Shown here in pieces: positions 1-62,658 of a DNA stretch of 62,658 nucleotides. Positions within the stretch are counted from its first letter, which is position 1, and each line of letters opens with the position of its first letter. The notes below the pieces were generated by a model, which was not told the origin of the DNA, ran no database searches, and saw nothing but the letters and a program-made list of their open reading frames with translations. The position numbers were made by a program, and so were the translations under genes. The stretch comes from Bacteroidota bacterium (GTDB taxonomy: Bacteria; Bacteroidota; Bacteroidia; Bacteroidales; Paludibacteraceae): assembly GCA_022708505.1 (NCBI GenBank), contig JAKIYP010000005.1, positions 1-62,658 on the forward strand, in the 5' to 3' direction.

Positions 1-368
1 AATTACACATGCATATACAAGCTATATTGAAACGAGCTCAGAAAAACCGGGGTAATATCATCAACGATGCCGGTAGTTGTGTGTTTATTGGAAATTATAA
101 ATTCGATATTTGCGAAGATACTTTAGAGTTACATACGCAAAAGCAGAAACTTACCAAACGGGAAGCGGATATTTTAAAGGTTTTGTATGAAAGTAAAAAT
201 ACCATTGTTTCCCGTGAAAGCTTACTCAGCTATTTCTGGGGAGATGCCGATTTCTTTCATTCCCGCAGTTTGGATGTGTTTGTGTCTAAACTACGCAAAT
301 ATCTTGTGCATGATACTTCTATTCAGATTATTACTGTAAAAGGTAAAGGGATTATGCTGAAGGTATAA
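1..368 (+). CDS. Response regulator, C-terminal winged-helix part (5'-truncated by window edge)
   Basis: This is the DNA-binding end of an OmpR/PhoB-type response regulator. The reading frame is open to the window start: codons before the first visible ATG (position 9) read L-H and continue the typical linker of receiver-wHTH proteins (LHxxIQAILKR). The visible part holds the whole Trans_reg_C domain: the beta strands around YKFDICEDTLEL, the segment LTKREADILKVLYE, then the recognition helix SRSLDVFVSKLRKYL and the C-terminal hairpin IITVKGKGIMLKV. The receiver domain with its phosphorylated Asp lies outside the window, so the partner kinase and targets are unknown. The family assignment is firm. 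The ATG at 9 is not the true start. Confidence 0.85.
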   Translation, partial: LHMHIQAILKRAQKNRGNIINDAGSCVFIGNYKFDICEDTLELHTQKQKLTKREADILKVLYESKNTIVSRESLLSYFWGDADFFHSRSLDVFVSKLRKYLVHDTSIQIITVKGKGIMLKV

Positions 369-381
369 TATGAACGCTTAA

Positions 382-1533
382 TTATCTTTTCATCTTTATC
401 AATTGCTTATACCGCTCCAATACCTCCTCTGCAATCTGCTCCCATGATTTGGTCAGTGTTCGTGCTGCTTGCAGGCCGGTTCTTCTCAAAAGTTCAGGTT
501 GAAGTGCTAATTCCTTCAGTTTAAGTGCCAGCGAAACGGGGTTGTCGTTGACCAAAAATCCGTTGTGATTGTCAGTAATCTGACTGGCTGCAGTCGCACC
601 CCGTATCATGAGCGATGGTGTGTATAATGCAGCGGCTTCCCTGGCCACCAATGCCCATGTGTCGTACAAAGAAGGAAATAGAAATAAATCGGCTGCCGCG
701 TAATAATCCCTCAATACATTCCGGTCGGTAATCATTCCGGTAAAAAACACCTTATCGCTAATATTCAGCGTGGAAGCAAGGGTTTTCATATCCTCAGCGG
801 CATAACCGGTACCCACGAAATACATCTTGAACGGTTGGTTGTATTGTGCCAGTCCTTCGAGGATAAACCGGAGGTTTTTCTCCCATACCAGCTGGCCGAC
901 ATACAGAAATACCAGTTCATCCTCCGGGATGTGTAATTTCAGCCGGGCGATTTTTTGGAGCAGTTCAGGTTCAGTTTCTGTACTGAAATCATTCCCGTTG
1001 TTCATCACTACGACCTTGCCCTTGTAGCCGTATTCCCGCAATGTTTCTTCCACTGCTTCCTGCGGAATCCACACCTCGTCGGCCTGGTTGTAAAAATAGA
1101 CCAGTTCCAGTAGCATCAGTTTGATGATGGCTTTGGAGTGCAGTGATTGCTCGAAATTATCTTTGTATTTGGAGTGAAAAGAGGCTACCAAAGGAATTTT
1201 CCTGTCGCGTGCAATTTTCAGCGCCAGCAGTCCGGAGGTAAACGGACAATGGGCATGAACCAATGAGAACGGGATGTTTTCAAGTTTGGACTGAAATGTC
1301 AGGTCGAAGTCGGGTAGTCCGAGGCGATATGGCTCCCTGTTGATAAGCGGCACGGATGGATAACGATACACCGGAAACGGATCCTGATCGATGTAATCAG
1401 GTGCTTTGGGTGTCACCACGCAGACCTGTTCGCCCTTGTTGTGCAGACAGCGGGCGTATTGCTGCACCGTAATCGCTACGCCGTCGATAATAGGAGGGTA
1501 GCTGTCGTTGAATTGTCCGATTGTTTGCATCAT
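382..1533 (-). CDS. Glycosyltransferase family 4 (GT-B fold)
   Basis: A 383-aa GT4-type glycosyltransferase, probably using a nucleotide-sugar donor on a lipid or polysaccharide acceptor at the inner membrane face. The N-terminal half shows the loop YPPIIDGVAITVQQYA and the acceptor-side VHAHCPFTSGLLA around residue 95. The C-terminal Rossmann half shows VFLYVGQLVWEKN and the donor-binding block FLFPSLYDTWALVAREAAA, the region of the family's E-x7-E motif with Asp in place of the first Glu. The overall pattern resembles 1,2-diacylglycerol glucosyltransferases, but substrate cannot be read from sequence. It lies 13 bp downstream of the ABC ATPase gene on the same strand, so the two may be cotranscribed. 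Confidence 0.8.
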   Translation of the reverse strand: MMQTIGQFNDSYPPIIDGVAITVQQYARCLHNKGEQVCVVTPKAPDYIDQDPFPVYRYPSVPLINREPYRLGLPDFDLTFQSKLENIPFSLVHAHCPFTSGLLALKIARDRKIPLVASFHSKYKDNFEQSLHSKAIIKLMLLELVYFYNQADEVWIPQEAVEETLREYGYKGKVVVMNNGNDFSTETEPELLQKIARLKLHIPEDELVFLYVGQLVWEKNLRFILEGLAQYNQPFKMYFVGTGYAAEDMKTLASTLNISDKVFFTGMITDRNVLRDYYAAADLFLFPSLYDTWALVAREAAALYTPSLMIRGATAASQITDNHNGFLVNDNPVSLALKLKELALQPELLRRTGLQAARTLTKSWEQIAEEVLERYKQLIKMKR

Positions 1534-1546
1534 AAACGCAGGTTAA

Positions 1547-2851
1547 TCACCCTGCAAAGCTATCAAAAAATTTCGTAACTCCCACCGACCCTTCTTCCGT
1601 TACATGCAATTCCAACACCTGCTCAGGCGACAAACCCGGCTCTTTTCTGTGCGATACATACAGGATGGCTGTGTTGGTTTCCTTGGCAATTTTATTGATC
1701 AGTTGGGAAAGCAGTGCCGCGCTTTGGTCGTTCAGGCCGGTCGAAGGCTCATCGAGAATGAGTACAGGAGGATGTTTTATCATCGCCCGGGCGATTAACA
1801 CCATGCGCTGTTTTACCAGCGATATCTGCTGAAAGGGAGCATCTTTTTCGTCAAATAATCCAATAACCTGCAACCATTCTTCCGCTGTTTTCTTTTCAAG
1901 ATGGGAGGGTTTTTGATAGAGTCCGACCGTGTCGTACAGTCCGGATACCAACATTTGCAACACCGTGTTCCTTCTGCTGAAGAAGTCGGTGATGGTCGGC
2001 GCAAAATAGCCGATTTTCTCTTTGATGTCCCACACGCTCTCTCCCGAACCTTTCTTTCTGCCGAAGATGTAAATCTCTTGTCCGTATGCCTTGGTGTTGT
2101 TGCCATAAATCATCGACAACAGGGTCGTCTTACCCGAACCATTGGGACCCACCAACTGCCAGAACTCACCCCGTTGAATTTTCCAGTTGATGTTTCGCAA
2201 TACCTTTTTCTCATGGTACGACACGTTTACATCCTTCATTTCGATGAGGACTTCGGGTATGGTATCGTATGCATGCGGACTGGCAGGTATTTGATAAACA
2301 TTGGTTGTCGCGGTTTCAGTTTGCTTCGCCAGATATTCTGCCATGGTCTGAATGGTGGAAAACTGATTATCCTCCACCTCGATTACCTGTGTAATAAAAG
2401 ACAATATATCAGCTCTACGATTGAAAATTTGTATAAACTGCATGCTTGCCGACAGGCTTTGCAGTTTCTCTTTCATTGCTTTCACGGAGGCGACATCCAG
2501 GCAATCGAACGGATTATCCAGTATCATAAAATCAGGTTGGAGCGATAAAAGGAAAGTAAACAGCACCTTCATTTGTTCCCCGCTCGATTTGGTCAGGATG
2601 TCTTTTCCGGCCATTGCCGACAAGGTCATTTGCTCATGCTGATATTCTTCTTGTATTAATTTCCGTAGCGTGATAGTGGAAAACAGCACGCCTGTTTTGT
2701 TTGTGAGTTCCGGGAATAAGTCAGCATAAGCGCCTTTCAGGATAGCCCGGATACATGAGTCCTTGTCGGAGTGGTCGGTGATTTGTATGGCGTAGTGGTT
2801 GGGCATGATGGTTGTGCAAGTTTTCCAATTCAGCTGTTGGTTTATTTTCAT
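1547..2851 (-). CDS. ModF/PhrA-like tandem ABC ATPase with degenerate first half
   Basis: A 434-aa protein of two ABC ATPase modules with no membrane segments, like the ModF/PhrA group. The second module is complete: Walker A GPNGSGKTTLLSM near residue 236 and Walker B VLILDEPSTGLND near residue 364. The first module keeps an SSGEQ signature remnant and a Walker-B-like FMILDNPFDCLDV, but I see no Walker A (GxxxxGK[ST]) before it, so it is unlikely to hydrolyse ATP by itself. The C-terminal LxVSHRKE is the H-loop region. Family members are linked loosely to molybdate uptake or DNA repair; the role here is unknown. The annotated ATG is the first in frame. Confidence 0.75.
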   Translation of the reverse strand: MKINQQLNWKTCTTIMPNHYAIQITDHSDKDSCIRAILKGAYADLFPELTNKTGVLFSTITLRKLIQEEYQHEQMTLSAMAGKDILTKSSGEQMKVLFTFLLSLQPDFMILDNPFDCLDVASVKAMKEKLQSLSASMQFIQIFNRRADILSFITQVIEVEDNQFSTIQTMAEYLAKQTETATTNVYQIPASPHAYDTIPEVLIEMKDVNVSYHEKKVLRNINWKIQRGEFWQLVGPNGSGKTTLLSMIYGNNTKAYGQEIYIFGRKKGSGESVWDIKEKIGYFAPTITDFFSRRNTVLQMLVSGLYDTVGLYQKPSHLEKKTAEEWLQVIGLFDEKDAPFQQISLVKQRMVLIARAMIKHPPVLILDEPSTGLNDQSAALLSQLINKIAKETNTAILYVSHRKEPGLSPEQVLELHVTEEGSVGVTKFFDSFAG

Positions 2852-2876
2852 CGGAATAAATATCCGCTGGTAGTTT

Positions 2877-3920
2877 TTATAGTATCGTGTAACTCACATT
2901 GCGTCCGCTTCCTTCTTTTTCAATCAATCCTTTGTTAAGCAACACAGACAAAATGCGTTTAACGGTTGGTGCAGGTATTGCCAATTTTTCGGAGATTTCA
3001 CTAGATTGAATATTGGGTCGGTTTTGAATAATTGTATAAATTGATTTTTCCTTCGGTGAAAGTTGTGTTTCCAAACCGCTTCGATTCAATTTCACCAATA
3101 GTTGCGATTGAATATTTGACAAGCAACTCAAAAAGAACTGTATCCAAACGGTCACATCTTCGTTGGGGCGTTGTGCCTGACAATTCCTAAGAGCCTGATA
3201 GTATTCATTTTTTCGGTTTTCGATTTCGTGTTCAAAACTCACATACTGGATCCATTTATAACCGTTCTTGAGTAATAAAAAAGTTGAAATCAAACGACTT
3301 AATCTACCGTTTCCATCTTGGAATGGGTGAACGCTTAAAAAATCATAGACAAAGGATGCTACTTTAACTAACGGGTGAACTTCCTTTTCTGTATTATACC
3401 AATTGAGCAATTGCCTGATTGCATCTTCGGTGGCAAATCCCGCTTCGGTAGTTTGAAAAATGATTTGTCTCGATCCGTCCGGAAATGAGGCTTCAACAGC
3501 GTTACTATGTACTTTATAATCACCTTTATGCCATTGGTCTTTGTCACTATATTTCATCAAACTGTTGTGTAAACTTTTAATATGATTTTCGGTAAGTTGG
3601 ATGTTTTTGTAAGATTCTGAAATCAAATCCAAGACTTCAAAATAACCGACGACTTCTTGTGAATCTCTGTCGTTAAGTTTTGTAATATCAATTTTTTTAA
3701 GCAACACATCAACTTCTTCATTGCTCATTGTGTTACCTTCAATGCGGTTTGATGCCCCTACACTTCGTACAGTAGCAATGCTTTTCAAGTCTTTGAGGTT
3801 TCTTTGTCCTTCTTTTCGTTCAATGGCAGTCCAATTTGCATCAAAACGATCGATTTCACTGATTAGGTTAATCAGTTTCCAATTGATATTCAGTTTGAAA
3901 TTATATACTTTATTTTCCAT
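2877..3920 (-). CDS. Fic-domain protein with N-terminal inhibitory motif and C-terminal winged helix
   Basis: A 347-aa Fic protein, a family that usually transfers AMP from ATP to target proteins. The catalytic Fic motif HPFQDGNGR is intact at residues 198-206. The inhibitory-helix motif [ST]xxxE[GN] is present as SNRIEG at residues 57-62, which places it in class II (inhibition within the same chain, N-terminal helix). The C-terminal ~65 residues form a winged helix-turn-helix (SSEISEKLAIPAPTVKRILSVLL), so it can probably bind DNA. The promoter region just upstream carries six copies of a GATACG(A/C) heptamer, which suggests autoregulation. No separate antitoxin gene is adjacent. Its cellular target is unknown. 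Confidence 0.88.
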   Translation of the reverse strand: MENKVYNFKLNINWKLINLISEIDRFDANWTAIERKEGQRNLKDLKSIATVRSVGASNRIEGNTMSNEEVDVLLKKIDITKLNDRDSQEVVGYFEVLDLISESYKNIQLTENHIKSLHNSLMKYSDKDQWHKGDYKVHSNAVEASFPDGSRQIIFQTTEAGFATEDAIRQLLNWYNTEKEVHPLVKVASFVYDFLSVHPFQDGNGRLSRLISTFLLLKNGYKWIQYVSFEHEIENRKNEYYQALRNCQAQRPNEDVTVWIQFFLSCLSNIQSQLLVKLNRSGLETQLSPKEKSIYTIIQNRPNIQSSEISEKLAIPAPTVKRILSVLLNKGLIEKEGSGRNVSYTIL

Positions 3921-4016
3921 TTTGATACGATTTGATACGCAAAGATACGATTAAGATTTGAATTTACAAGTATGAAATGATACGATTTGATACGATTATA
4001 TTTGATTATGATACGA
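3921..4016 (-). promoter_or_regulatory. Phased GATACGA repeats upstream of the Fic gene (candidate operator)
   Basis: Directly 5' of the Fic start codon are six copies of GATACG(A/C), at 3924, 3934, 3944, 3979, 3989 and 4010. The first three and the fourth and fifth are spaced exactly 10 bp, and the last is 21 bp from its neighbour, so all within a group face the same side of the helix. Several copies extend to TTTGATACGA. This is what a cooperative repressor site looks like. The Fic protein's own wHTH is the obvious candidate ligand, but that is inference. Confidence 0.6.
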
Positions 4017-4111
4017 AAAATGTATTGATCTCTTGTTTTTAATTTTTTTGTTTGTCAATTATGATTTTAGAGGGGGGCAAAGGGACAATAGCTGAGTGCG
4101 GGTTATGAGGA

Positions 4112-4422
4112 GGTTGCTTCGCTACGCTCGCAATGACGGGCAATCAACCAAGTGCGTACTTTCAGCGGGTTGCTTCGTCGGCTTCGCCGCCTCGCAATGA
4201 CGGGCAATCAACCAAGTGCGATTTTAGAGGGGGTTGCCACGTCGGCTTCGCCTCCTCGCAATGACGGTGCGTTGATTATGGTCATATATACGTCGCGCGG
4301 GCTTTTGCGGACTTATTGAGTGATTTGCAGCGACGGGTTCGGGGGACTATAGCGCCCGTCGCTGCAAAAAGATGATTGGTTGTGCAAGTCTTGGGCGACG
4401 GGTGTTTATTGGGTGCGATGAC
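4112..4422. repeat. Long direct repeat, copy 1 (flanks the BRO gene)
   Basis: About 310 bp, matched at roughly 90 percent by 5525-5846. It contains two sub-blocks built from the CTCGCAATGACGG element, with partners such as GGTTGCTTCGCTACG, followed by a unique segment with an 11-bp hairpin (GCGACGGG...CCCGTCGC around 4330-4370). The stretch 4021-4470 holds no gene I can support; the minus-strand BRO gene ends right beyond it. Confidence 0.8.
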
Positions 4423-4470
4423 AAAATCGAACTCTGCTTTCTTTGGATTTTACAACATCGAGGCTACTAA

Positions 4471-5313
4471 TCATTGTTTGTCTATTATGTTCTTCTTCTG
4501 TTTGTCAAGTTGCTTTGCATTCAGAGGTGTTACCACCTTTTTTCCGGTTTTTTCTTCAATTTCTCTTCTCGTGTTTCCAGCAATTGTCCCGCCTTGTTGA
4601 GCAATCCGTTTATTATCTTCGAATGATTTCGGTTGTTTCTCCTTAGAAATCTCTGTTGTTGTAGCTTCTGCAAGCATATTTAGTACCAGTTCCAAATTTG
4701 TCATGTGGTCTCGAAGGTTTTCTTTCTTTAGATTTTTCAGGTTTTTGTATTGCTTTGTTGAATAACCGCTCCATGCTTTGGTAATTTCATCGGTTAAAAT
4801 GGCAAATTCCTGTCCTTTTTGCACACCACGGTTTTCCCATTCGTCGGTTAGTTCTTTTCGGACTTCAATACTTTTCAAACGCTGGTTTATCCACTCTTTG
4901 CTGTAACCTTTGCGCAAGTATGTTTCCATTAAACGGTCTATTCCCAATTCGGGGTCTTCAATCTCGTCTATTCGTTCACGGCCAACCTGTGCCAACCACA
5001 TTTTAAAGGGTTCAGCTTTTGGCGATGGGATACTTTGGATTAACCGGAAAAGCTGTTCGGTATCAGCAACATCAGTTAACCGCATTTTACTATCGGCAGC
5101 TTGCATTTTCAAAGCGTGACAATTCGTCACGGTTTCATTTCCTTCTTCTTTTAGCCTCTGCTTCAATTTCCTCCAATACGCTTGTGGGTCAATGCTTTCA
5201 GATAATACACCCACAACATCAACGATTGAAAAATACCATTTTTCCTGCTCGTCGTCCCAATGTGTACGAATCTGCTTTTCGTTAAATAATTTTATGGCAG
5301 TTTTTTTGGTCAT
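4471..5313 (-). CDS. BRO-family / DinD-like antirepressor protein
   Basis: A 280-aa protein with an N-terminal Bro-N domain: the opening KTAIKLFNEKQIRTHWDDEQEKWYFSIVDVVGVL and the following YWRKLKQRL are characteristic, and FRLIQSIPSPKAEPFKMWLAQVG is a hallmark of this subgroup. Such proteins are found in phages and as chromosomal DNA-damage-inducible (DinD-like) genes; DinD itself inhibits RecA filaments. The C-terminus is lysine rich (EEKTGKKVVTPLNAKQLDKQKK). It stands alone between two long direct repeats, which suggests it arrived or was duplicated as a unit. Whether it acts in phage regulation or in DNA repair cannot be decided here. Confidence 0.82.
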   Translation of the reverse strand: MTKKTAIKLFNEKQIRTHWDDEQEKWYFSIVDVVGVLSESIDPQAYWRKLKQRLKEEGNETVTNCHALKMQAADSKMRLTDVADTEQLFRLIQSIPSPKAEPFKMWLAQVGRERIDEIEDPELGIDRLMETYLRKGYSKEWINQRLKSIEVRKELTDEWENRGVQKGQEFAILTDEITKAWSGYSTKQYKNLKNLKKENLRDHMTNLELVLNMLAEATTTEISKEKQPKSFEDNKRIAQQGGTIAGNTRREIEEKTGKKVVTPLNAKQLDKQKKNIIDKQ

Positions 5314-5524
5314 AGATATATTACTATTTTAATTATATCAAAATTTTTTATCTTCATATCAAGATGCAGATCCTATTATACGGCATAATGAGAGACTGCT
5401 TATTTAACTCAAATTTCCTCCAAAATTAGTAATAATTTCGTTTAACAGTTACATTTATTGAACTTTGGCATGTTAAAATCACAGGTTTTCGCAATTGTAA
5501 ATCACCAAGTGAGGGCTATCGTTA

Positions 5525-5846
5525 GGTTGCTTCGCTACGCTCGCAAAGACGGTACAATAACTTCGTGCGTACTTTCAGCGGGTTGCTTCGTCGCTCACTT
5601 TGTGAGCTCCTCGCAATGACGGGCAATCAACCAAGTGCGATTTTAGAGCGGGTTGCCACGTCGCTCACTTCGTGAGCTCCTCGCAATGACGGTGCGTTGA
5701 TTATGGTCATATATCCGTCGCGCGGGCTTTTGCGGACTTATTGAGCGATTTGCAACGACGGTTCGGGGGACTATAGCGCCCGTCGCTGCAAAAAGATGAT
5801 TGGTTGTGCAAACCCGGGGCGACGGGTGTTTATTGGGTGCGATGAC
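5525..5846. repeat. Long direct repeat, copy 2 (flanks the BRO gene)
   Basis: Second copy of the 4112-4422 sequence in the same orientation. It differs mainly in the GTCATTGCGAG-type sub-blocks (TCGCTCACTTTGTGAGC in place of TCGGCTTCGCCGCC), while the 3' ~150 bp from GATTATGGTCATATAT to GGGTGCGATGAC is almost identical. The stretch between the BRO start codon (5313) and this repeat is AT-rich with no gene. Confidence 0.8.
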
Positions 5847-6013
5847 CCCGTCATTGCGAGGAGGCGAAGCCGACGAAGCAACCACCCGTCATTGCGAGGA
5901 GCTCACAAAGTGAGCGACGTGGCAACCCGCTCTAAAATCGCACTTGGTTATTTGCCCGTCTTTGCGAGCGTAGCGAAGCAACCTCCTGTCATTGCGAGCA
6001 AAGCGAAGCAATC
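5847..6013. repeat. Inverted cluster of GTCATTGCGAG elements
   Basis: Four copies of (G)TC(A/T)TTGCGAG followed by GAAGC-rich ends (5850, 5889, 5960 and 5989) in the orientation opposite to the copies in the direct repeats. One contains GAGCTCACAAAGTGAGC, another GCGAGCGTAGCGAAGC. Together with 5525-5700 they can form a large stem. The motif is a widespread intergenic repeat in bacterial genomes; no protein is encoded. Confidence 0.7.
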
Positions 6014-6042
6014 TCCTCTTCAATTAAGCTTCCAAAGCAACT

Positions 6043-6270
6043 TCAACTTATCACCCAAACCGCATTTTCATAATGCTCCAAAAACTCATCCCTCTGCCAT
6101 TTTAGGGTTGTGTTGTCAATTCCTTCATCCCAAATATGCATTTTTCTGAACGATATAGTATGTGTTGCCAGTAAACCGTGATGTAGTAATAACGAAACAT
6201 CAAAATACTGGTACCTGTTGGCTTTGAGAAACTCAACTAATGCATGGGTGCTTAGGCTGGTTCTTTGCAT
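6043..6270 (-). CDS. Small hypothetical protein downstream of the XRE gene
   Basis: A 75-aa open frame I do not recognise. It lies 24 bp after, and in the same frame as, the XRE gene stop, so it could be its operon partner. The sequence is not obviously membrane-associated and ends in WQRDEFLEHYENAVWVIS. It does not show the RelE/HigB fold signatures that would be expected of a cognate toxin, and it may be a remnant of a longer gene. Start choice (ATG at 6270) is tentative. Confidence 0.35.
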   Translation of the reverse strand: MQRTSLSTHALVEFLKANRYQYFDVSLLLHHGLLATHTISFRKMHIWDEGIDNTTLKWQRDEFLEHYENAVWVIS

Positions 6271-6294
6271 AAGGTTTAAGCCTTTTAAAATGCA

Positions 6295-6600
6295 TTAAAG
6301 TTTGATTGAAAGCTCCAAATGTCCACCAAGTCCCAGCTCAATTATTTTTTGAAGTGTCGAAATGCGGGCTTCTTTAGTGTTGTTCTCAATCTTGGAAATG
6401 TATGATTTTGTTGTGCCAACTTTTGATGCAAGTTCCTCCTGTGTCATGCCTTTTTGAAGCCTTGCCTGATGAAGCAATGCGCCAATTTTGAAATTTTCAT
6501 ATCCTTGCTCTAATTCTTCACGCTTTTTTGACCCTCGTTTACCGTAGTTTTTCACTTTGAATTCTTCCAGTGTCATCAAATTTTGATTACTCGTTTTCAT
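6295..6600 (-). CDS. XRE-family HTH protein, HigA-like antitoxin type
   Basis: A 101-aa protein with a C-terminal Cro/C1 helix-turn-helix: LLHQARLQKGMTQEELASKVGTTKSYISKIENNTKEARISTLQKIIEL, residues ~42-92. The N-terminal charged stretch (KNYGKRGSKKREELEQGYENFKIG) is typical of HigA-type antitoxins paired with RelE/HigB toxins. In that arrangement the toxin gene usually precedes it, but here the upstream gene is a DNA methyltransferase 23 bp away. So it is an orphan antitoxin, an extra regulator of the restriction-modification locus, or paired with the unknown gene downstream. Confidence 0.75.
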   Translation of the reverse strand: MKTSNQNLMTLEEFKVKNYGKRGSKKREELEQGYENFKIGALLHQARLQKGMTQEELASKVGTTKSYISKIENNTKEARISTLQKIIELGLGGHLELSIKL

Positions 6601-6623
6601 ACGCTTCTTTTCAATGAAAGTTC

Positions 6624-7514
6624 TTAGGTTGCTTTTTTAAAACTAAGCTTTCTTTCATATTCAACACCCGGTTCACTTGCCAAAAACATTTCCAGTTGGT
6701 TTTTATTGTCAAATCCACGCAGTTTGTTTTTGTAGTTCCCGAATATATGTGGATTTTCAATTTCTAATTTTCTGTTTTTTGATATTGTCAGGAACTCTTC
6801 TTCTCTGTCAATACCAAGGAATTTTCTGTTTAAAAGATTAGCTGCTATTCCGGTTGTACTGCTACCCGTAAACGGGTCTAAGATCCATGCGTTCTGTTTG
6901 GTTGAAGCAAGAATAATTCGCGTAAGTAAGGCTAATGGCTTTTGAGTTGGGTGTTTACCACATGATTTTTCCCATGGAGCAATGGCAGGCAAACTCCAAA
7001 CGTCTTTCATCTGAGTGCCGCCATTGATTTCCTTCATTAATTCGTAGTTGTAATAATGTGAGGATTTCTTTGATTTACGCGCCCAGATAATAAACTCTGT
7101 GGAATGAGTGAAATATCTGCATGAAAGATTCGGTGGTGGATTCGTTTTTGCCCAAGTAATACAGTTTAAAATCTTAAATCCTAATTCTGTCAGCATTTGA
7201 GCAACCGAAAATATGTTGTGAAAAGTTCCACTTATCCAGATTGTACCATTGTCGGTGAGGTGGCTATGACAGGCTTTTAGCCAATTGAAGTTAAATTCAT
7301 TGTCTTTTTCAAAGCCTTGCGATTTGTCCCATTCACCCTTGTTTACACTTACCATTTTACCGCTCTGTACTGAAATCCCATCGTTCGACAGGAAATAGGG
7401 TGGATCTGCAAAAATCATATCGAACTTAAAATCAAATTGATTTAAAAGTTCAACACTATCACCTTGTAAAAGTGTAAATTCTTTGTCCGTTGATTTGAAA
7501 AAAGGTTTAATCAT
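6624..7514 (-). CDS. DNA methyltransferase, beta class (DpnA/M.MboIC-like)
   Basis: A 296-aa S-adenosylmethionine-dependent DNA methyltransferase of the N6-adenine/N4-cytosine type. The catalytic motif DPPYFLS is near residue 37 and the SAM-binding FTGSSTTGIAA comes late, near residue 212. This motif order (IV ... I) defines the beta class. It resembles the second methyltransferase of DpnII/MboI systems (DpnA), which in the family methylates GATC including single-stranded DNA. Its start overlaps the preceding 83-aa gene by 4 bp (ATGA), showing translational coupling. The matching endonuclease and Dam-type methylase genes lie at 8803-10588. Confidence 0.85.
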   Translation of the reverse strand: MIKPFFKSTDKEFTLLQGDSVELLNQFDFKFDMIFADPPYFLSNDGISVQSGKMVSVNKGEWDKSQGFEKDNEFNFNWLKACHSHLTDNGTIWISGTFHNIFSVAQMLTELGFKILNCITWAKTNPPPNLSCRYFTHSTEFIIWARKSKKSSHYYNYELMKEINGGTQMKDVWSLPAIAPWEKSCGKHPTQKPLALLTRIILASTKQNAWILDPFTGSSTTGIAANLLNRKFLGIDREEEFLTISKNRKLEIENPHIFGNYKNKLRGFDNKNQLEMFLASEPGVEYERKLSFKKAT

Positions 7515-7762
7515 AATTCAATTTTAGTAAAATGTTGATTAAACTCATCTATTGATTTAACAATAATTCTGTCGTTGAACCCTTCAAGAGTATCTGTCCA
7601 CCTAACGAGAACATTATTGTTATTGTAATCTACCGTGGGATCTATCTCGACTTTAAGACCCATATAATCCCAAATTTGCAAATCACTTGCCACTTCCAGA
7701 TAATCAGCTAAGGAGTTTATTTTTCCGTTAATATTCCTTGTACCGTGTCTATCAAATCTCAT
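7511..7762 (-). CDS. Hypothetical protein in restriction-modification locus
   Basis: An 83-aa protein I do not recognise, acidic, without membrane segments, with residues such as DLQIWDYMGLKVEIDPTVDYNNNNVLVRW. It overlaps the beta-class methyltransferase gene by 4 bp, so it is the first gene of that transcript. It starts 99 bp from the divergent controller-like gene. Its position suggests a part in regulating or assisting methylation, but nothing in the sequence states a function. Confidence 0.6.
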   Translation of the reverse strand: MRFDRHGTRNINGKINSLADYLEVASDLQIWDYMGLKVEIDPTVDYNNNNVLVRWTDTLEGFNDRIIVKSIDEFNQHFTKIEL

Positions 7763-7776
7763 ATTTAATGTTTTTA

Positions 7777-7807
7777 ATTGGTTAAAAGAGTTAATTTGTT
7801 ACTTTTG
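7777..7807 (+). promoter_or_regulatory. Bacteroidota-type promoter of the controller-like gene
   Basis: ATTG at 7777-7780, a 19-nt gap, then TACTTTTG at 7800-7807. This matches the -33 TTTG / -7 TAnnTTTG pattern of the phylum's main sigma factor. It lies in the 99-bp divergent region between the 83-aa gene and the XRE gene. Confidence 0.5.
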
Positions 7808-7861
7808 TGCAAAGATAATAATAATCATTTTTAATAACACACAATAAGTGTCTTTATTTGT

Positions 7862-8074
7862 ATGGAAAATGATATTTTAACACAATTTGGCAGCAGAGTA
7901 AAAGAGCTACGTACAAAAAACAAACTTACACAGGAACAGTTCGCTCACAAAACAGGACTGCATAAAAATTACATCGGTATGGTTGAAAGGGGAGAACGAA
8001 ATCCATCCTTGATTAACATACAGATAATAGCAAATGGGTTGAATGTTACGATTTCTGAGTTGATGTTGTTGTAA
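7862..8074 (+). CDS. XRE-family regulator, restriction-modification controller (C-protein) type
   Basis: A 70-aa protein that is almost entirely one helix-turn-helix domain: FGSRVKELRTKNKLTQEQFAHKTGLHKNYIGMVERGERNPSLINIQIIANGLNVTISELM. The length, the GLHKNYIGMVERGERNPSL block and the location inside a type II restriction-modification locus fit C-proteins, which delay endonuclease expression until the host is methylated. It is transcribed divergently from the 83-aa/methyltransferase pair and convergently with the 184-aa gene. I do not see a clean GACT/AGTC C-box, so control by this protein is inferred from context. Confidence 0.75.
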   Translation: MENDILTQFGSRVKELRTKNKLTQEQFAHKTGLHKNYIGMVERGERNPSLINIQIIANGLNVTISELMLL

Positions 8075-8082
8075 ATTATCAT

Positions 8083-8637
8083 TTATGAATGAGTTGCTGT
8101 AGATATTATTTTAAATAAATCTTTATGTTCCTTTAATTGACCAAGTAAATTTCTAAACATGTATGCTTGTTCATAGTTCGTTTTTTCTTGAATCATAAGT
8201 AGTTTTGCCATAAGTATTAGAAACTTAATACTATACTCCCCTTTATTAGCTAATTTAGAATAATTTTGAGCATCTTTTTCCACAGAGTCAAGCAATGTTT
8301 TTTCGTTGAGTAATGTGTCTCTTTCTGCATTACTATTTATAGGTATTATCTGTTCATCCCACATCTTAATTAAAAAATCAAGGAACTCTTCTGTTGTTTG
8401 ATTCTCAGCATGTTGTTTTATTAAAATATCAACTGCCCAATGTATATGTTTTGGTGTTCGAATTCGACTCCATTTACCATCAATTCTCTGTCTATACTTT
8501 AATAGTAAATCAAACTCAGATAATGTCCCTTGATAAACACCTAAAACAAAACTTCCATTTATTGGGAATGTGGCTAGAAGTACTCTATCTTTGACATTCA
8601 TGTTTGGGATTATATCCACTCCATTCATAATATGCAT
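8083..8637 (-). CDS. Hypothetical protein between endonuclease and controller genes
   Basis: A 184-aa protein I do not recognise. It has a central RIDGKWSRIRTPKHIHWAVDILIKQ stretch and a mostly helical C-terminal half, with no transmembrane segment or enzyme motif. It lies downstream of the DpnII-type endonuclease gene on the same strand (165 bp gap with hairpins) and ends 8 bp from the end of the controller gene. Its steady position within the restriction-modification locus makes an accessory defence role possible. Confidence 0.6.
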   Translation of the reverse strand: MHIMNGVDIIPNMNVKDRVLLATFPINGSFVLGVYQGTLSEFDLLLKYRQRIDGKWSRIRTPKHIHWAVDILIKQHAENQTTEEFLDFLIKMWDEQIIPINSNAERDTLLNEKTLLDSVEKDAQNYSKLANKGEYSIKFLILMAKLLMIQEKTNYEQAYMFRNLLGQLKEHKDLFKIISTATHS

Positions 8638-8675
8638 TTCTTTAACGTGTTTTTAATTAAACGAAATTTCATAGA

Positions 8676-8783
8676 CACAGACTTATGTCTGACCCCTACG
8701 GGGTTGTATATACAGGAGGGCTTTCTGACCGTAAGCTACGCTTCGCTTGCATACGGTTATGAAGATATTACCCCTCCGGGGTA
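8676..8783. repeat. Cluster of small palindromes between genes
   Basis: The 165-bp gap holds several short inverted repeats: CAGACTTATGTCTG at ~8678, ACCCCTACGGGGT at 8692-8704, ACCGTAAGC...GCATACGGT at ~8729-8758, and TACCCCTCCGGGGTA at 8769-8783. They may terminate transcription after the endonuclease gene or be mobile palindromic debris. ACCCCTACGGGGT-type elements are common in Bacteroidota intergenic DNA. Confidence 0.5.
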
Positions 8784-8802
8784 TGGGATGCCTTACGGAT
8801 AA

Positions 8803-9708
8803 TTATATTATTTTTTCTAATATACCATTTCTCAACATTTCCAAATTCACCAGATAATCTGATTTGTCAAAATACTCTCTCAAAGGTTTTAATGTGGATT
8901 TCCAGCCTGCACCATCAGTTACCCAAATAAATTCAATGCCCTGTCTGTGGTAACGATTATACATTTCGCAGTATTCCGTAGCTGTCGATTTTAGTTTAGA
9001 TCCACCTCCGCTATAGAAATTTACCTCGACGAGGTAGAGTTTGCCATTCTTATTTATTGCGAAGTCAATGATGCGTGACGATTTATCCACTTCGATTTGA
9101 ATGCCCCATTTGGCTTTGATTTTTGCCGCAGTGGCTTGCGCCAGATATTCAGCCCCACTTTGTTGACAGTATTCATCCACAAATACTTCCACAATGCCTT
9201 CCATCATGGTGCCACCACGGTTCTTTCTTCCATTACTATCTAATCCTACTTCAACCCCAATGGCGTAGTCAACCAAATTCTTTACTTGTTTGTTACGGAG
9301 AATATCGGCTAATCCGGCTTGGAGAACAAATGATGCCAAATCATTGATTTGCTCGTCGGTAGGTGTTTTTAAAGAAAAATCAAAACGTTTGGAAATAAAC
9401 TGTTTGACGTCTATAAGTACATCAAACGATTTTTCGCGGCAGGCTATCAGGTAAGGAATAGCTTTAATAACTCCGGGGTAATGCTTGATAAGCAATGCTG
9501 TTTCTTGCTCAATATTTTCTTTTCCAATTAAATAATTAAGCAGGTTTAATTCTTTTTCAATTGGTTTTACCTTATCAAAAACCTTTTTCCAGTTTACAAA
9601 GTAATCCCAGGTAGTAATTTTGTCTCTAAAGCTATATTGTATATACTCGAATAGTTTGTCATCGCTTGGTAATTCAAGCAATTTTGACAGTTTTTTCATA
9701 GCTTCCAT
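8803..9708 (-). CDS. DpnII/MboI-family type II restriction endonuclease (GATC)
   Basis: A 301-aa enzyme whose family cleaves unmethylated 5'-GATC. The family-typical N-terminal part (LPSDDKLFEYIQYSFRDKITTWDYFVNWKKV) and the catalytic region SSRIIDFAINKNGKLYLVEVNFYSGGGSKL near residues 205-235 are both present. The D and E in IIDFAI and LVEVN fit a PD-(D/E)xK-like core. The gene overlaps the preceding Dam-type methyltransferase by 35 bp, so the two are translationally coupled and the methylase is made first. Length is close to DpnII (about 290 aa) and the frame is intact, so the system is probably active. Confidence 0.9.
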   Translation of the reverse strand: MEAMKKLSKLLELPSDDKLFEYIQYSFRDKITTWDYFVNWKKVFDKVKPIEKELNLLNYLIGKENIEQETALLIKHYPGVIKAIPYLIACREKSFDVLIDVKQFISKRFDFSLKTPTDEQINDLASFVLQAGLADILRNKQVKNLVDYAIGVEVGLDSNGRKNRGGTMMEGIVEVFVDEYCQQSGAEYLAQATAAKIKAKWGIQIEVDKSSRIIDFAINKNGKLYLVEVNFYSGGGSKLKSTATEYCEMYNRYHRQGIEFIWVTDGAGWKSTLKPLREYFDKSDYLVNLEMLRNGILEKII

Positions 9709-10588
9709 TTGTGATTAATAACTCTGTAAGTTTACCTCTTTTATCAGCTTTTGCATTGACCATTCTAGTGGCATAAACGCGGTTTATTTCGAACTCATTA
9801 TATAAGTCATCAAAAAAGTTGTCGTGCGGATTTTTCCCTTTTACATCAGAATTACTTAAAATAAAACGATGACCAAGTAAATCAATTCTTTGACAAAACT
9901 TCCCAAGTCTGATTTGTTCGTTATCATTAAAATCCTCTTTTGAATATGAATTGAAACTGGAAGTTTCACTCAACGGTTTATAGGGTGGGTCAAAATAAAA
10001 GAAACTATTCTCACCAGCGTGTTTCAATGTTGCTTCAAAATCACCGGTCAGAATCTCCACTTTCTGTAGTAATTCGCTATCAGCCAATATCGTTTGTTCA
10101 TCGCAAATTGTTGGATTTGCATACTTCCCAAATGGTACATTAAAAAGTCCTTTGCTGTTTACTCTGTAAAGTCCATTAAAACAGGTTCTATTTAGAAAAA
10201 TAAATAATGCTGTGTTTTCAACAGGTTCGAGTGATTTTGTGTTGAATTTCTCTCGTTTTGATAAATAATATGCCTTTCGATCACTCTCTGTAAGTGGTAA
10301 ATACTCATTCTGAATCGAGCGAAGTGCCCTTATTAATCCTTTTGGATTTGTTTTTATTGTTTTATAAGCTGTTGTTAAATCCGGATTTATGTCGTTGATT
10401 ACTGCTTTTTTTATATTCGGATATTTTTGCAAAATCCAAAATAATACCGCTCCTCCACCAACAAAGGGTTCTATGTATGTTATGTTATTTTGATTTCGAA
10501 AGTCTTCCGGTAATAATTTTTCAATGGTTTCTATGAGTTGTGTCTTGCCACCAACCCATTTGATAAATGGTTTTGCTTTCTGAATCAT
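9674..10588 (-). CDS. Dam-type adenine DNA methyltransferase (M.DpnII/M.MboIA-like, GATC)
   Basis: A 304-aa alpha-class N6-adenine methyltransferase of the D12/Dam family, which methylates the adenine in GATC. SAM-binding motif I is the PFIKWVGGKTQLIETI block at residues 7-22, and the catalytic motif IV is FFYFDPPYKPLSETSSF near residue 200. It protects the host from the endonuclease encoded immediately downstream, with which it overlaps. A TATTTTTG box (complement of 10608-10615), about 20 bp upstream of the start, is a candidate -7 element. Two GATC methyltransferases plus an endonuclease reproduce the DpnII/MboI arrangement. Confidence 0.92.
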   Translation of the reverse strand: MIQKAKPFIKWVGGKTQLIETIEKLLPEDFRNQNNITYIEPFVGGGAVLFWILQKYPNIKKAVINDINPDLTTAYKTIKTNPKGLIRALRSIQNEYLPLTESDRKAYYLSKREKFNTKSLEPVENTALFIFLNRTCFNGLYRVNSKGLFNVPFGKYANPTICDEQTILADSELLQKVEILTGDFEATLKHAGENSFFYFDPPYKPLSETSSFNSYSKEDFNDNEQIRLGKFCQRIDLLGHRFILSNSDVKGKNPHDNFFDDLYNEFEINRVYATRMVNAKADKRGKLTELLITNGSYEKTVKIA

Positions 10589-10946
10589 GATATTTTTTAC
10601 GTTTGCACAAAAATACGTTTTTTTTTGGATTTAGCGACTTTTTTCTTAAGTTGACCATAATTTTGTCGTAGCTGAATGCTTATTAGATTTTGCGAAATAC
10701 ATGTTATAATTTTACATTTTAAGTTCTACCTCTTCCGGCATTAGTCCATGCATAGAACTTTGAGGAGGGAAGCCTACATTATAACCTCTACGTTTGGACT
10801 CTATTTTTAATTCGCTTCGTCCAAAGATAAGAACCAATTTGTATTTAGGTCTTTAAATTATGCCAATTTAAATGAGTGAATTGACAAAAGGTCTCTTTCT
10901 AAATTGTATCATTATGTTCAACTGTCATTACTTAAAAGTATTGTTT
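10589..10946. other. Intergenic stretch, no gene seen
   Basis: About 360 bp, AT-rich. Apart from the candidate methylase promoter at its right-hand start (10608-10615), I find no open frame, repeat or RNA that I can support. Confidence 0.5.
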
Positions 10947-11360
10947 TCAAAAAGATTCTTCTTTCCATTCGTCATTAAGGTAATCACATATTGAAATTAT
11001 AAAAACTTCTTTGGTAATACTTTTACTCTGATATTTTAATAATGCAGATTGAAGATTAGCTGACATTCTTCTGCCTCGCTCTGCTCTATCTCGTAAATAA
11101 AGTATTACATCTAATAGCTGAAATACTAATCCTAATCCTGTTGCAAGAATAATTAAAATATTCCACACGCTAGAATATTGTTTGTCACTAAGATATAGAA
11201 TTGGAATACCTGCTAGAACTCCTAATGAGAGTATCCAAGACGCGATTAAAAATCCATTGTGTAGACACCAATAAAATATACCCCATCGGTATGAATCTTT
11301 AATTTTAGTAATAGCCCATTTTTCTAAATGATCATCAATTATTGTAGGATTTACGTACAT
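10947..11360 (-). CDS. Two-TM membrane protein, possibly SLATT-like
   Basis: A 137-aa protein with two hydrophobic helices at residues ~33-56 (FLIASWILSLGVLAGIPILYL) and ~67-88 (ILIILATGLGLVFQLLDVILYL). A charged helix follows (RDRAERGRRMSANLQSALLKYQ). This two-TM plus C-terminal helix layout resembles SLATT/DUF4231 proteins, predicted membrane effectors of nucleotide-signalling defence systems. I make that link only from the layout. It stands alone beside a restriction-modification locus; no nucleotidyltransferase or SLOG gene is nearby. Confidence 0.6.
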   Translation of the reverse strand: MYVNPTIIDDHLEKWAITKIKDSYRWGIFYWCLHNGFLIASWILSLGVLAGIPILYLSDKQYSSVWNILIILATGLGLVFQLLDVILYLRDRAERGRRMSANLQSALLKYQSKSITKEVFIISICDYLNDEWKEESF

Positions 11361-11962
11361 GATAGTTTTGATTTTAGGATGTTTATAAATAGAAATGAAT
11401 AGTTGTATAGTTGTTTTGTCAATTATTTATAGTTAGCGCACAACATGCAAGTTCCTCATATTATTGTTTGCAACTCAATAATATTTCCAATTACATACCC
11501 TGTATGTTTACCCTGTCGATCATATTTTCAAGTAATTATTAGTCCCAGTTCAACAGTCTGAAAGTGATTAAATAAAAAAACACATTCATTGTAGATACAA
11601 CAAATCCCCCCCCCAAAAAAAACTTCATCTCGTATTATCCAAAATCAACGACTTAAAACCCCACGCACAACCAAAAAGAAAGTCCATTTGTGCGCGCATC
11701 AGTATTAAACAATCCAGTTAACTTATCATCTGTAGAAATTTCAATTTGCAAACTTATAAATAATTTTCATAATATTGATATTTATAAGTTATTTTCTTTC
11801 ATTTTTAATCACTTAGCTGTATATCGACTACATAAAAATGTATAATAACAATAGAATCGCGGAGATTAAATAACATACATTAAATATTGCTTTATTCGAT
11901 ACAACCTTCCACATTTTTTCCCATCTTTGCACTCAAATTCCCAAACCCTTTTAACTCAACAT
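11361..11962. other. Intergenic stretch, no gene seen
   Basis: About 600 AT-rich bases between the two-TM gene and the HU-like gene. Only a C9 run at 11607-11615 followed by an A run stands out. CATCTTTG near 11923 is a possible -7 box for the downstream gene. No RNA gene or reading frame could be supported. Confidence 0.5.
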
Positions 11963-12682
11963 ATGAAGAAAACAATCAGAGCCTATTTCAGGCAGAAGCC
12001 ATTCAAGTCGATGAAGGATATGTTTATGCCGGTGGCGGTGCACAAAGGACGGTTGAGCATGCGTGATGTGATTGATCGGATGACCGACCGGGGCTCACTT
12101 GGTAAGGAAACTATCGAGATTCTGGTTAATAACTTTCACGAGACAGCTATGGAACTGGCGGCGGATGGTTACAATGTCGATGCCGGGTTGGTGTATCTGC
12201 GGGCGATGATCACGGGGACCAACAGCGCCCACGAGATTGATCGCGATATTAACAAGGTGGTGATTTCGGCGATACCCGGGAAAAAACTGCAGAAAGCTGG
12301 TGAGCAAACTAAAATCGAACTGGGTCGCCATAAAAATGTGTACAAAGGTATCATGGGTGTCGGACTGCCTAACCAGCAGGGCGCGGAGATAACTGAAAGG
12401 TCGATGGTGAAGATTTTTGGCAATCACCTCAAAATAGCGGGAGAGCATCCGGCTTGCGGGGTGTTTTTTATCCATGCTGAAACGAAAGAGGTGATACAGG
12501 TCCCCGCGAATTATATCGTCGATAATTTCCCGCAGTCGCTGTTGCTTATACTGCCGGATGAGCTCGTGGCAGGGACTTATCAACTGAAAATAACCACTTG
12601 TTATGGTGGTACCGTCCGTCTGCTCAAGAAACCAAATATTTACGAATATGCACAGCCGGTGGTGATTCATCCGAGGGTTTAA
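11963..12682 (+). CDS. HU-like DNA-binding protein with DUF4469 (Ig-like) domain
   Basis: A 239-aa protein from the ATG at 11963. The frame extends 12 codons upstream, but those residues are unlike the family and KKTIRAYFRQ is a natural start. The N-terminal ~125 residues form the Bacteroidota HU-related DNA-binding domain (GRLSMRDVIDRMTDRGSLGKETIEILVNNFHETAMELAADGYNV). The C-terminal part (~135-235) is the DUF4469 Ig-like fold. These proteins occur in many copies per genome in the phylum. A nucleoid role is inferred. It is monocistronic, with repeats following. Confidence 0.8.
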   Translation: MKKTIRAYFRQKPFKSMKDMFMPVAVHKGRLSMRDVIDRMTDRGSLGKETIEILVNNFHETAMELAADGYNVDAGLVYLRAMITGTNSAHEIDRDINKVVISAIPGKKLQKAGEQTKIELGRHKNVYKGIMGVGLPNQQGAEITERSMVKIFGNHLKIAGEHPACGVFFIHAETKEVIQVPANYIVDNFPQSLLLILPDELVAGTYQLKITTCYGGTVRLLKKPNIYEYAQPVVIHPRV

Positions 12683-12774
12683 GGTCTTGGTGCTTTACAC
12701 TTCCCTGTGTGGTTAGGTGATTCCCCTCGTATGGATGTGCCTGCATACTCCCTGTGTTGGTGTGTTGTAGCCTA

Positions 12775-12885
12775 ATATGAGGTGCTTAGTGCAGTAGTGC
12801 ACTAAGTCGTAGTACAGTACTGCACTAAGCGATAGTACACATGTGCACTAAGTGATAGTGCACTACTGCACTAAGCACCTCATAT
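12775..12885. repeat. Four 23-bp tandem palindromic units forming one large inverted repeat
   Basis: Four head-to-tail 23-bp units start at 12787, 12810, 12833 and 12856, each of the form TAGTxCAxxAxTGCACTAAG plus three bases, and each able to fold on itself. The outer 30 bases on each side (12775-12804 and 12856-12885) are perfect reverse complements, opening with ATATGAGGTGCTTAGTGCAG. The nested symmetry means that the region can form either one long stem or four small hairpins. No protein is encoded. Confidence 0.9.
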
Positions 12886-12930
12886 CAGGTAGTGTTGGTG
12901 TGCCACTACCGGTATGTTGCCGGTGTTATA

Positions 12931-12958
12931 GTAGAGACGCGATTAATCGCGTCTCTAC
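12931..12958. repeat. 28-bp perfect palindrome (GTAGAGACGCG family)
   Basis: GTAGAGACGCGATT followed by its exact reverse complement, with no loop. The same element, with a CTATAG centre, brackets the tandem array at 14688-14884. It lies between the HU-like gene and the end of asnB, and may serve as a bidirectional terminator or be a small mobile palindrome. Confidence 0.85.
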
Positions 12959-12981
12959 TGTATTGACGAAATAAGGTTTTT

Positions 12982-14655
12982 CTATTTTTTCTCATACGCC
13001 TGCTCATGCACGCTCGCTACTGCTCTTCCCGATGGGTCGTTCATTTTCTTGAAGGCTTCGTCCCACTCCAATGCAATCGGGGTGGAGCAGGCCACGGAAG
13101 GTACTGAAGGTACGCATTTGGCAGCGGAGTCGGAACCGAAATGTTCGTGGAAGATGGTGCGGTAGTAGTATTCTTCCTTGTTCATCGGGGGATGGATGGG
13201 GAAGGTTTCGTTGACTTTGGCCATCATCTCGTCGGTCACTTTTTCTGCTGTCAGGGCTTTCAGGGTGTCAATCCAGCTGTAGCCCACGCCGTCGGAGAAT
13301 TGCTCTTTTTGTCGCCAGGCAACGCTCTCGGGCAGGTAGTCCTCGAAGGCTTTGCGCAACACCCATTTTTCCATCTTGCCCTTACCGGCCATCTTGTCTG
13401 TCGGGTTGAGGCGCATGGCCACATCCATGAATTCTTTGTCGAGGAAAGGTACGCGTCCTTCTACACCCCAGGCTGCCAGCGATTTGTTGGCGCGGAGGCA
13501 GTCGTACTGATGCAACTTGCCCAGTTTGCGTACGGTTTCCTTGTGGAACTCTTCGGCATTGGGCGCTTTGTGGAAATAGAGGTAACCGCCGAAAATTTCA
13601 TCGGCTCCTTCGCCGGAAAGTACCATTTTCACGCCCATCGATTTGATGACGCGGGCGAGGAGGTACATGGGCGTACTGGCACGGATGGTGGTGACATCAT
13701 AGGTTTCTATGTGGTAAATCACGTCGCGGATGGCATCTAATCCTTCCTGCACGGTGAAGTTGATTTCGTGGTGCACGGTGCCGATGTGTTCTGCTACGAC
13801 ACGGGCAGCGGCTAAGTCGGGCGAACCGACCAATCCCACGGCGAACGAGTGGAGTTGAGGCCACCAGGCTTCTTCTGTATTCCCCGATTCGATGCGGCGG
13901 GGCGCGAATTTCTTGGCCACGGCTGAAATGATGGAGGAATCCAATCCGCCGGACAACAATACACCATAAGGCACGTCGGCCATGAGCTGACGTTCTACGG
14001 CATCTTCCAGCGACTTCCGCAGCAAGGCGATGTCGGTTTCGTTGTCTTTTACGTTTTCAAAGTCCATCCAGTCGCGCTCGTACCATTTAACCGGTGCGCC
14101 ATCTTCGCTGTAATAATACTGCCCGGGCAGGAATTCCTCAATTTTAGCGCAATGTCCTTCGAGGGCTTTCAGTTCGGAAGCCACATAATAGCCACCTGCT
14201 TCATCCCATCCCTGATACAGCGGAATGATGCCGATGTGGTCGCGACCAATCAGAAAGACGTTTTTCTCTACGTCATACAGCGCGAAGGCGAAGATGCCGT
14301 TCAGGTCTTCGAGAAAGTCTTTGCCTTTTTCGCGGTACAAAGCCAGGATGACTTCGCAATCGGATTGGGTCATAAACTCATATTTCCCTTCAAAATGCTT
14401 CCTGATTTCCTGGTGGTTGTATATCTCACCATTCACGGCCAGTACCAACTTGCCGTCTTTGCTGTAAAGGGGTTGTTTCCCGGATTTCGGGTCGACAATC
14501 GACAGGCGCTCGTGCGCCAGGATGGCCTTATCGTCGGAGTAAACACCCGACCAGTCCGGACCGCGGTGCCGGATTTTCTTCGACATCTTCAGCACCTGAG
14601 GACGTAAGACCGTGCTGTCGGTTTTTATATCAAATGCGCATACTATTCCACACAT
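12982..14655 (-). CDS. asnB: Asparagine synthase B (glutamine-hydrolysing)
   Basis: A 557-aa enzyme that makes asparagine from aspartate, ATP and glutamine. The N-terminal class II glutaminase domain begins MCGIVCAF, so Cys2 is the nucleophile after Met removal. Conserved RHRGPDWSGVY and SIVDPKSGKQPL follow. The synthetase half has the PP-loop LSGGLDSSIISA near residue 233 and the active-site stretch LSGEGADEIFGGYLYF. Length equals E. coli AsnB (554 aa). It is the last gene of the minus-strand nitrogen block, separated from gltD by a tandem repeat array, so it may have its own promoter within or near that array. Confidence 0.97.
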   Translation of the reverse strand: MCGIVCAFDIKTDSTVLRPQVLKMSKKIRHRGPDWSGVYSDDKAILAHERLSIVDPKSGKQPLYSKDGKLVLAVNGEIYNHQEIRKHFEGKYEFMTQSDCEVILALYREKGKDFLEDLNGIFAFALYDVEKNVFLIGRDHIGIIPLYQGWDEAGGYYVASELKALEGHCAKIEEFLPGQYYYSEDGAPVKWYERDWMDFENVKDNETDIALLRKSLEDAVERQLMADVPYGVLLSGGLDSSIISAVAKKFAPRRIESGNTEEAWWPQLHSFAVGLVGSPDLAAARVVAEHIGTVHHEINFTVQEGLDAIRDVIYHIETYDVTTIRASTPMYLLARVIKSMGVKMVLSGEGADEIFGGYLYFHKAPNAEEFHKETVRKLGKLHQYDCLRANKSLAAWGVEGRVPFLDKEFMDVAMRLNPTDKMAGKGKMEKWVLRKAFEDYLPESVAWRQKEQFSDGVGYSWIDTLKALTAEKVTDEMMAKVNETFPIHPPMNKEEYYYRTIFHEHFGSDSAAKCVPSVPSVACSTPIALEWDEAFKKMNDPSGRAVASVHEQAYEKK

Positions 14656-14687
14656 AATTTTTGTTTTTTATTTTCATTTTGGTTGTT

Positions 14688-14884
14688 GTAGAGACGCGCT
14701 ATAGCGCGTCTCTACATTTGCGTTTAACGCGCGTCTCTACGTTTGCGTTTATCGCGCGTCTCTACATTTGCGTTTATCGCGCGTTTCTACATTTGCGTTT
14801 ATCGCGCGTCTCTACATTTGCGTTTATCGCGCGTTTCTACGTTTGCGTTTATCGTTATTGAGACGCGCTATAGCGCGTCTCTAC
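14688..14884. repeat. Six 25-bp tandem units bracketed by GTAGAGACGCG palindromes
   Basis: A perfect 28-bp palindrome at 14688-14715 (GTAGAGACGCGCTA plus complement) opens the array. Six 25-bp units follow at 14704, 14729, 14754, 14779, 14804 and 14829 (GCGCGTCTCTAC, then ATTTGCGTTTATC). A second palindrome with the same core closes it at 14860-14881. The units are half-palindrome plus a 13-bp linker, as if the hairpin end had been amplified. The repeat-rich frames across it are not proteins. It fills the gltD-asnB gap. Confidence 0.9.
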
Positions 14885-14899
14885 TACAACGTCATTCCC

Positions 14900-16312
14900 T
14901 CATTTCAGCGTCAAATCAATCTTCTCCGCCGTTTTCCGTCCCAGCGCAATCGCTCTTACGACCAGACTGGCCCCGATGGCGGCATCGCCTGTGGCGAAGA
15001 CTTTCTGCACGGAGCTTTGGTAGTTTTTGTCGACCAGGACATTGCCGCGATCGCTGTACTGCACGCCTAACTCGTTGAGTAAGCCTTCCTGAACAGGATG
15101 AACGAAGCCTAAGGCTAAGAATACGAGGTCGGCTTTGATGGTGTCGGTCTTACCCGTTGGCACCATGTTGAATTTGCCGTTCTCGTTTACCCATTCTACT
15201 TCTTCCACCGACACGCTGGTTACCTTACCATCTTTTCCTTTGAAAGCTTTGGTATTCAGACTCCACCTACGTGTACATCCTTCTTCATGCGAACTCGACG
15301 TTTTCAGGATGTTAGGGTAGTAGGGCCAGGGTGTTGCCGGGTTTTTACCTGCCGGCGGTTGCGGTAAGATTTCGATTTGGGTAATCTTTGCAGCGCCTTG
15401 TCGTACGGCCGTACCCACGCAGTCGGAACCGGTATCGCCACCACCGATTACCAATACATGTTTGCCTTTGGCGTTGATGATGCTTTTTTCGTCCACGGGC
15501 TCGCCCATGATGAGTTGGTTCGACTGACTCAGGTATTCCATCGCGTAATAGATGCCTTTCAGGTCTCTTCCTTCGGGGGTGATGTTACGCGGCTGACCGG
15601 CGCCTATGGCGATACAAACAGCGTCGTATGTTGCCATGATTTCCTTGCCGGTGATGTCCTTACCCACTTCCGTATTATTTTTAAAGATAATACCTTCTTC
15701 TTCGAGTAAAGCCAGGCGGCGGTCGATGATTGTTTTATTCAGTTTGAAATTAGGAATGCCGTATCGAAGCAGACCGCCGGGGGCATTGTCTTTTTCGAAT
15801 ACGGTCACTGTGTGTCCCTTTCTGTTTAATTGTTGCGCAGCAGCAAGTCCGGCCGGTCCCGAGCCAATCACGGCAACCTTCTTCCCGGTGCGGGTTTTGG
15901 GTGGTTGTGCCTTGATCATGCCTTCGAGGAAAGCCACTTCGGTGACTGCCGCTTCGTTTTCCCGGATGGTTACAGGGGCTTCGTGCAGGGCCAGCACGCA
16001 GGATTTCTCGCATGGTGCCGGACAAATACGTCCTGTAAATTCGGGGAAGTTATTGGTTTCGTGTAATACTTCTACCCCTTCTTTCCATTTTCCTTTGTAG
16101 ATGAGGTCCTGCCACTCCGGCATTTTGTTGCCGAGCGGACAAGCCCAGTGGCAGAAAGGAATGCCACAGTCCATGCACCGTGAAGCCTGTAATTTCCGGT
16201 CTTCGCGGTTCAGCGTTTGTTCAACCTCCCCGAAATCGTGGATACGATCGGCGACTGGTCGGTAACCCGCATCTTTACGGGGTATATGTATGAATGCTTT
16301 AGGATTTCCCAT
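14900..16312 (-). CDS. gltD: Glutamate synthase (NADPH) small subunit
   Basis: A 470-aa FAD/NADPH and iron-sulfur subunit that feeds electrons to GltB for glutamate formation from glutamine and 2-oxoglutarate. The N-terminal ferredoxin-like part carries the cysteine clusters CMDCGIPFCHWACPLGN (near residues 40-58) and CPAPCEKSC. Two dinucleotide folds follow: VIGSGPAGLAAAQQL (FAD) near residue 148 and VIGGGDTGSDCVGTA (NADPH) near residue 290. The C-terminal ATGDAAIGASLVVRAI binds FAD. The length fits the family. It starts 18 bp after the gltB stop and is clearly in the same operon. Confidence 0.97.
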   Translation of the reverse strand: MGNPKAFIHIPRKDAGYRPVADRIHDFGEVEQTLNREDRKLQASRCMDCGIPFCHWACPLGNKMPEWQDLIYKGKWKEGVEVLHETNNFPEFTGRICPAPCEKSCVLALHEAPVTIRENEAAVTEVAFLEGMIKAQPPKTRTGKKVAVIGSGPAGLAAAQQLNRKGHTVTVFEKDNAPGGLLRYGIPNFKLNKTIIDRRLALLEEEGIIFKNNTEVGKDITGKEIMATYDAVCIAIGAGQPRNITPEGRDLKGIYYAMEYLSQSNQLIMGEPVDEKSIINAKGKHVLVIGGGDTGSDCVGTAVRQGAAKITQIEILPQPPAGKNPATPWPYYPNILKTSSSHEEGCTRRWSLNTKAFKGKDGKVTSVSVEEVEWVNENGKFNMVPTGKTDTIKADLVFLALGFVHPVQEGLLNELGVQYSDRGNVLVDKNYQSSVQKVFATGDAAIGASLVVRAIALGRKTAEKIDLTLK

Positions 16313-16330
16313 TGTCGTTTTATTGTTTGA

Positions 16331-19300
16331 TTAATAATCACGTTCAACCTGCGCAATCTTTTTATTGATTGCTTCCATTTTCTCTTCCTGCAATACTTTC
16401 TTGTATTCAATCGGAACCACTTTGATGAATTTATCCACATTGTCGCGCCAGTTGTCCAATATCTCTTTGGCTTTCGCGCTTTGCGTGTATTTGTAGTGGT
16501 TCGTTATCAGGGCATGCAGTTCTTTGCTGTCCATGCTGTCTTCTATCAGCGAAAGCTCTACCATTTCCATGTTGCAATAGTAGTCGAAGTCGCCGTTCTC
16601 GTCGTACACATAAGCCACGCCACCACTCATACCGGCGGCGAAGTTACGTCCGGTTGCTCCGAGGACTACCGTCCGTCCACCTGTCATGTATTCGCAGCAA
16701 TGGTCACCGGCTCCTTCCACAACGGCAGTTGCACCGGAGTTACGCACGCAGAAGCGTTCGCCTGCCACACCATTGATGTACACTTCGCCGGAAGTGGCTC
16801 CATACAACATCGTGTTGCCGGCAATGATATTTTTATCCGGTCTGAAAGTAGAACCTGTTGGAGGTACGACTACGATTCTTCCTCCTGATAAGCCCTTTCC
16901 GAGGTAATCGTTGGCATCGCCTTCTAATTTGAAGGTAATTCCTTTGCTGAGGAAAGCTCCGAAACTTTGTCCCGCCGAACCGGTGAAATGTGCCAGGATG
17001 GTTGAATCCGGCAGACCGGCTTGTCCGTATCGCTTGGCGATTTCGCCGGAAAGCATGGCGCCCACGGTACGGTCGGTGTTCTTCACCGGACTCTTAATCT
17101 CAACCGGCATGCACAAATCAAGTGCAGGAAGCGCTTTTTTTATCAGTTCGACATCCAGTACCGAATGTATCTTGTGCTCCTGATTTTTTACATGATGCAG
17201 GGCCATGGTGCTGTTTTCAGCCGGAACATAGAGGATTCTGGATAAATCGACTTTATCGATTTTAGCCGGACCTTCTACTTTTTTACGTTGAAGCAGTTCT
17301 GCATGTCCCACAATCTCATCGATGGAACGATAACCCAGTTCCGCCAGGTGTTCACGTACATCCTCCGCTAAGAAACGGAAGAAATTAATCAGGTATTCAT
17401 AACGACCCATGAAATGTTTGCGAAGTTCGGCATCCTGCGTGGCAATACCCACCGGACAAGTGTTCAGGTGACATTTCCGCATGATGACACAGCCCAGTAC
17501 AATCAGCGCGCTGGTGGCAAAACCGAATTCTTCGGCGCCCAGCAAAGCGGATACAATCACATCGCGACCGGTTTTCAATTGTCCGTCGGTTTGCAGGATG
17601 ACTTGTCCGCGCAGGTTGTTGATAACCAGCGTTTGCTGTGTTTCGGCCAATCCGATTTCAACCGGCAGACCGGCGTGTTTGATGGAGCTCGACGGACTTG
17701 CGCCTGTTCCTCCTTCGGTTCCGCTGATGAGGATTAAGTCGGCTTTGGCTTTGGCAACACCGGCAGCAATCGTTCCCACACCACTTTCCGATACTAATTT
17801 CACGCTGATGATGGCGGTAGGATTGATGTTCTTCAAGTCGAAAATCAACTGCGCCAAATCCTCGATGGAATAAATATCGTGGTGGGGCGGGGGAGAAATC
17901 AGCGAAATACCCGGTATCGAGTGACGGGTTTTGGCGATGATTTTATCCACCTTGTGTCCGGGTAGCTGACCGCCTTCGCCGGGTTTTGCTCCCTGCGCGA
18001 TTTTAATCTGGATTTCATCGGCGTTGACTAAATACTCTGCTGTTACTCCAAACCTGCCCGAGGCAACCTGTTTGATGGCAGAACGGGTACTCAACCCGTC
18101 GGCGCGTTTTTTATAACGTTCGGGATCTTCGCCCCCTTCGCCGGTGTTCGAGCGACCGCCGATTACGTTCATCGCCATCGCCATGGCCTCGTGGGCTTCG
18201 CGACTGATGGAGCCATAGGACATGGCGCCGGTCACGAAACGCTTCATAATTTTTTCAGCCGGTTCTACTTCATCTATACTAATCGGGTTGCGTTTGTATT
18301 CTAATAAGTCGCGGATGAAGATGGGCGATTCCTTTTCATCCACCGCCTTTACATACTCTTTATATTTTTCATAACTACCGGTCCGCGTGGCTATTTGTAA
18401 ACGTGCGATGGTTTCCGGATTCCAGGCATGTTGCACCCCTTCAACACGATACGCGTATTGTCCGAGGTTCAGCAAACCCGGTTCTTCCCCTTCAGCAGGG
18501 AAAAATGCAGATTGGTGGGGTTGCAGGACTTCCGCGGCGATGTCTTCCATATCAATACCTTCAATCTTCGAAACAAGTCCTTTGAAATAGGTGTTGACAA
18601 CAGCAGAAGAGATACCGATGGCTTCGAAAATCTGCGCGCCACGGTAGCTCCGCAGGGTAGAGATACCCATTTTCGACATCACTTTCAGCAAGCCCTTCTT
18701 CACGGCTTTGATGTAGTTTTTCTCCGCGGTATGGAAGTCAAGCTGTAAATCGCCTGATTTGATTTGGTTGTTCAGGATGCAGAATGCCAGATAAGGATTC
18801 ACGGCATTGGCGCCAAAACCGAACAGCAGGGCGAAATGCATCACTTCACGCGGTTCAGCTGTTTCCACCACGATGTCGGTCTGCATGCGTTTGCGTTTGT
18901 CAATCAGGTAGTGATGCACGGCTGAAACGGCCAGCAGAGAAGGAATGGGAGCATTTTCGCCATTCACGCCGCGGTCGCTGAGCACGATGTAGTTTTTGCC
19001 GTCATCCACCGCTTTTTCAACGGCGAGGCATAGTTCTTTCACTGCTTTCTCTAATCCCTTCTTGCCGTCTTTCGCTTTGAAAAGCATGGGCAACACAGCC
19101 GTGGAGAAGCCTTTGTATTGCAGGTGCAGTAAGATGTCGAATTGTGCGTTGGTGAGTACCGGACTTTTCAGTTTTACCATCTTGCAGATTTCGGGAGCCG
19201 GTTCCAGCAGGTTGGTGTGTACAGAGCCCACGTAAGCCGTGAGCGACATCACCAGTTCCTCGCGAATCGGGTCGATAGGTGGGTTGGTCACCTGCGCGAA

Positions 19301-20902
19301 TTGCTGTCTGAAGTAGTTGAACAAACGTTGTGGTTTGTCGGAGAAAACTGATAGAGCCACGTCGTTGCCCATCGACGAAACAGGTTCCTGTCCGCCTTCC
19401 GCCATCGGGATCATCAGTTTTTCTATGTCTTCCCGTGAATATCCGAAAGCAGTCAGCAGGGTTTTGTAATTGCTGATGTCGGTTTTAACCGTTCTTCCGG
19501 ATGATATTTGATCTAAATTGATGCGGTTTTTGTCTAACCATTCTTTGTACGGGAAAGCTTTTGCCAACCCTTCTTTGAGTTCGCGGTCGTAGTAGATTTC
19601 ACCTCTCTCGGTATCAATCATAATCATTTTACCCGGTTTCAGTCGGCCTTTTTCCTTGATGCGGGAGGCTTCGAATTCGATGGTCCCTGTTTCAGATGCA
19701 ATCACCATCAGGTCGTCGTGGGTAATGAGGTAGCGGGCGGGGCGCAGACCGTTCCGGTCGAGCATACCACCTGCATAGCGGCCATCGCTGAAAAGCAGGG
19801 TAGCCGGACCGTCCCACGGTTCCATGAACATAGAGTGGTATTCGTAGAAAGCTTTCAGGTTGTCAGAAATCGGGTTCTTGTCGTTCCAGCTTTCGGGTAC
19901 CAGCATTGCCATGGCGTGTGGCAGACTTTTGCCCGACATCACTAAAAATTCGAGTACGTTATCCAGCGAAGCTGAATCGCTCATACCGGGCTGTACAATC
20001 GGCATCAGGGCTTTCAGGTCGCCCAGCTGGTCCGATTTAAGCACACTTTCGCGCGATTCCATCCAGAAACGGTTGCCGCGGATGGTGTTGATTTCGCCGT
20101 TGTGACCGAGCAAACGGAAAGGCTGCGCCAAATCCCAGGTCGGGAAGGTGTTCGTGCTGAAACGGGAATGCACCAGCGCGATACCACTGGTAAAATGCGG
20201 ATTCGATAAATCCGGGTAATATTCGCGTAATTGCAGGGAAGTCAACATGCCTTTGTACACCATCTGGCGGGTGGAAAGACTTACCATGTAGAAACTTCTG
20301 TCCTTGGCTAAGTTGGATTTCAGGATGGCATGTTCAATTTTTTTCCTGACAACGTAGAGCTTCGATTCCAGTGCCTGTTGGTTGGTAGCGCCGGTGATGA
20401 AAACCTGTTTGATAAGTGGTTCGTTGGAAGCCGAGATAGCGCCTAAGATATCGCTGTTAACAGGTACATCGCGGATGGCCAGCAGTTGCAGACCTTCTTT
20501 CTCCACATTTTCTTTGATTACATTGAGGCACAGAGCCGCTTTTTGTTCTTCTCTCGGAAGGAAAACAAGACCTGTACCGTATTTGCCTTTGGCTGGTACA
20601 GGTATGCCCTGAAGCAGGATGAATTCGTGCGGGATTTGAACCAGGATTCCGGCGCCGTCGCCCGTTTTGTTGTCGGCGCTTTCGGCTCCGCGGTGTACCA
20701 TGTTTTCCAATACCTGTAAACCTTTTTCGACAATCTCATGCGATTTCTCGCCGTAAAGATTGAGCACCAGTCCAACACCGCAGGCATCGTGTTCGTTTTG
20801 AAATGAGTACAGCGATTGCTGTTCTATTTCGCTGATTTGTAGAGGGTTCATGTTCATGTCTTTAATCTGTGAATGGGTGTGAAATCCCATGTCAAACTGC
20901 AT
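16331..20902 (-). CDS. gltB: Glutamate synthase large subunit
   Basis: The ~1,520-aa catalytic subunit of GOGAT. The glutaminase domain begins after a short propeptide at EHDACGVGLV; the Cys at ~41 becomes the N-terminal nucleophile. The FMN/synthase domain includes MSYGSISREAHEAMA and GEGGEDPERY. The 3Fe-4S cysteines lie in CVIMRKCHLNTCPVGIA near residue 1140, and the C-terminal GXGXG beta-helix is complete (SGGRIVVVPP, GGVAYVYDENG). Length is close to E. coli GltB (1486 aa after processing). The frame could extend to a TTG at 20908. I use the ATG at 20902, though MNPLQIS (ATG at 20851) would give a propeptide length closer to relatives. It precedes gltD. Confidence 0.95.
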   Translation of the reverse strand: MQFDMGFHTHSQIKDMNMNPLQISEIEQQSLYSFQNEHDACGVGLVLNLYGEKSHEIVEKGLQVLENMVHRGAESADNKTGDGAGILVQIPHEFILLQGIPVPAKGKYGTGLVFLPREEQKAALCLNVIKENVEKEGLQLLAIRDVPVNSDILGAISASNEPLIKQVFITGATNQQALESKLYVVRKKIEHAILKSNLAKDRSFYMVSLSTRQMVYKGMLTSLQLREYYPDLSNPHFTSGIALVHSRFSTNTFPTWDLAQPFRLLGHNGEINTIRGNRFWMESRESVLKSDQLGDLKALMPIVQPGMSDSASLDNVLEFLVMSGKSLPHAMAMLVPESWNDKNPISDNLKAFYEYHSMFMEPWDGPATLLFSDGRYAGGMLDRNGLRPARYLITHDDLMVIASETGTIEFEASRIKEKGRLKPGKMIMIDTERGEIYYDRELKEGLAKAFPYKEWLDKNRINLDQISSGRTVKTDISNYKTLLTAFGYSREDIEKLMIPMAEGGQEPVSSMGNDVALSVFSDKPQRLFNYFRQQFAQVTNPPIDPIREELVMSLTAYVGSVHTNLLEPAPEICKMVKLKSPVLTNAQFDILLHLQYKGFSTAVLPMLFKAKDGKKGLEKAVKELCLAVEKAVDDGKNYIVLSDRGVNGENAPIPSLLAVSAVHHYLIDKRKRMQTDIVVETAEPREVMHFALLFGFGANAVNPYLAFCILNNQIKSGDLQLDFHTAEKNYIKAVKKGLLKVMSKMGISTLRSYRGAQIFEAIGISSAVVNTYFKGLVSKIEGIDMEDIAAEVLQPHQSAFFPAEGEEPGLLNLGQYAYRVEGVQHAWNPETIARLQIATRTGSYEKYKEYVKAVDEKESPIFIRDLLEYKRNPISIDEVEPAEKIMKRFVTGAMSYGSISREAHEAMAMAMNVIGGRSNTGEGGEDPERYKKRADGLSTRSAIKQVASGRFGVTAEYLVNADEIQIKIAQGAKPGEGGQLPGHKVDKIIAKTRHSIPGISLISPPPHHDIYSIEDLAQLIFDLKNINPTAIISVKLVSESGVGTIAAGVAKAKADLILISGTEGGTGASPSSSIKHAGLPVEIGLAETQQTLVINNLRGQVILQTDGQLKTGRDVIVSALLGAEEFGFATSALIVLGCVIMRKCHLNTCPVGIATQDAELRKHFMGRYEYLINFFRFLAEDVREHLAELGYRSIDEIVGHAELLQRKKVEGPAKIDKVDLSRILYVPAENSTMALHHVKNQEHKIHSVLDVELIKKALPALDLCMPVEIKSPVKNTDRTVGAMLSGEIAKRYGQAGLPDSTILAHFTGSAGQSFGAFLSKGITFKLEGDANDYLGKGLSGGRIVVVPPTGSTFRPDKNIIAGNTMLYGATSGEVYINGVAGERFCVRNSGATAVVEGAGDHCCEYMTGGRTVVLGATGRNFAAGMSGGVAYVYDENGDFDYYCNMEMVELSLIEDSMDSKELHALITNHYKYTQSAKAKEILDNWRDNVDKFIKVVPIEYKKVLQEEKMEAINKKIAQVERDY

Positions 20903-20926
20903 GTGCAATTTGTTTTATTGTTTATT

Positions 20927-20958
20927 ACAGCGGAATACCGGTCAGGATATTCCGCTGT
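20927..20958 (-). promoter_or_regulatory. Hairpin between glnN and gltB (attenuator or processing site)
   Basis: ACAGCGGAATA (20927-20937) and TATTCCGCTGT (20948-20958) form an 11-bp perfect stem with a 10-nt loop, between the glnN stop and the gltB start. There is no long U tract after it on the minus strand, so it is more likely a weak terminator, mRNA-stability stem or processing site that sets the glnN:gltB ratio than a full terminator. Confidence 0.55.
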
Positions 20959-20987
20959 TAAAGAGATAGATGCTTAGAAAAGTGGAC

Positions 20988-23183
20988 TTATCGGATGAAA
21001 AGTAATTCTCTGTATTTTGGCAGTGTCCACATCTGGTTGTCGACGATTAATTCTAATTTGTCAACGTCGTAACGGATTTTGTCAAAGTAAGGGAACACCT
21101 CATCGTGATAAGCTTTCGCTTTATCATATTCATGTTCAATTTTATTCGCAATCTTGCGCGCTTCCACCATGGCATCCACGTTGTTTTTGATTTTGCAAAT
21201 GCGGGTTGAAATTTCTTCAATCAGCGATTTGTTCATGGATGAAAGTTCATCAGCCTTGTCCTTTGGATACACTTCGTACATTTTGTATACATTATCGAGC
21301 AGCAAGGACTGATATTTAGTCACTACCGGAATGATGTGGTTCATACACAAGTCGCCCAGTACGCGCGCTTCAATCTGGATTTTCTTCGTGTAAGTTTCCC
21401 ATTTTACTTCATTACGGGCATGTAATTCTTTTTCCGACAATACGCCTACTTTTTTAAACATGGCGATTGTTTCCGGTTTTGTATAAGCTTTGTAAATTTC
21501 CGGTACGCTGGTTTCGCAGTCCAGCCCTCTTTTGGCAGCTTCTTTTTTCCATTCATCGCTGTAACCGTTACCATCGAAACGAATCGGTTTGGAAATTTTG
21601 ATGTACTCTTTCAATACTTCGAAGATGGCTTTTTCTTTGGTAGCGCCGGCAGCAATTTTTGCATCTACAGCAACTTTGAAATCTTCCAGTTGAGCTGCTA
21701 CTGCACTGTTCAGCGCGATTAATGCTGAAGAGCAGTTAGCCGAAGAACCTACGGCGCGGAATTCGAAACGGTTACCAGTGAAGGCAAACGGAGAAGTCCT
21801 GTTACGGTCGGTATTGTCGAGCAATACTTCAGGAATATGTGGAATGCCTAATTTCAGAATTTGTTTGTCGTCCATCACGATGGCCTCATCAGAAGTGCTT
21901 TTTTCTAATTTGTCGAGTACCGCGGTAATCTGTGAGCCCAGGAATGCTGAAACAATGGCCGGAGGAGCTTCATTAGCGCCCAGACGGTGCGCATTGTTAG
22001 CAGTCATGATCGACGCTTTCAGCAAAGCATTGTTCTTGTACACAGCCATCAGGGTATTCACTAAGAAGGTGATGAACTGCAGGTTTTCTTCCGGAGTTTT
22101 ACCCGGGGTAAGCAGGCCCACACCCGTGTTTGTTCCCAGTGACCAGTTGTTGTGTTTACCCGAACCATTCACGCCAGCGAAAGGCTTTTCGTGCAACAGC
22201 AAACGGAAGCTATGACGACGGGCCACTTTCTTCATCAGCGACATAATCAGCAGGTTCTGGTCGTTCGACAGGTTGGCTTCGCCGAAGATAGGAGCCAGCT
22301 CGAACTGGTTCGGAGCTACCTCGTTATGTCTTGTTTTTAAAGGGATACCATATTTATAAGCCTCAAATTCGAGGTCTTTCATATAGGCAGCCACCCGCGA
22401 TGGTACAGCGCCAAAATAGTGGTCTTCCAACTGCTGGTTTTTAGCCGATTCGTGACCCAGTAAGGTCCTGCCGGTCAGCGCCAAATCCGGACGGGTTGCA
22501 TACAAACCTTCATCCACTAAGAAATATTCCTGTTCCCATCCCAGGTAGCAAACTACTTTATTAACAGTTGGATCGAAATACTTGCATACGGCCGTTGCTG
22601 CTTTGTCAACCGCGTTCAGGGCTTTCAACAAAGGCGCTTTCAGATCGAGCGATTCGCCGGTGTAAGAGATGAAGATGGTCGGGATAACCAGTGTGTCATC
22701 CATAACGAAAGCAGGAGATGAAGGATCCCATGCCGTATAACCACGTGCTTCGAACGTGCTGCGGATACCTCCACTGGGGAAGGAAGACGCATCAGGTTCC
22801 TGCTGAGCCAGGAGCTTCCCGGAGAAATCTTCGATAATACCTTCGCCCGGAGCGCCGATGTAATCGATGAATGAATCGTGCTTTTCAGCTGTTCCATCCG
22901 TCAGCGGCTGAAACCAGTGTGTGTAATGGGTCGCACCTTTTTCCATCGCCCATCGTTTCATACCGGCTGCCACGTGATCAGCAATGCCTCTTTCTAATGC
23001 CACACCATTATCCACAGCATTCTGAACCGATTTCAATGTGTCTTTTGACAAGTATTTCGCCATGGTTGAGCGGTTAAATACGTATTTACCAAAATAGTCG
23101 GATGTGAGTACGCCCGGGGCTTCTACACATAAAGCTTTTTTCTTGTAAGCTTCTTCTACTGCTTTAAATCTGAGTGATGACAT
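20988..23183 (-). CDS. glnN: Glutamine synthetase type III
   Basis: A 731-aa GSIII enzyme that makes glutamine from glutamate, ammonia and ATP; this type is characteristic of Bacteroides relatives and forms double-ring dodecamers. The long N-terminal region (THWFQPLTDGTAEKHDSF), the Glu-binding EVAPNQFELAPIFGEANLSNDQN and the ATP/Glu block KPFAGVNGSGKHNNWSLGTN are intact. RNRTSPFAFTGNRFEFRAVGSS follows. Length matches the family (~730 aa, versus 470 for GSI). The gene lies between amtB (upstream, with a terminator between) and gltB, so the GS-GOGAT pair is encoded together. Confidence 0.97.
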   Translation of the reverse strand: MSSLRFKAVEEAYKKKALCVEAPGVLTSDYFGKYVFNRSTMAKYLSKDTLKSVQNAVDNGVALERGIADHVAAGMKRWAMEKGATHYTHWFQPLTDGTAEKHDSFIDYIGAPGEGIIEDFSGKLLAQQEPDASSFPSGGIRSTFEARGYTAWDPSSPAFVMDDTLVIPTIFISYTGESLDLKAPLLKALNAVDKAATAVCKYFDPTVNKVVCYLGWEQEYFLVDEGLYATRPDLALTGRTLLGHESAKNQQLEDHYFGAVPSRVAAYMKDLEFEAYKYGIPLKTRHNEVAPNQFELAPIFGEANLSNDQNLLIMSLMKKVARRHSFRLLLHEKPFAGVNGSGKHNNWSLGTNTGVGLLTPGKTPEENLQFITFLVNTLMAVYKNNALLKASIMTANNAHRLGANEAPPAIVSAFLGSQITAVLDKLEKSTSDEAIVMDDKQILKLGIPHIPEVLLDNTDRNRTSPFAFTGNRFEFRAVGSSANCSSALIALNSAVAAQLEDFKVAVDAKIAAGATKEKAIFEVLKEYIKISKPIRFDGNGYSDEWKKEAAKRGLDCETSVPEIYKAYTKPETIAMFKKVGVLSEKELHARNEVKWETYTKKIQIEARVLGDLCMNHIIPVVTKYQSLLLDNVYKMYEVYPKDKADELSSMNKSLIEEISTRICKIKNNVDAMVEARKIANKIEHEYDKAKAYHDEVFPYFDKIRYDVDKLELIVDNQMWTLPKYRELLFIR

Positions 23184-23477
23184 AATTTTTGTATTTTGTG
23201 GTTTATTTAATATCTTATTGTTATGTAAAAATATGATATGGCTAACTTTATGTTAGTTATTCTTTGCAAAAATAATAATAATGTTATTTATATTATTATT
23301 TTTATTGTTAATTGTTTGATTTAAAAACCAGATGTGTCAATTTGATATTCAATCTTCGTTTTTTGCTTACAAATCCGAATTAAAACCGAATTATATGTTA
23401 TAAAGCATAAAATCTTAATATTGTCTTTCTTAGTTTTTTAATCTGCAAAGATACATACTTTTCTTGCAAATTTGTTA

Positions 23478-23512
23478 AAAAGACAGGCTATTTCTCACGA
23501 AGTAGCCTGTCT
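23478..23512 (-). terminator. Rho-independent terminator after amtB
   Basis: On the minus strand, AGACAGGCTA pairs with TAGCCTGTCT (23503-23512 and 23481-23490) with a 12-nt loop, followed by a T run. It closes the glnK-amtB transcript. The rest of 23184-23573 is very AT-rich (runs of TTATTATT) and contains no gene; it must hold the glnN promoter. Confidence 0.8.
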
Positions 23513-23573
23513 GAAACAATAAAACTAAAAAACACACGATTAAATTCAAGAACTTCACCGTGTTTGGGGTTGA

Positions 23574-24806
23574 TTAATTATACGCCGTTTCACCGTGTTC
23601 GTATATATCCAATCCTTCTTCTTCCACACGTCTTGAAACGCGGAGTATTTTCGCTTTCTTCAGGATGAAGAAGAGTATCAGTCCTGTGCCGAACGACCAG
23701 ATAAAGAAGGTTACAACGCCGATGGCCTGTATGCCTAACTGGCTCCATCCGCCTCCGTAGAACAAACCGTTGGTGGTGGAAAATAATCCAACCATCAGGG
23801 TTCCGAAGGCTCCGGAAACGCCGTGAACGGAAATTGCACCTACAGGATCATCGACTTTCACTACTTTATCAAAGAACTCTACCGCGAAAGGCAGTATGAT
23901 GCCGGCCATAGTGCCGATAAGCACTGCACCAACGGGGTCGACCACGTTGGCACCGGCCGTGATGGCTACTAATCCGGCCAATGCGCCGTTGAGTGAGAAC
24001 GATAGTTCCGGACGTCTGTAGCGGAACCACGAAACCATCATAGCTGCGATAGCGCCTGCGGCAGCGGCTAAGTTGGTGGTTACGGCAATGTGCCCGATGG
24101 CTACCGCGTTTTCAGTCCCTGAAGCTGCAAGCTGTGAGCCGGGGTTGAACCCGAACCATCCGAACCAGAGGATGAAAACACCCAACGCACCTAACAAGAG
24201 GTTGTGTCCGGGAATGGCATTCGGTTTTCCCTGTTTGTTGTATTTCCCGATACGGGGACCGATAACAGCGGCTCCGGCGAGACCTACCCAGGCGCCTACC
24301 GAGTGAACGATAGAAGATCCTGCGAAATCGTGGAAGCCCAGTTGACTTAACCATCCGCCTCCCCAGGTCCAGTGACCGGAAATCGGGTAAATCAGCACAG
24401 AAATCACAATAGTAAAAATCAGATATGCCTTGAATTCAGTCCGCTCGGCCATGGCGCCCGATACAATCGTGGCTGCCGTCGCGCAGAATACGGTTTGGAA
24501 AAACAAGTCTGAATAATCCGCGTAGTTATCGCCATAACCATCGCTCATAAAGAATAAATCGGGTATTCCGATCAGGCCGGCAATTGAATCGCCATACATC
24601 AGGGTAAAGCCAATTACCCAGTAAAGTATTGATCCGATTGCAAAGTCCATCAGGTTTTTCATCAGGATGTTAGCCGTGTTTTTTGACCGGGTGAAACCGG
24701 CTTCAACCAACGCAAATCCCGCCTGCATGAACATCACCAGAAATCCGGCAATCAGCAGCCACATATTGTCAAGACCTATCTGCAGGCCTACTATATTTTC
24801 TTCCAT
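23574..24806 (-). CDS. amtB: Ammonium transporter
   Basis: A 410-aa Amt/MEP channel of the inner membrane, with about 11 transmembrane helices. It starts at the ATG at 24806 (the frame opens 9 bp earlier with TTG). The family signature is clear: DFAGSSIVHSVGAWVGLAGA with the first pore His, and DPVGAISVHGVSGAFGTLMVGLF with the second. The helix GFALVEAGFTRSKNTANILMKNL is also typical. It lies 30 bp downstream of the PII gene, the standard glnK-amtB pairing in which GlnK plugs the channel when nitrogen is plentiful. Confidence 0.96.
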   Translation of the reverse strand: MEENIVGLQIGLDNMWLLIAGFLVMFMQAGFALVEAGFTRSKNTANILMKNLMDFAIGSILYWVIGFTLMYGDSIAGLIGIPDLFFMSDGYGDNYADYSDLFFQTVFCATAATIVSGAMAERTEFKAYLIFTIVISVLIYPISGHWTWGGGWLSQLGFHDFAGSSIVHSVGAWVGLAGAAVIGPRIGKYNKQGKPNAIPGHNLLLGALGVFILWFGWFGFNPGSQLAASGTENAVAIGHIAVTTNLAAAAGAIAAMMVSWFRYRRPELSFSLNGALAGLVAITAGANVVDPVGAVLIGTMAGIILPFAVEFFDKVVKVDDPVGAISVHGVSGAFGTLMVGLFSTTNGLFYGGGWSQLGIQAIGVVTFFIWSFGTGLILFFILKKAKILRVSRRVEEEGLDIYEHGETAYN

Positions 24807-24836
24807 AATTTTCAATTTTGTAATTTGTAATCAGGT

Positions 24837-25193
24837 TTATTTCTCGTTTTCGGCATTGTAGAGCGCGATATCGCCTCTTTCGTTTGTCCGGATTCTGATT
24901 GCATCATCCACATTGATGATGAATATTCTTCCGTCGCCGATTTCACCCGTGTAGGCTGACTGCTGGATGGCTTTCACCGTTTTTTCCACATTCTTGTCGC
25001 GAACAATGATGCTGATCAAAGTTCTTTCAATGTAGCTGGTGTCGTAAACCACACCACGGTAAATGCGTCCCTGACGGGCCTTACCAACGCCTCTCACGTC
25101 GTAATAGGAAAACCATTCTATGTCGATAGCATCCAATGCTTCTCTGACATCATCAAATTTGGTTTTCCGGATAATAGCTTCAATTTTTTTCAT
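24837..25193 (-). CDS. glnK: PII nitrogen regulatory protein
   Basis: A 118-aa PII protein from the ATG at 25193 (MKKIEAIIRKTKFDDVREAL is the canonical N-terminus; nine codons upstream in the frame are not part of it). The T-loop region RGVGKARQGRIYRGVVYDTSY retains the Tyr position used for modification in some phyla. The B/C-loop signature YTGEIGDGRIFIINVDDAIRIRT is well kept. It senses 2-oxoglutarate and ATP/ADP and regulates the adjacent AmtB. Cotranscription with amtB is expected. Confidence 0.95.
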   Translation of the reverse strand: MKKIEAIIRKTKFDDVREALDAIDIEWFSYYDVRGVGKARQGRIYRGVVYDTSYIERTLISIIVRDKNVEKTVKAIQQSAYTGEIGDGRIFIINVDDAIRIRTNERGDIALYNAENEK

Positions 25194-25301
25194 AACTTTT
25201 CTTTTTAAGCCGATATTCATCTGCTGATGTTTTTCCGGCAGTTAATTTAAATTTGACTGAATAAATCCGTTGTATTCCTGCTGTTCAGGAGTGAAACCAA
25301 A

Positions 25302-25937
25302 TCAGAGGGTTATCCCTGCAACAATGAAAAACTGTTGCGTTTTCGGGTTCAGGATAACACTGCCTGATAGCGGAAGGGTGAATGAATCGGTTATTTTGAG
25401 GTCTTTCGACGTGCTCAAACCAACATTAACCAATGAAAAACTTCCGTCCGGTGTGTGCCATCCGTTACCTGCACCTGCAAAGATGCTGAACGATTTAAAG
25501 GCGTAACCTAATTCAAAATACATATCTCCACCTGCTGTGCCAGCACCCTGGTTAAGCATATAATTGCCGGCAAGAGATAAATCCTTAATACCGTATCCCA
25601 GGTTTAATTCGACACCATGTGAGGTTCCGTCGAAATACTTTACCCCGGGATAGTAATAATCTGTCAGACCGACTGACAAGCCAAAATCAAATGCATAGCT
25701 TGCGAATAAGTCCATTTCGTCCAACCCGTTATCAATAGCGGCCGACCCCCAGGCTCCAAGCGAGAAACCTCCTGTCGAGAAAGTTACACCCGGTTGGATG
25801 GAAGCGCCTGCTGCTTTTGTTCCGCGCCATACATAGGAGCTTACAACATCGGCTCCGACTTCCAGACTCTGGGCTTTAACGCCCATTGTTGTTAACACTG
25901 CAATCATTGCGATTGCCCAAATTTTCATCTTTTTCAT
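25302..25937 (-). CDS. Outer-membrane beta-barrel protein (TorF/Gcw_chp-like), nitrogen-linked
   Basis: A 211-aa secreted protein with a signal peptide (IWAIAMIAVLTTMGVKAQ, residues 5-22). Alternating hydrophobic strands follow, ending in the C-terminal aromatic-like barrel strand QQFFIVAGITL. The opening LEVGADVVSSYVWRGTKAAGASIQPGV is typical of the TIGR02001/TorF family of putative porins. It lies upstream of glnK-amtB on the same strand (108 bp gap), so it may help nitrogenous solutes cross the outer membrane; that role is inferred only from position. A second start (MKIW) is 9 bp downstream. Confidence 0.75.
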   Translation of the reverse strand: MKKMKIWAIAMIAVLTTMGVKAQSLEVGADVVSSYVWRGTKAAGASIQPGVTFSTGGFSLGAWGSAAIDNGLDEMDLFASYAFDFGLSVGLTDYYYPGVKYFDGTSHGVELNLGYGIKDLSLAGNYMLNQGAGTAGGDMYFELGYAFKSFSIFAGAGNGWHTPDGSFSLVNVGLSTSKDLKITDSFTLPLSGSVILNPKTQQFFIVAGITL

Positions 25938-26041
25938 ACCTTTAGAAAATTTTTAATTAAAACTAAAACCTTAAAAAACGATATATAGAATGAAAACCTG
26001 TTGTAACAACCGTCTGAAAAAAGTCGTTAACTGATTGATTG

Positions 26042-27262
26042 TTACTCGAGGCGTCTCATTGCTTCAAGGGTATTTTCGCGACTACCGAATGCCGAAAACC
26101 GGATGTATCCTTCGCCGCTTGCACCGAATCCCGCTCCCGGGGTGGTGACGATATTTTTTTCTTTCAACAGATAGTCAAAGTATTCCCAGCTGCTCATGCC
26201 GGCCGGTGTTTTGGCCCAAACGTAAGGTGCATTGATGCCCCCGAAGACAGTCAAACCAGCTTTTTCAAGTCCTTCCCGGATGATGCGCGCATTTTCTTTG
26301 TAATACGCGATTAATTCCGTTACCTGTTTCTTTCCGGCTTCGCTGTAAGTGGCTTCTGCTGCCCGTTGTACCACGTAAGAAGTTCCGTTGAACTTGGTGG
26401 TGTGGCGCCGGTTCCATAGCTTGTTCAGCATCACTTGTTCGCCGTCTTCCGAATAGGCCATCAATTGCTTGGGAACGATTGTGTATGCACAGCGTGTTCC
26501 GGTGAATCCGGCTGTTTTGGAAAAACTCCTGAATTCGATGGCCACTTCTTTGGCTCCCGGTATTTCGTATATGCTGTGAGGAACGTTTTCCTCTGTAATA
26601 AATGCTTCATAAGCTGCATCGAACAGGATGACGGCCTTATTTTCCCTAGCGTAATCGACCCAAACGGCGAGTTGCTCCCGGGTTAAGGTAGTGCCGGTCG
26701 GATTGTTCGGATAACAGAGATAAATCAAGTCCACTCTTTCTTTCGGAAGCTCCGGAACAAAGTTGTTTTCTTCCTTGCAGGGAAGGTAAACGATGTTGGA
26801 CCAGCTGCCCGACGCTTCGGGTTGACCAGCTCTTCCGCCCATGGCGTTTGTGTCGACATACACCGGGTATACCGGATCGGTCACAGCCACTTTGTTTCGC
26901 GTACTGAATATATCTCCTATGTTGCCGGTGTCACTCTTGGCACCGTCGCTGACAAATATTTCATCGGTTTCGATATCAATATTACGTGTTGCGTAATCAT
27001 TCGTTTTAATAGCTTCGCGGAGAAAAGCGTAACCCTGTTCAGGTCCGTATCCGCGAAATGTTGCCTGATTTCTTTGTTCTTCAGCGGCTTTTATCATCGC
27101 GTCGACCGAGGCGTCCGGCAGGGGGAGTGTTACGTCTCCGATTCCCATGCGGATAATCCCGGCTTCGGGATTGGATTCCTGATATCCGGCAACCCTTCGT
27201 GCAATTTCTGAAAATAGATAGGTGGCAGGAATCCTGATAAAATGTTCGTTAATCAATGCCAT
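26042..27262 (-). CDS. dapL: LL-diaminopimelate aminotransferase
   Basis: A 406-aa PLP-dependent class I/II aminotransferase that converts tetrahydrodipicolinate directly to LL-diaminopimelate in the lysine/peptidoglycan pathway, bypassing the succinylase steps. Characteristic stretches are [21 protein letters not shown] near the N-terminus, [30 protein letters not shown] and the lysine-containing [17 protein letters not shown]. The neighbour upstream is dapF (29 bp gap, same strand), which epimerises its product, so the two act in sequence. Confidence 0.95.
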
Positions 27263-27291
27263 TTCTGTTTACGATGTGTTTTATTGTTGTT

Positions 27292-28158
27292 TTATTGTTC
27301 TGCTTGTCCTTCGAAAACTGTGACTGCGTCTCCGGTCAGATATACATGATTATCCGACACTTTCCATTCAATGGTCAGGTTGCCGCCGAGCAACTCGATG
27401 TCGACTTTCCTGAAACTTAGTTTGTTTAATACTCCGGCTACTGCTGCGGCACAAGCGCCTGTTCCGCAAGCCATGGTTTCGCCCGATCCTCTTTCCCACA
27501 CGCGCATCTTCAGCTTGTCGTACGAAACGAGTTCGATAAATTCAGTATTCGTCCTGTTTGGAAAGATCGCCGCGTTTTCAATTTCCGGTCCTGTTTTCTG
27601 TAAATCCAATGAAGCAATATTGCCGGTGAAAATCACCGCGTGTGGATTGCCCATCGACACGGTTGTTATGTTGTATGCTCTTCCGGATGGAAACTTAACT
27701 GTTTCGTTAATCATCATCTCTTTATCTGTGCTTACCGGGATTGCATTTGTTTGTAAAATTGGTTCGCCCATATCTACTGTTACCCGTTCAACTTTTCCGT
27801 CTTTTCCCGGAAAGAGTTGCAGTTTTTTAATTCCCGCGAGGGTTTCGAGTGTCAGTTCGGTTTTGTTGGTCATGCCCTTGTCGAATACATATTTGCCGAT
27901 GCACCGGGAGGCGTTTCCGCACATTTCCGACTCTGAGCCATCGGCGTTGAACATGCGCATTCTGAAATCAGCTTTTTCCGAAGGTAATATCAAAACCAAC
28001 CCGTCGGAACCGATACCTTTGTGTCGGTCGCTCCATCGAACAGCTAATTCGGATGGATTTTCTATGTGCTCTTCAAAACCGTTAATATATATGTAATCGT
28101 TACCGGTTCCGTGCATTTTGGTGAAAAATGTAAGCTTTTTATGTTTTATTGTTGTCAT
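27292..28158 (-). CDS. dapF: Diaminopimelate epimerase
   Basis: A 288-aa enzyme that converts LL- to meso-diaminopimelate for lysine and peptidoglycan synthesis. Both catalytic Cys motifs are visible: MCGNASRCIGKYV and GETMACGTGACAAAVAG. The N-terminal KMHGTGNDYIYING is also diagnostic. I start at the ATG at 28158 (MTTIKHKKLTFFTKM); the frame runs 18 codons further up to 28212, but those residues are unrelated to the family and overlap the promoter region. It is first in a dapF-dapL operon. Confidence 0.95.
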   Translation of the reverse strand: MTTIKHKKLTFFTKMHGTGNDYIYINGFEEHIENPSELAVRWSDRHKGIGSDGLVLILPSEKADFRMRMFNADGSESEMCGNASRCIGKYVFDKGMTNKTELTLETLAGIKKLQLFPGKDGKVERVTVDMGEPILQTNAIPVSTDKEMMINETVKFPSGRAYNITTVSMGNPHAVIFTGNIASLDLQKTGPEIENAAIFPNRTNTEFIELVSYDKLKMRVWERGSGETMACGTGACAAAVAGVLNKLSFRKVDIELLGGNLTIEWKVSDNHVYLTGDAVTVFEGQAEQ

Positions 28159-28392
28159 AATGTTTATTAACTGATGCAAAATTATGCATAATGTCAATTC
28201 GCTCCAAATCATTTGAGCTTTGATTTGAAAAAAATGTGCACGAATGTTTAATTGTAATAATTACAAAAGAAAAATGGAGAAAGTGAAATGAAATTTGTTA
28301 AAATGCTTAACAAATGAAATAAAGGGTGTTTGTAAATTCAGAAAAAAGAAGCAATAATGATGGATGAGTAAGCATTAATATGATGTAGACTA

Positions 28393-30612
28393 TTACTCTC
28401 CCAGTTCCAGTTGATTTCTAACCAGATTGAAGTATTCGGATTGATTGGAAACAAGTTCCTGATGGGTGCCTTTTTCTGTAATCATACCGTTTTTCAGCAC
28501 GATGATTTGATCCGCGTTTTTTACGGTAGATAAGCGGTGGGCGATGACAATCACAGTCTTTCCGTGGAAGAATTTTTGCAGGTTATCATAGATGTGTTTT
28601 TCGCTTTCGGCATCAAGTGAGCTTGTTGCTTCATCGAAAAAAATATAATGCGGATTTTTATATACTGCCCTGGCAATCAGGATGCGCTGTCGTTGACCAC
28701 CGGAGATTCCATTCCCGTCGGTGCCGATTTTTGTTTTATAACCCAAAGGTAAAGAGTCAATATAATTGTCAAGAAAGGCTGTTTGGGTTGCAGTTTTTAG
28801 CTTCTCCGGGTCTATATCTTCATCTCCTGTCGCTATATTGCGTTCGATGGTGTCTGAGAATATATAACCATCCTGCATCACTACACCACTGTTTTGACGA
28901 ATACTCTTAGCAGATAGCCGGTTGATATTTTCCTTATCATATAAAATGTTACCTTCAACCGGACAAAAGAACTTCAGCAGCAACTTCAGTAGGGTGGTTT
29001 TTCCACTTCCGCTAGTCCCAACGATGGCCGTAATTTTACCTTCAGGTATAAATAAATTGATGTTTTTCAGAACGAATGGCGACTGGGGGCCCTGATATTG
29101 AAATGAAACATTTCTTAAAGTGATTCCTTTCTCAAGGGGTGTTAGTAGTTTTGTGTCTTGAATGTGTAAGGGAAGTTGATTAGGTTGTTCTTCGTCCGGG
29201 TTGTGTTGGACTTCGTTCAGACGTTCCAGCGATAAACGTGCTTCCTGCAGAGAACGAAAAAAGACGACCAGTTGGTTTACCGGAGAATTCATTTGCCCGA
29301 TGATGTAGGAAATACCCATCAATTCGCCCAGGGTCATTTGCCCAATTACCACCTGATAGGCAGCCAGGAAGGTTACCACGATGTTTTTAAACTGGTTGAA
29401 GAATTCAAATCCTGCATGTTGAAACTGGTCTATTCTCAATAACCTGAGGTTAATTTTATAGAGTTTTTGCTGAATATTCTCCCATTCCTTGCATTTGTAT
29501 TCTTCAAACTGATTCAGTTTCATTTCTGAAACACCATTAATCAACTCATAGATGGAACTTTGATTTTTGCTTTGTTCCTGAAATTTAAAATAATCAACAA
29601 TTTTGCGTTTTCGTAGCCAGAAGAACGACCAGAAGATCGCAATGGTGGTCATAATCAAATAAATCGCCAGAATATTGATGTCGTAGTAACATAGTACGCC
29701 GAAATAAACTGAGAATGTGATGATAGAGAAAGCTGTTAGTATAGTCTGTGATGTGATGAAATTCTCAATTCGCTCATTGTCTTGAATGCGTTGCTGAAGA
29801 TCTCCGATCATTTTCGATTCGAAGAATTTGATGGGTAAACGAAGCATCTTTCTCAAAAATGCTGCAATGATTCTGATGCTGAGTATTGTTCCTGTTTTTA
29901 AAGCAATTCGGTTTCTGATGATTTCGAAAGTAATCAATCCGAAAAACAAAGCCAGTTGTGCAAACAGGATAAGGGTAATAAAATCCAAATCTTTATAATT
30001 TATCCCTTTGTCGATAAGATTTTGGGTTAGAAACGGGAATGTCAGATTGATACCACTCCCAAGTAGCAGCAACACCATCATTGCGATGAGTTGTTTTTTG
30101 AATGGTTTCAGGAAGTTAAGCAAGTATTTGATTGAAGGCTTCCGTATCGTATCCTGTTTTTGTTTTGAAAATTGAGTTGAAGGTTCCATGAATAAAACCA
30201 CCCCTTCCTCGTCACCACTTAGAAATGAGAATTCAAATTTCTGTTGATTAAGCGAAATAAATCCATAAGCAGGGTCGGCAAGTTTAAATATATATTTGTT
30301 TGTAAACATTGACTTGCTGATTTTCCTAAGTACGACAAAATGATTTTGGTTCCAATGTAAGATACAGGGTAAGGATACTTGTGAACTAATGACCAGTCCA
30401 ATCAGTTTTTCAAGTGTAAGTTTAGTTGGTAAAGTAGAAAAACCAATTTTCTCCGCTGCTTGCGTTATGCCAAGCAAGGTTACGCCTTCACGGGTGAGGA
30501 AAGTGTTCTCGCGCAGGTACTGGATGTCATAAGTTTTGCCGTAATGACTTGCAATCATGGATATACAGGCCGGACCGCAATCCATTAAATCGTGTTGTGG
30601 AATAAATTTCAT
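28393..30612 (-). CDS. Peptidase-containing ABC transporter (C39 / PCAT), peptide exporter
   Basis: A 739-aa exporter that cuts precursor peptides after a double glycine and exports the core. The N-terminal C39 peptidase has DLMDCGPACISMIASHYGK (Cys12), the catalytic His in QNHFVVL (His91) and Asp in LADPAYGF (Asp113). About six TM helices follow between residues 165 and 440. The ATPase domain has Walker A VGTSGSGKTTLLKL, signature ISGGQRQRILIARA and Walker B YIFFDEATSSLD. It closes the RiPP operon, 53 bp after the radical SAM gene, and the double-glycine leaders of both peptides are the expected substrates. No HlyD-type fusion partner is seen in the cluster. Confidence 0.92.
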   Translation of the reverse strand: MKFIPQHDLMDCGPACISMIASHYGKTYDIQYLRENTFLTREGVTLLGITQAAEKIGFSTLPTKLTLEKLIGLVISSQVSLPCILHWNQNHFVVLRKISKSMFTNKYIFKLADPAYGFISLNQQKFEFSFLSGDEEGVVLFMEPSTQFSKQKQDTIRKPSIKYLLNFLKPFKKQLIAMMVLLLLGSGINLTFPFLTQNLIDKGINYKDLDFITLILFAQLALFFGLITFEIIRNRIALKTGTILSIRIIAAFLRKMLRLPIKFFESKMIGDLQQRIQDNERIENFITSQTILTAFSIITFSVYFGVLCYYDINILAIYLIMTTIAIFWSFFWLRKRKIVDYFKFQEQSKNQSSIYELINGVSEMKLNQFEEYKCKEWENIQQKLYKINLRLLRIDQFQHAGFEFFNQFKNIVVTFLAAYQVVIGQMTLGELMGISYIIGQMNSPVNQLVVFFRSLQEARLSLERLNEVQHNPDEEQPNQLPLHIQDTKLLTPLEKGITLRNVSFQYQGPQSPFVLKNINLFIPEGKITAIVGTSGSGKTTLLKLLLKFFCPVEGNILYDKENINRLSAKSIRQNSGVVMQDGYIFSDTIERNIATGDEDIDPEKLKTATQTAFLDNYIDSLPLGYKTKIGTDGNGISGGQRQRILIARAVYKNPHYIFFDEATSSLDAESEKHIYDNLQKFFHGKTVIVIAHRLSTVKNADQIIVLKNGMITEKGTHQELVSNQSEYFNLVRNQLELGE

Positions 30613-30665
30613 TTGTTTAGTTTAATCTCAATCAACCAGAAAGGAGATGTAATCCCAGCGCCTAA

Positions 30666-31958
30666 TCAGCTGATTGCGTAAATCAGCTTTTCAAGGATAA
30701 CATCAATCTTCTTTTTTTCATCAAAACCGTTTACGCAGTATTCCTTACCCTTGTTTTCAATTGCTTTTTGAGAGCAGGAACCGTTGCAAACGGGCATGAT
30801 AGTGCATTTCAAGCAGGGTGGATTCTTGAATTTGGCATTCATCCGTTCGATATATTTTTTATTCCATACGATTTCTCCTTCGTCAGTTAAAACTCCCTCT
30901 CTGTTTTCTGTTTTGAAATCTCTGGCTGTACATTTGAAAACATCACCGTTGAAATTGATGGTTGCCTGATTTTGTTTGTCCGCATAACAGGAGTATTGAA
31001 CGGTATCGGTGAATCGTGCATAATTTGTTTGCAGTCCTTTTGATTTAAAGTATTCAATGGTTTTCAAAATTTCATTGTTCAGATTAGTTTCTTCTTGCCA
31101 AACCTGATGAAAAGAGAAACTAATCAATTCTTTTTCCTTTTCAGTCAGGTCGGTAAAATCCTGTACGATAAGTACGAGATCATCGTTAATGGTTTCTTTC
31201 GAGAGATTGATACGGCATGTTACATGGAGCTTGTGTTTCAGACAGGATTTGATGTTTGTGATAATCCGATCGTAGCTGCTGATTTCTTTGGAAACAGAAC
31301 GTACCTGATTGTGTCGTTGGCGGTGTCCGTCTAAAGTTATCTGAAATGATCTTACACCGAGTCGGGTGCACTCCGAAAGTGTTTTTTCATTGATTAGCAG
31401 TCCGTTTGAAGTGAAATCAGACTGAAAAATAATTTTTTTATTGTGATTGTCAATACAGGACCGAACATGTTCCAGAATAGGCATCACTACTTGATTGAAA
31501 TACAGCAAAGGCTCTCCTCCGAACCAACCAATTGACAGATATTTTATCGCCGGATTGCTTAATTTATTGTCGATAAGTTTCTTTATTTTCTCTATCTCGG
31601 GTTTTCCCATTTTTGAATCTTTGATATGCGTTTCGTAACAGTACCAGCATTTGAAATTGCAGTTCATGGTGGGATTAATAATGAGATGGAAAAATTCCGG
31701 GTTGCAATCGATAGAGTGTACCTTGTCTTTGACGAGTTTCAGTTCATCTGTATCATTCGGAATGAAAAAGCGTTTCTGAACTAGTACGTCATAAAATTCC
31801 GGATGAATGTCTTTCAGTTTATCAACATCATCTGATTTCATTTGTTGATAAAGCTGGTGTAATTCGGGTGTCAGAAAGATAAAATCATTTTCAAGAGAAT
31901 TGTATCCAATAATACAATTTTCATAAGGGAAAAAGGTGTTAAACTGACTGTTTTTCAT
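30666..31958 (-). CDS. Radical SAM/SPASM peptide maturase
   Basis: A 430-aa enzyme expected to install a radical-generated crosslink on the neighbouring peptides. The SAM-cleaving 4Fe-4S motif CNFKCWYC is at residues 100-107. The C-terminal SPASM domain has the full spacing CxxC-x5-C-x3-C (CLKCTIMPVCNGSC), plus an earlier Cys (CTARDF) and a final one (KEYC), enough for two auxiliary clusters. The N-terminal ~80 residues before the barrel probably hold the leader-binding RRE-like region, though I cannot show that by eye. SPASM enzymes of this type make thioether (sactipeptide/ranthipeptide) or C-C links; the chemistry here is open. Confidence 0.92.
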   Translation of the reverse strand: MKNSQFNTFFPYENCIIGYNSLENDFIFLTPELHQLYQQMKSDDVDKLKDIHPEFYDVLVQKRFFIPNDTDELKLVKDKVHSIDCNPEFFHLIINPTMNCNFKCWYCYETHIKDSKMGKPEIEKIKKLIDNKLSNPAIKYLSIGWFGGEPLLYFNQVVMPILEHVRSCIDNHNKKIIFQSDFTSNGLLINEKTLSECTRLGVRSFQITLDGHRQRHNQVRSVSKEISSYDRIITNIKSCLKHKLHVTCRINLSKETINDDLVLIVQDFTDLTEKEKELISFSFHQVWQEETNLNNEILKTIEYFKSKGLQTNYARFTDTVQYSCYADKQNQATINFNGDVFKCTARDFKTENREGVLTDEGEIVWNKKYIERMNAKFKNPPCLKCTIMPVCNGSCSQKAIENKGKEYCVNGFDEKKKIDVILEKLIYAIS

Positions 31959-32067
31959 AGTTTTAATTTCTAATTTCTACTGTCTACTGCCTGCAGACTT
32001 GTTTATAATAAGCTCCCGGCTTTAACTTTACAACCAGGTTGCCATGTCGCAGTCGGAAGCTTGTTTT

Positions 32068-32244
32068 TTAACACATAATATTAATGCAGGTACAGTTACC
32101 GCAATTAAAAATGTTGGTTCTTGTTCTTGGTATCCTGAATCCACCTTTGAGCTTTAATAGTTGGTCGGATGTCAGGATGCTAAAACCTTCTTCAAGAAAT
32201 TTGTTTCCTGAAAGTAATTTGTCAACTTTCTTTTTCGATTCCAT
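32068..32244 (-). CDS. RiPP precursor peptide A (58 aa, double-glycine leader, Cys-rich core)
   Basis: A short gene translated by hand from the minus strand. The 35-residue leader begins MESKKKVDKLLSG and ends QLLKLKGG. The 23-residue core begins FRIPRTRTNIF and ends NCGNCTCINIMC. The leader has the same length as that of peptide B and aligns without gaps (FSILTSDQLLKLKGG against FTVLNVNQLDKLKGG), and both end in NCxNCxCxNIxC. It lies between peptide B and the radical SAM gene in the same orientation. Two independent lines (leader and core match to peptide B) support that it is real. The C39 exporter should cut after GG. Confidence 0.88.
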   Translation of the reverse strand: MESKKKVDKLLSGNKFLEEGFSILTSDQLLKLKGGFRIPRTRTNIFNCGNCTCINIMC

Positions 32245-32282
32245 AATTGAAGTGTTTTTTCAATGAATGGTGTCGCTACTGA

Positions 32283-32465
32283 TTAACAGTGAATGTTTGT
32301 ACAGGCGCAGTTACTGCAATTTCCAGCATTGAGATCTCCGACTGGATTTCTTGAGTTTAAACCACCTTTCAGTTTGTCAAGTTGATTCACATTTAAAACG
32401 GTAAATCCATTTTTGAAAGCGCCATCTTCGGCATACAATTTTGCTAATTTGTTCGTCGATTTCAT
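32283..32465 (-). CDS. RiPP precursor peptide B (60 aa, double-glycine leader, Cys-rich core)
   Basis: A 60-aa peptide from the ATG at 32465. The frame starts two codons earlier (32471), but beginning at MKSTNKLAK gives a leader exactly as long as in peptide A (35 residues, ending QLDKLKGG). The 25-residue core begins LNSRNPVGDLNAG and ends NCSNCACTNIHC. It contains four Cys in the pattern C-x2-C-x-C-x4-C, identical to A. The core residues outside the Cys motif differ freely, as expected of variable products of one maturase. It is 38 bp upstream of gene A. Confidence 0.9.
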   Translation of the reverse strand: MKSTNKLAKLYAEDGAFKNGFTVLNVNQLDKLKGGLNSRNPVGDLNAGNCSNCACTNIHC

Positions 32466-32554
32466 AAACATTTAATTTTAAATTAATAATTAAGTAATTA
32501 GATTCTCTTTTTTGAGCAGACATGGAATCATCGGTCTGCCTGATTGCAATCAAG

Positions 32555-34762
32555 TTATTTTATCCGTTCTTGTTCTTCGGTATTGCTTATATTGTGTTTG
32601 GTAGCGCGCAGATTCCGGTTGCCAAATTTGTAGCCGATAAATAGCCTAATGTTTTGGGTATCGCCGTAATTATCATACACATACCTGATGTTGTTAGAGG
32701 TGATAGTTGATTTCGCGTGATTGGTCCGCAAGATGTCGTTGGCAGTCAGCGATAGAATCAGGTTCTCGTTGAAAAGCTGAAGTTTGATGCCTGCATACAA
32801 TATATAAAGTGATTCAATGTGATTGTAGGCTGCCAGGTGCGGAAATTCGTAAAAGAGCCCAAGGTTTAGCATGCATGTTTTCTTTTTGTTCAGTGTAAAG
32901 TCATTGTTCGTGTATAATTTCCCGCTCACTATGTTCGTTGTCGGGATGGCAGCAGTCAGTGTTGCTTCTTTTCGCATGTAATAAGCTGCTGCATAGTTGT
33001 AGGAAGTCCACCACGGGAATGTGTCAAACAACCAACTTTCAGACAGTCCGGCGCTGAAATAATTGACACAATTTTCAGGATAATGACGTACAATCCTGGT
33101 GCTGGGATCTACAAACGGGAAACTGAAATAATCACCCGAAACGGCTGTGTACCAAATTTTGTGTTCAAAATTGGATGTGCTCAATGCGAATTCAAGATTA
33201 TCAGCATAAGAAGGTTTCAGGAAAGGATTTCCTTCATTATAATCATAGGCGTTAAAATACGATTTGAAGGGATTTAATGTCATGAAGTCAGGCCGGTTAA
33301 GTCTGCGGCTAAAATTAATACCTGCTGATCTTTCTTCGTTTGATTGATAATTCAGGAAACAACTTGGAAATACACGCAAGTAACGATTAGTTGTAGTCTG
33401 ATTGAGTGTTTGAGAATATCCTTCTGTCGTTGTATTTTCCAATCTGAAGCCAATTTGCATATCCAGCTTCTTTGAAAATTGTTTGGTTGCAGAACAATAA
33501 ACTGCCTGAATCGTTTCTTTGTAGTTAAAAATATTGGTTTGGTTTTCGTCGATGATATTATGGCCAGTACTGTTATCATAAAAAACAAAATCATTTTTAT
33601 TTTCTGAAAACGACACTTTGCCCCCGAAATTCAGGTTTACCCATTTCAGAGGCAGGTCAACATGAATTTTTGCTGCGTAATTCGTTACTTTACCATTGTT
33701 GCAGTTGATGTTGGCATAATACAAGTCAGGTAGCAGGTTACTGCCGGCATCGCATGTGTTTCCAAGATTGTTGATTGAATCGAATCCGTTGTAAATAAAG
33801 TAATCAAAATCAGCGACGATCTTTTTGCCGAGCGAGTCTATTTTTGTGATGCTGTGTAAATTGAAGGCATTCAAATAGCTATTTTTGCTCACATTTCTCA
33901 CAGTAAGCATGTATTCTTTTAAAAATCCGTCCGTGTCATATATATTAGTAGTGATGTGGTTGTTTGTACGGTAGTTGCCCGAGAGGTTGCCAAAATACAG
34001 GGCTCCGACAGTCCATCGGTTGTTTATTTCATAGTCGAACCCTGCGTTTCCGTTGATTAAATTGGTGTTACCTTTAAATGGTGCAGTTAAAATCCAGGTT
34101 TCATCCCCATAGGATATTGAGTTCTTCATGTCGTAAAAAGTCTGCCTGAAATCGGAAGTGAAACCCGAATAAAATGAGAGTTTCCTGGTTTTAAAATTAA
34201 ATTCTGCACCAGCATTCCCCTGTGGATAGGTTGCTTGCGTATAACTTCCCCTCAGATTCAGGTTCCATGAATCGTTGGTCGCCGTTTTCAATACAATATT
34301 GACAATGCCGCTGTTACCTTCCGCGTCGTATCTGGCAGATGGCGCCGTAATCACTTCGATGGATTTAACAGAAGCTGTTGGTATGCCTTTTAAATAAGCC
34401 GATAGACTTTCTCCACTGAGTGGAATGATCCTGTCGTTGATGGTGACTATTATGTTGCTTTTTGCCGTCATGCTGATTTGATCATCCTGTATTTGTACCC
34501 CCGGAGTCATGCGCAAAGCCTCAAAAATATTGCTGCCGGAATTATTTAAGGTGTTTTCTACATGGAAAATCAGACGATCATTTTTTCTGACGAACAATTT
34601 CTTGCGGGCAACTACATTAACTTCCTTTAGTTGTAATTTCCAGGCCGATGTGTCGGTTGCGTTTGGAATGCTGTTGGATTGTTGTGAAGTTTGGGCTGTC
34701 AGGTCATTGAAAAATACCAGCAATAGAAATGATACGGGAAAAACTATTTGATAAAATTTCAT
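32555..34762 (-). CDS. TonB-receptor-like outer-membrane barrel of the RiPP cluster
   Basis: A 735-aa outer-membrane protein with signal peptide (FPVSFLLLVFFNDLTAQ), a plug domain (~residues 60-155: NIFEALRMTPGVQIQDDQI and SIEVITAPSARYDAEGNSGIVNIVLK) and a ~22-strand barrel of the OMP_b-brl_3 type. It lacks the carboxypeptidase-like N-terminal domain of many SusC proteins. It is the first gene of the minus-strand RiPP operon. It could move the mature peptide across the outer membrane, or be a receptor for it; the reaction is not shown by sequence. The C-terminal tail (NISNTEEQERIK) is unusually charged for a barrel end. Confidence 0.82.
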   Translation of the reverse strand: MKFYQIVFPVSFLLLVFFNDLTAQTSQQSNSIPNATDTSAWKLQLKEVNVVARKKLFVRKNDRLIFHVENTLNNSGSNIFEALRMTPGVQIQDDQISMTAKSNIIVTINDRIIPLSGESLSAYLKGIPTASVKSIEVITAPSARYDAEGNSGIVNIVLKTATNDSWNLNLRGSYTQATYPQGNAGAEFNFKTRKLSFYSGFTSDFRQTFYDMKNSISYGDETWILTAPFKGNTNLINGNAGFDYEINNRWTVGALYFGNLSGNYRTNNHITTNIYDTDGFLKEYMLTVRNVSKNSYLNAFNLHSITKIDSLGKKIVADFDYFIYNGFDSINNLGNTCDAGSNLLPDLYYANINCNNGKVTNYAAKIHVDLPLKWVNLNFGGKVSFSENKNDFVFYDNSTGHNIIDENQTNIFNYKETIQAVYCSATKQFSKKLDMQIGFRLENTTTEGYSQTLNQTTTNRYLRVFPSCFLNYQSNEERSAGINFSRRLNRPDFMTLNPFKSYFNAYDYNEGNPFLKPSYADNLEFALSTSNFEHKIWYTAVSGDYFSFPFVDPSTRIVRHYPENCVNYFSAGLSESWLFDTFPWWTSYNYAAAYYMRKEATLTAAIPTTNIVSGKLYTNNDFTLNKKKTCMLNLGLFYEFPHLAAYNHIESLYILYAGIKLQLFNENLILSLTANDILRTNHAKSTITSNNIRYVYDNYGDTQNIRLFIGYKFGNRNLRATKHNISNTEEQERIK

Positions 34763-34855
34763 ACAGAATTAAAGTGCTAATGTGTAAAAATCAGAATCGG
34801 TTATGTTAATAGAAAATAATCTATGCAAAGATTGCAATAATTCCTGAGCCAAAAC

Positions 34856-34887
34856 TTGCTTCTTATTGCAGTTTTATTGTAATTTTG
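34856..34887 (+). promoter_or_regulatory. Promoter of the RiPP-cluster regulator
   Basis: TTGC at 34856, then a 20-nt gap, then TAATTTTG at 34880-34887. This fits the Bacteroidota -33/-7 pattern. It lies between the divergent TonB-like gene and the XRE gene, so the RiPP operon promoter must share this ~165-bp region. Confidence 0.5.
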
Positions 34888-34928
34888 TGCAAAATCTAAA
34901 TACTTATTTTTAAAGGAGAAGTTTTATC

Positions 34929-35288
34929 GTGTACAAAAGTAAGCTAATAAAAATGCGCAGAAAGCTGGGGTTTACGCAGGACAGGATGGCGGAAGCGCTT
35001 TGTATGGATGTTTCGTGTTACTGTCGGCGTGAAAGTGGACAGATTAAAATTCCGGCTGAGCAGTGGTTGAGAATAGCAAAGATCCTGGGAGTGTCCCTGG
35101 AAGAGATATACGAGTCGGAGGATGAGCTCATTGCTGTTGTGGATAGAAATGATGCTACTATTAACTGTGCTGAAGTGAGGCAATATACCCTGCCCGAAGA
35201 AATCTTAGATAGGTATCAGAAACACATCGAAATGCTGGAAATGGAACTCAACCGGCTGAAAGAATTGCTGAAACTGGCAGCGCGATAA
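34929..35288 (+). CDS. XRE-family regulator beside the RiPP operon
   Basis: A 119-aa protein with an N-terminal helix-turn-helix (KMRRKLGFTQDRMAEALCMDVSCYCRRESGQIKIPAEQWLRIAKILGVSLEEIY) and a C-terminal coiled coil (LDRYQKHIEMLEMELNRLKELLKL) that probably dimerises it. The start is GTG at 34929, preceded by AAAGGAG at 34912-34918, an unusually clear ribosome site for this phylum. An ATG at 34953 would begin at RRKLGF and cut into the domain. Because it is divergent from the RiPP operon and next to its promoter, it is the most likely local regulator. Confidence 0.8.
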   Translation: MYKSKLIKMRRKLGFTQDRMAEALCMDVSCYCRRESGQIKIPAEQWLRIAKILGVSLEEIYESEDELIAVVDRNDATINCAEVRQYTLPEEILDRYQKHIEMLEMELNRLKELLKLAAR

Positions 35289-35333
35289 TATCGTGCCATG
35301 GTAAGCTAACGGTGCGTTGTCCGCAGCCTTGCT

Positions 35334-36605
35334 TTATTCGGGTTGTTGTTGGGTTTGTTTTGGTTGAACAAGCTTGGCCACGAAGACATCACCGGTGACA
35401 TTCACCACGGTACGCAGCATATCGAGCGGGCGGTCGATACCCAGGATGAGTACCAGTCCTTCCGCAGGGATGCCGACGGTTGTGAGTACCATGACCGTCA
35501 TAACCACGCTGGCTCCCGGAACACCCGGGGTGCCGATGGAGGCCAATACGGTCAGGAAAACCACGCTTAGAATCTGCGCGAAAGTAAGATCCATGCCGAA
35601 TATTTGCGCGATAAACAAGATAGCCACGGCCTGATAAGCGCTGGTTCCATCCATGTTGATGGTGGTGCCCACAGGGAAGACGAAAGAAGCTGTTTCTTCC
35701 GGGACACCGAGGGCTTTCTGACTGTGTTCCATCGTGAAAGGAAGCGTGGCGGCACTGGAGCTGGTCGAAAAGGCCATCAGTTGAATGGGGAAAACACCTT
35801 TCAGGAAGTCTTTAATCTTATATTTTACAATTAGTTTAAGTAAAACGGGGTAGAAGATGAAAGCAATTATAAATAAGGTGATGACAACCGTCAGGGCATA
35901 CAGTCCGAGCGAAGCGAACATTTCTCCATCGCCCCCCATGTCTGCAATCAATCCAGCCATCAGGGCAAATACGCCAACCGGAGCAGCAAGCATAATCAGG
36001 TCGATGATTTTGAGTATGACCGTGTTGGTGGCTTCGATGATGGGGGAGAGGACGTTGGCTGTTTCTCCTCCAATGAGTACAATGGCAATGCCAACGAGAA
36101 TGGCGACAAAAATAACCTGCAACATCGCGGAGTTGTCGCTACCGGCAGCCAGCAGGTTTTCAGGTACCATGTCGACGATAAAACTGAGTGGGCCGGTTTC
36201 CTTTATTTTCTCCGCATTTTCGAGTCCGGCTTCCAGGTTCTCCGCGTACATTTCCTTGTATTTAGCCGCTTTTTCGTGCGGAAACATCTTTCCCGGTTGT
36301 ATGAGACTTACCATACCTACCCCCATGATCACAGCAAGGAGGGTTGTGACCATGTAAACAGCCAGTGTACGCAATCCCAGTCGCGACAGCTTCGCGAAAT
36401 CCTGCATCTGACTGATCCCCTTAATCAGCGAAACGAAGACCAATGGGATGGCGATGAGTTTCAGGAGTCTGATAAAGATTGTCCCCCATGGTTTAATCCA
36501 GTCGGTGATAATTTGTGCCTGACCAATGAATAAAAAGAGATAGCCGAAACCGATACCAACGGCCATGGCGATTAATATTTGGAGATAGAGGGGGAGTTTT
36601 TTCAT
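35334..36605 (-). CDS. Dicarboxylate/amino acid:cation symporter (DAACS, GltP/DctA-like)
   Basis: A 423-aa inner-membrane carrier for glutamate/aspartate or C4-dicarboxylates driven by Na+ or H+. The substrate-binding serine-rich hairpin STSSSAATLPFTM and the TM7 motif TINMDGTSAYQA are intact, as is the GTPGVPGASVVMT block. About eight TM segments plus two re-entrant hairpins are expected. Substrate cannot be set between glutamate and dicarboxylate. It is monocistronic, transcribed after the uracil permease gene with a terminator between. Confidence 0.9.
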   Translation of the reverse strand: MKKLPLYLQILIAMAVGIGFGYLFLFIGQAQIITDWIKPWGTIFIRLLKLIAIPLVFVSLIKGISQMQDFAKLSRLGLRTLAVYMVTTLLAVIMGVGMVSLIQPGKMFPHEKAAKYKEMYAENLEAGLENAEKIKETGPLSFIVDMVPENLLAAGSDNSAMLQVIFVAILVGIAIVLIGGETANVLSPIIEATNTVILKIIDLIMLAAPVGVFALMAGLIADMGGDGEMFASLGLYALTVVITLFIIAFIFYPVLLKLIVKYKIKDFLKGVFPIQLMAFSTSSSAATLPFTMEHSQKALGVPEETASFVFPVGTTINMDGTSAYQAVAILFIAQIFGMDLTFAQILSVVFLTVLASIGTPGVPGASVVMTVMVLTTVGIPAEGLVLILGIDRPLDMLRTVVNVTGDVFVAKLVQPKQTQQQPE

Positions 36606-36615
36606 GCTTATCAGA

Positions 36616-36656
36616 TAAAAAATCCGTCCTGAAAAGTGGTGTTTTTCAGGACGGAC
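36616..36656 (-). terminator. Rho-independent terminator after the uracil permease gene
   Basis: On the minus strand GTCCGTCCTGAAAA pairs with TTTTCAGGACGGAT and is followed by TTTTTT. It sits between the uraA-like gene end (36682) and the symporter start (36605), so the two are separate transcription units, though the terminator also lies in the symporter's 5' region. Confidence 0.85.
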
Positions 36657-36681
36657 AAATATAATGTATTTTTCTGAAATT

Positions 36682-37890
36682 TTATTTTTCTTCTTTTTTA
36701 TCCGGCAAAATCAAATTCAAAATCACGCCTACCACCGATGCCAGTCCGATACCACTCAACGAGAAGTTGCCGTACGAAATGATGGCGCCACCGATGCCAA
36801 TGGTCAGCACAATCGAAACAATCACCTGGTTACGGGTAGAGGAAAGATTGATATGATTGTCAACTAAAGTTTTAATCCCTACAGAAGCAATGGTACCAAA
36901 TAAAAGCAGCATGATGCCGCCCAAAACAGCTTGTGGGATGGTTTTGAGAAACCAGGATATTTTACCAATCATCGAAAATACGATGGCAGTCACGGCAGCA
37001 ATCCGCAATACCAGTGGATTGGTTACTTTAGTCAGCGAAATAGCACCGGTTACCTCCGAGTAGGTTGTGTTGGGGACACTGCCCAGAGCGCCGGCTATGG
37101 CTGTTGCTATACCATCGCCAAGCAAGGTGCGGTGCAGTCCGGGTTTCTTTATAAAGTCTTTTTCAGCCACATTGCTGATGGCGTACATATCGCCGATATG
37201 TTCAATGATAGGAGCGATGGCTACCGGGATTAAAAACAGGATGGCCTGCCAGTTCAGTTCCGGTTTAGCAAACTGAGGTAGTGTGAACCAGCTTGCTTCA
37301 GCAAACTGAGAGAAGTCGACCCGTCCCAGTATAACAGCTACAATATAGCCCACGATGATGCCAATGAAAATTGGGATCAGTTTCAGTAGGCCTTTAGCGA
37401 AAATTACCGTGAATACAGCTGCTAGCAAACTGATAATGGCAAGTAACCAGTCGGTTTTAGCCATATTAACTGCGGCAGGAGCCAGCGATAATCCGATGAT
37501 CATGATAACCGGGCCAATCACAACTTTCGGAAAAAGTTTCTCGATGAATCTTAGTCCGTAAGCCTTTACCAGCCCCGACATGATAGCATATACCAAACCC
37601 ACGGCAATAATACCCCCGAAAGTTCCCGGTAAACCATATAATTCAGTCGATTTGATGATGGGAGCGATAAATGCAAAACTGCTCCCAAGGAAGATTGGAA
37701 CCTGTCCACCAGTAAAAAGATGATAGATCAGTGTGCCGATTCCTGCTGTGAACAGCGCGACTGATGGATCGATTCCAACTAACAACGGCACCAGAACCGT
37801 GGCGCCGAATGCTACAAATAAAAACTGAATGCCGATGATGGTGTTTCTCAGATTCAAATCGGGATTGATTTTAAAGGGTTTTTTGCTCAT
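36682..37890 (-). CDS. uraA: Uracil/xanthine permease (NCS2 family)
   Basis: A 402-aa inner-membrane nucleobase:H+ symporter. Typical stretches are FVAFGATVLVPLLVGIDPSVALFTAGIGTLIYHLFTGGQVPIFLGSSFAF at the N-terminus and IAPIIEHIGDMYAISNV with the conserved His and Glu of TM8. The QAVLGGIMLLLFGTIASVGI block lies near the C-terminus. Similarity is to uracil transporters rather than xanthine carriers, but the substrate is inferred from the family. The gene is alone. Confidence 0.87.
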   Translation of the reverse strand: MSKKPFKINPDLNLRNTIIGIQFLFVAFGATVLVPLLVGIDPSVALFTAGIGTLIYHLFTGGQVPIFLGSSFAFIAPIIKSTELYGLPGTFGGIIAVGLVYAIMSGLVKAYGLRFIEKLFPKVVIGPVIMIIGLSLAPAAVNMAKTDWLLAIISLLAAVFTVIFAKGLLKLIPIFIGIIVGYIVAVILGRVDFSQFAEASWFTLPQFAKPELNWQAILFLIPVAIAPIIEHIGDMYAISNVAEKDFIKKPGLHRTLLGDGIATAIAGALGSVPNTTYSEVTGAISLTKVTNPLVLRIAAVTAIVFSMIGKISWFLKTIPQAVLGGIMLLLFGTIASVGIKTLVDNHINLSSTRNQVIVSIVLTIGIGGAIISYGNFSLSGIGLASVVGVILNLILPDKKEEK

Positions 37891-38165
37891 GTGTTTGTAA
37901 TGTTGAAAATTTGTAATTAATTAAACGCTGTTTTTCAGGTATTTTAATGAATACGCTGAGCAAATGCAAATATATGCAATAAAATTGAAAATATTAATAT
38001 CTTTGCAGTTGATTCCTCACTTCACTTTGCTCGTTCGGAATGACAGTTTTAAGCGAGTGTGCAACACTGCTGCATAATTTGATTTTACAAACATCATCCT
38101 TAAACGGCGGCGGTTCAGGGAGTCCGTTGCCTGGCAATAATAATTCTAAAAATCACAAAATCATC

Positions 38166-40172
38166 ATGAAAAACATGCAAAATCTTCTCTTTTATTGTTT
38201 GATAAGCTTTTCAGTATTCAATATTTCAGCTCAAAACAAAGCTTACGTGCTCCATTCTCCCGATCAGCGGTTGAAACTCGAAATCAACCAGGCGGATAAA
38301 CTTTCCTTTACCGTTTCTGATGATAAAGGTTTGGTTGTTACCGCTTCTGAAATTTCGCTTCAGCTGGCCGACGGAAGTGCACTGGCTACTGGTGACAAAA
38401 TCAGAAAGGTGACCCGGAGTGAAGTGAATCAATCTGTACCGTCTCCTTTCTATAAAAAAGCGTTGGTGCAGGAAAATTACCGGCAGTTGAAACTGGCATA
38501 CAAGGATTATGCAGTGGTTTTCAGAGTTTATAATGATGGTGTGGCATACCGTTTCGAAACATCGAAAAAGAAAGGTTTTATTGTTGAAAATGAAATTGCC
38601 GATTTTCAGTTTGAAAAGGATGTGCCTTTGTTTGCTGCCTATATAAGACCCAGGGAAAAAGGGAAGAGTATACAATTTGAAAAACAGTTCTTCAACTCAT
38701 TTGAGAATATTTACACCCATGCGTCCCTGTCGACTTTCAGCCCCGATTCCTTGTTGTTACTTCCATTGATGGCAGATGCAGGTCAGGGTCGTAAATTACT
38801 TTTCACGGAAGTCAATCTCGAAAGCTACCCGGGGATGTATCTGAATCACAGAAAAGGCGCTTTGCAATTGTCGGGAGTGTATGCTCCTTATCCGAAGGAG
38901 GAAGTTCAGGGAGCGCATAACATGCTTCAGATGTTGGTAGAAGAACGTGAGAATTATATTGCGAAGGTTAGTGGCCAGAAGATATTTCCGTGGCGGGTAT
39001 TGGGTGTTTTTGACAATGATGCTGAGATCCTGAACAGTGACCTGGTTTATCAGCTGGCCGATGAATCACGGGTAAAGGATATCAGTTGGATTAAGCCCGG
39101 CAAGGTGGCGTGGGATTGGTGGAACACCTGGAATATCAGTGGAGTGGATTTTGTATCGGGAGTCAATACCGAGACTTATCGATATTATATCGACTTTGCC
39201 GCCAGTCAGGGCATCGAATACGTCATACTCGACGAAGGCTGGGCGGTGAATTTACAGGCCGATTTGATGCAGGTAGTCCCGGAGATTGACATGAAAGCCA
39301 TCATCAAGCATGCCGAAGATAAGGGGGTTGGCATCATCCTGTGGGCGGGGTATTATGCCTTTGCGCGGGACATGGAAAATATTTGCCGGCATTATCGCGA
39401 CATGGGTGTCAAAGGCTTCAAAATCGATTTTATGGATCGCGACGACCAGCTGATGACCGATTTTATATACAAGGCATCAGAGGTCTGCGCCCGTTACCAC
39501 ATGCTGGTCGATTTCCATGGTATGTATAAACCCACCGGTTTACAGCGCACCTACCCGAATGTGTTAAATTTTGAAGGCGTATTTGGATTGGAGCAAATGA
39601 AGTGGTCGAGTCAGGATATGGTGTTGTACGATGTCACTTTTCCCTTTATCAGGATGTTTGCCGGTCCGGTCGACTACACCCAGGGCGCCATGCGTAACGC
39701 CATCAAAGCCAACTTCAAACCCATCTTTACCGAGCCGATGAGTCAGGGCACCCGTTGCCGGCAGTTAGCCCAGTATGTGGTATACGAATCGCCGCTGAAC
39801 ATGCTGTGCGACAACCCCACCAATTATCTGAAGGAACTGCTTTGCACCCGCTTCATCGCCCAGATTCCAACGGTATGGGACGAAACGGTAACGCTTTCAG
39901 GCGAAGTATCCAAATACATCACCATAGCCCGGCGAAAAGGCGATGTGTGGTATGCCGGCGGCCTCACCGACTGGCAGGCACGCGACCTGGAAATCGACTT
40001 CAGCTTCCTGCCTGCCGGTACTTACGAACTCGAACTCTTCCGCGATGGCATCAATGCCGACAAAGTCGCGATGGATTTCAAACACGAGAAACGCAACATA
40101 CAATCCGGAGAAAAGCTGAAAGTACATTTGGCTCCGGGAGGAGGGTTTGCGGTGAGGATTGCGAGGGTGTAA
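38166..40172 (+). CDS. Glycoside hydrolase family 97
   Basis: A 668-aa secreted alpha-glycosidase (GH97 includes SusB-type alpha-glucosidase and alpha-galactosidases). I start at the ATG at 38166, which gives a clean signal peptide (LLFYCLISFSVFNISA); the frame runs 42 codons further up without sense. The N-terminal beta-sandwich (to ~270) precedes the (beta/alpha)8 domain with WDWWNTWNISGVDFVSGVNT, YVILDEGWAV, GFKIDFMDRDDQLM and LVDFHGMYKPTGLQRTYPNVLNFEGV. The DFMDRDD segment is where retaining members carry the Asp nucleophile; whether this is inverting or retaining needs alignment. TATCTTTG at 37998 may be its -7 box. The 37891-38165 upstream region has no other gene. Confidence 0.92.
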   Translation: MKNMQNLLFYCLISFSVFNISAQNKAYVLHSPDQRLKLEINQADKLSFTVSDDKGLVVTASEISLQLADGSALATGDKIRKVTRSEVNQSVPSPFYKKALVQENYRQLKLAYKDYAVVFRVYNDGVAYRFETSKKKGFIVENEIADFQFEKDVPLFAAYIRPREKGKSIQFEKQFFNSFENIYTHASLSTFSPDSLLLLPLMADAGQGRKLLFTEVNLESYPGMYLNHRKGALQLSGVYAPYPKEEVQGAHNMLQMLVEERENYIAKVSGQKIFPWRVLGVFDNDAEILNSDLVYQLADESRVKDISWIKPGKVAWDWWNTWNISGVDFVSGVNTETYRYYIDFAASQGIEYVILDEGWAVNLQADLMQVVPEIDMKAIIKHAEDKGVGIILWAGYYAFARDMENICRHYRDMGVKGFKIDFMDRDDQLMTDFIYKASEVCARYHMLVDFHGMYKPTGLQRTYPNVLNFEGVFGLEQMKWSSQDMVLYDVTFPFIRMFAGPVDYTQGAMRNAIKANFKPIFTEPMSQGTRCRQLAQYVVYESPLNMLCDNPTNYLKELLCTRFIAQIPTVWDETVTLSGEVSKYITIARRKGDVWYAGGLTDWQARDLEIDFSFLPAGTYELELFRDGINADKVAMDFKHEKRNIQSGEKLKVHLAPGGGFAVRIARV

Positions 40173-40243
40173 ATATTTTGACAGAATAGTTGTGTGGTAT
40201 CAAAAATGATACTATATTTGTGGCATAATTATGAAGTATATTT

Positions 40244-40480
40244 ATGCCTGAGGTGTTTAGAGAACTTGGATTTCGCTTTTACTTTTATTCTGATGATCAT
40301 TTGCCAATTCATATACATGTGAGTTATGGCGATGGTGAAGCGAAATTTAATTTGTTAGGCAATAAAGCTACTTTAGTAAAAAATAATGGACTTAAGTCAG
40401 GTGAACTTAGAACAGCAAAGCGGCTGATAGAAGTGAATTTAGATAGAATAATAACTTGTTGGGTACAATACTTCAGCTAA
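40244..40480 (+). CDS. DUF4160 protein
   Basis: A 78-aa protein with the DUF4160 pattern: FRELGFRFYFYSDDHLPIHIHVSYGDGEAKF, then LRTAKRLIEVNLDRIITCW. The His-rich HLPIHIHV stretch is diagnostic. Such genes are usually followed by a DUF2442 gene, as here (14 bp later), and the pair is often listed as a toxin-antitoxin-like unit of unproven function. The stop codon region does not overlap the next start. Confidence 0.82.
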   Translation: MPEVFRELGFRFYFYSDDHLPIHIHVSYGDGEAKFNLLGNKATLVKNNGLKSGELRTAKRLIEVNLDRIITCWVQYFS

Positions 40481-40494
40481 CAAAAAATACGGAT

Positions 40495-40926
40495 ATGACA
40501 CGAAAAGACTTAAAAAGATTATGGTTCTCAGATGAGCGGATTTTTATTGAAACCGTTCAGGGTGCGGTAAAAAGTATGCCTTTGGAGTGGTTTCCCCGTT
40601 TGAAGAATGCTACACCCGCCGAGCGTGAAGACTATGAATTGTCAGCAATGGGCATACATTGGGAGGCAATTGACGAAGATTTAAGTTTTGAAGGTTTCTT
40701 CAACTACAACAAACAGCAAGCCGATAAACAACGTAACAGCATTCAGGAATTAGTCAAAGATTTTCCCATGATTAACCTGACGGAGTTAGCCACCCGGGTA
40801 GGTATTAGTCCTGCGGTGATGAGACATTATGCCTGTAACGTAAAGCGGCCATCGGCAGCCCGAAAAAAAGAGATAGAACAAACGCTGCATCGGTTGGGGG
40901 AGGAGTTGATGCAGGTAAAACTTTAA
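40495..40926 (+). CDS. DUF2442 protein with HTH-like C-terminus
   Basis: A 143-aa protein from the ATG at 40495 (MTRKDLKRLWFSDERIFI). The first ~75 residues are DUF2442 (KSMPLEWFPRLKNATPAEREDYELSAMGIHWEAIDEDLSFEGF). The C-terminal part (LTELATRVGISPAVMRHYACNVKRPSAARKKEIEQTLHRLGEEL) looks like a helix-turn-helix. It likely partners the DUF4160 protein encoded upstream and may regulate the pair. A longer frame opening at 40456 overlaps the previous gene and is not favoured. Confidence 0.78.
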   Translation: MTRKDLKRLWFSDERIFIETVQGAVKSMPLEWFPRLKNATPAEREDYELSAMGIHWEAIDEDLSFEGFFNYNKQQADKQRNSIQELVKDFPMINLTELATRVGISPAVMRHYACNVKRPSAARKKEIEQTLHRLGEELMQVKL

Positions 40927-40981
40927 TTTATATCGTTTTGTCGATAATCTGCAATTCCGAATAAAAAAAGAAGAATAAGCC

Positions 40982-41236
40982 ATGAAAACTACGTTCATCA
41001 TAATTATTATTGCTCTGATATTTTCGCTGGTGTGCGTAATCCGAATTGCTAAATATGGAGGCAGTGTGATTCGTCCGGATTTCAGGAAAGCACTTGAACG
41101 CATCAACCGGGGAAATATGTTTTCTTTCTTAATTGAAAACCGGTTCTGGTACCGCTCCAATGTAGTAGGTTATTATTTAATTTGGTTTATGTGGCTCTTC
41201 ATTTTTATAACACTCCTTTGCTTAGTTATTATATGA
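40982..41236 (+). CDS. Small membrane protein next to the CRISPR array
   Basis: An 84-aa protein with two transmembrane helices, IIIIIALIFSLVCVIRIA and LIWFMWLFIFITLLCLVII, joined by a basic loop. I do not recognise a family. Its stop is only 19 bp before the first CRISPR repeat, so any array leader on this side would lie inside this gene. Confidence 0.5.
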   Translation: MKTTFIIIIIALIFSLVCVIRIAKYGGSVIRPDFRKALERINRGNMFSFLIENRFWYRSNVVGYYLIWFMWLFIFITLLCLVII

Positions 41237-41255
41237 AAGTCGATTGCACCCAACC

Positions 41256-44200
41256 GTTGTGATTTGCTTTCAAAAAATTGTATCTTTGACTTGATAAACA
41301 ACTAAAGTTTTAATTGTTAGTACTAAACAGTTGTTGTGATTTGCTTTCAAAAAATTGTATCTTTGACTTGATAAACAACAGATTAGTTTTAGCCTCAGCA
41401 CAAGCCTAGTTGTGATTTGCTTTCAAAAAATTGTATCTTTGACTTGATAAACAACTAATGCAAAACGGCATCATGCAGCCTTCCGGTTGTGATTTGCTTT
41501 CAAAAAATTGTATCTTTGACTTGATAAACAACCTGCTATCCGGGATGATTATATCCGGGTAGTTGTGATTTGCTTTCAAAAAATTGTATCTTTGACTTGA
41601 TAAACAACTGGTGATGAATCACCCCTACGGGTTCAGGTGTTGTGATTTGCTTTCAAAAAATTGTATCTTTGACTTGATAAACAACTGTAAATCCTGCCGA
41701 TTGTCGTACACTTGTGTTGTGATTTGCTTTCAAAAAATTGTATCTTTGACTTGATAAACAACTTGGAAAACTCGCGCTACAATTACAGTTCGTTGTGATT
41801 TGCTTTCAAAAAATTGTATCTTTGACTTGATAAACAACTTTTTTGTGCGTCCATACCTCTGTAATGCTGTTGTGATTTGCTTTCAAAAAATTGTATCTTT
41901 GACTTGATAAACAACCCTCCAGTAGCTCCACCGTTAGTTGTATTTGTTGTGATTTGCTTTCAAAAAATTGTATCTTTGACTTGATAAACAACTAAAAATT
42001 TGAACTTCCTTTTTGTTTTCGTGTTGTGATTTGCTTTCAAAAAATTGTATCTTTGACTTGATAAACAACTTGCTGTATTTTCGAAACCTTCTTTGTCCTG
42101 TTGTGATTTGCTTTCAAAAAATTGTATCTTTGACTTGATAAACAACGTAAACTCACATAAAGACGTTAAAGGCGCGGTTGTGATTTGCTTTCAAAAAATT
42201 GTATCTTTGACTTGATAAACAACTGTAGCACTGTCCGAGGTAAATGGGTTCACGTTGTGATTTGCTTTCAAAAAATTGTATCTTTGACTTGATAAACAAC
42301 TTGAAGGTTACACCCGAAGACGTTATCTCTGTTGTGATTTGCTTTCAAAAAATTGTATCTTTGACTTGATAAACAACCGAAAGAGGGCTGGGCAACTGAT
42401 TACGATTGTTGTGATTTGCTTTCAAAAAATTGTATCTTTGACTTGATAAACAACAATACTATCGCAGTATCGGCTTGTGTACCAGTTGTGATTTGCTTTC
42501 AAAAAATTGTATCTTTGACTTGATAAACAACCAGAATTGAATGAATTAAATCGATAAGGCGTTGTGATTTGCTTTCAAAAAATTGTATCTTTGACTTGAT
42601 AAACAACAATTGAGCAACATGGCACAACCGACCCCTGGTTGTGATTTGCTTTCAAAAAATTGTATCTTTGACTTGATAAACAACTCAACTCCGGGCGTCT
42701 GATAACCCCGAGTTGTTGTGATTTGCTTTCAAAAAATTGTATCTTTGACTTGATAAACAACTTCGGTATTAACAAGTTCTGTTAAATTGCGTTGTGATTT
42801 GCTTTCAAAAAATTGTATCTTTGACTTGATAAACAACCATCAGAATCTAATACCATCACAGCGGATGGTTGTGATTTGCTTTCAAAAAATTGTATCTTTG
42901 ACTTGATAAACAACTTGGTGCGTTTGCGGTCGCCGGACCAGCTGTTGTGATTTGCTTTCAAAAAATTGTATCTTTGACTTGATAAACAACAGGCGATTTG
43001 TGACCGGTTAAAGGTTCCCGTTGTGATTTGCTTTCAAAAAATTGTATCTTTGACTTGATAAACAACCAAATCAGGTTTCAATCATCGAAGCAAGCGTTGT
43101 GATTTGCTTTCAAAAAATTGTATCTTTGACTTGATAAACAACACCAAGTATTTTCTCCCCATGATGAACCGGTTGTGATTTGCTTTCAAAAAATTGTATC
43201 TTTGACTTGATAAACAACCAATAAACTTGTTATCGTTGACAGCAAAGGGTTGTGATTTGCTTTCAAAAAATTGTATCTTTGACTTGATAAACAACGAATC
43301 ACGAAACATTCACCGCCTATCCGCTGTTGTGATTTGCTTTCAAAAAATTGTATCTTTGACTTGATAAACAACAATTGTTGTTGTCGGAGTTATTGGCTTG
43401 TTGTTGTGATTTGCTTTCAAAAAATTGTATCTTTGACTTGATAAACAACCTCCTGACCGCTGCAATTGTTCATCGTTAGTTGTGATTTGCTTTCAAAAAA
43501 TTGTATCTTTGACTTGATAAACAACCTTATAAAGTTTTGGGCTACCGCCAATAATGTTGTGATTTGCTTTCAAAAAATTGTATCTTTGACTTGATAAACA
43601 ACCTGTGTGGTACTTAGCCCTGCAATTTCTAGTTGTGATTTGCTTTCAAAAAATTGTATCTTTGACTTGATAAACAACAATACTATCGCAGTGTCGGCCT
43701 GTGTGCCAGTTGTGATTTGCTTTCAAAAAATTGTATCTTTGACTTGATAAACAACAAAAAGCGCTGACATTTCCCGGCTGAATTCGTTGTGATTTGCTTT
43801 CAAAAAATTGTATCTTTGACTTGATAAACAACCGGAAAAATTAAAGGCGACACCCTATTACGGTTGTGATTTGCTTTCAAAAAATTGTATCTTTGACTTG
43901 ATAAACAACGTAAATTTTTATTCCTTCCTACCTCACTTTGTTGTGATTTGCTTTCAAAAAATTGTATCTTTGACTTGATAAACAACACTGAGGGATAACC
44001 TTCCGTGCTTTCCGCTGTTGTGATTTGCTTTCAAAAAATTGTATCTTTGACTTGATAAACAACTATGATTTAATATTTAGTTGCCCACCTTATGTTGTGA
44101 TTTGCTTTCAAAAAATTGTATCTTTGACTTGATAAACAACATAATCAATAGCGAGAGAAAAGGCAAATTCGTTGTGATTTGCTTTCAAAAAATTGTATCT

Positions 44201-46059
44201 TTGACTTGATAAACAACGGCAGTGCCGCGATGCTCAGACCCTTGTCGTTGTGATTTGCTTTCAAAAAATTGTATCTTTGACTTGATAAACAACTTTTTGT
44301 AGTCGCTAAATCGGTGTGAAATAGTTGTGATTTGCTTTCAAAAAATTGTATCTTTGACTTGATAAACAACTCCACGTTTGCAAATCCTCCACGATTCGAG
44401 TTGTGATTTGCTTTCAAAAAATTGTATCTTTGACTTGATAAACAACAAAACCCTTTTGTCGTTCGTGCAAAATTCCGTTGTGATTTGCTTTCAAAAAATT
44501 GTATCTTTGACTTGATAAACAACTGATGACATTGAACAGTTTGTGGGGAACAAGTTGTGATTTGCTTTCAAAAAATTGTATCTTTGACTTGATAAACAAC
44601 TATCCCTACTCTTACCGAAATATCATCGTCGTTGTGATTTGCTTTCAAAAAATTGTATCTTTGACTTGATAAACAACAACAGGCGAAGTTGAACCTTCGC
44701 AAAATCGGTTGTGATTTGCTTTCAAAAAATTGTATCTTTGACTTGATAAACAACCAAACGCCTGTGCAATCCTGAGCTGTTCATGTTGTGATTTGCTTTC
44801 AAAAAATTGTATCTTTGACTTGATAAACAACAAAGAAAGCGATTTGCAAAAATAAATTTATGTTGTGATTTGCTTTCAAAAAATTGTATCTTTGACTTGA
44901 TAAACAACACGCATTTATTTACCTTTTCTGAGCTTTCGGTTGTGATTTGCTTTCAAAAAATTGTATCTTTGACTTGATAAACAACACGTTGATTTTTTAA
45001 GCCGCCGTATTCCTTGTTGTGATTTGCTTTCAAAAAATTGTATCTTTGACTTGATAAACAACGAAGTGCCGCAATCAATCAGCGAAGAATCTGTTGTGAT
45101 TTGCTTTCAAAAAATTGTATCTTTGACTTGATAAACAACTCAGGAATGATACAAGGGAAGTATTGCGGAGTTGTGATTTGCTTTCAAAAAATTGTATCTT
45201 TGACTTGATAAACAACTTTGTAATTTTCTTTGGCTATTTACTTTTGTTGTGATTTGCTTTCAAAAAATTGTATCTTTGACTTGATAAACAACTGGCAAAA
45301 TTTAACTATTAAGTGTATTGCAGTTGTGATTTGCTTTCAAAAAATTGTATCTTTGACTTGATAAACAACACATAGTCCTATATGTGTAACTAAAAACAAG
45401 TTGTGATTTGCTTTCAAAAAATTGTATCTTTGACTTGATAAACAACAACAGGTGTACGTCCGGACAGATAATTGAGTTGTGATTTGCTTTCAAAAAATTG
45501 TATCTTTGACTTGATAAACAACTTTGAAAGAAATATCTGTAATATCAACGTCGTTGTGATTTGCTTTCAAAAAATTGTATCTTTGACTTGATAAACAACT
45601 GCTATTTTGAAAGTGTTTTTTGTAAACCGTTGTGATTTGCTTTCAAAAAATTGTATCTTTGACTTGATAAACAACGAGCGTAGTTATATATCCACCTTGA
45701 ACATCGTTGTGATTTGCTTTCAAAAAATTGTATCTTTGACTTGATAAACAACCCCTTTGTGAAAAGGGCTTTCTTGTTATGGGTTGTGATTTGCTTTCAA
45801 AAAATTGTATCTTTGACTTGATAAACAACTCCTGATATGCTCGAGCATGGTATTTTGTCGTTGTGATTTGCTTTCAAAAAATTGTATCTTTGACTTGATA
45901 AACAACGACAAACTAATAGACGTATTCGTCTTTTCGTTGTGATTTGCTTTCAAAAAATTGTATCTTTGACTTGATAAACAACATTTTTATGATTTAGTTG
46001 ACTGGGGTTTTTGTTGTGATTTGCTTTCAAAAAATTGTATCTTTGACTTGATAAACAAC
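41256..46059 (+). CRISPR. Type II-C CRISPR array, 63 repeats / 62 spacers
   Basis: Sixty-three copies of a 47-nt repeat (begins GTTGTGATTTGC, ends TGATAAACAAC), the first at 41256-41302 and the last at 46013-46059. Spacers are 45 of 30 nt and 17 of 29 nt (repeat intervals 77 or 76). I read every repeat and saw no base difference, including at both ends. The tracrRNA anti-repeat is complementary to the plus-strand repeat, so crRNAs are read left to right, toward the cas genes and opposite to them, as in other II-C systems. Each repeat contains TATCTTTG (bases 26-33), a perfect phylum -7 box. Two spacers are a synonymous pair (see findings). Confidence 0.99.
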
Positions 46060-46137
46060 ACGATGTTAGTAATGTTTTAAAGGTCAAATCATTATGGGAG
46101 AATTTAGAATTCAAAAATCAGTTGTTTATTCAAACAA

Positions 46138-46164
46138 AATCCCGCTTAGTTGGCGGGATTTTTT
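46138..46164. terminator. Terminator between array and cas2
   Basis: AATCCCGC, a 7-nt loop and GCGGGATT followed by TTTT on the plus strand, with a shorter T run also on the minus strand. It can stop both the array transcript and the cas9-cas1-cas2 transcript. The stretch from the last repeat to it (46060-46137) holds no gene. Confidence 0.8.
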
Positions 46165-46167
46165 ATG

Positions 46168-47437
<1,270 letters not shown>

Positions 47438-47455
47438 ATGGCAACCGTTTAATGA

Positions 47456-47498
47456 ATTTCATCACACCTTTAGTGTCATACTTAAAGTGTGATGAAAT
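47456..47498. promoter_or_regulatory. Imperfect inverted repeat upstream of cas1
   Basis: ATTTCATCACACCTTTAG (47456-47473) is nearly the reverse complement of CTTAAAGTGTGATGAAAT (47481-47498). It lies 19 bp before the cas1 start in a ~200-bp gap after cas9. It may be a repressor site for cas1-cas2 or the cas9 terminator; the gap implies that adaptation genes can be controlled apart from cas9. Confidence 0.55.
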
Positions 47499-47573
47499 GC
47501 GAAGATATATACGTTAATATTGCGTTTTTGTAGAATGATAGGTTGATTTGCTTAGTTCTCTGTTTACAATTTT

Positions 47574-47608
47574 CATTACGCAAAGTGCGTAACGCATAAT
47601 ACGTAATG
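47574..47608. repeat. Palindromic repeat next to the cas9 3' end (copy also at 54306)
   Basis: A CATTACG/CGTAATG inverted repeat around GTGCGTAACGCAT. The core recurs at 54306-54335, immediately before the second copy of the tracrRNA tail (ACGCAAAGTGCGTAACGC identical). The two copies are in direct orientation and bracket the cas9-tracrRNA block. Confidence 0.75.
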
Positions 47609-47641
47609 AAAACACAAAACTTCTTTGTTCTATTAATCTTT

Positions 47642-50600
47642 TTAAATTGATATATTTCCAAGACGGTCGATTTTTAGCTTGATGCAGACTTCTTTTATCA
47701 TTGTTCCATCAATAGCTCTTTCCATTTTATTTAATGTTGAAAATTCGGCTTTATTAATTATTGAAGTAGCAATGTTATGCCTGACAAAGAAAATTTGATT
47801 GCCACTAAAACTAACCACTTTGTAAATGTTTTGATTGTTTTCTTTTGTTGAGAAAACTTGACTATTTATGCTGAGATTTATTCTTTCATCTATGTTAGGT
47901 ACATATACTAAATCATTAGGCGATAGATAGAAGTCGTTTTCACTTTTTAAATCTACGGGAGGTAAGCCTTGCTTAAGTCGTTCAACTACAATATTCAAAG
48001 GAATAGTATCAAAAGTCCTTTTACCGTCTTCCTTTTCATGGATTGCAAAGAAAAGGTTTGTGCCCTTTGCAGCTTCAACGTATTTGTCTTTCTTATTTCC
48101 GCTTTCCCCCAGAGAGAATTTACTTCCAAGTTCGAAAATTCTAACTTTTCTTATAGGTTGATGAAATTTCCCATCGTTATATTGTTTAATGTTTTTATTC
48201 AGATCTTCAATCCCTTCAGGAGAGAAGGCTAACTCAGGGTTATTATCTTTGTAAGCTAAATATCTCTTTAATATTTTTTGGATTCCAGTGTCGGTTATGG
48301 AATCTATTGTTTTTAAATCAAAAGTAGTATCCAGACTTTTACGAGTTGCGCTAAGTGTTTTTCCTTTTGCTAATTTAATATGATTCAATATCACCTTTCC
48401 TGAAACTGTTTCTTTATGCATGGGTTTTCTTATCGCCCAATTAGTCCCTACCTGTTTAACAATTTCTTTAACCATTACCCCGTTCTTTTCAACCCACTTC
48501 TGGTAATTGTTGGTGGCTTTATTAATTACGCGTAAATTTTGCTTAAAGCTTACCACAACGGTTTCCAAAGCGTTCTTTGCATCAATAGTAAAGTGGTCCC
48601 AGGGCTTTTTGAATTCTTTAAAAACATCTCTTTCTACTTGCTGTCCAGTTTTTTTATCAAGCCAACTCTCTTTGCTTTTGATGCGTAATTTGTTTTGTAA
48701 ATCATATCGCGTAGTCTCCGATTTAGCCGATTGATTGTTAAGTAAATTGACATGTTCTCTTGTCATACAGGCAATTACCAATGCATCCATGGCGTGGTGG
48801 CGGTGATCAATTCTTTTCTTTTCAATCTTTTTCGAATCAAAGGGAGAATAGTCAACTGGCAAAAATTTTTGATGTTGTTCGTTCCAATAGGTGAAATCAT
48901 TGGTGTTCGTCAACTGATTCATTCTTTCAAAGCGAGGCAGAACCAAATCGTTCCAAACTGCATCCATCCCCCAATCTTTTTTCAAAACTGTTGTTATTTT
49001 TCCATTTCCTGGAATCAAATTTTTTGAGTTGATCCCGTCATCCTCTTTATCAGCACGGACGATATTAGAAAGCAAGGATGAAATAAACTTGCTGATGTAG
49101 CGGGTGTCATTCATTTGCCTGGCAATCATTTTTTCCGGGATATCTTCCAATAGCAAGTTCTGACGCTTAGTTTTGTTTTTAGAATAGTGTTCTTTTACGA
49201 AAGTTTGATAGGCTTCCTCATTTAAGATTTCCACTACCTTACCCATTCCACACTCCACTTTCTCGCCGTGATGATTCTTAATAAATTCCCACCCAAGTTG
49301 TTTGTCTTTTAGTTGGTTTACGGCAGCTTCACAAATTACCTTATTGTTGAAACTATCATCAAAATAGCGGGATTTTGGGATAATATGTTCAATTTGGTAA
49401 TCTTCAGTGAACAAACGACCTAATGGTATCATCTGCCCGGTGTATGGAGAACGATAACGTTGTTCTAACCAAAGTTTATAGCGTTGTAATTCCGATTTAC
49501 TGGGTTGGGAAGTTTTACTTATTTTGATAATATCATCAGTGATGGGTGAGAATACAAATTCTTTTTTATTTTCATCATATTTCTCATTGTTTTGCAAAGC
49601 GTATTCTTCGTAGATTTTAAGCGCTTCTTGTTGAATTGGAGAAAATGGTCGAACATTTTCAACCGGCAAAGTTCCATCTGAATTTTCTTTCAACTCAATC
49701 AACAAGGCCTTAATTCGAAGATTCGTTGCTTCGTTGTTGGTTACTTGTTCGGTCATCCATTTGCGGTCTTCGGCAGTATTTTTCATTTCACGCCCGAGTT
49801 CAACATGTATTTCACTGAAAAAGTCTCTTGCTCCTTGTCCGTGCTGTTTCCAAATATCCCGTACCACCCGCAATGTTTCGGTAATAACCTGTTCTACAAT
49901 TGGATTACGCAAAGAATGTTGTTTGAAATCTTCAAGGTATTGTTCCAATTCATCAACAGTATTCCATTTTCCGGCAATCTCTGCCTCTGAATGTCGGTCG
50001 TAAATAATATAGCCTGCAAGCCATATTGGTAATCCTTGAAAATCATTGTTTTCGGTAAGATTAATAGCTTTCTCTCTTACACGAACTTTAATATTTTCAT
50101 CGTATTCACCTGAAATGATTTTTTCAATTCTTTCTAGCGTTTTACTGTCAATAGTATCCAAATTCCAGTATTTACCCATGCGCATTAGGGGTAAGAACTT
50201 TTTGATTGCTTTTATGGAATAGGCTCCGTATTCGCTCTTAAAAGGTGGGAATTTTTCGAAGTGAGAAACAAAAGTGTCCTTGTCAAGGGCATACTTTTGT
50301 GCAAATCTTCCAAGGGCTGTTTTATACTCATTTTTATCGGTTACGGAATAGATAATGTGCCACAAATGCTGTTCTATTTCTGTAGTAAGAAAGTCACCCG
50401 AAACATTCTCTACTTTTTCTAATCTTTTACGGATTTCATAACCAGTAGTATTACAAGGGTATTTTTTCGATTTATCTTCTTCCTTTTCTTTTAAATCATC
50501 GAAAACGTAATTCCAACGGTATTTTGAAATTTCTTTTTCAACTTCTTTGTTAAATGCTGATGCTTTTGCGCCCGGATATTTAACTTTTAATTTTGGTACA

Positions 50601-52075
50601 AGCACATGTTTAAGAATATCCTTATGCCCAACCTCTTTTAGTGTCATCAAATAATCAAATAGATCGACTTTATCATTAGTGCTGTTCAGGAATTCGTTTG
50701 TAACATCAGTATCATCATCTTTCCTATATATTTTGAGATTAGAGAGCCATTGCCAGACACGAAATTCTTGATATAGTGGATGTGATTTGGGAACCGCTTT
50801 CAGATATTCCTTAACTTCTTTACCGTTTTTATCTTTATATACCCGGTATTCCAGGGTGCAATGCCCAATTGAAGATTTCTGGCTACGAAGGGGGCGTTGG
50901 TAAAAAATGATATCTTCAACAAACAAATGGATAAAATCACGTTTGCTCAAAACGAGTTGTTGAGCTATGTTATTCTGATAAAGCTCCCTGATACATGCAT
51001 TATACAAATCATCTGTAAATAGTTCAGGCTGTAATTCAATTTGCTTTTTAATAATAGCTTTTAATTCATCTTTATAAAATTTACGTTCAATAGTACGAAC
51101 TAATTTACCACGGATCTTTTGAGAAGGATTTTGTAATAGGTTTTCGTAAATGTAAGTGCCTACTGTTTTTTCGGTCTTATTAATTTCTTGTTCAGTTTTC
51201 TTTTTCAACAATGTCCAATCGTCTTCGCCTGGAGCACGAAAACTTCGTCTTTCATTTCCATCCTTATCTGTTTTTATTGATCCATCATCGTTTAAATCAG
51301 TGGTTACAATAAAGTCACGAACCTTATCCTTCCAATCAAATAAAGGAGTCTTACTCGAACGACGATATACCCAACCATTTTCTAAATGAAGTGAATACCA
51401 AATCTCACCTTTGTTATTTGGTTTTTCGTCACCAACAACGTTAATGATTTTAAGAGAGTGAAATTCTACTGACTTGTTTGGATTTTCTTCTTCCTCTTCT
51501 CCACGTAACTGATAATATCCACGTTTTTGATTGAAATTTAGAATTATCCATGCCAATTCTTCTTTAGCAATCTTATGGTTCAAAGCTTTCTTTCTCAGAT
51601 AATAAATAGTCCAGTCATACGGAATTTTGGTTTCTTTACCATTGGATTTTGTATAAAACAATTGAGGTTGCGATTGTTTGAAATCATTCAACATCTCTTC
51701 AAATGACTTCGTAAAGATAAAATTTCTGTTGTCATAAGTTAGTTTTGGTTCAGATTCATCTACAAACTGACCATAATGCTTTTCGAAATCAATTTCTCTT
51801 GAATAATGTTCAGGTAAGAATCCTAAAATATTTAATATCCTGTGTAGTCTTTCACGGCGTAGTAGATGTCGCTCACGAATACGACGTATTCCCCTATATC
51901 CTGTTCTTGCAGCAGTTTGAGTTTGTAATGGTTTACCTCCTGTAAATAAATCTAACACGTCTTGTGTCATGGGTATTATACGACTTCCCAAACCTACAAT
52001 TTTTTTTTCGTCAGCATCTACCAACGCCCACCCGATACTATTTGTACCCAAATCCAATCCAAGAATTTTTTTCAT
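47642..52075 (-). CDS. cas9: Cas9, large type II-C form
   Basis: A 1477-aa RNA-guided nuclease, long for type II-C (many are 1,000-1,100 aa) but usual for Bacteroidota. RuvC-I is KKILGLDLGTNSIGWALV with Asp8. The bridge helix is RGIRRIRERHLLRRERLHRIL. RuvC-II is EIHVELGRE with Glu759. The HNH domain is YQIEHIIPKSRYFDDSFNNK with His897. RuvC-III is HRHHAMDALVIACM with Asp1097. All nuclease residues are present, so it should cut both strands. The start ATG is 95-100 bp from the tracrRNA promoter on the other strand. It heads a cas9-cas1-cas2 order, though a ~200-bp gap precedes cas1. Confidence 0.98.
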   Translation of the reverse strand: MKKILGLDLGTNSIGWALVDADEKKIVGLGSRIIPMTQDVLDLFTGGKPLQTQTAARTGYRGIRRIRERHLLRRERLHRILNILGFLPEHYSREIDFEKHYGQFVDESEPKLTYDNRNFIFTKSFEEMLNDFKQSQPQLFYTKSNGKETKIPYDWTIYYLRKKALNHKIAKEELAWIILNFNQKRGYYQLRGEEEEENPNKSVEFHSLKIINVVGDEKPNNKGEIWYSLHLENGWVYRRSSKTPLFDWKDKVRDFIVTTDLNDDGSIKTDKDGNERRSFRAPGEDDWTLLKKKTEQEINKTEKTVGTYIYENLLQNPSQKIRGKLVRTIERKFYKDELKAIIKKQIELQPELFTDDLYNACIRELYQNNIAQQLVLSKRDFIHLFVEDIIFYQRPLRSQKSSIGHCTLEYRVYKDKNGKEVKEYLKAVPKSHPLYQEFRVWQWLSNLKIYRKDDDTDVTNEFLNSTNDKVDLFDYLMTLKEVGHKDILKHVLVPKLKVKYPGAKASAFNKEVEKEISKYRWNYVFDDLKEKEEDKSKKYPCNTTGYEIRKRLEKVENVSGDFLTTEIEQHLWHIIYSVTDKNEYKTALGRFAQKYALDKDTFVSHFEKFPPFKSEYGAYSIKAIKKFLPLMRMGKYWNLDTIDSKTLERIEKIISGEYDENIKVRVREKAINLTENNDFQGLPIWLAGYIIYDRHSEAEIAGKWNTVDELEQYLEDFKQHSLRNPIVEQVITETLRVVRDIWKQHGQGARDFFSEIHVELGREMKNTAEDRKWMTEQVTNNEATNLRIKALLIELKENSDGTLPVENVRPFSPIQQEALKIYEEYALQNNEKYDENKKEFVFSPITDDIIKISKTSQPSKSELQRYKLWLEQRYRSPYTGQMIPLGRLFTEDYQIEHIIPKSRYFDDSFNNKVICEAAVNQLKDKQLGWEFIKNHHGEKVECGMGKVVEILNEEAYQTFVKEHYSKNKTKRQNLLLEDIPEKMIARQMNDTRYISKFISSLLSNIVRADKEDDGINSKNLIPGNGKITTVLKKDWGMDAVWNDLVLPRFERMNQLTNTNDFTYWNEQHQKFLPVDYSPFDSKKIEKKRIDHRHHAMDALVIACMTREHVNLLNNQSAKSETTRYDLQNKLRIKSKESWLDKKTGQQVERDVFKEFKKPWDHFTIDAKNALETVVVSFKQNLRVINKATNNYQKWVEKNGVMVKEIVKQVGTNWAIRKPMHKETVSGKVILNHIKLAKGKTLSATRKSLDTTFDLKTIDSITDTGIQKILKRYLAYKDNNPELAFSPEGIEDLNKNIKQYNDGKFHQPIRKVRIFELGSKFSLGESGNKKDKYVEAAKGTNLFFAIHEKEDGKRTFDTIPLNIVVERLKQGLPPVDLKSENDFYLSPNDLVYVPNIDERINLSINSQVFSTKENNQNIYKVVSFSGNQIFFVRHNIATSIINKAEFSTLNKMERAIDGTMIKEVCIKLKIDRLGNISI

Positions 52076-52138
52076 AATATGTGAATATCTAAAGTTTCAG
52101 GCTCTAAATTTAGGAATAATTAAATAATTTCACAAAAA

Positions 52139-52170
52139 TTTGGTGGATAAATTAAAATACATTATTTTAG
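52139..52170 (+). promoter_or_regulatory. tracrRNA promoter
   Basis: TTTG at 52139-52142, 20 nt, then TATTTTAG at 52163-52170 (one base off TAnnTTTG). It would start transcription about 52176, exactly where the anti-repeat begins. Confidence 0.6.
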
Positions 52171-52175
52171 CCGGA

Positions 52176-52268
52176 CAATTTTTGAAAGCAAATCACAATA
52201 AGGATTATTCCGTTGTGAAAACATCTGGTAAGCCTCTCCGCCAAATAGTGGGAGGCATTTTTTATTTT
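52176..52268 (+). ncRNA. tracrRNA
   Basis: The anti-repeat at 52176-52198 (CAATTTTTGAAAGC, then AAATCACAA) is complementary to repeat bases 1-25 with one missing T. It is followed by a small nexus-like hairpin (AAGGATTATTCC), a linker, and the terminator GCCTCTCC...GGGAGGC (52232-52256) ending in TTTTTTATTTT. It is divergent from cas9. Pairing with the crRNA repeat enables processing by RNase III and loading in Cas9. The anti-repeat fixes the array as plus-strand transcribed. The 3' tail from 52218 is duplicated at 54337. Confidence 0.92.
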
Positions 52269-52746
52269 AGCAGCAAACACCAAAGTTATTTTAAGTTTTT
52301 TTCTTGCGATTATCAACAGGAATAATTTAACTTTGCAGTATTAAAATGTATGACTATGAATCACGTAATAGCTCGTATTGGTATTTCTACACCTACCGGA
52401 CGCCGGTCATCCTATTCTATACAAACCCGACAATCTCTCCAGCAATACGGACTATACACCAGAGCTTAGCGGATATATTTGATAAACAGTATTTCAAAGG
52501 TATGGGGTTTGAGAATGAGAAGTATTTGGAGGAAAAGAAAAGTAAAAAATATTAGTTTTTTGGCACAAAATAAAACAGTTATGCCCTAATCAAAACATAG
52601 AATACAAATCTGTTTGGAAAAACGAGTATATCATGTATATACCCTGCAAACAATCATAATATAGGATAAGAAAATGAATAATAGCGAAATCCTGATCTAT
52701 CAAAATTCCGAAGGCAACATTAAAATAGATGTTAGGTTGGAGGAAG
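52218..52746. repeat. 529-bp direct duplication, copy 1 (tracrRNA tail to RhuM start)
   Basis: Starts at AAAACATCTGGTAAG inside the tracrRNA and ends at GTTGGAGGAAG. It matches 54337-54866 with roughly 95 percent identity. Within it are a dead frame (MYDYES..., no recognisable product), a 20-codon remnant of an AlbA_2 start (QNIEYKSVWKNEYI, then stop) and the start of a RhuM gene. No complete gene lies in it. Confidence 0.9.
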
Positions 52747-52821
52747 GTTGTCCGGAAATTCCGGACAACCACTCAGCACGGTGCTATTAAAGGAAAATTA
52801 GTAGAATGTGAGATAAAATAA
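52674..52821 (+). pseudogene. RhuM-family gene remnant with internal deletion
   Basis: It opens like the RhuM gene at 54794 (NNSEILIYQNSEGNIKIDVRLEE), then jumps out of frame into VVRKFRTTTQHGAIKGKLVECEIK and a stop, sequence that in intact RhuM proteins lies later in the domain. A deletion between the two parts therefore destroyed it. A further palindromic scrap (GTCGGATTTCCCGAC, ~52840) nearby looks like a third piece of the same region. Confidence 0.65.
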
Positions 52822-52888
52822 GAAAATGTGGTATGTCGGATTTCCCGACACACCACTCACTATTACAAAACAATTGATCATTAATGTT

Positions 52889-54216
52889 ATGCCCGAAACT
52901 CAAAACATAGAATACAAATCCGTTTGGAAAGACGAATACTTGAAATGGATATGCGGTTTTGCCAATGCCCAGGGCGGTACGCTCTATATTGGTAAAGACG
53001 ATAACGGCAATATAGTAGGAGTAAGGAATGCCAAGAAACTGTTGGAGGAACTGCCCAATAAGATAACCACCATTCTGGGAATTGTTGCTCCTGTCAATCT
53101 GTACCAGACAGAACAAGGCGATTATGTCGAAATTGTTGTTGAGCCACACCCCAATCCGGTAAACTACAAAGGAGAGTATCATTTTCGGAGCGGTTCTACC
53201 AAGCAAGAGTTGAAAGGAGCAGCATTGGATAAATTTCTGTTGCATAAATATGGAAAAAATGGGATGGTGTTACAGTGCCAAGTGTTCAAATCTCCGAATT
53301 AAAACAGGAAACCTTTGAGTTCTTCAAGAAAAAAGGGATTGAAGCCAAACGCCTTGATGAAAAGTGTCTGAAAGAATCCACGGAGCAATTACTCAATAAC
53401 CTGAATCTAATTGAGAACGGTTATTTGAAGCGGGCAGCGTTATTGCTTTTCCACCCCGACCCTGAGAAATTCGTTACAGGTGCATATATCAAGATTGGAT
53501 TTTTCCGCACAGAAAGCGATTTGCTGTTTCAGGACACCATACACGGAAACTTGCTGGAGCAGGTCGAAAAAACAATAGAATTGCTTTATACCAAGTACAT
53601 TCGGGCAATGATAAGTTACGAGGGTATTTCTCGTGTAGAAACTTATGAATATCCGGTAGCAGCTTTGCGTGAAGCACTTTTAAATGCCGTTGCACACAAA
53701 GATTATGCAGGTTGTACACCTATTCAGATTAAGGTGTATGCCGATAGAATAAGAATTTGGAACGAAGGTCAACTCCCTGAGAATTGGACAGTCGATAAAC
53801 TCTTGCACGAACATTCTTCACGTCCGTACAATCCTGATATTGCCAATGCTTTTTTCCGTAGCGGTTATGTAGAATCGTGGGGGCGTGGCATTGAAATAAT
53901 GACCGAACAATGTTCGATGGCCAAATTGCCACCTCCAATAATCACAAACGAAGGCAGTGATTTTTTGATTGTTTTCCGTAAGGATATTTACAACAAAGAG
54001 GATTTGAGTAAATTAGGTCTGAGCGAAAGGCAGATTAAAGCAGTCCTGTATGTGAAAGAAAAAGGTAAAATTACAAATAGTGAATATCAAAAAATAAATA
54101 CAGGAATTACAGATAGAACTGCTCTACGAGACTTAGAAGTCCTTATTGAAAAAGGCTTTCTTCAACGAATTGGAGACAAAAAAGCTGCATATTATGAACT
54201 AATAAATGTCGGATAA
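52889..54216 (+). pseudogene. AlbA_2 / HATPase-like regulator with a frameshift
   Basis: A ~440-aa gene broken by one frame change. The first part (52889-53300) is the Schlafen-type AlbA_2 domain (NIEYKSVWKDEYLKWICGFANAQGGTLYIGKDDNGNIVGV). The second part, which rejoins in the -1 frame, has the HATPase_c_4 domain (EALLNAVAHKDYAGCTPIQIKVY, NPDIANAFFRSGYVESWGRGIEIM) and a winged helix (LTDRTALRDLEVLIEKGF-like). The break is at an A6 run, 53254-53259 (GGAAAAAATGGG); a seventh A would restore KYGKKWDGVTVP. It may be a sequencing error, a true pseudogene or a slippage site. In intact form such proteins are annotated as RecG-like or transcriptional regulators. Confidence 0.8.
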
Positions 54217-54336
54217 ATCGCTTAAATATCCGAATTGTGTCGGAAATGTCGGATAAATGTCGGATTGCCTCTTATAATGGCACATAATGCGGGCAATACT
54301 TCTTTACGCAAAGTGCGTAACGCATAATGCGTAATA

Positions 54337-54866
54337 AAAACATCTGGTAAGCCTCTCCGCCAAATAGTGGGAGGCATTTTTTATTTTAGCAGCAAACGCC
54401 AAAGTTATTTTAAGTTTTATTCTTGCGATTATCAACAGGAATAATTTAACTTTGCAGTATTAAAATGTATGACTATGAATCACGTAATAGCACGTATTGG
54501 TATTTCGACACCTACCGAACGAAGGTCATCCATTCTATACAAACCCGACAATCTCTCCAGCAATACGGACCATACATCATAGCTTAGCGGATATATTTGA
54601 TAAACAGTATTTTAAAGGTATGGGATTTAAGAATGAGAAGTATTAGGAGGAAAAGAAAAGTAAAAAATATAAGTTTTTTGGTACAAAATAAAACAGTTAT
54701 GCTCGAATCTCAAAATATAGAATACAAATCTGTTTGGAAAAACGAGTATATCATGTATATACCCTGCAAACAATCATAATATAGGATAAGAAAATGAATA
54801 GTAGCGAATTCCTGATCTATCAAAACTCCGAAGGCAGCATTAAGATAGATGTTAGGTTGGAGGAAG
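54337..54866. repeat. 530-bp direct duplication, copy 2
   Basis: Second copy of 52218-52746, including the last ~50 nt of the tracrRNA (linker and terminator) but without any anti-repeat; the sequence before it is the CGCAAAGTGCGTAACGC palindrome. The AlbA_2 remnant here starts in frame (MLESQNIEYKSVWKNEY) and stops after 26 codons. Between the copies sits the frameshifted AlbA_2 gene. Confidence 0.9.
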
Positions 54867-55027
54867 AAAGCGTTTGGCTTACGCAGGCTCAACTGTGTGA
54901 ACTTTTTCAGAAATCGAAAGCCACTATTAGCGAGCATATAAAAAATGTATTTGAAGAAGGAGAGTTGGATGCATCGGCAACAGTTCGGAATTTCCGAACT
55001 GTTCAAACCGAAGGTAAACGTTTTTAG
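54794..55027 (+). pseudogene. RhuM-family gene, 3'-truncated
   Basis: The first 77 residues of a RhuM-type protein (normally ~330 aa): SEFLIYQNSEGSIKIDVRLEEESVWLTQAQLCELFQKSKATISEHIKNVFEEGELDASATVRNFRTV, including the N-terminal helix-turn-helix-like region. The frame ends at EGKRF-stop where relatives continue, and the next bases begin a 32-bp tandem repeat that may be a mobile element end. The family has no established function. Confidence 0.75.
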
Positions 55028-55043
55028 TACGAAAAAAGAGAAA

Positions 55044-55171
55044 GTGTCTATATTTCCAGTACAACTATTTCAGAAGTGTCTATTTATTTAGTACAACCAA
55101 TTTAAATGTGTCTATGTTTTTAGTATAACCAATTAAAAAGTGTCTACTAAAATCAGTAAAAGTCAAAGCTT
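55044..55171. repeat. Four 32-bp tandem units (candidate IS21-like end)
   Basis: Units begin with GTGTCTA at 55044, 55076, 55108 and 55140, exactly 32 bp apart, and share TTTAGTAcAACcAATT in their centres; the fourth is the most diverged. The regular spacing, the TGTCTA start and the abrupt end of the RhuM gene 17 bp before fit the multi-site ends of an IS21-type element, but no transposase gene is present, so this is a remnant at best. Confidence 0.65.
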
Positions 55172-55756
55172 GTTGAAACACTAACTATGAAGAAATTCGG
55201 AATTTCCGAATTTCAGTTGCAAAGCGAGGAATCTAAATTTTACTCCCTTACTAATTGAAGTTTACGCCCTACATAAATGAGTTTTACGCCCTATATAAAT
55301 GAGTTTTATGCAGGGCATAACGGGCATCGTGCAAGTGCGTTCAAGGGAGCTGAGCTACTTAGTTCGTGTTTGTAGTGCGAGTTCGTTCGAAGTTGTAGAG
55401 CAAGTAGGCTCTCGGGCGTAGAGCAACGTTGCTCTTTTTCATAGAGCTACATTGCTCTTTGATGCTGAACGAGTAGGCTCTATAGGTTGAAGAGGTAGAA
55501 CTTTTTATAAGCTTACCAGATGTGAAATCGGGTTTAAACCTTAATTATATGCGAATGTAAAACGAGTTTTTGACATACCAAAATTTTTACTGCGCAATTC
55601 GTATAAATTTTCCATGTAATTCCTCAAAATATATTTATTTACCCTCCCGACTCTGCTATTTTGCATATTTTTTTGTAAATTTGCTGACAATTTGGGGAAA
55701 ACCAGCATAATTATCAAACTATTATAAACTAAAGAGTTAAAAACAATTATTTACGT
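55172..55756. other. Intergenic stretch with short repeats, no gene seen
   Basis: About 585 bp. It contains a palindrome at ~55193 (AAATTCGGAATTTCCGAATTT), three ~22-bp units (GAGTTTTACGCCCTATATAAAT) at 55256-55318, and several TAGAGCA / TAGGCTCT repeats at 55395-55490. No gene could be supported. The right part must carry the pfp promoter. Confidence 0.6.
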
Positions 55757-57412
55757 ATGAAACCAATGACTAAAAGTCCTTTGCAGATCGCAAGGGCGGG
55801 TTATCAGCCTAAATTGCCCAATGCCCTGAAAGGGAACGTGGTGCTGAAGGAAGGCGCTGCAACTGAATCGGTTGCGGATCAGGACGATATCAAAAAATTG
55901 TTCCCGAATACTTATGGTATGCCACTGATAACTTTTGAACCGGGTGAAAAGAGAAACTATCCGGTTAAAAACGTGGGTGTTATCTTGTCGGGTGGACAAG
56001 CGCCTGGTGGCCACAATGTAATTTGTGGTTTGTTCGACGGACTGAAAGCCCTCAATCCAGCTAATAAACTGTATGGTTTCCTGGGTGGACCGAGCGGATT
56101 GGTTGATCATCAATACATCGAACTGACCAAAGAAATCGTTGATGAATACCGCAATACAGGTGGTTTCGATATTATTGGATCAGGACGTACGAAACTGGAA
56201 GAAGCTGAACAATATGATAAAGGGGCAGAAATTTGCCATAAGCTGGATATCAGCGCTATCGTGATTATCGGCGGGGACGATTCGAATACAAATGCCTGCG
56301 TATTGGCTGAGTATTATGCACAAAAAGGCGAGCCGATTCAGGTAATCGGTTGTCCGAAAACAATCGATGGTGACCTTAAAAACGAGATGATCGAGACTTC
56401 TTTTGGCTTCGATACTGCTTGTAAAGTCTATTCCGAGCTGATTGGTAACATCCAGCGTGATGCCAATTCGGCTAAAAAATACTGGCACTTCATCCGCCTG
56501 ATGGGCCGCTCTGCTTCTCACATCACGCTTGAATGCGCGTTGCAAAGTCAGCCGAATATCTGTATCATCTCTGAAGAAGTGGAAGCCAATAACCTGACAT
56601 TGTCGGATGTGGTGGAAAATATCGTAAAAGTAATCGTGCATCGCGCGGATCACGGACTGAACTTCGGTACGGTACTGATTCCGGAAGGATTAATCGAGTT
56701 TATCCCGGCCATGAAGAAACTCATTGCTGAGCTCAACGACTTGCTGGCTCATAACGATGATTTCAACGCGCTTGAGACCGACGACGAAAAACGTCAGTAT
56801 GTAAAAGGCATGTTGTCGCCCGAAACCGCTCAGGTGTACCGTGATCTTCCGAAAGGCATCGCCCGTCAGCTGACACTCGACCGCGACCCGCATGGTAACG
56901 TGCAGGTTTCGTTGATTGAAACTGAAAAACTGCTTATCGAAATGGTAGCTAAACGCTTAGCGCAACTGAAGGCTCAGGGCGTGTACAAAGGCAAATTCTC
57001 TTCTATCAACCACTTCTTTGGTTACGAAGGTCGTTGTGCCATCCCATCAAATTTCGATGCTGACTATACTTACTCACTGGGTTACACCGCATCAGTATTG
57101 ATTTCAGAAGGTAAAACCGGTTATATGTCATCGGTTCGCAACACAACTGCTCCCGCAGCGGAATGGATTGCAGGAGGAGTGCCCATCACGATGATGATGA
57201 ACATGGAACGCCGTCACGGTAAAATGAAACCGGTAATTCAGAAAGCGTTGGTGAGATTAGACGGTGCTCCGTTCAAATTCTTTGCTGCCAACCGCGAAAA
57301 ATGGGCGGACGAAGAAATGAGCTATATCTATCCCGGTCCGATTCAGTACTACGGTCCAACCGAAGTATGCGATCAGCCGACTAAGACCTTGCAGTTGGAG
57401 AAGGGACTTTAA
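55757..57412 (+). CDS. pfp: Diphosphate-fructose-6-phosphate 1-phosphotransferase
   Basis: A 551-aa PPi-dependent phosphofructokinase that interconverts fructose 6-phosphate and the 1,6-bisphosphate using pyrophosphate, so it works in both glycolysis and gluconeogenesis. Motifs: [26 protein letters not shown], the PPi-specific [17 protein letters not shown] (Asp in GGDD, where ATP-dependent enzymes have Gly), [11 protein letters not shown], the [14 protein letters not shown] substrate loop, and the long-form C-terminal domain. Length matches the long (plant beta-like) clade. It is monocistronic with terminators after it. Confidence 0.95.
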
Positions 57413-57481
57413 TTCACAATTCGCTTTACGAATTGTGAATAGCTAATAGCGAATAACTAATAGCGATTAATACTTATAAAT

Positions 57482-57520
57482 AAAAAAGCGAATAATCCTT
57501 ATTGGATATTCGCTTTTTTA
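57482..57520. terminator. Bidirectional terminator between pfp and fabH
   Basis: AAAAAAGCGAATA...TATTCGCTTTTTT forms a stem with an A tract before and a T tract after, so it can end both the plus-strand pfp and the minus-strand fabH transcripts. Repeats of ATAGCGAATA flank it (57440-57475, 57550-57580), suggesting several related palindromes. Confidence 0.8.
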
Positions 57521-57582
57521 ATATAATATTTTAGTAAAATGCTCTACAGGTTATTCGCTATTCGCTATTAGTTATTCGCTAA

Positions 57583-58572
57583 TTAAATTCCCCACTTCAA
57601 CCAAACTGCTCCCCAGGTAAATCCGGCTCCGAAAGCAGTCAGGATGATGTTGTCTCCTTTCTTGAATTTCTTTTCAGATTCCCAGATACAAATAGGAATA
57701 GTAGCGGCAGAGGTGTTACCGTATTTTTCGATGTTGATGATCACCCGTTCGTAAGGAACCCCGGTGCGGCTCACCACGGCATCGATGATGCGTAAGTTGG
57801 CCTGGTGTGGAATCAACCAGTTGATGTCTTCCGACTTCAGGTTATTTTTATCCATGATGTCACCTGAAATACCGGCCATGTTGGTTACCGCATGTTTAAA
57901 TACATACTGACCTTCCTGGTAAACCGAATGTTCTTTCTTCTCAACTGTTTCAACAGAAGCAGGATAAGCAGAGCCACCGGCTTTCAGCATCAGGTGTTTA
58001 CCACCCGAGCCATCGGTGCAAATCAACGAGTCCATCACGCCCACGTCTTCGGTGGTCGGTTCTACCAGTACAACGCCTGCGCCGTCGCCAAACAAAGGAG
58101 CGGTGGTGCGATCATCGTAATTGGTGATGGACGACATTTTTTCAGCGCCAAAAACCAATATCTTTTTATAGCGTCCCGATTCGATGAAACTGGCTGCATT
58201 GGTAAGTGCAACGATAAAACCTGAACATGCAGCCTGCAAGTCGAAGGCCAGCGCGTTTTTAATTCCCAACTTGTCGGCCACTACAGCGGCGCAGGAAGGG
58301 AAAACATAATCAGGCGTTGTTGTTGCCACCAGAATGAGGTCAATTTCTTCCGGTTTGGTACCCGTTTTCGCAAACAATTCTTGTGCAGCTTTAACAGCCA
58401 TGTAAGAAGTTCCGGTGTTCGGTTCTTTCAGGATACGACGTTCCTTAATACCAACACGTGTGGTAATCCATTCGTCACTGGTGTCCATCATGGTGCTCAG
58501 TTCGTGATTGTCCAGGATATACTCCGGAACATATCCGCCTACACCAGTGATAACTGCATGAATTTTCGACAT
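57583..58572 (-). CDS. fabH: Beta-ketoacyl-ACP synthase III
   Basis: A 329-aa enzyme that starts fatty acid synthesis by condensing acetyl-CoA with malonyl-ACP. The catalytic Cys is in [14 protein letters not shown]; the His and Asn lie in [15 protein letters not shown] and [12 protein letters not shown]. The N-terminal [14 protein letters not shown] and [17 protein letters not shown] are typical. It follows rpmF by one base on the minus strand, the standard DUF177-rpmF-fabH order. Confidence 0.96.
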
Positions 58573-58573
58573 A

Positions 58574-58759
58574 TTAAACAGTTACGGTTTTTTCGATAGC
58601 TAATTTTCCTCTGTAGTAGCCACATTCTCCACAAATGGTGTGGTAGATGTGTTGTGCACCGCAGTTAGGACAAACTGCCAGTGTGGGAGCTTCCGCTTTG
58701 TAGTGCGTTCTTCTCTTCGCTGTGCGGGTTTTCGAGTGTTTTCTTTTAGGATGTGCCAT
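58574..58759 (-). CDS. rpmF: 50S ribosomal protein L32
   Basis: A 61-aa ribosomal protein starting [21 protein letters not shown]. The zinc-ribbon cysteines are in [20 protein letters not shown] (two pairs, CxxC each), so it is the zinc-binding C+ form. It lies between DUF177 and fabH, 1 bp before fabH, as in most bacteria. Confidence 0.98.
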
Positions 58760-58774
58760 TGTTGTATGTTTAAA

Positions 58775-59350
58775 TTAATTATTATCAAAGTTTATATTTT
58801 GCAGACTTTCCCAACGTGGGTCAACCTGTACATCTTCTTCAATTGAAACGTCATCGTCGTCCACATCAAACAACCCGTTGTCTTCTGTGTCGTCTTTCTG
58901 ACGGGTAATGTGGCGTTTCAGCTTGTCGACCATAGTCTTGTTACATTCTCCCGGGGGATGAACGTGTTTGATCGGTATGTTCAACACGATGAATTCGTAC
59001 AGGAACCAGGCGATGTTGATACTACCCTCGGCTTTCGGTACGACCACGATTTCGTTTTCTTCAGCATAAGTGCTACCGAATTTTACTTCGATCTTTTCTT
59101 CATGCTTTATAGCTTGCTCCATGTCGTCGAGACAACGGTTGCATGGAATCAGGATAATTCCTTCCAGCTTAAATGCCAGTTCGTATGTCGCGATTTTTTT
59201 CTGAACGCTTACTTTCGCTTTTACATTCCCTTTTTTTACCTCGGGACTGTCAATCTTGGCAAAGTAGGTGTCGTCCAAATCAAATTCGAAAACCCGAACG
59301 CCGTCTACAATTTCCTTTAATATGATGTTGTATTGTCCGAATTTAGACAT
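58775..59350 (-). CDS. YceD/DUF177 protein (23S rRNA accumulation)
   Basis: A 191-aa protein of the YceD (DUF177) family, whose members help 23S rRNA or ribosomal precursor accumulation. It has the core CNRCLDDMEQAIKHEEKIEVKFG (two Cys in CNRC region) and an acidic C-terminus (DDTEDNGLFDVDDDDVSIEEDVQVDPRWESL) where the family's conserved DPR...L occurs. It starts the DUF177-rpmF-fabH operon (15 bp before rpmF). Confidence 0.9.
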   Translation of the reverse strand: MSKFGQYNIILKEIVDGVRVFEFDLDDTYFAKIDSPEVKKGNVKAKVSVQKKIATYELAFKLEGIILIPCNRCLDDMEQAIKHEEKIEVKFGSTYAEENEIVVVPKAEGSINIAWFLYEFIVLNIPIKHVHPPGECNKTMVDKLKRHITRQKDDTEDNGLFDVDDDDVSIEEDVQVDPRWESLQNINFDNN

Positions 59351-59464
59351 AGTTACTTGATGTGCTTAAAAAACCGTGCAAAAGTACAAAAAGTTTGGTG
59401 AATATAAAACATATACTGAAAATATTAACCTTATATAGCGAAAAACCGGCGTCGGAAGCTGACA

Positions 59465-60631
59465 TTATGCTTTCAGGATAATCCGGATGGTTGTGCCAAC
59501 ATTGACTTCCGAACTCTTAACAAAAATCTTCCCGCTGTGATATTCCTCGATGATTCTTTTAGCGAGTGAAAGTCCCAACCCCCAGCCCCTGCTTTTGGTT
59601 GTAAAGCCGGGAGTAAAGATAGCCCTGTAATTTCTTCTCTCGATACCTTTTCCGGTATCTTTCACGTCAATCAAACATTCTTTATCGGTTTTCGTGATGT
59701 AAAGATATATTTTCCCGCTGCCATCCATGGCGTCGATGGAGTTTTTACATAAATTCTCGATCACCCATTCGAACAGTGGTACGTTGAGTTTGATGAAAAT
59801 GTGATTCTTATCGGGGAAATGACATTGAATTTTTACCTTTTGAGATGTTCTGTTGGATATATATTGCACCGCGTTCAGGATGGTCTCGTTCAGACTAACC
59901 AGTTGCAGGTCGGGCACAGAGCCGATTTTCGAGAACCTTTCGGCGATGATGCGGAGGCGGTTTACGTCTTTCGACATCTCCCCAATCATCTTATCTTCCT
60001 CGTGCTTCATCTTTAATAAATCAACCCAGGCCAGTAACGAAGAAATAGGAGTGCCCAACTGGTGGGCCGTTTCTTTGGATAACCCTACCCATACCCTGTT
60101 TTGCTCGGCTTTCTTGGTACTCGAAAAAGCAACAAAAGCCATCAGCATGAAAAAGAAAATGATACCCAGCTGCACATAGGGAAAGTAATATAGCTGTTTT
60201 AACAACAACGAATCATCGTAATATATGTATTGAGAACTGTCGCCCAGCTTCACCTCGATGGCCGGGTTTTTATGTTTCAGCCGGTTGATTTCCTTGCGGT
60301 AAAAACCATCGACATCATTTAGTGGCTCTTTTACGTTTTTGGATGATAGCAGGTTGTCCTTTTCGTCGACTAAAATAACCGGAATCGTTTTATTTCCTTC
60401 TATAATGGAGATGATAAAATCAAGATTCGTTGTTTCATCGGCTAAGATTAACTGGCGGGTTGCTTCGGCCCAGATTTCGATCTTTCTCTTTTCTTCCTGT
60501 GCCAGCGAGTTGCCGAGTTTGTTGCTGAAGTAGGTAGATGCGACCACAATCCCCGCACCGATAATGATAAATATCAATTTAAGGTGTTGTGATATTTCCT
60601 GCATTTTAAGGGTAGAAAATAACTTGCGCAT
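59465..60631 (-). CDS. Membrane sensor histidine kinase
   Basis: A 388-aa kinase with two TM helices (LIFIIIGAGIVVASTYF, ~19-35, and QLGIIFFFMLMAFVAF, ~152-167) enclosing a ~110-residue periplasmic sensor. The phosphoacceptor box is GLSKETAHQLGTPISSLLAW (His near 190). The ATP-binding domain shows VIENLCKNSIDAM (N box), DVKDTGKGI (G1) and GWGLGLSLAKRIIEEYH (G2). No response regulator is adjacent, so its partner is elsewhere; the one at the window start is 59 kb away. Confidence 0.92.
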   Translation of the reverse strand: MRKLFSTLKMQEISQHLKLIFIIIGAGIVVASTYFSNKLGNSLAQEEKRKIEIWAEATRQLILADETTNLDFIISIIEGNKTIPVILVDEKDNLLSSKNVKEPLNDVDGFYRKEINRLKHKNPAIEVKLGDSSQYIYYDDSLLLKQLYYFPYVQLGIIFFFMLMAFVAFSSTKKAEQNRVWVGLSKETAHQLGTPISSLLAWVDLLKMKHEEDKMIGEMSKDVNRLRIIAERFSKIGSVPDLQLVSLNETILNAVQYISNRTSQKVKIQCHFPDKNHIFIKLNVPLFEWVIENLCKNSIDAMDGSGKIYLYITKTDKECLIDVKDTGKGIERRNYRAIFTPGFTTKSRGWGLGLSLAKRIIEEYHSGKIFVKSSEVNVGTTIRIILKA

Positions 60632-60787
60632 TGATTGTTAATTTGGGGTTCAAAGATAAGAAAAATATAGATTATAACATCCTTATAACTATTTTAAATT
60701 ATCTTTGCATGTTATTTTTTTTGAACTAACTTGTTTATACATCCCTGTTGATGAGTATAAACAGCCATTCGGTTAATATTGTTTATT

Positions 60788-61669
60788 ATGCATAAATCTG
60801 GTTTTGTAAATATCGTCGGTAATCCCAATGTCGGAAAGTCGACACTCATGAACGCCCTTGTAGGGGAGCGGATTTCCATCATTACATCGAAAGCACAGAC
60901 AACCCGTCACCGGATTCTGGGCATTGTCAACGGCGATGATTTTCAAATTGTATATTCAGATACGCCGGGTGTGTTGAAGCCCAATTATCGTTTGCAGGAA
61001 TCTATGCGTAAGTTTTCGAACTCTGCTTTAACAGATGCAGATGTGTTATTATATGTTACAGATGTCATCGATTCAAACGAAAAAAATGCAGATTTCATTG
61101 AAAAAGTAAATGAAAATCCGGCCTACCTGATTCTAATCATCAATAAAATCGACCTGATTAACCAGGAAAAATTAGAAGCGCTGGTTGATAAATGGAAACA
61201 ATTGTTACCCCGGGCCGAAATCTTCCCCATATCGGCGCTTGAGAAATTTAACGTGACACCACTGTTTAACCGGATTAAAGAATTATTACCTGAATCACCA
61301 CCGTTCTTCGATAAAGACCAACTGACGGATAAACCGGCACGCTTTTTCGTGAATGAAATTATACGAGAAAAGATTCTACTACATTACGATAAAGAAATTC
61401 CTTACGCCGTGGAAGTGGTGGTAGAGCAATTTCAGGAAGAAGACAAGTTGATCCGGATCAATGCCGTAATCAATGTAGAACGCGATTCTCAGAAAGGCAT
61501 TATCATCGGTCATGGCGGAAAATCATTGAAAAAAGTAGGCACTGATGCGCGCAAAGACCTTGAAGCATTCTTCGAAAAGAAAGTCTTCCTCGAACTTTAT
61601 GTGAAAGTCGAGAAAGACTGGCGGAATAAGGAGATGAAGCTGCGGGGGTTTGGGTATCAGTTGGATTGA
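60788..61669 (+). CDS. era: GTPase Era
   Basis: A 293-aa essential GTPase that binds 16S rRNA in 30S maturation. G1 GNPNVGKST, G3 DTPGVLKPN, G4 NKIDL and G5 SALEK are all present. The C-terminal KH domain has the RNA-binding GHGGKSLKKVGTDARKDLEAFF. I start at the ATG at 60788 (HKSGFVNIVG); a TTG 9 bp earlier is in frame but less likely. The gene ends one base before the convergent transporter gene. Confidence 0.97.
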   Translation: MHKSGFVNIVGNPNVGKSTLMNALVGERISIITSKAQTTRHRILGIVNGDDFQIVYSDTPGVLKPNYRLQESMRKFSNSALTDADVLLYVTDVIDSNEKNADFIEKVNENPAYLILIINKIDLINQEKLEALVDKWKQLLPRAEIFPISALEKFNVTPLFNRIKELLPESPPFFDKDQLTDKPARFFVNEIIREKILLHYDKEIPYAVEVVVEQFQEEDKLIRINAVINVERDSQKGIIIGHGGKSLKKVGTDARKDLEAFFEKKVFLELYVKVEKDWRNKEMKLRGFGYQLD

Positions 61670-61670
61670 T

Positions 61671-62658
61671 TTATCGTTGATAAAACAACCCCGCATCAGG
61701 TCCCAGTGGAATCCCAAGCCAGATCCATAGTATTAACAGTGCAGTCCAAACTACGAAAAACGCAATTGAATACGGAAGCATGGTGGCGATGATGGTTCCG
61801 ATGCCCGCTTTCTTGTCGTATTTCTGATAGAATACGATGATCAGCGCGAAGTAACTCATCATGGGGGAGATGATGTTGGTAACACTATCGCCGACACGAT
61901 ACACCGCCTGTGATAATTCCGGAGAATAACCGAGCAACATGAAAATCGGGATGAACACCGGTCCGAGTATGGCCCATTTAGCCGAAGCACTACCCATGAA
62001 CAGGTTGATGAATCCTGCGAATAAAATGAACATGATGACCAGCGGAATCAACCCAACATTCATACTTTGAATCCAGCCTGCACCCTGAATCGCAAGTAGC
62101 AACCCAAGATTACTCCATTTGAACCAGGCTACGAACTGGGCGGCAAAGAATACAAGCACCAAAAACGCGATCAGTTCTTTGAAGCTGTCTGTCATGCCAT
62201 TGATTACATCCTCATGTTTTTTGAAAGTCCCGGCTACAAAACCATACACGACACCCAAAGAGCCGGCTACGAGAAACAAGACAGAGATAAATCCCTTTAG
62301 CAGCGGAGAATGCAGGATTGAATTGTCGTCTCCTCTCAGGATACCGTTTTCAGGTAAAAGACCGGCTGCAAATATAGCGCTCCATATTAATAAGGTAACC
62401 AGTGTCCATCTCAGTCCTTTTTTTTCCTGAGGAGTGAGGTTTTTGATTTCTTCCTGCTGAATACCACCCTTGTATGCTCCGAGTCGCGGTTCCACCCAGG
62501 CTGAAGTCACCCAGGTACCAGCAAAAGCAATAACGAAAGTGGAAACCACCATAAAATAATAGTTGGCAGTAGGCATCACATAATAACCCGGATTGATGAT
62601 GGTAGCGGCTTCTGTCGATAAACCGGCCAACAAAGGGTCGATAGTGCCAATAAGCAGG
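61671..62658 (-). CDS. AbgT-family transporter (N-terminal part beyond the window)
   Basis: At least 329 aa of a p-aminobenzoyl-glutamate transporter-family protein; the frame is open to the window edge ([14 protein letters not shown] continues the family's second region). The C-terminal part is complete: [51 protein letters not shown]. Many hydrophobic helices are visible. The family includes exporters of sulfonamides and importers of folate fragments; substrate is not known here. The apparent start at 62633 is a TTG inside the gene, not the real start. Confidence 0.9.

Follow-up and report, generated by a model that had tools for sequence, protein, structure and literature searches.

Introduction

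Several described peptide systems share parts with the locus analysed here. In NxxcA, a member of the NxxC RaS-RiPPs of Streptococcus, a C-beta thioether joins Cys23 to Asn20, placing the Cys three residues after the Asn (PMC8326336, PMC13361665). Freyrasin carries six Cys-Asp rings with S to C-beta bonds (PMC11002830, PMC8326336). Among the Bacteroidota, the Itf cluster (ItfA-F) of Bacteroides thetaiotaomicron encodes a C39 exporter (ItfE), a TonB-dependent transporter (ItfF) and a SPASM-type enzyme (PMC11002830), and the Bacteroidales clusters BGC6-9 of Fernandez-Cantos et al. 2023 combine a peptidase-containing ABC exporter (PCAT) with an outer-membrane protein and have no identified membrane fusion protein (PMC10352776). 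The pairing of a C39 exporter with a TonB barrel in the absence of HlyD has been published before and is no novelty on its own (PMC10352776, PMC11002830). In Myxococcus the protease PopC cannot be secreted without a TonB-dependent transporter (PMC6434023), and barrels of this type have been put forward as an export route for graspetides (PMC8939145).

Here we analyse a locus in a 62,658-nucleotide stretch of DNA from a Bacteroidota bacterium (the window). Like the NxxcA/NxxcB system as described, it combines a SPASM-type maturase with Asn residues upstream of Cys, the spacing being three in two of the four predicted pairs of each window core. The NxxC peptides, however, have one ring and are under Rgg/SHP control, whereas up to four rings and a second spacing of four are predicted here, together with a double-glycine leader, a C39 exporter, a TonB barrel and an XRE-type regulator. 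With the freyrasin/PapB ranthipeptides the locus shares a core of many Cys, each with its own acidic or amide-type partner, but the acceptor is Asp there and is predicted to be Asn here. Itf has the same combination of C39 exporter, TonB-dependent transporter and SPASM-type enzyme in a member of the Bacteroidota; it differs in its YcaO partner and its Trp-Ile C-C bond, and the cited sections of that report describe no Cys pairing (PMC11002830). BGC6-9 differ in being YcaO or LanM clusters, and BGC1 and BGC2, which have radical SAM enzymes only, lack the layout of the window locus (PMC10352776). Unlike colicin V type export (C39 ABC transporter, HlyD and TolC), the window cluster has no HlyD-type fusion protein. 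We found no description of the family or of its Asn spacing in the open-licence literature, nor any relevant paper there on OhkG, FlmE or TIGR04463; most subscription papers fall outside that scope, so this absence is weak evidence. The Asn-Cys spacing rule described below is a new result.

Results

Layout of the locus

An earlier note on this DNA had described a minus-strand run of barrel, peptide B, peptide A, radical SAM/SPASM enzyme and C39 exporter at 28393-35288, with a divergent XRE gene. Open reading frames are present for every part at these coordinates and the run is borne out, as are the GTG start and AAAGGAG motif of the XRE gene, both of which can be read in the window sequence. 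The features are as follows.

28393..30612, minus strand: C39 peptidase-containing ABC exporter (PCAT), 739 aa, three Pfam domains over cut-off
30666..31958, minus strand: radical SAM/SPASM peptide maturase, 430 aa, Radical_SAM 1.1e-14 (Pfam)
31959..32067, minus strand: hairpin-forming gap from precursor A to the maturase, by predicted folding energy
32068..32244, minus strand: precursor peptide A, 58 aa, made up of a 35-aa leader ending in LKGG and a 23-aa core (32071-32139)
32283..32471, minus strand: precursor peptide B, 62 aa, made up of a 37-aa leader ending in LKGG and a 25-aa core (32286-32360)
32555..34762, minus strand: TonB-dependent outer-membrane barrel with plug, 735 aa, PF14905, OMP_b-brl_3 3.3e-73
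34828..34875, no strand assigned: inverted repeat between the divergent genes, arms 34828-34840 and 34863-34875, 13 nt, 85% complementary
34929..35288, plus strand: XRE-type regulator, 119 aa, GTG start, HTH_3 1.8e-08 (Pfam)

The XRE protein scored 39.6 bits against the RstR model in the NCBIfam scan, where the cut-off is 80. A phmmer search (E 1e-5) over the window and 103 loci matched only the XRE protein itself, and we dropped it as a conserved part of the family; it appears to be a local regulator, not seen to be conserved and outside the conserved set. The inverted repeat is a candidate operator, which may also have arisen by chance. Positions 31955-32075, spanning the gap between precursor A and the maturase, fold at -29 kcal/mol (z -2.36, equalled by 4 of 200 shuffles), and a terminator scan listed no site in the gap itself. 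The hairpin possibly reduces expression of the downstream genes, but this is suggestive only.

The maturase, exporter and barrel

The Pfam SPASM model falls below cut-off in the maturase (0.0024, 18.5 against 21.5 bits), but the NCBIfam SPASM domain model TIGR04085 is passed (38.6 against 27 bits); with the CX3CX2C motif and the SPASM cysteines in place, this upholds the assignment as a SPASM maturase. The motif (C100/C104/C107) and Cys 324, 382, 385, 391 and 395 are invariant across 58 sequences, of which at least 90% also keep C343 and C408. The AlphaFold2 model of the maturase (mean pLDDT 90.9) has a beta-beta-beta-helix-helix-helix arrangement at residues 7-61, and we read residues of about 1-65 in this model as an RRE-like N-terminal domain. 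Foldseek matched the whole model best to TigE (8vpo), SuiB (5v1s) and CteB (5why).

No curated family claims the locus. The best NCBIfam match of the maturase, the radical SAM RiPP maturase family TIGR04463, covers nearly its whole length, yet its 158 bits lie far below the equivalog cut-off of 525; among the 58 maturase relatives the best TIGR04463 match (E 9.1e-55) is, by E-value comparison, also far under it. The best near-misses are RiPP maturases, including the ranthipeptide maturase PapB (NF047865, 113 bits against a cut-off of 340). Within the NCBIfam scan no RiPP precursor or maturase model reached cut-off for the window proteins, and NCBIfam and Pfam scans of six window proteins, 58 maturases, 67 precursors and 47 post-exporter genes returned no curated RiPP identity. 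We also dropped identification of the window peptides with TIGR04149 (GG-Bacteroidales precursor), which matched neither of them and one of the 67 family precursors (E 0.0017). The earlier note could not match the core to a characterised product, which agrees with the Pfam and NCBIfam results; as peptides and maturase are both without a curated match, the named RiPP family that would have spoken against its reading was not found.

The exporter has Peptidase_C39 (1.4e-29), ABC_membrane (1.9e-31) and ABC_tran (2.5e-29) domains and matches the bacteriocin transporter 4ry2 over its full length (phmmer). Q6, C12, H91 and D113, which we take to be the C39 catalytic residues, sit in the motifs QHD, DCGPAC, NHFVV and DPA, and Walker A lies at 532. 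It is the sole Peptidase_C39 match found in the source genome (75% complete). Since the double-glycine leader peptides adjoin this C39-domain ABC exporter, the assignment as a RiPP locus is supported.

Both ORF reading and Pfam agree with the earlier note that the window cluster holds no HlyD gene; the source genome has six HlyD_3 matches outside the cluster. Among same-strand genes after the exporter in relatives, 3 of 47 match HlyD_3. In one close relative (L032) the exporter is followed by a HlyD gene, so we rejected export without HlyD as a general trait of the family. Several other loci have genes of 160-245 aa after the exporter whose starts, by eye, are putatively HlyD-like.

The Plug domain of the barrel is weak in Pfam (0.0032, under cut-off). 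The structural model (mean pLDDT 81.9, residues 1-52 poor) is matched by Foldseek to the TonB-dependent transporters Cir, PirA, PfeA and ChuA at the top of its results. By this model the protein is a plugged transporter, with TonB dependence predicted, and the model has the fold of importers such as Cir and PfeA.

Conservation and distribution

Among the best 80 loci with a related maturase, a related barrel lies upstream in 64, a related exporter lies downstream in 72, and 60 have both; throughout the loci read, the precursors directly precede the maturase. This order of genes is seen again in other Bacteroidota, so the grouping is beyond chance. Barrels beside related maturases form a cluster of their own, distinct from 32 background barrels belonging to the same Pfam family, and on the tree these RiPP-linked barrels need 2 label changes, against 27 in shuffles. 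Across 55 loci, barrel distances correlate with maturase distances (r 0.47, 0 of 2000 permutations), but more weakly than exporter distances do (r 0.82), so barrels may sometimes be swapped. The gene order and barrel grouping extend the note's remark that the locus has its own TonB-like barrel: such a barrel accompanies maturases of this kind as a rule.

Judged by sequence comparison, the cluster belongs to a scattered Bacteroidota family. In 48 genomes of the genus, a full-length relative was found in the window's genome alone, the one other match having 31% identity over residues 90-370, and no relative was found in the five genomes listed for the rest of that taxonomic family. On these counts we rejected vertical descent within the genus; horizontal gain of the cluster is likely. 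Carriage by a phage or other virus was rejected, a scan of viral contigs having given no relative.

Asn-Cys spacing in the cores

Peptides A and B are homologous (phmmer), and their leaders align with 24 other distinct leaders from ten close loci. As the note had said, the cores that follow LKGG have four Cys apiece, are 23 and 25 residues long, and contain NCxNCxCxNIxC. In both, every Cys can be assigned a separate Asn three or four positions upstream (N9-C13, N12-C16, N15-C18 and N20-C23 in core A; N11-C15, N14-C18, N17-C20 and N22-C25 in core B), giving two Asn-x-x-Cys and two Asn-x3-Cys pairs per core. The calculated monoisotopic masses are 2689.253 for core A and 2589.094 for core B when unmodified; four crosslinks would lower them by 8.063 Da, to 2681.191 and 2581.031.

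We examined this spacing in 149 cores from 80 of 81 sources (the 80 loci and the window). The ORFs were picked by G-G, Lys and Cys content, with Asn content unused; 14 picked small or medium ORFs were left out for having no usable Cys, being too long or having the wrong make-up. The 11 close loci contain 99 Cys, and 82 of these could be matched one-to-one to an Asn at -3/-4, compared with a mean of 28 and a maximum of 38 in 300 shuffles and with 52 for the next best neighbouring offset pairs. With cores more than 60% identical removed, the close group still gave 73 of 87 (maximum 36 in 100 shuffles). The same filter applied to the whole set left 111 cores with 424 Cys. Asn stands at -4 for 166 of these Cys, where 58 would be expected, and matching at -3 to -5 takes in 324 of them, where shuffles reached 160 at most; the mirror offsets +3/+4 gave 111 against 107 expected. 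One-Cys cores, six in the non-redundant set and seven distinct overall, come from four loci, and all seven have Asn at -4. Five further cores from loci outside the main set matched 12 of 19 Cys against 4 expected (0 of 500 shuffles); this test is only partly independent, because the patterns were written after viewing the ORF listing of the 23 loci examined and overlapping ORFs were ranked with Asn content.

The spacing is not universal in the family. The close group leaves 17 of its 99 Cys without a match, and in one of its loci (L028) 1 of 3 is matched. Beyond this group the pair -3/-4 accounts for 229 of 447 Cys, and -4/-5 does better (253 of 447). The core of L004, a locus with a 44% identical maturase, matches 0 of 4, and among more distant loci Asn lies at -5 in L009 and L016, while L010 and L015 have none.

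Discussion

The spacing hints, from sequence patterns, at a simple rule by which the radical enzyme places rings, and leads to a specific crosslink prediction. We put at about 0.6 the probability that the product is ranthipeptide-like, with up to four Asn-Cys thioethers, cleavage at LKGG, export by the C39 transporter and handling by the barrel at the outer membrane. The RRE-like domain of the maturase would bind the precursor leader, and the enzyme would form one thioether for every Cys of the core, using the Asn that stands three or four positions earlier. The result would be a multi-ring ranthipeptide whose sulfur atoms are bonded to Asn C-beta, the linkage described for the Streptococcus NxxC peptide. 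Next, the C39 transporter would cleave after LKGG and deliver products of 23 and 25 residues to the periplasm, where the co-inherited TonB-dependent barrel would handle them at the outer membrane, for release or for uptake or sensing. We infer the bond type, ring number, cleavage site and direction of the barrel. The parts, their conserved order, the barrel grouping, the spacing rule and the predicted folds come directly from the computational analysis. A stronger version, in which multi-ring Bacteroidota ranthipeptides with one C-beta thioether to Asn(-3/-4) per Cys leave through a TonB-powered barrel that replaces the HlyD/TolC route, we regard as improbable.

The spacing could instead reflect an S to C-alpha bond, another modification of Asn or a metal site. 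Sactipeptide bonds, from Cys sulfur to the alpha carbon of Asn or of neighbouring residues rather than to C-beta, are made by SPASM enzymes of similar fold, and Asn is among the recorded acceptors (PMC8326336). Sactipeptides are mostly hairpins, however, with N-terminal Cys, C-terminal acceptors and acceptors from all residue groups (PMC8326336), whereas here almost every candidate acceptor is an Asn, set at a fixed distance on the upstream side. Small-ring sactipeptides such as streptosactin temper this argument, and we hold such bonds to be an unlikely alternative.

The plugged barrel with a siderophore/haem receptor fold in the same operon would suit a Cys-rich, metallophore-like peptide that binds metal and is taken up through the barrel as its cognate importer; the family nevertheless includes one-Cys and two-Cys cores, which would be poor chelators by thiols alone, and the cluster has no recognised metal gene, so that we find this reading quite improbable. 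Least probable, and very much so, are ordinary class II bacteriocins, unmodified or disulfide-bonded, with the maturase acting on another target. The leader does end like a classical double-glycine leader, and Bacteriocin_IIc weakly matches one of 67 precursors (E 0.0067, Pfam), but in all the loci read the precursors stand immediately ahead of the maturase, which argues against this reading, and so does the Asn spacing, which is consistent with a substrate rule.

Should the Asn-Cys rule hold, sequence would suffice to predict where rings form across an uncharacterised Bacteroidota peptide family, and its one-Cys members (L036, for example) would be minimal substrates for studies of C-beta thioether formation. 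The family would also provide a test of export against import of a RiPP by a TonB-dependent barrel.

Organisation of the cluster

An earlier note had described six genes at 28393-35288 of the window, and these are borne out by open reading frames at the positions below; the kinds of protein that it had named were likewise confirmed with Pfam and NCBIfam.

32555-34762, minus strand, outer-membrane barrel
32283-32471, minus strand, peptide B
32068-32244, minus strand, peptide A
30666-31958, minus strand, radical SAM/SPASM enzyme (the maturase)
28393-30612, minus strand, C39 ABC exporter
34929-35288, plus strand, XRE-type gene, transcribed away from the minus-strand run

From barrel through B, A and maturase to exporter, the gaps are 83, 38, 109 and 53 bases, so the minus-strand genes fit a single operon. 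An inverted repeat with 13-nt arms, 85% complementary, lies in the intergenic stretch from which the XRE and barrel genes diverge (34828-34875) and is a possible operator, and a stable hairpin spans the interval from peptide A to the maturase (31955-32075; -29 kcal/mol, z -2.36), where it possibly sets precursor level above enzyme level. Elsewhere, the window holds a nitrogen assimilation cluster (12982-24815; asparagine synthase, glutamate synthase subunits, type III glutamine synthetase and ammonium transporter) and a CRISPR-Cas9 locus (41256-52075):

41256-46060, CRISPR array, about 62 units, period 77
46502-47437, Cas1
47642-52075, Cas9, 1477 aa

The layout of the RiPP cluster is already known in kind, since Fernandez-Cantos et al. 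(PMC10352776) describe RiPP clusters of Bacteroidales in which a C39 exporter accompanies an outer-membrane protein and a fusion protein is absent, the itf cluster is presented as pairing its C39 exporter with a TonB-dependent transporter (PMC11002830), and an account of graspetide loci lists PF14905 proteins and predicts that TonB-type receptors mediate export (PMC8939145).

Conservation and spread

A one-genome-per-species scan found 97 relatives of the maturase, and neighbours were counted for the best 80 of these, some on contigs that stop too early to show them. Upstream of the maturase, on its own strand, 64/80 loci carry a related barrel; 72/80 have a related C39 exporter downstream, and the two occur together in 60/80. 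In most of the loci the stretch from barrel to maturase also holds small precursors, one to six in number. We conclude that the cluster is a real, conserved RiPP system. Where a title names the source organism it is nearly always one of the Bacteroidota, with one labelled Beijerinckiaceae. A lantibiotic dehydratase cluster gene stands near the maturase in nine related loci (L042, L049, L057, L059, L063, L070, L071, L095 and L097), its identity Pfam-confirmed for one cluster member, from locus L069; radical SAM and lanthipeptide steps may therefore be combined there.

Horizontal gain likely explains the maturase's distribution, because the gene is rare in the order (18/393 genomes at E 1e-40) and phylum (2/395 at 1e-90), both counts including the window's own genome, which alone among 48 genomes of the genus has a full-length relative, and because the closest maturases in the scan, at about 56% identity, are from Flavobacterium, whereas those of sampled genomes of the order reach 45%. 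The contig itself belongs to the genus, since three further genomes of that genus carry relatives of the symporter gene adjoining the cluster, the best at 71% DNA identity.

The outer-membrane barrel

When 102 barrels were ranked against that of the window, the best 39 included no background barrel (the class's top-scoring PF14905 matches together with three from the window's own genome); the first, at rank 40, scored 223 bits, where the best other barrel scored 425. A FastTree tree of 63 maturase-adjacent and 32 background barrels, leaving out of the label count seven placed otherwise, required 2 label changes compared with 27 in shuffles (0/500 as low), and maturase-adjacent barrels may share one origin. 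Barrel and maturase distances correlate across 55 loci (r 0.47; 0/2000 permutations above 0.15), less tightly than those of exporter and maturase (r 0.82). On these sequence comparisons, we regard the barrel as belonging to the RiPP system. Its predicted structure is a plug and barrel (mean pLDDT 81.9) matching the folds of Cir, PirA, PfeA and ChuA; a carboxypeptidase-regulatory-like N-terminal stretch in the relatives' alignment (consensus judged by eye) is missing from the window's barrel. The barrel may serve in export, uptake or self-protection. Locus L161 (G426 C2:2690000-2704000) has three PF14905 barrels around a maturase of 44% identity, and no clear precursor was found there.

The usual HlyD route to the outer membrane is also possible, given six HlyD-type matches elsewhere in the genome; in that genome (75% complete), Peptidase_C39 matched the cluster's exporter only.

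Precursors and Asn-Cys spacing

Neither window peptide matches Pfam or NCBIfam. Aligning 26 distinct precursors from the window and its ten closest loci, whose maturases are at least 52% identical, gave a fixed leader pattern, GF-x2-L ... K-x-x-G-G. The second GG is present in 26/26, and the GF is preceded by G in 24/26, the window's two peptides instead having NGF and EGF. Most other family members have the first GG only, as LxGGF; in peptide A, F follows the second. Because the window peptides are without the first GG and keep the second, they would have lost the older site and are most likely cut at the second, LKGG.

Core Cys were matched one-to-one with Asn at set distances, and each core was shuffled to give the chance level. 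In the close group of 11 loci, 82/99 Cys have an Asn at -3/-4 (shuffles average 28 and reach at most 38 in 300), compared with 52/99 for the best other neighbouring offset pairs; with near copies removed the count is 73/87 (shuffle maximum 36 in 100). Both window cores pair 4/4, equalled by 13/20000 shuffles of core A and 199/20000 of core B. Across the whole family, near copies removed, 254/424 pair at -3/-4 and 324/424 once -5 is allowed as well (at most 160 in shuffles); Asn at -4 accounts for 166/424 against 58 expected, while the mirrored +3/+4 is at chance (111 against 107). Outside the close group, -4/-5 does better than -3/-4 (253/447 against 229/447). Exceptions are found at L028 (1/3 paired) and L004 (0/4); in L009 and L016 the Asn stands at -5, and no Asn pairing was seen in the cores of L010 and L015. 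Five cores from outside the set, chosen after inspection, paired 12/19 against 4 expected.

Many-Cys cores alone leave the direction of pairing unsettled, since their period-six repeats make Asn at +2 frequent as well. In all seven distinct one-Cys cores (four from L036, one each from L042, L059 and L065) an Asn stands at -4, and no Asn is found at +2. We found no account of this spacing in the open-licence literature searched, which took in few subscription papers.

Maturase and proposed mechanism

The radical SAM Cys 100, 104 and 107 are invariant in 58 maturase sequences, as are Cys 324, 382, 385, 391 and 395, with 343 and 408 nearly so; this count fits a SPASM domain that carries two auxiliary clusters. 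The predicted model (mean pLDDT 90.9, poor in the cluster loop 101-110) begins with three strands and then three helices, which we take to be the layout of RRE domains. Its nearest folds are TigE (8vpo), SuiB (5v1s) and CteB (5why); a sequence search of the PDB gave SuiB, ChlB and BtrN only. Among NCBIfam and Pfam entries, relatives included, no curated name applied to the maturase and precursor family under its own definition.

NxxcB is described as joining Cys23 and the Asn20 C-beta within NxxcA (PMC8326336, PMC13361665), and freyrasin as having six Cys-Asp C-beta thioethers (PMC8326336, PMC11002830). By analogy with these, the simplest reading is that the maturase would form C-beta thioethers, ring after ring along the core, after which the C39 exporter would cut and export the peptide. 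Upstream of its maturase, L036 has an array of near-identical one-Cys precursors ending INIYQC or similar, and these are attractive minimal substrates.
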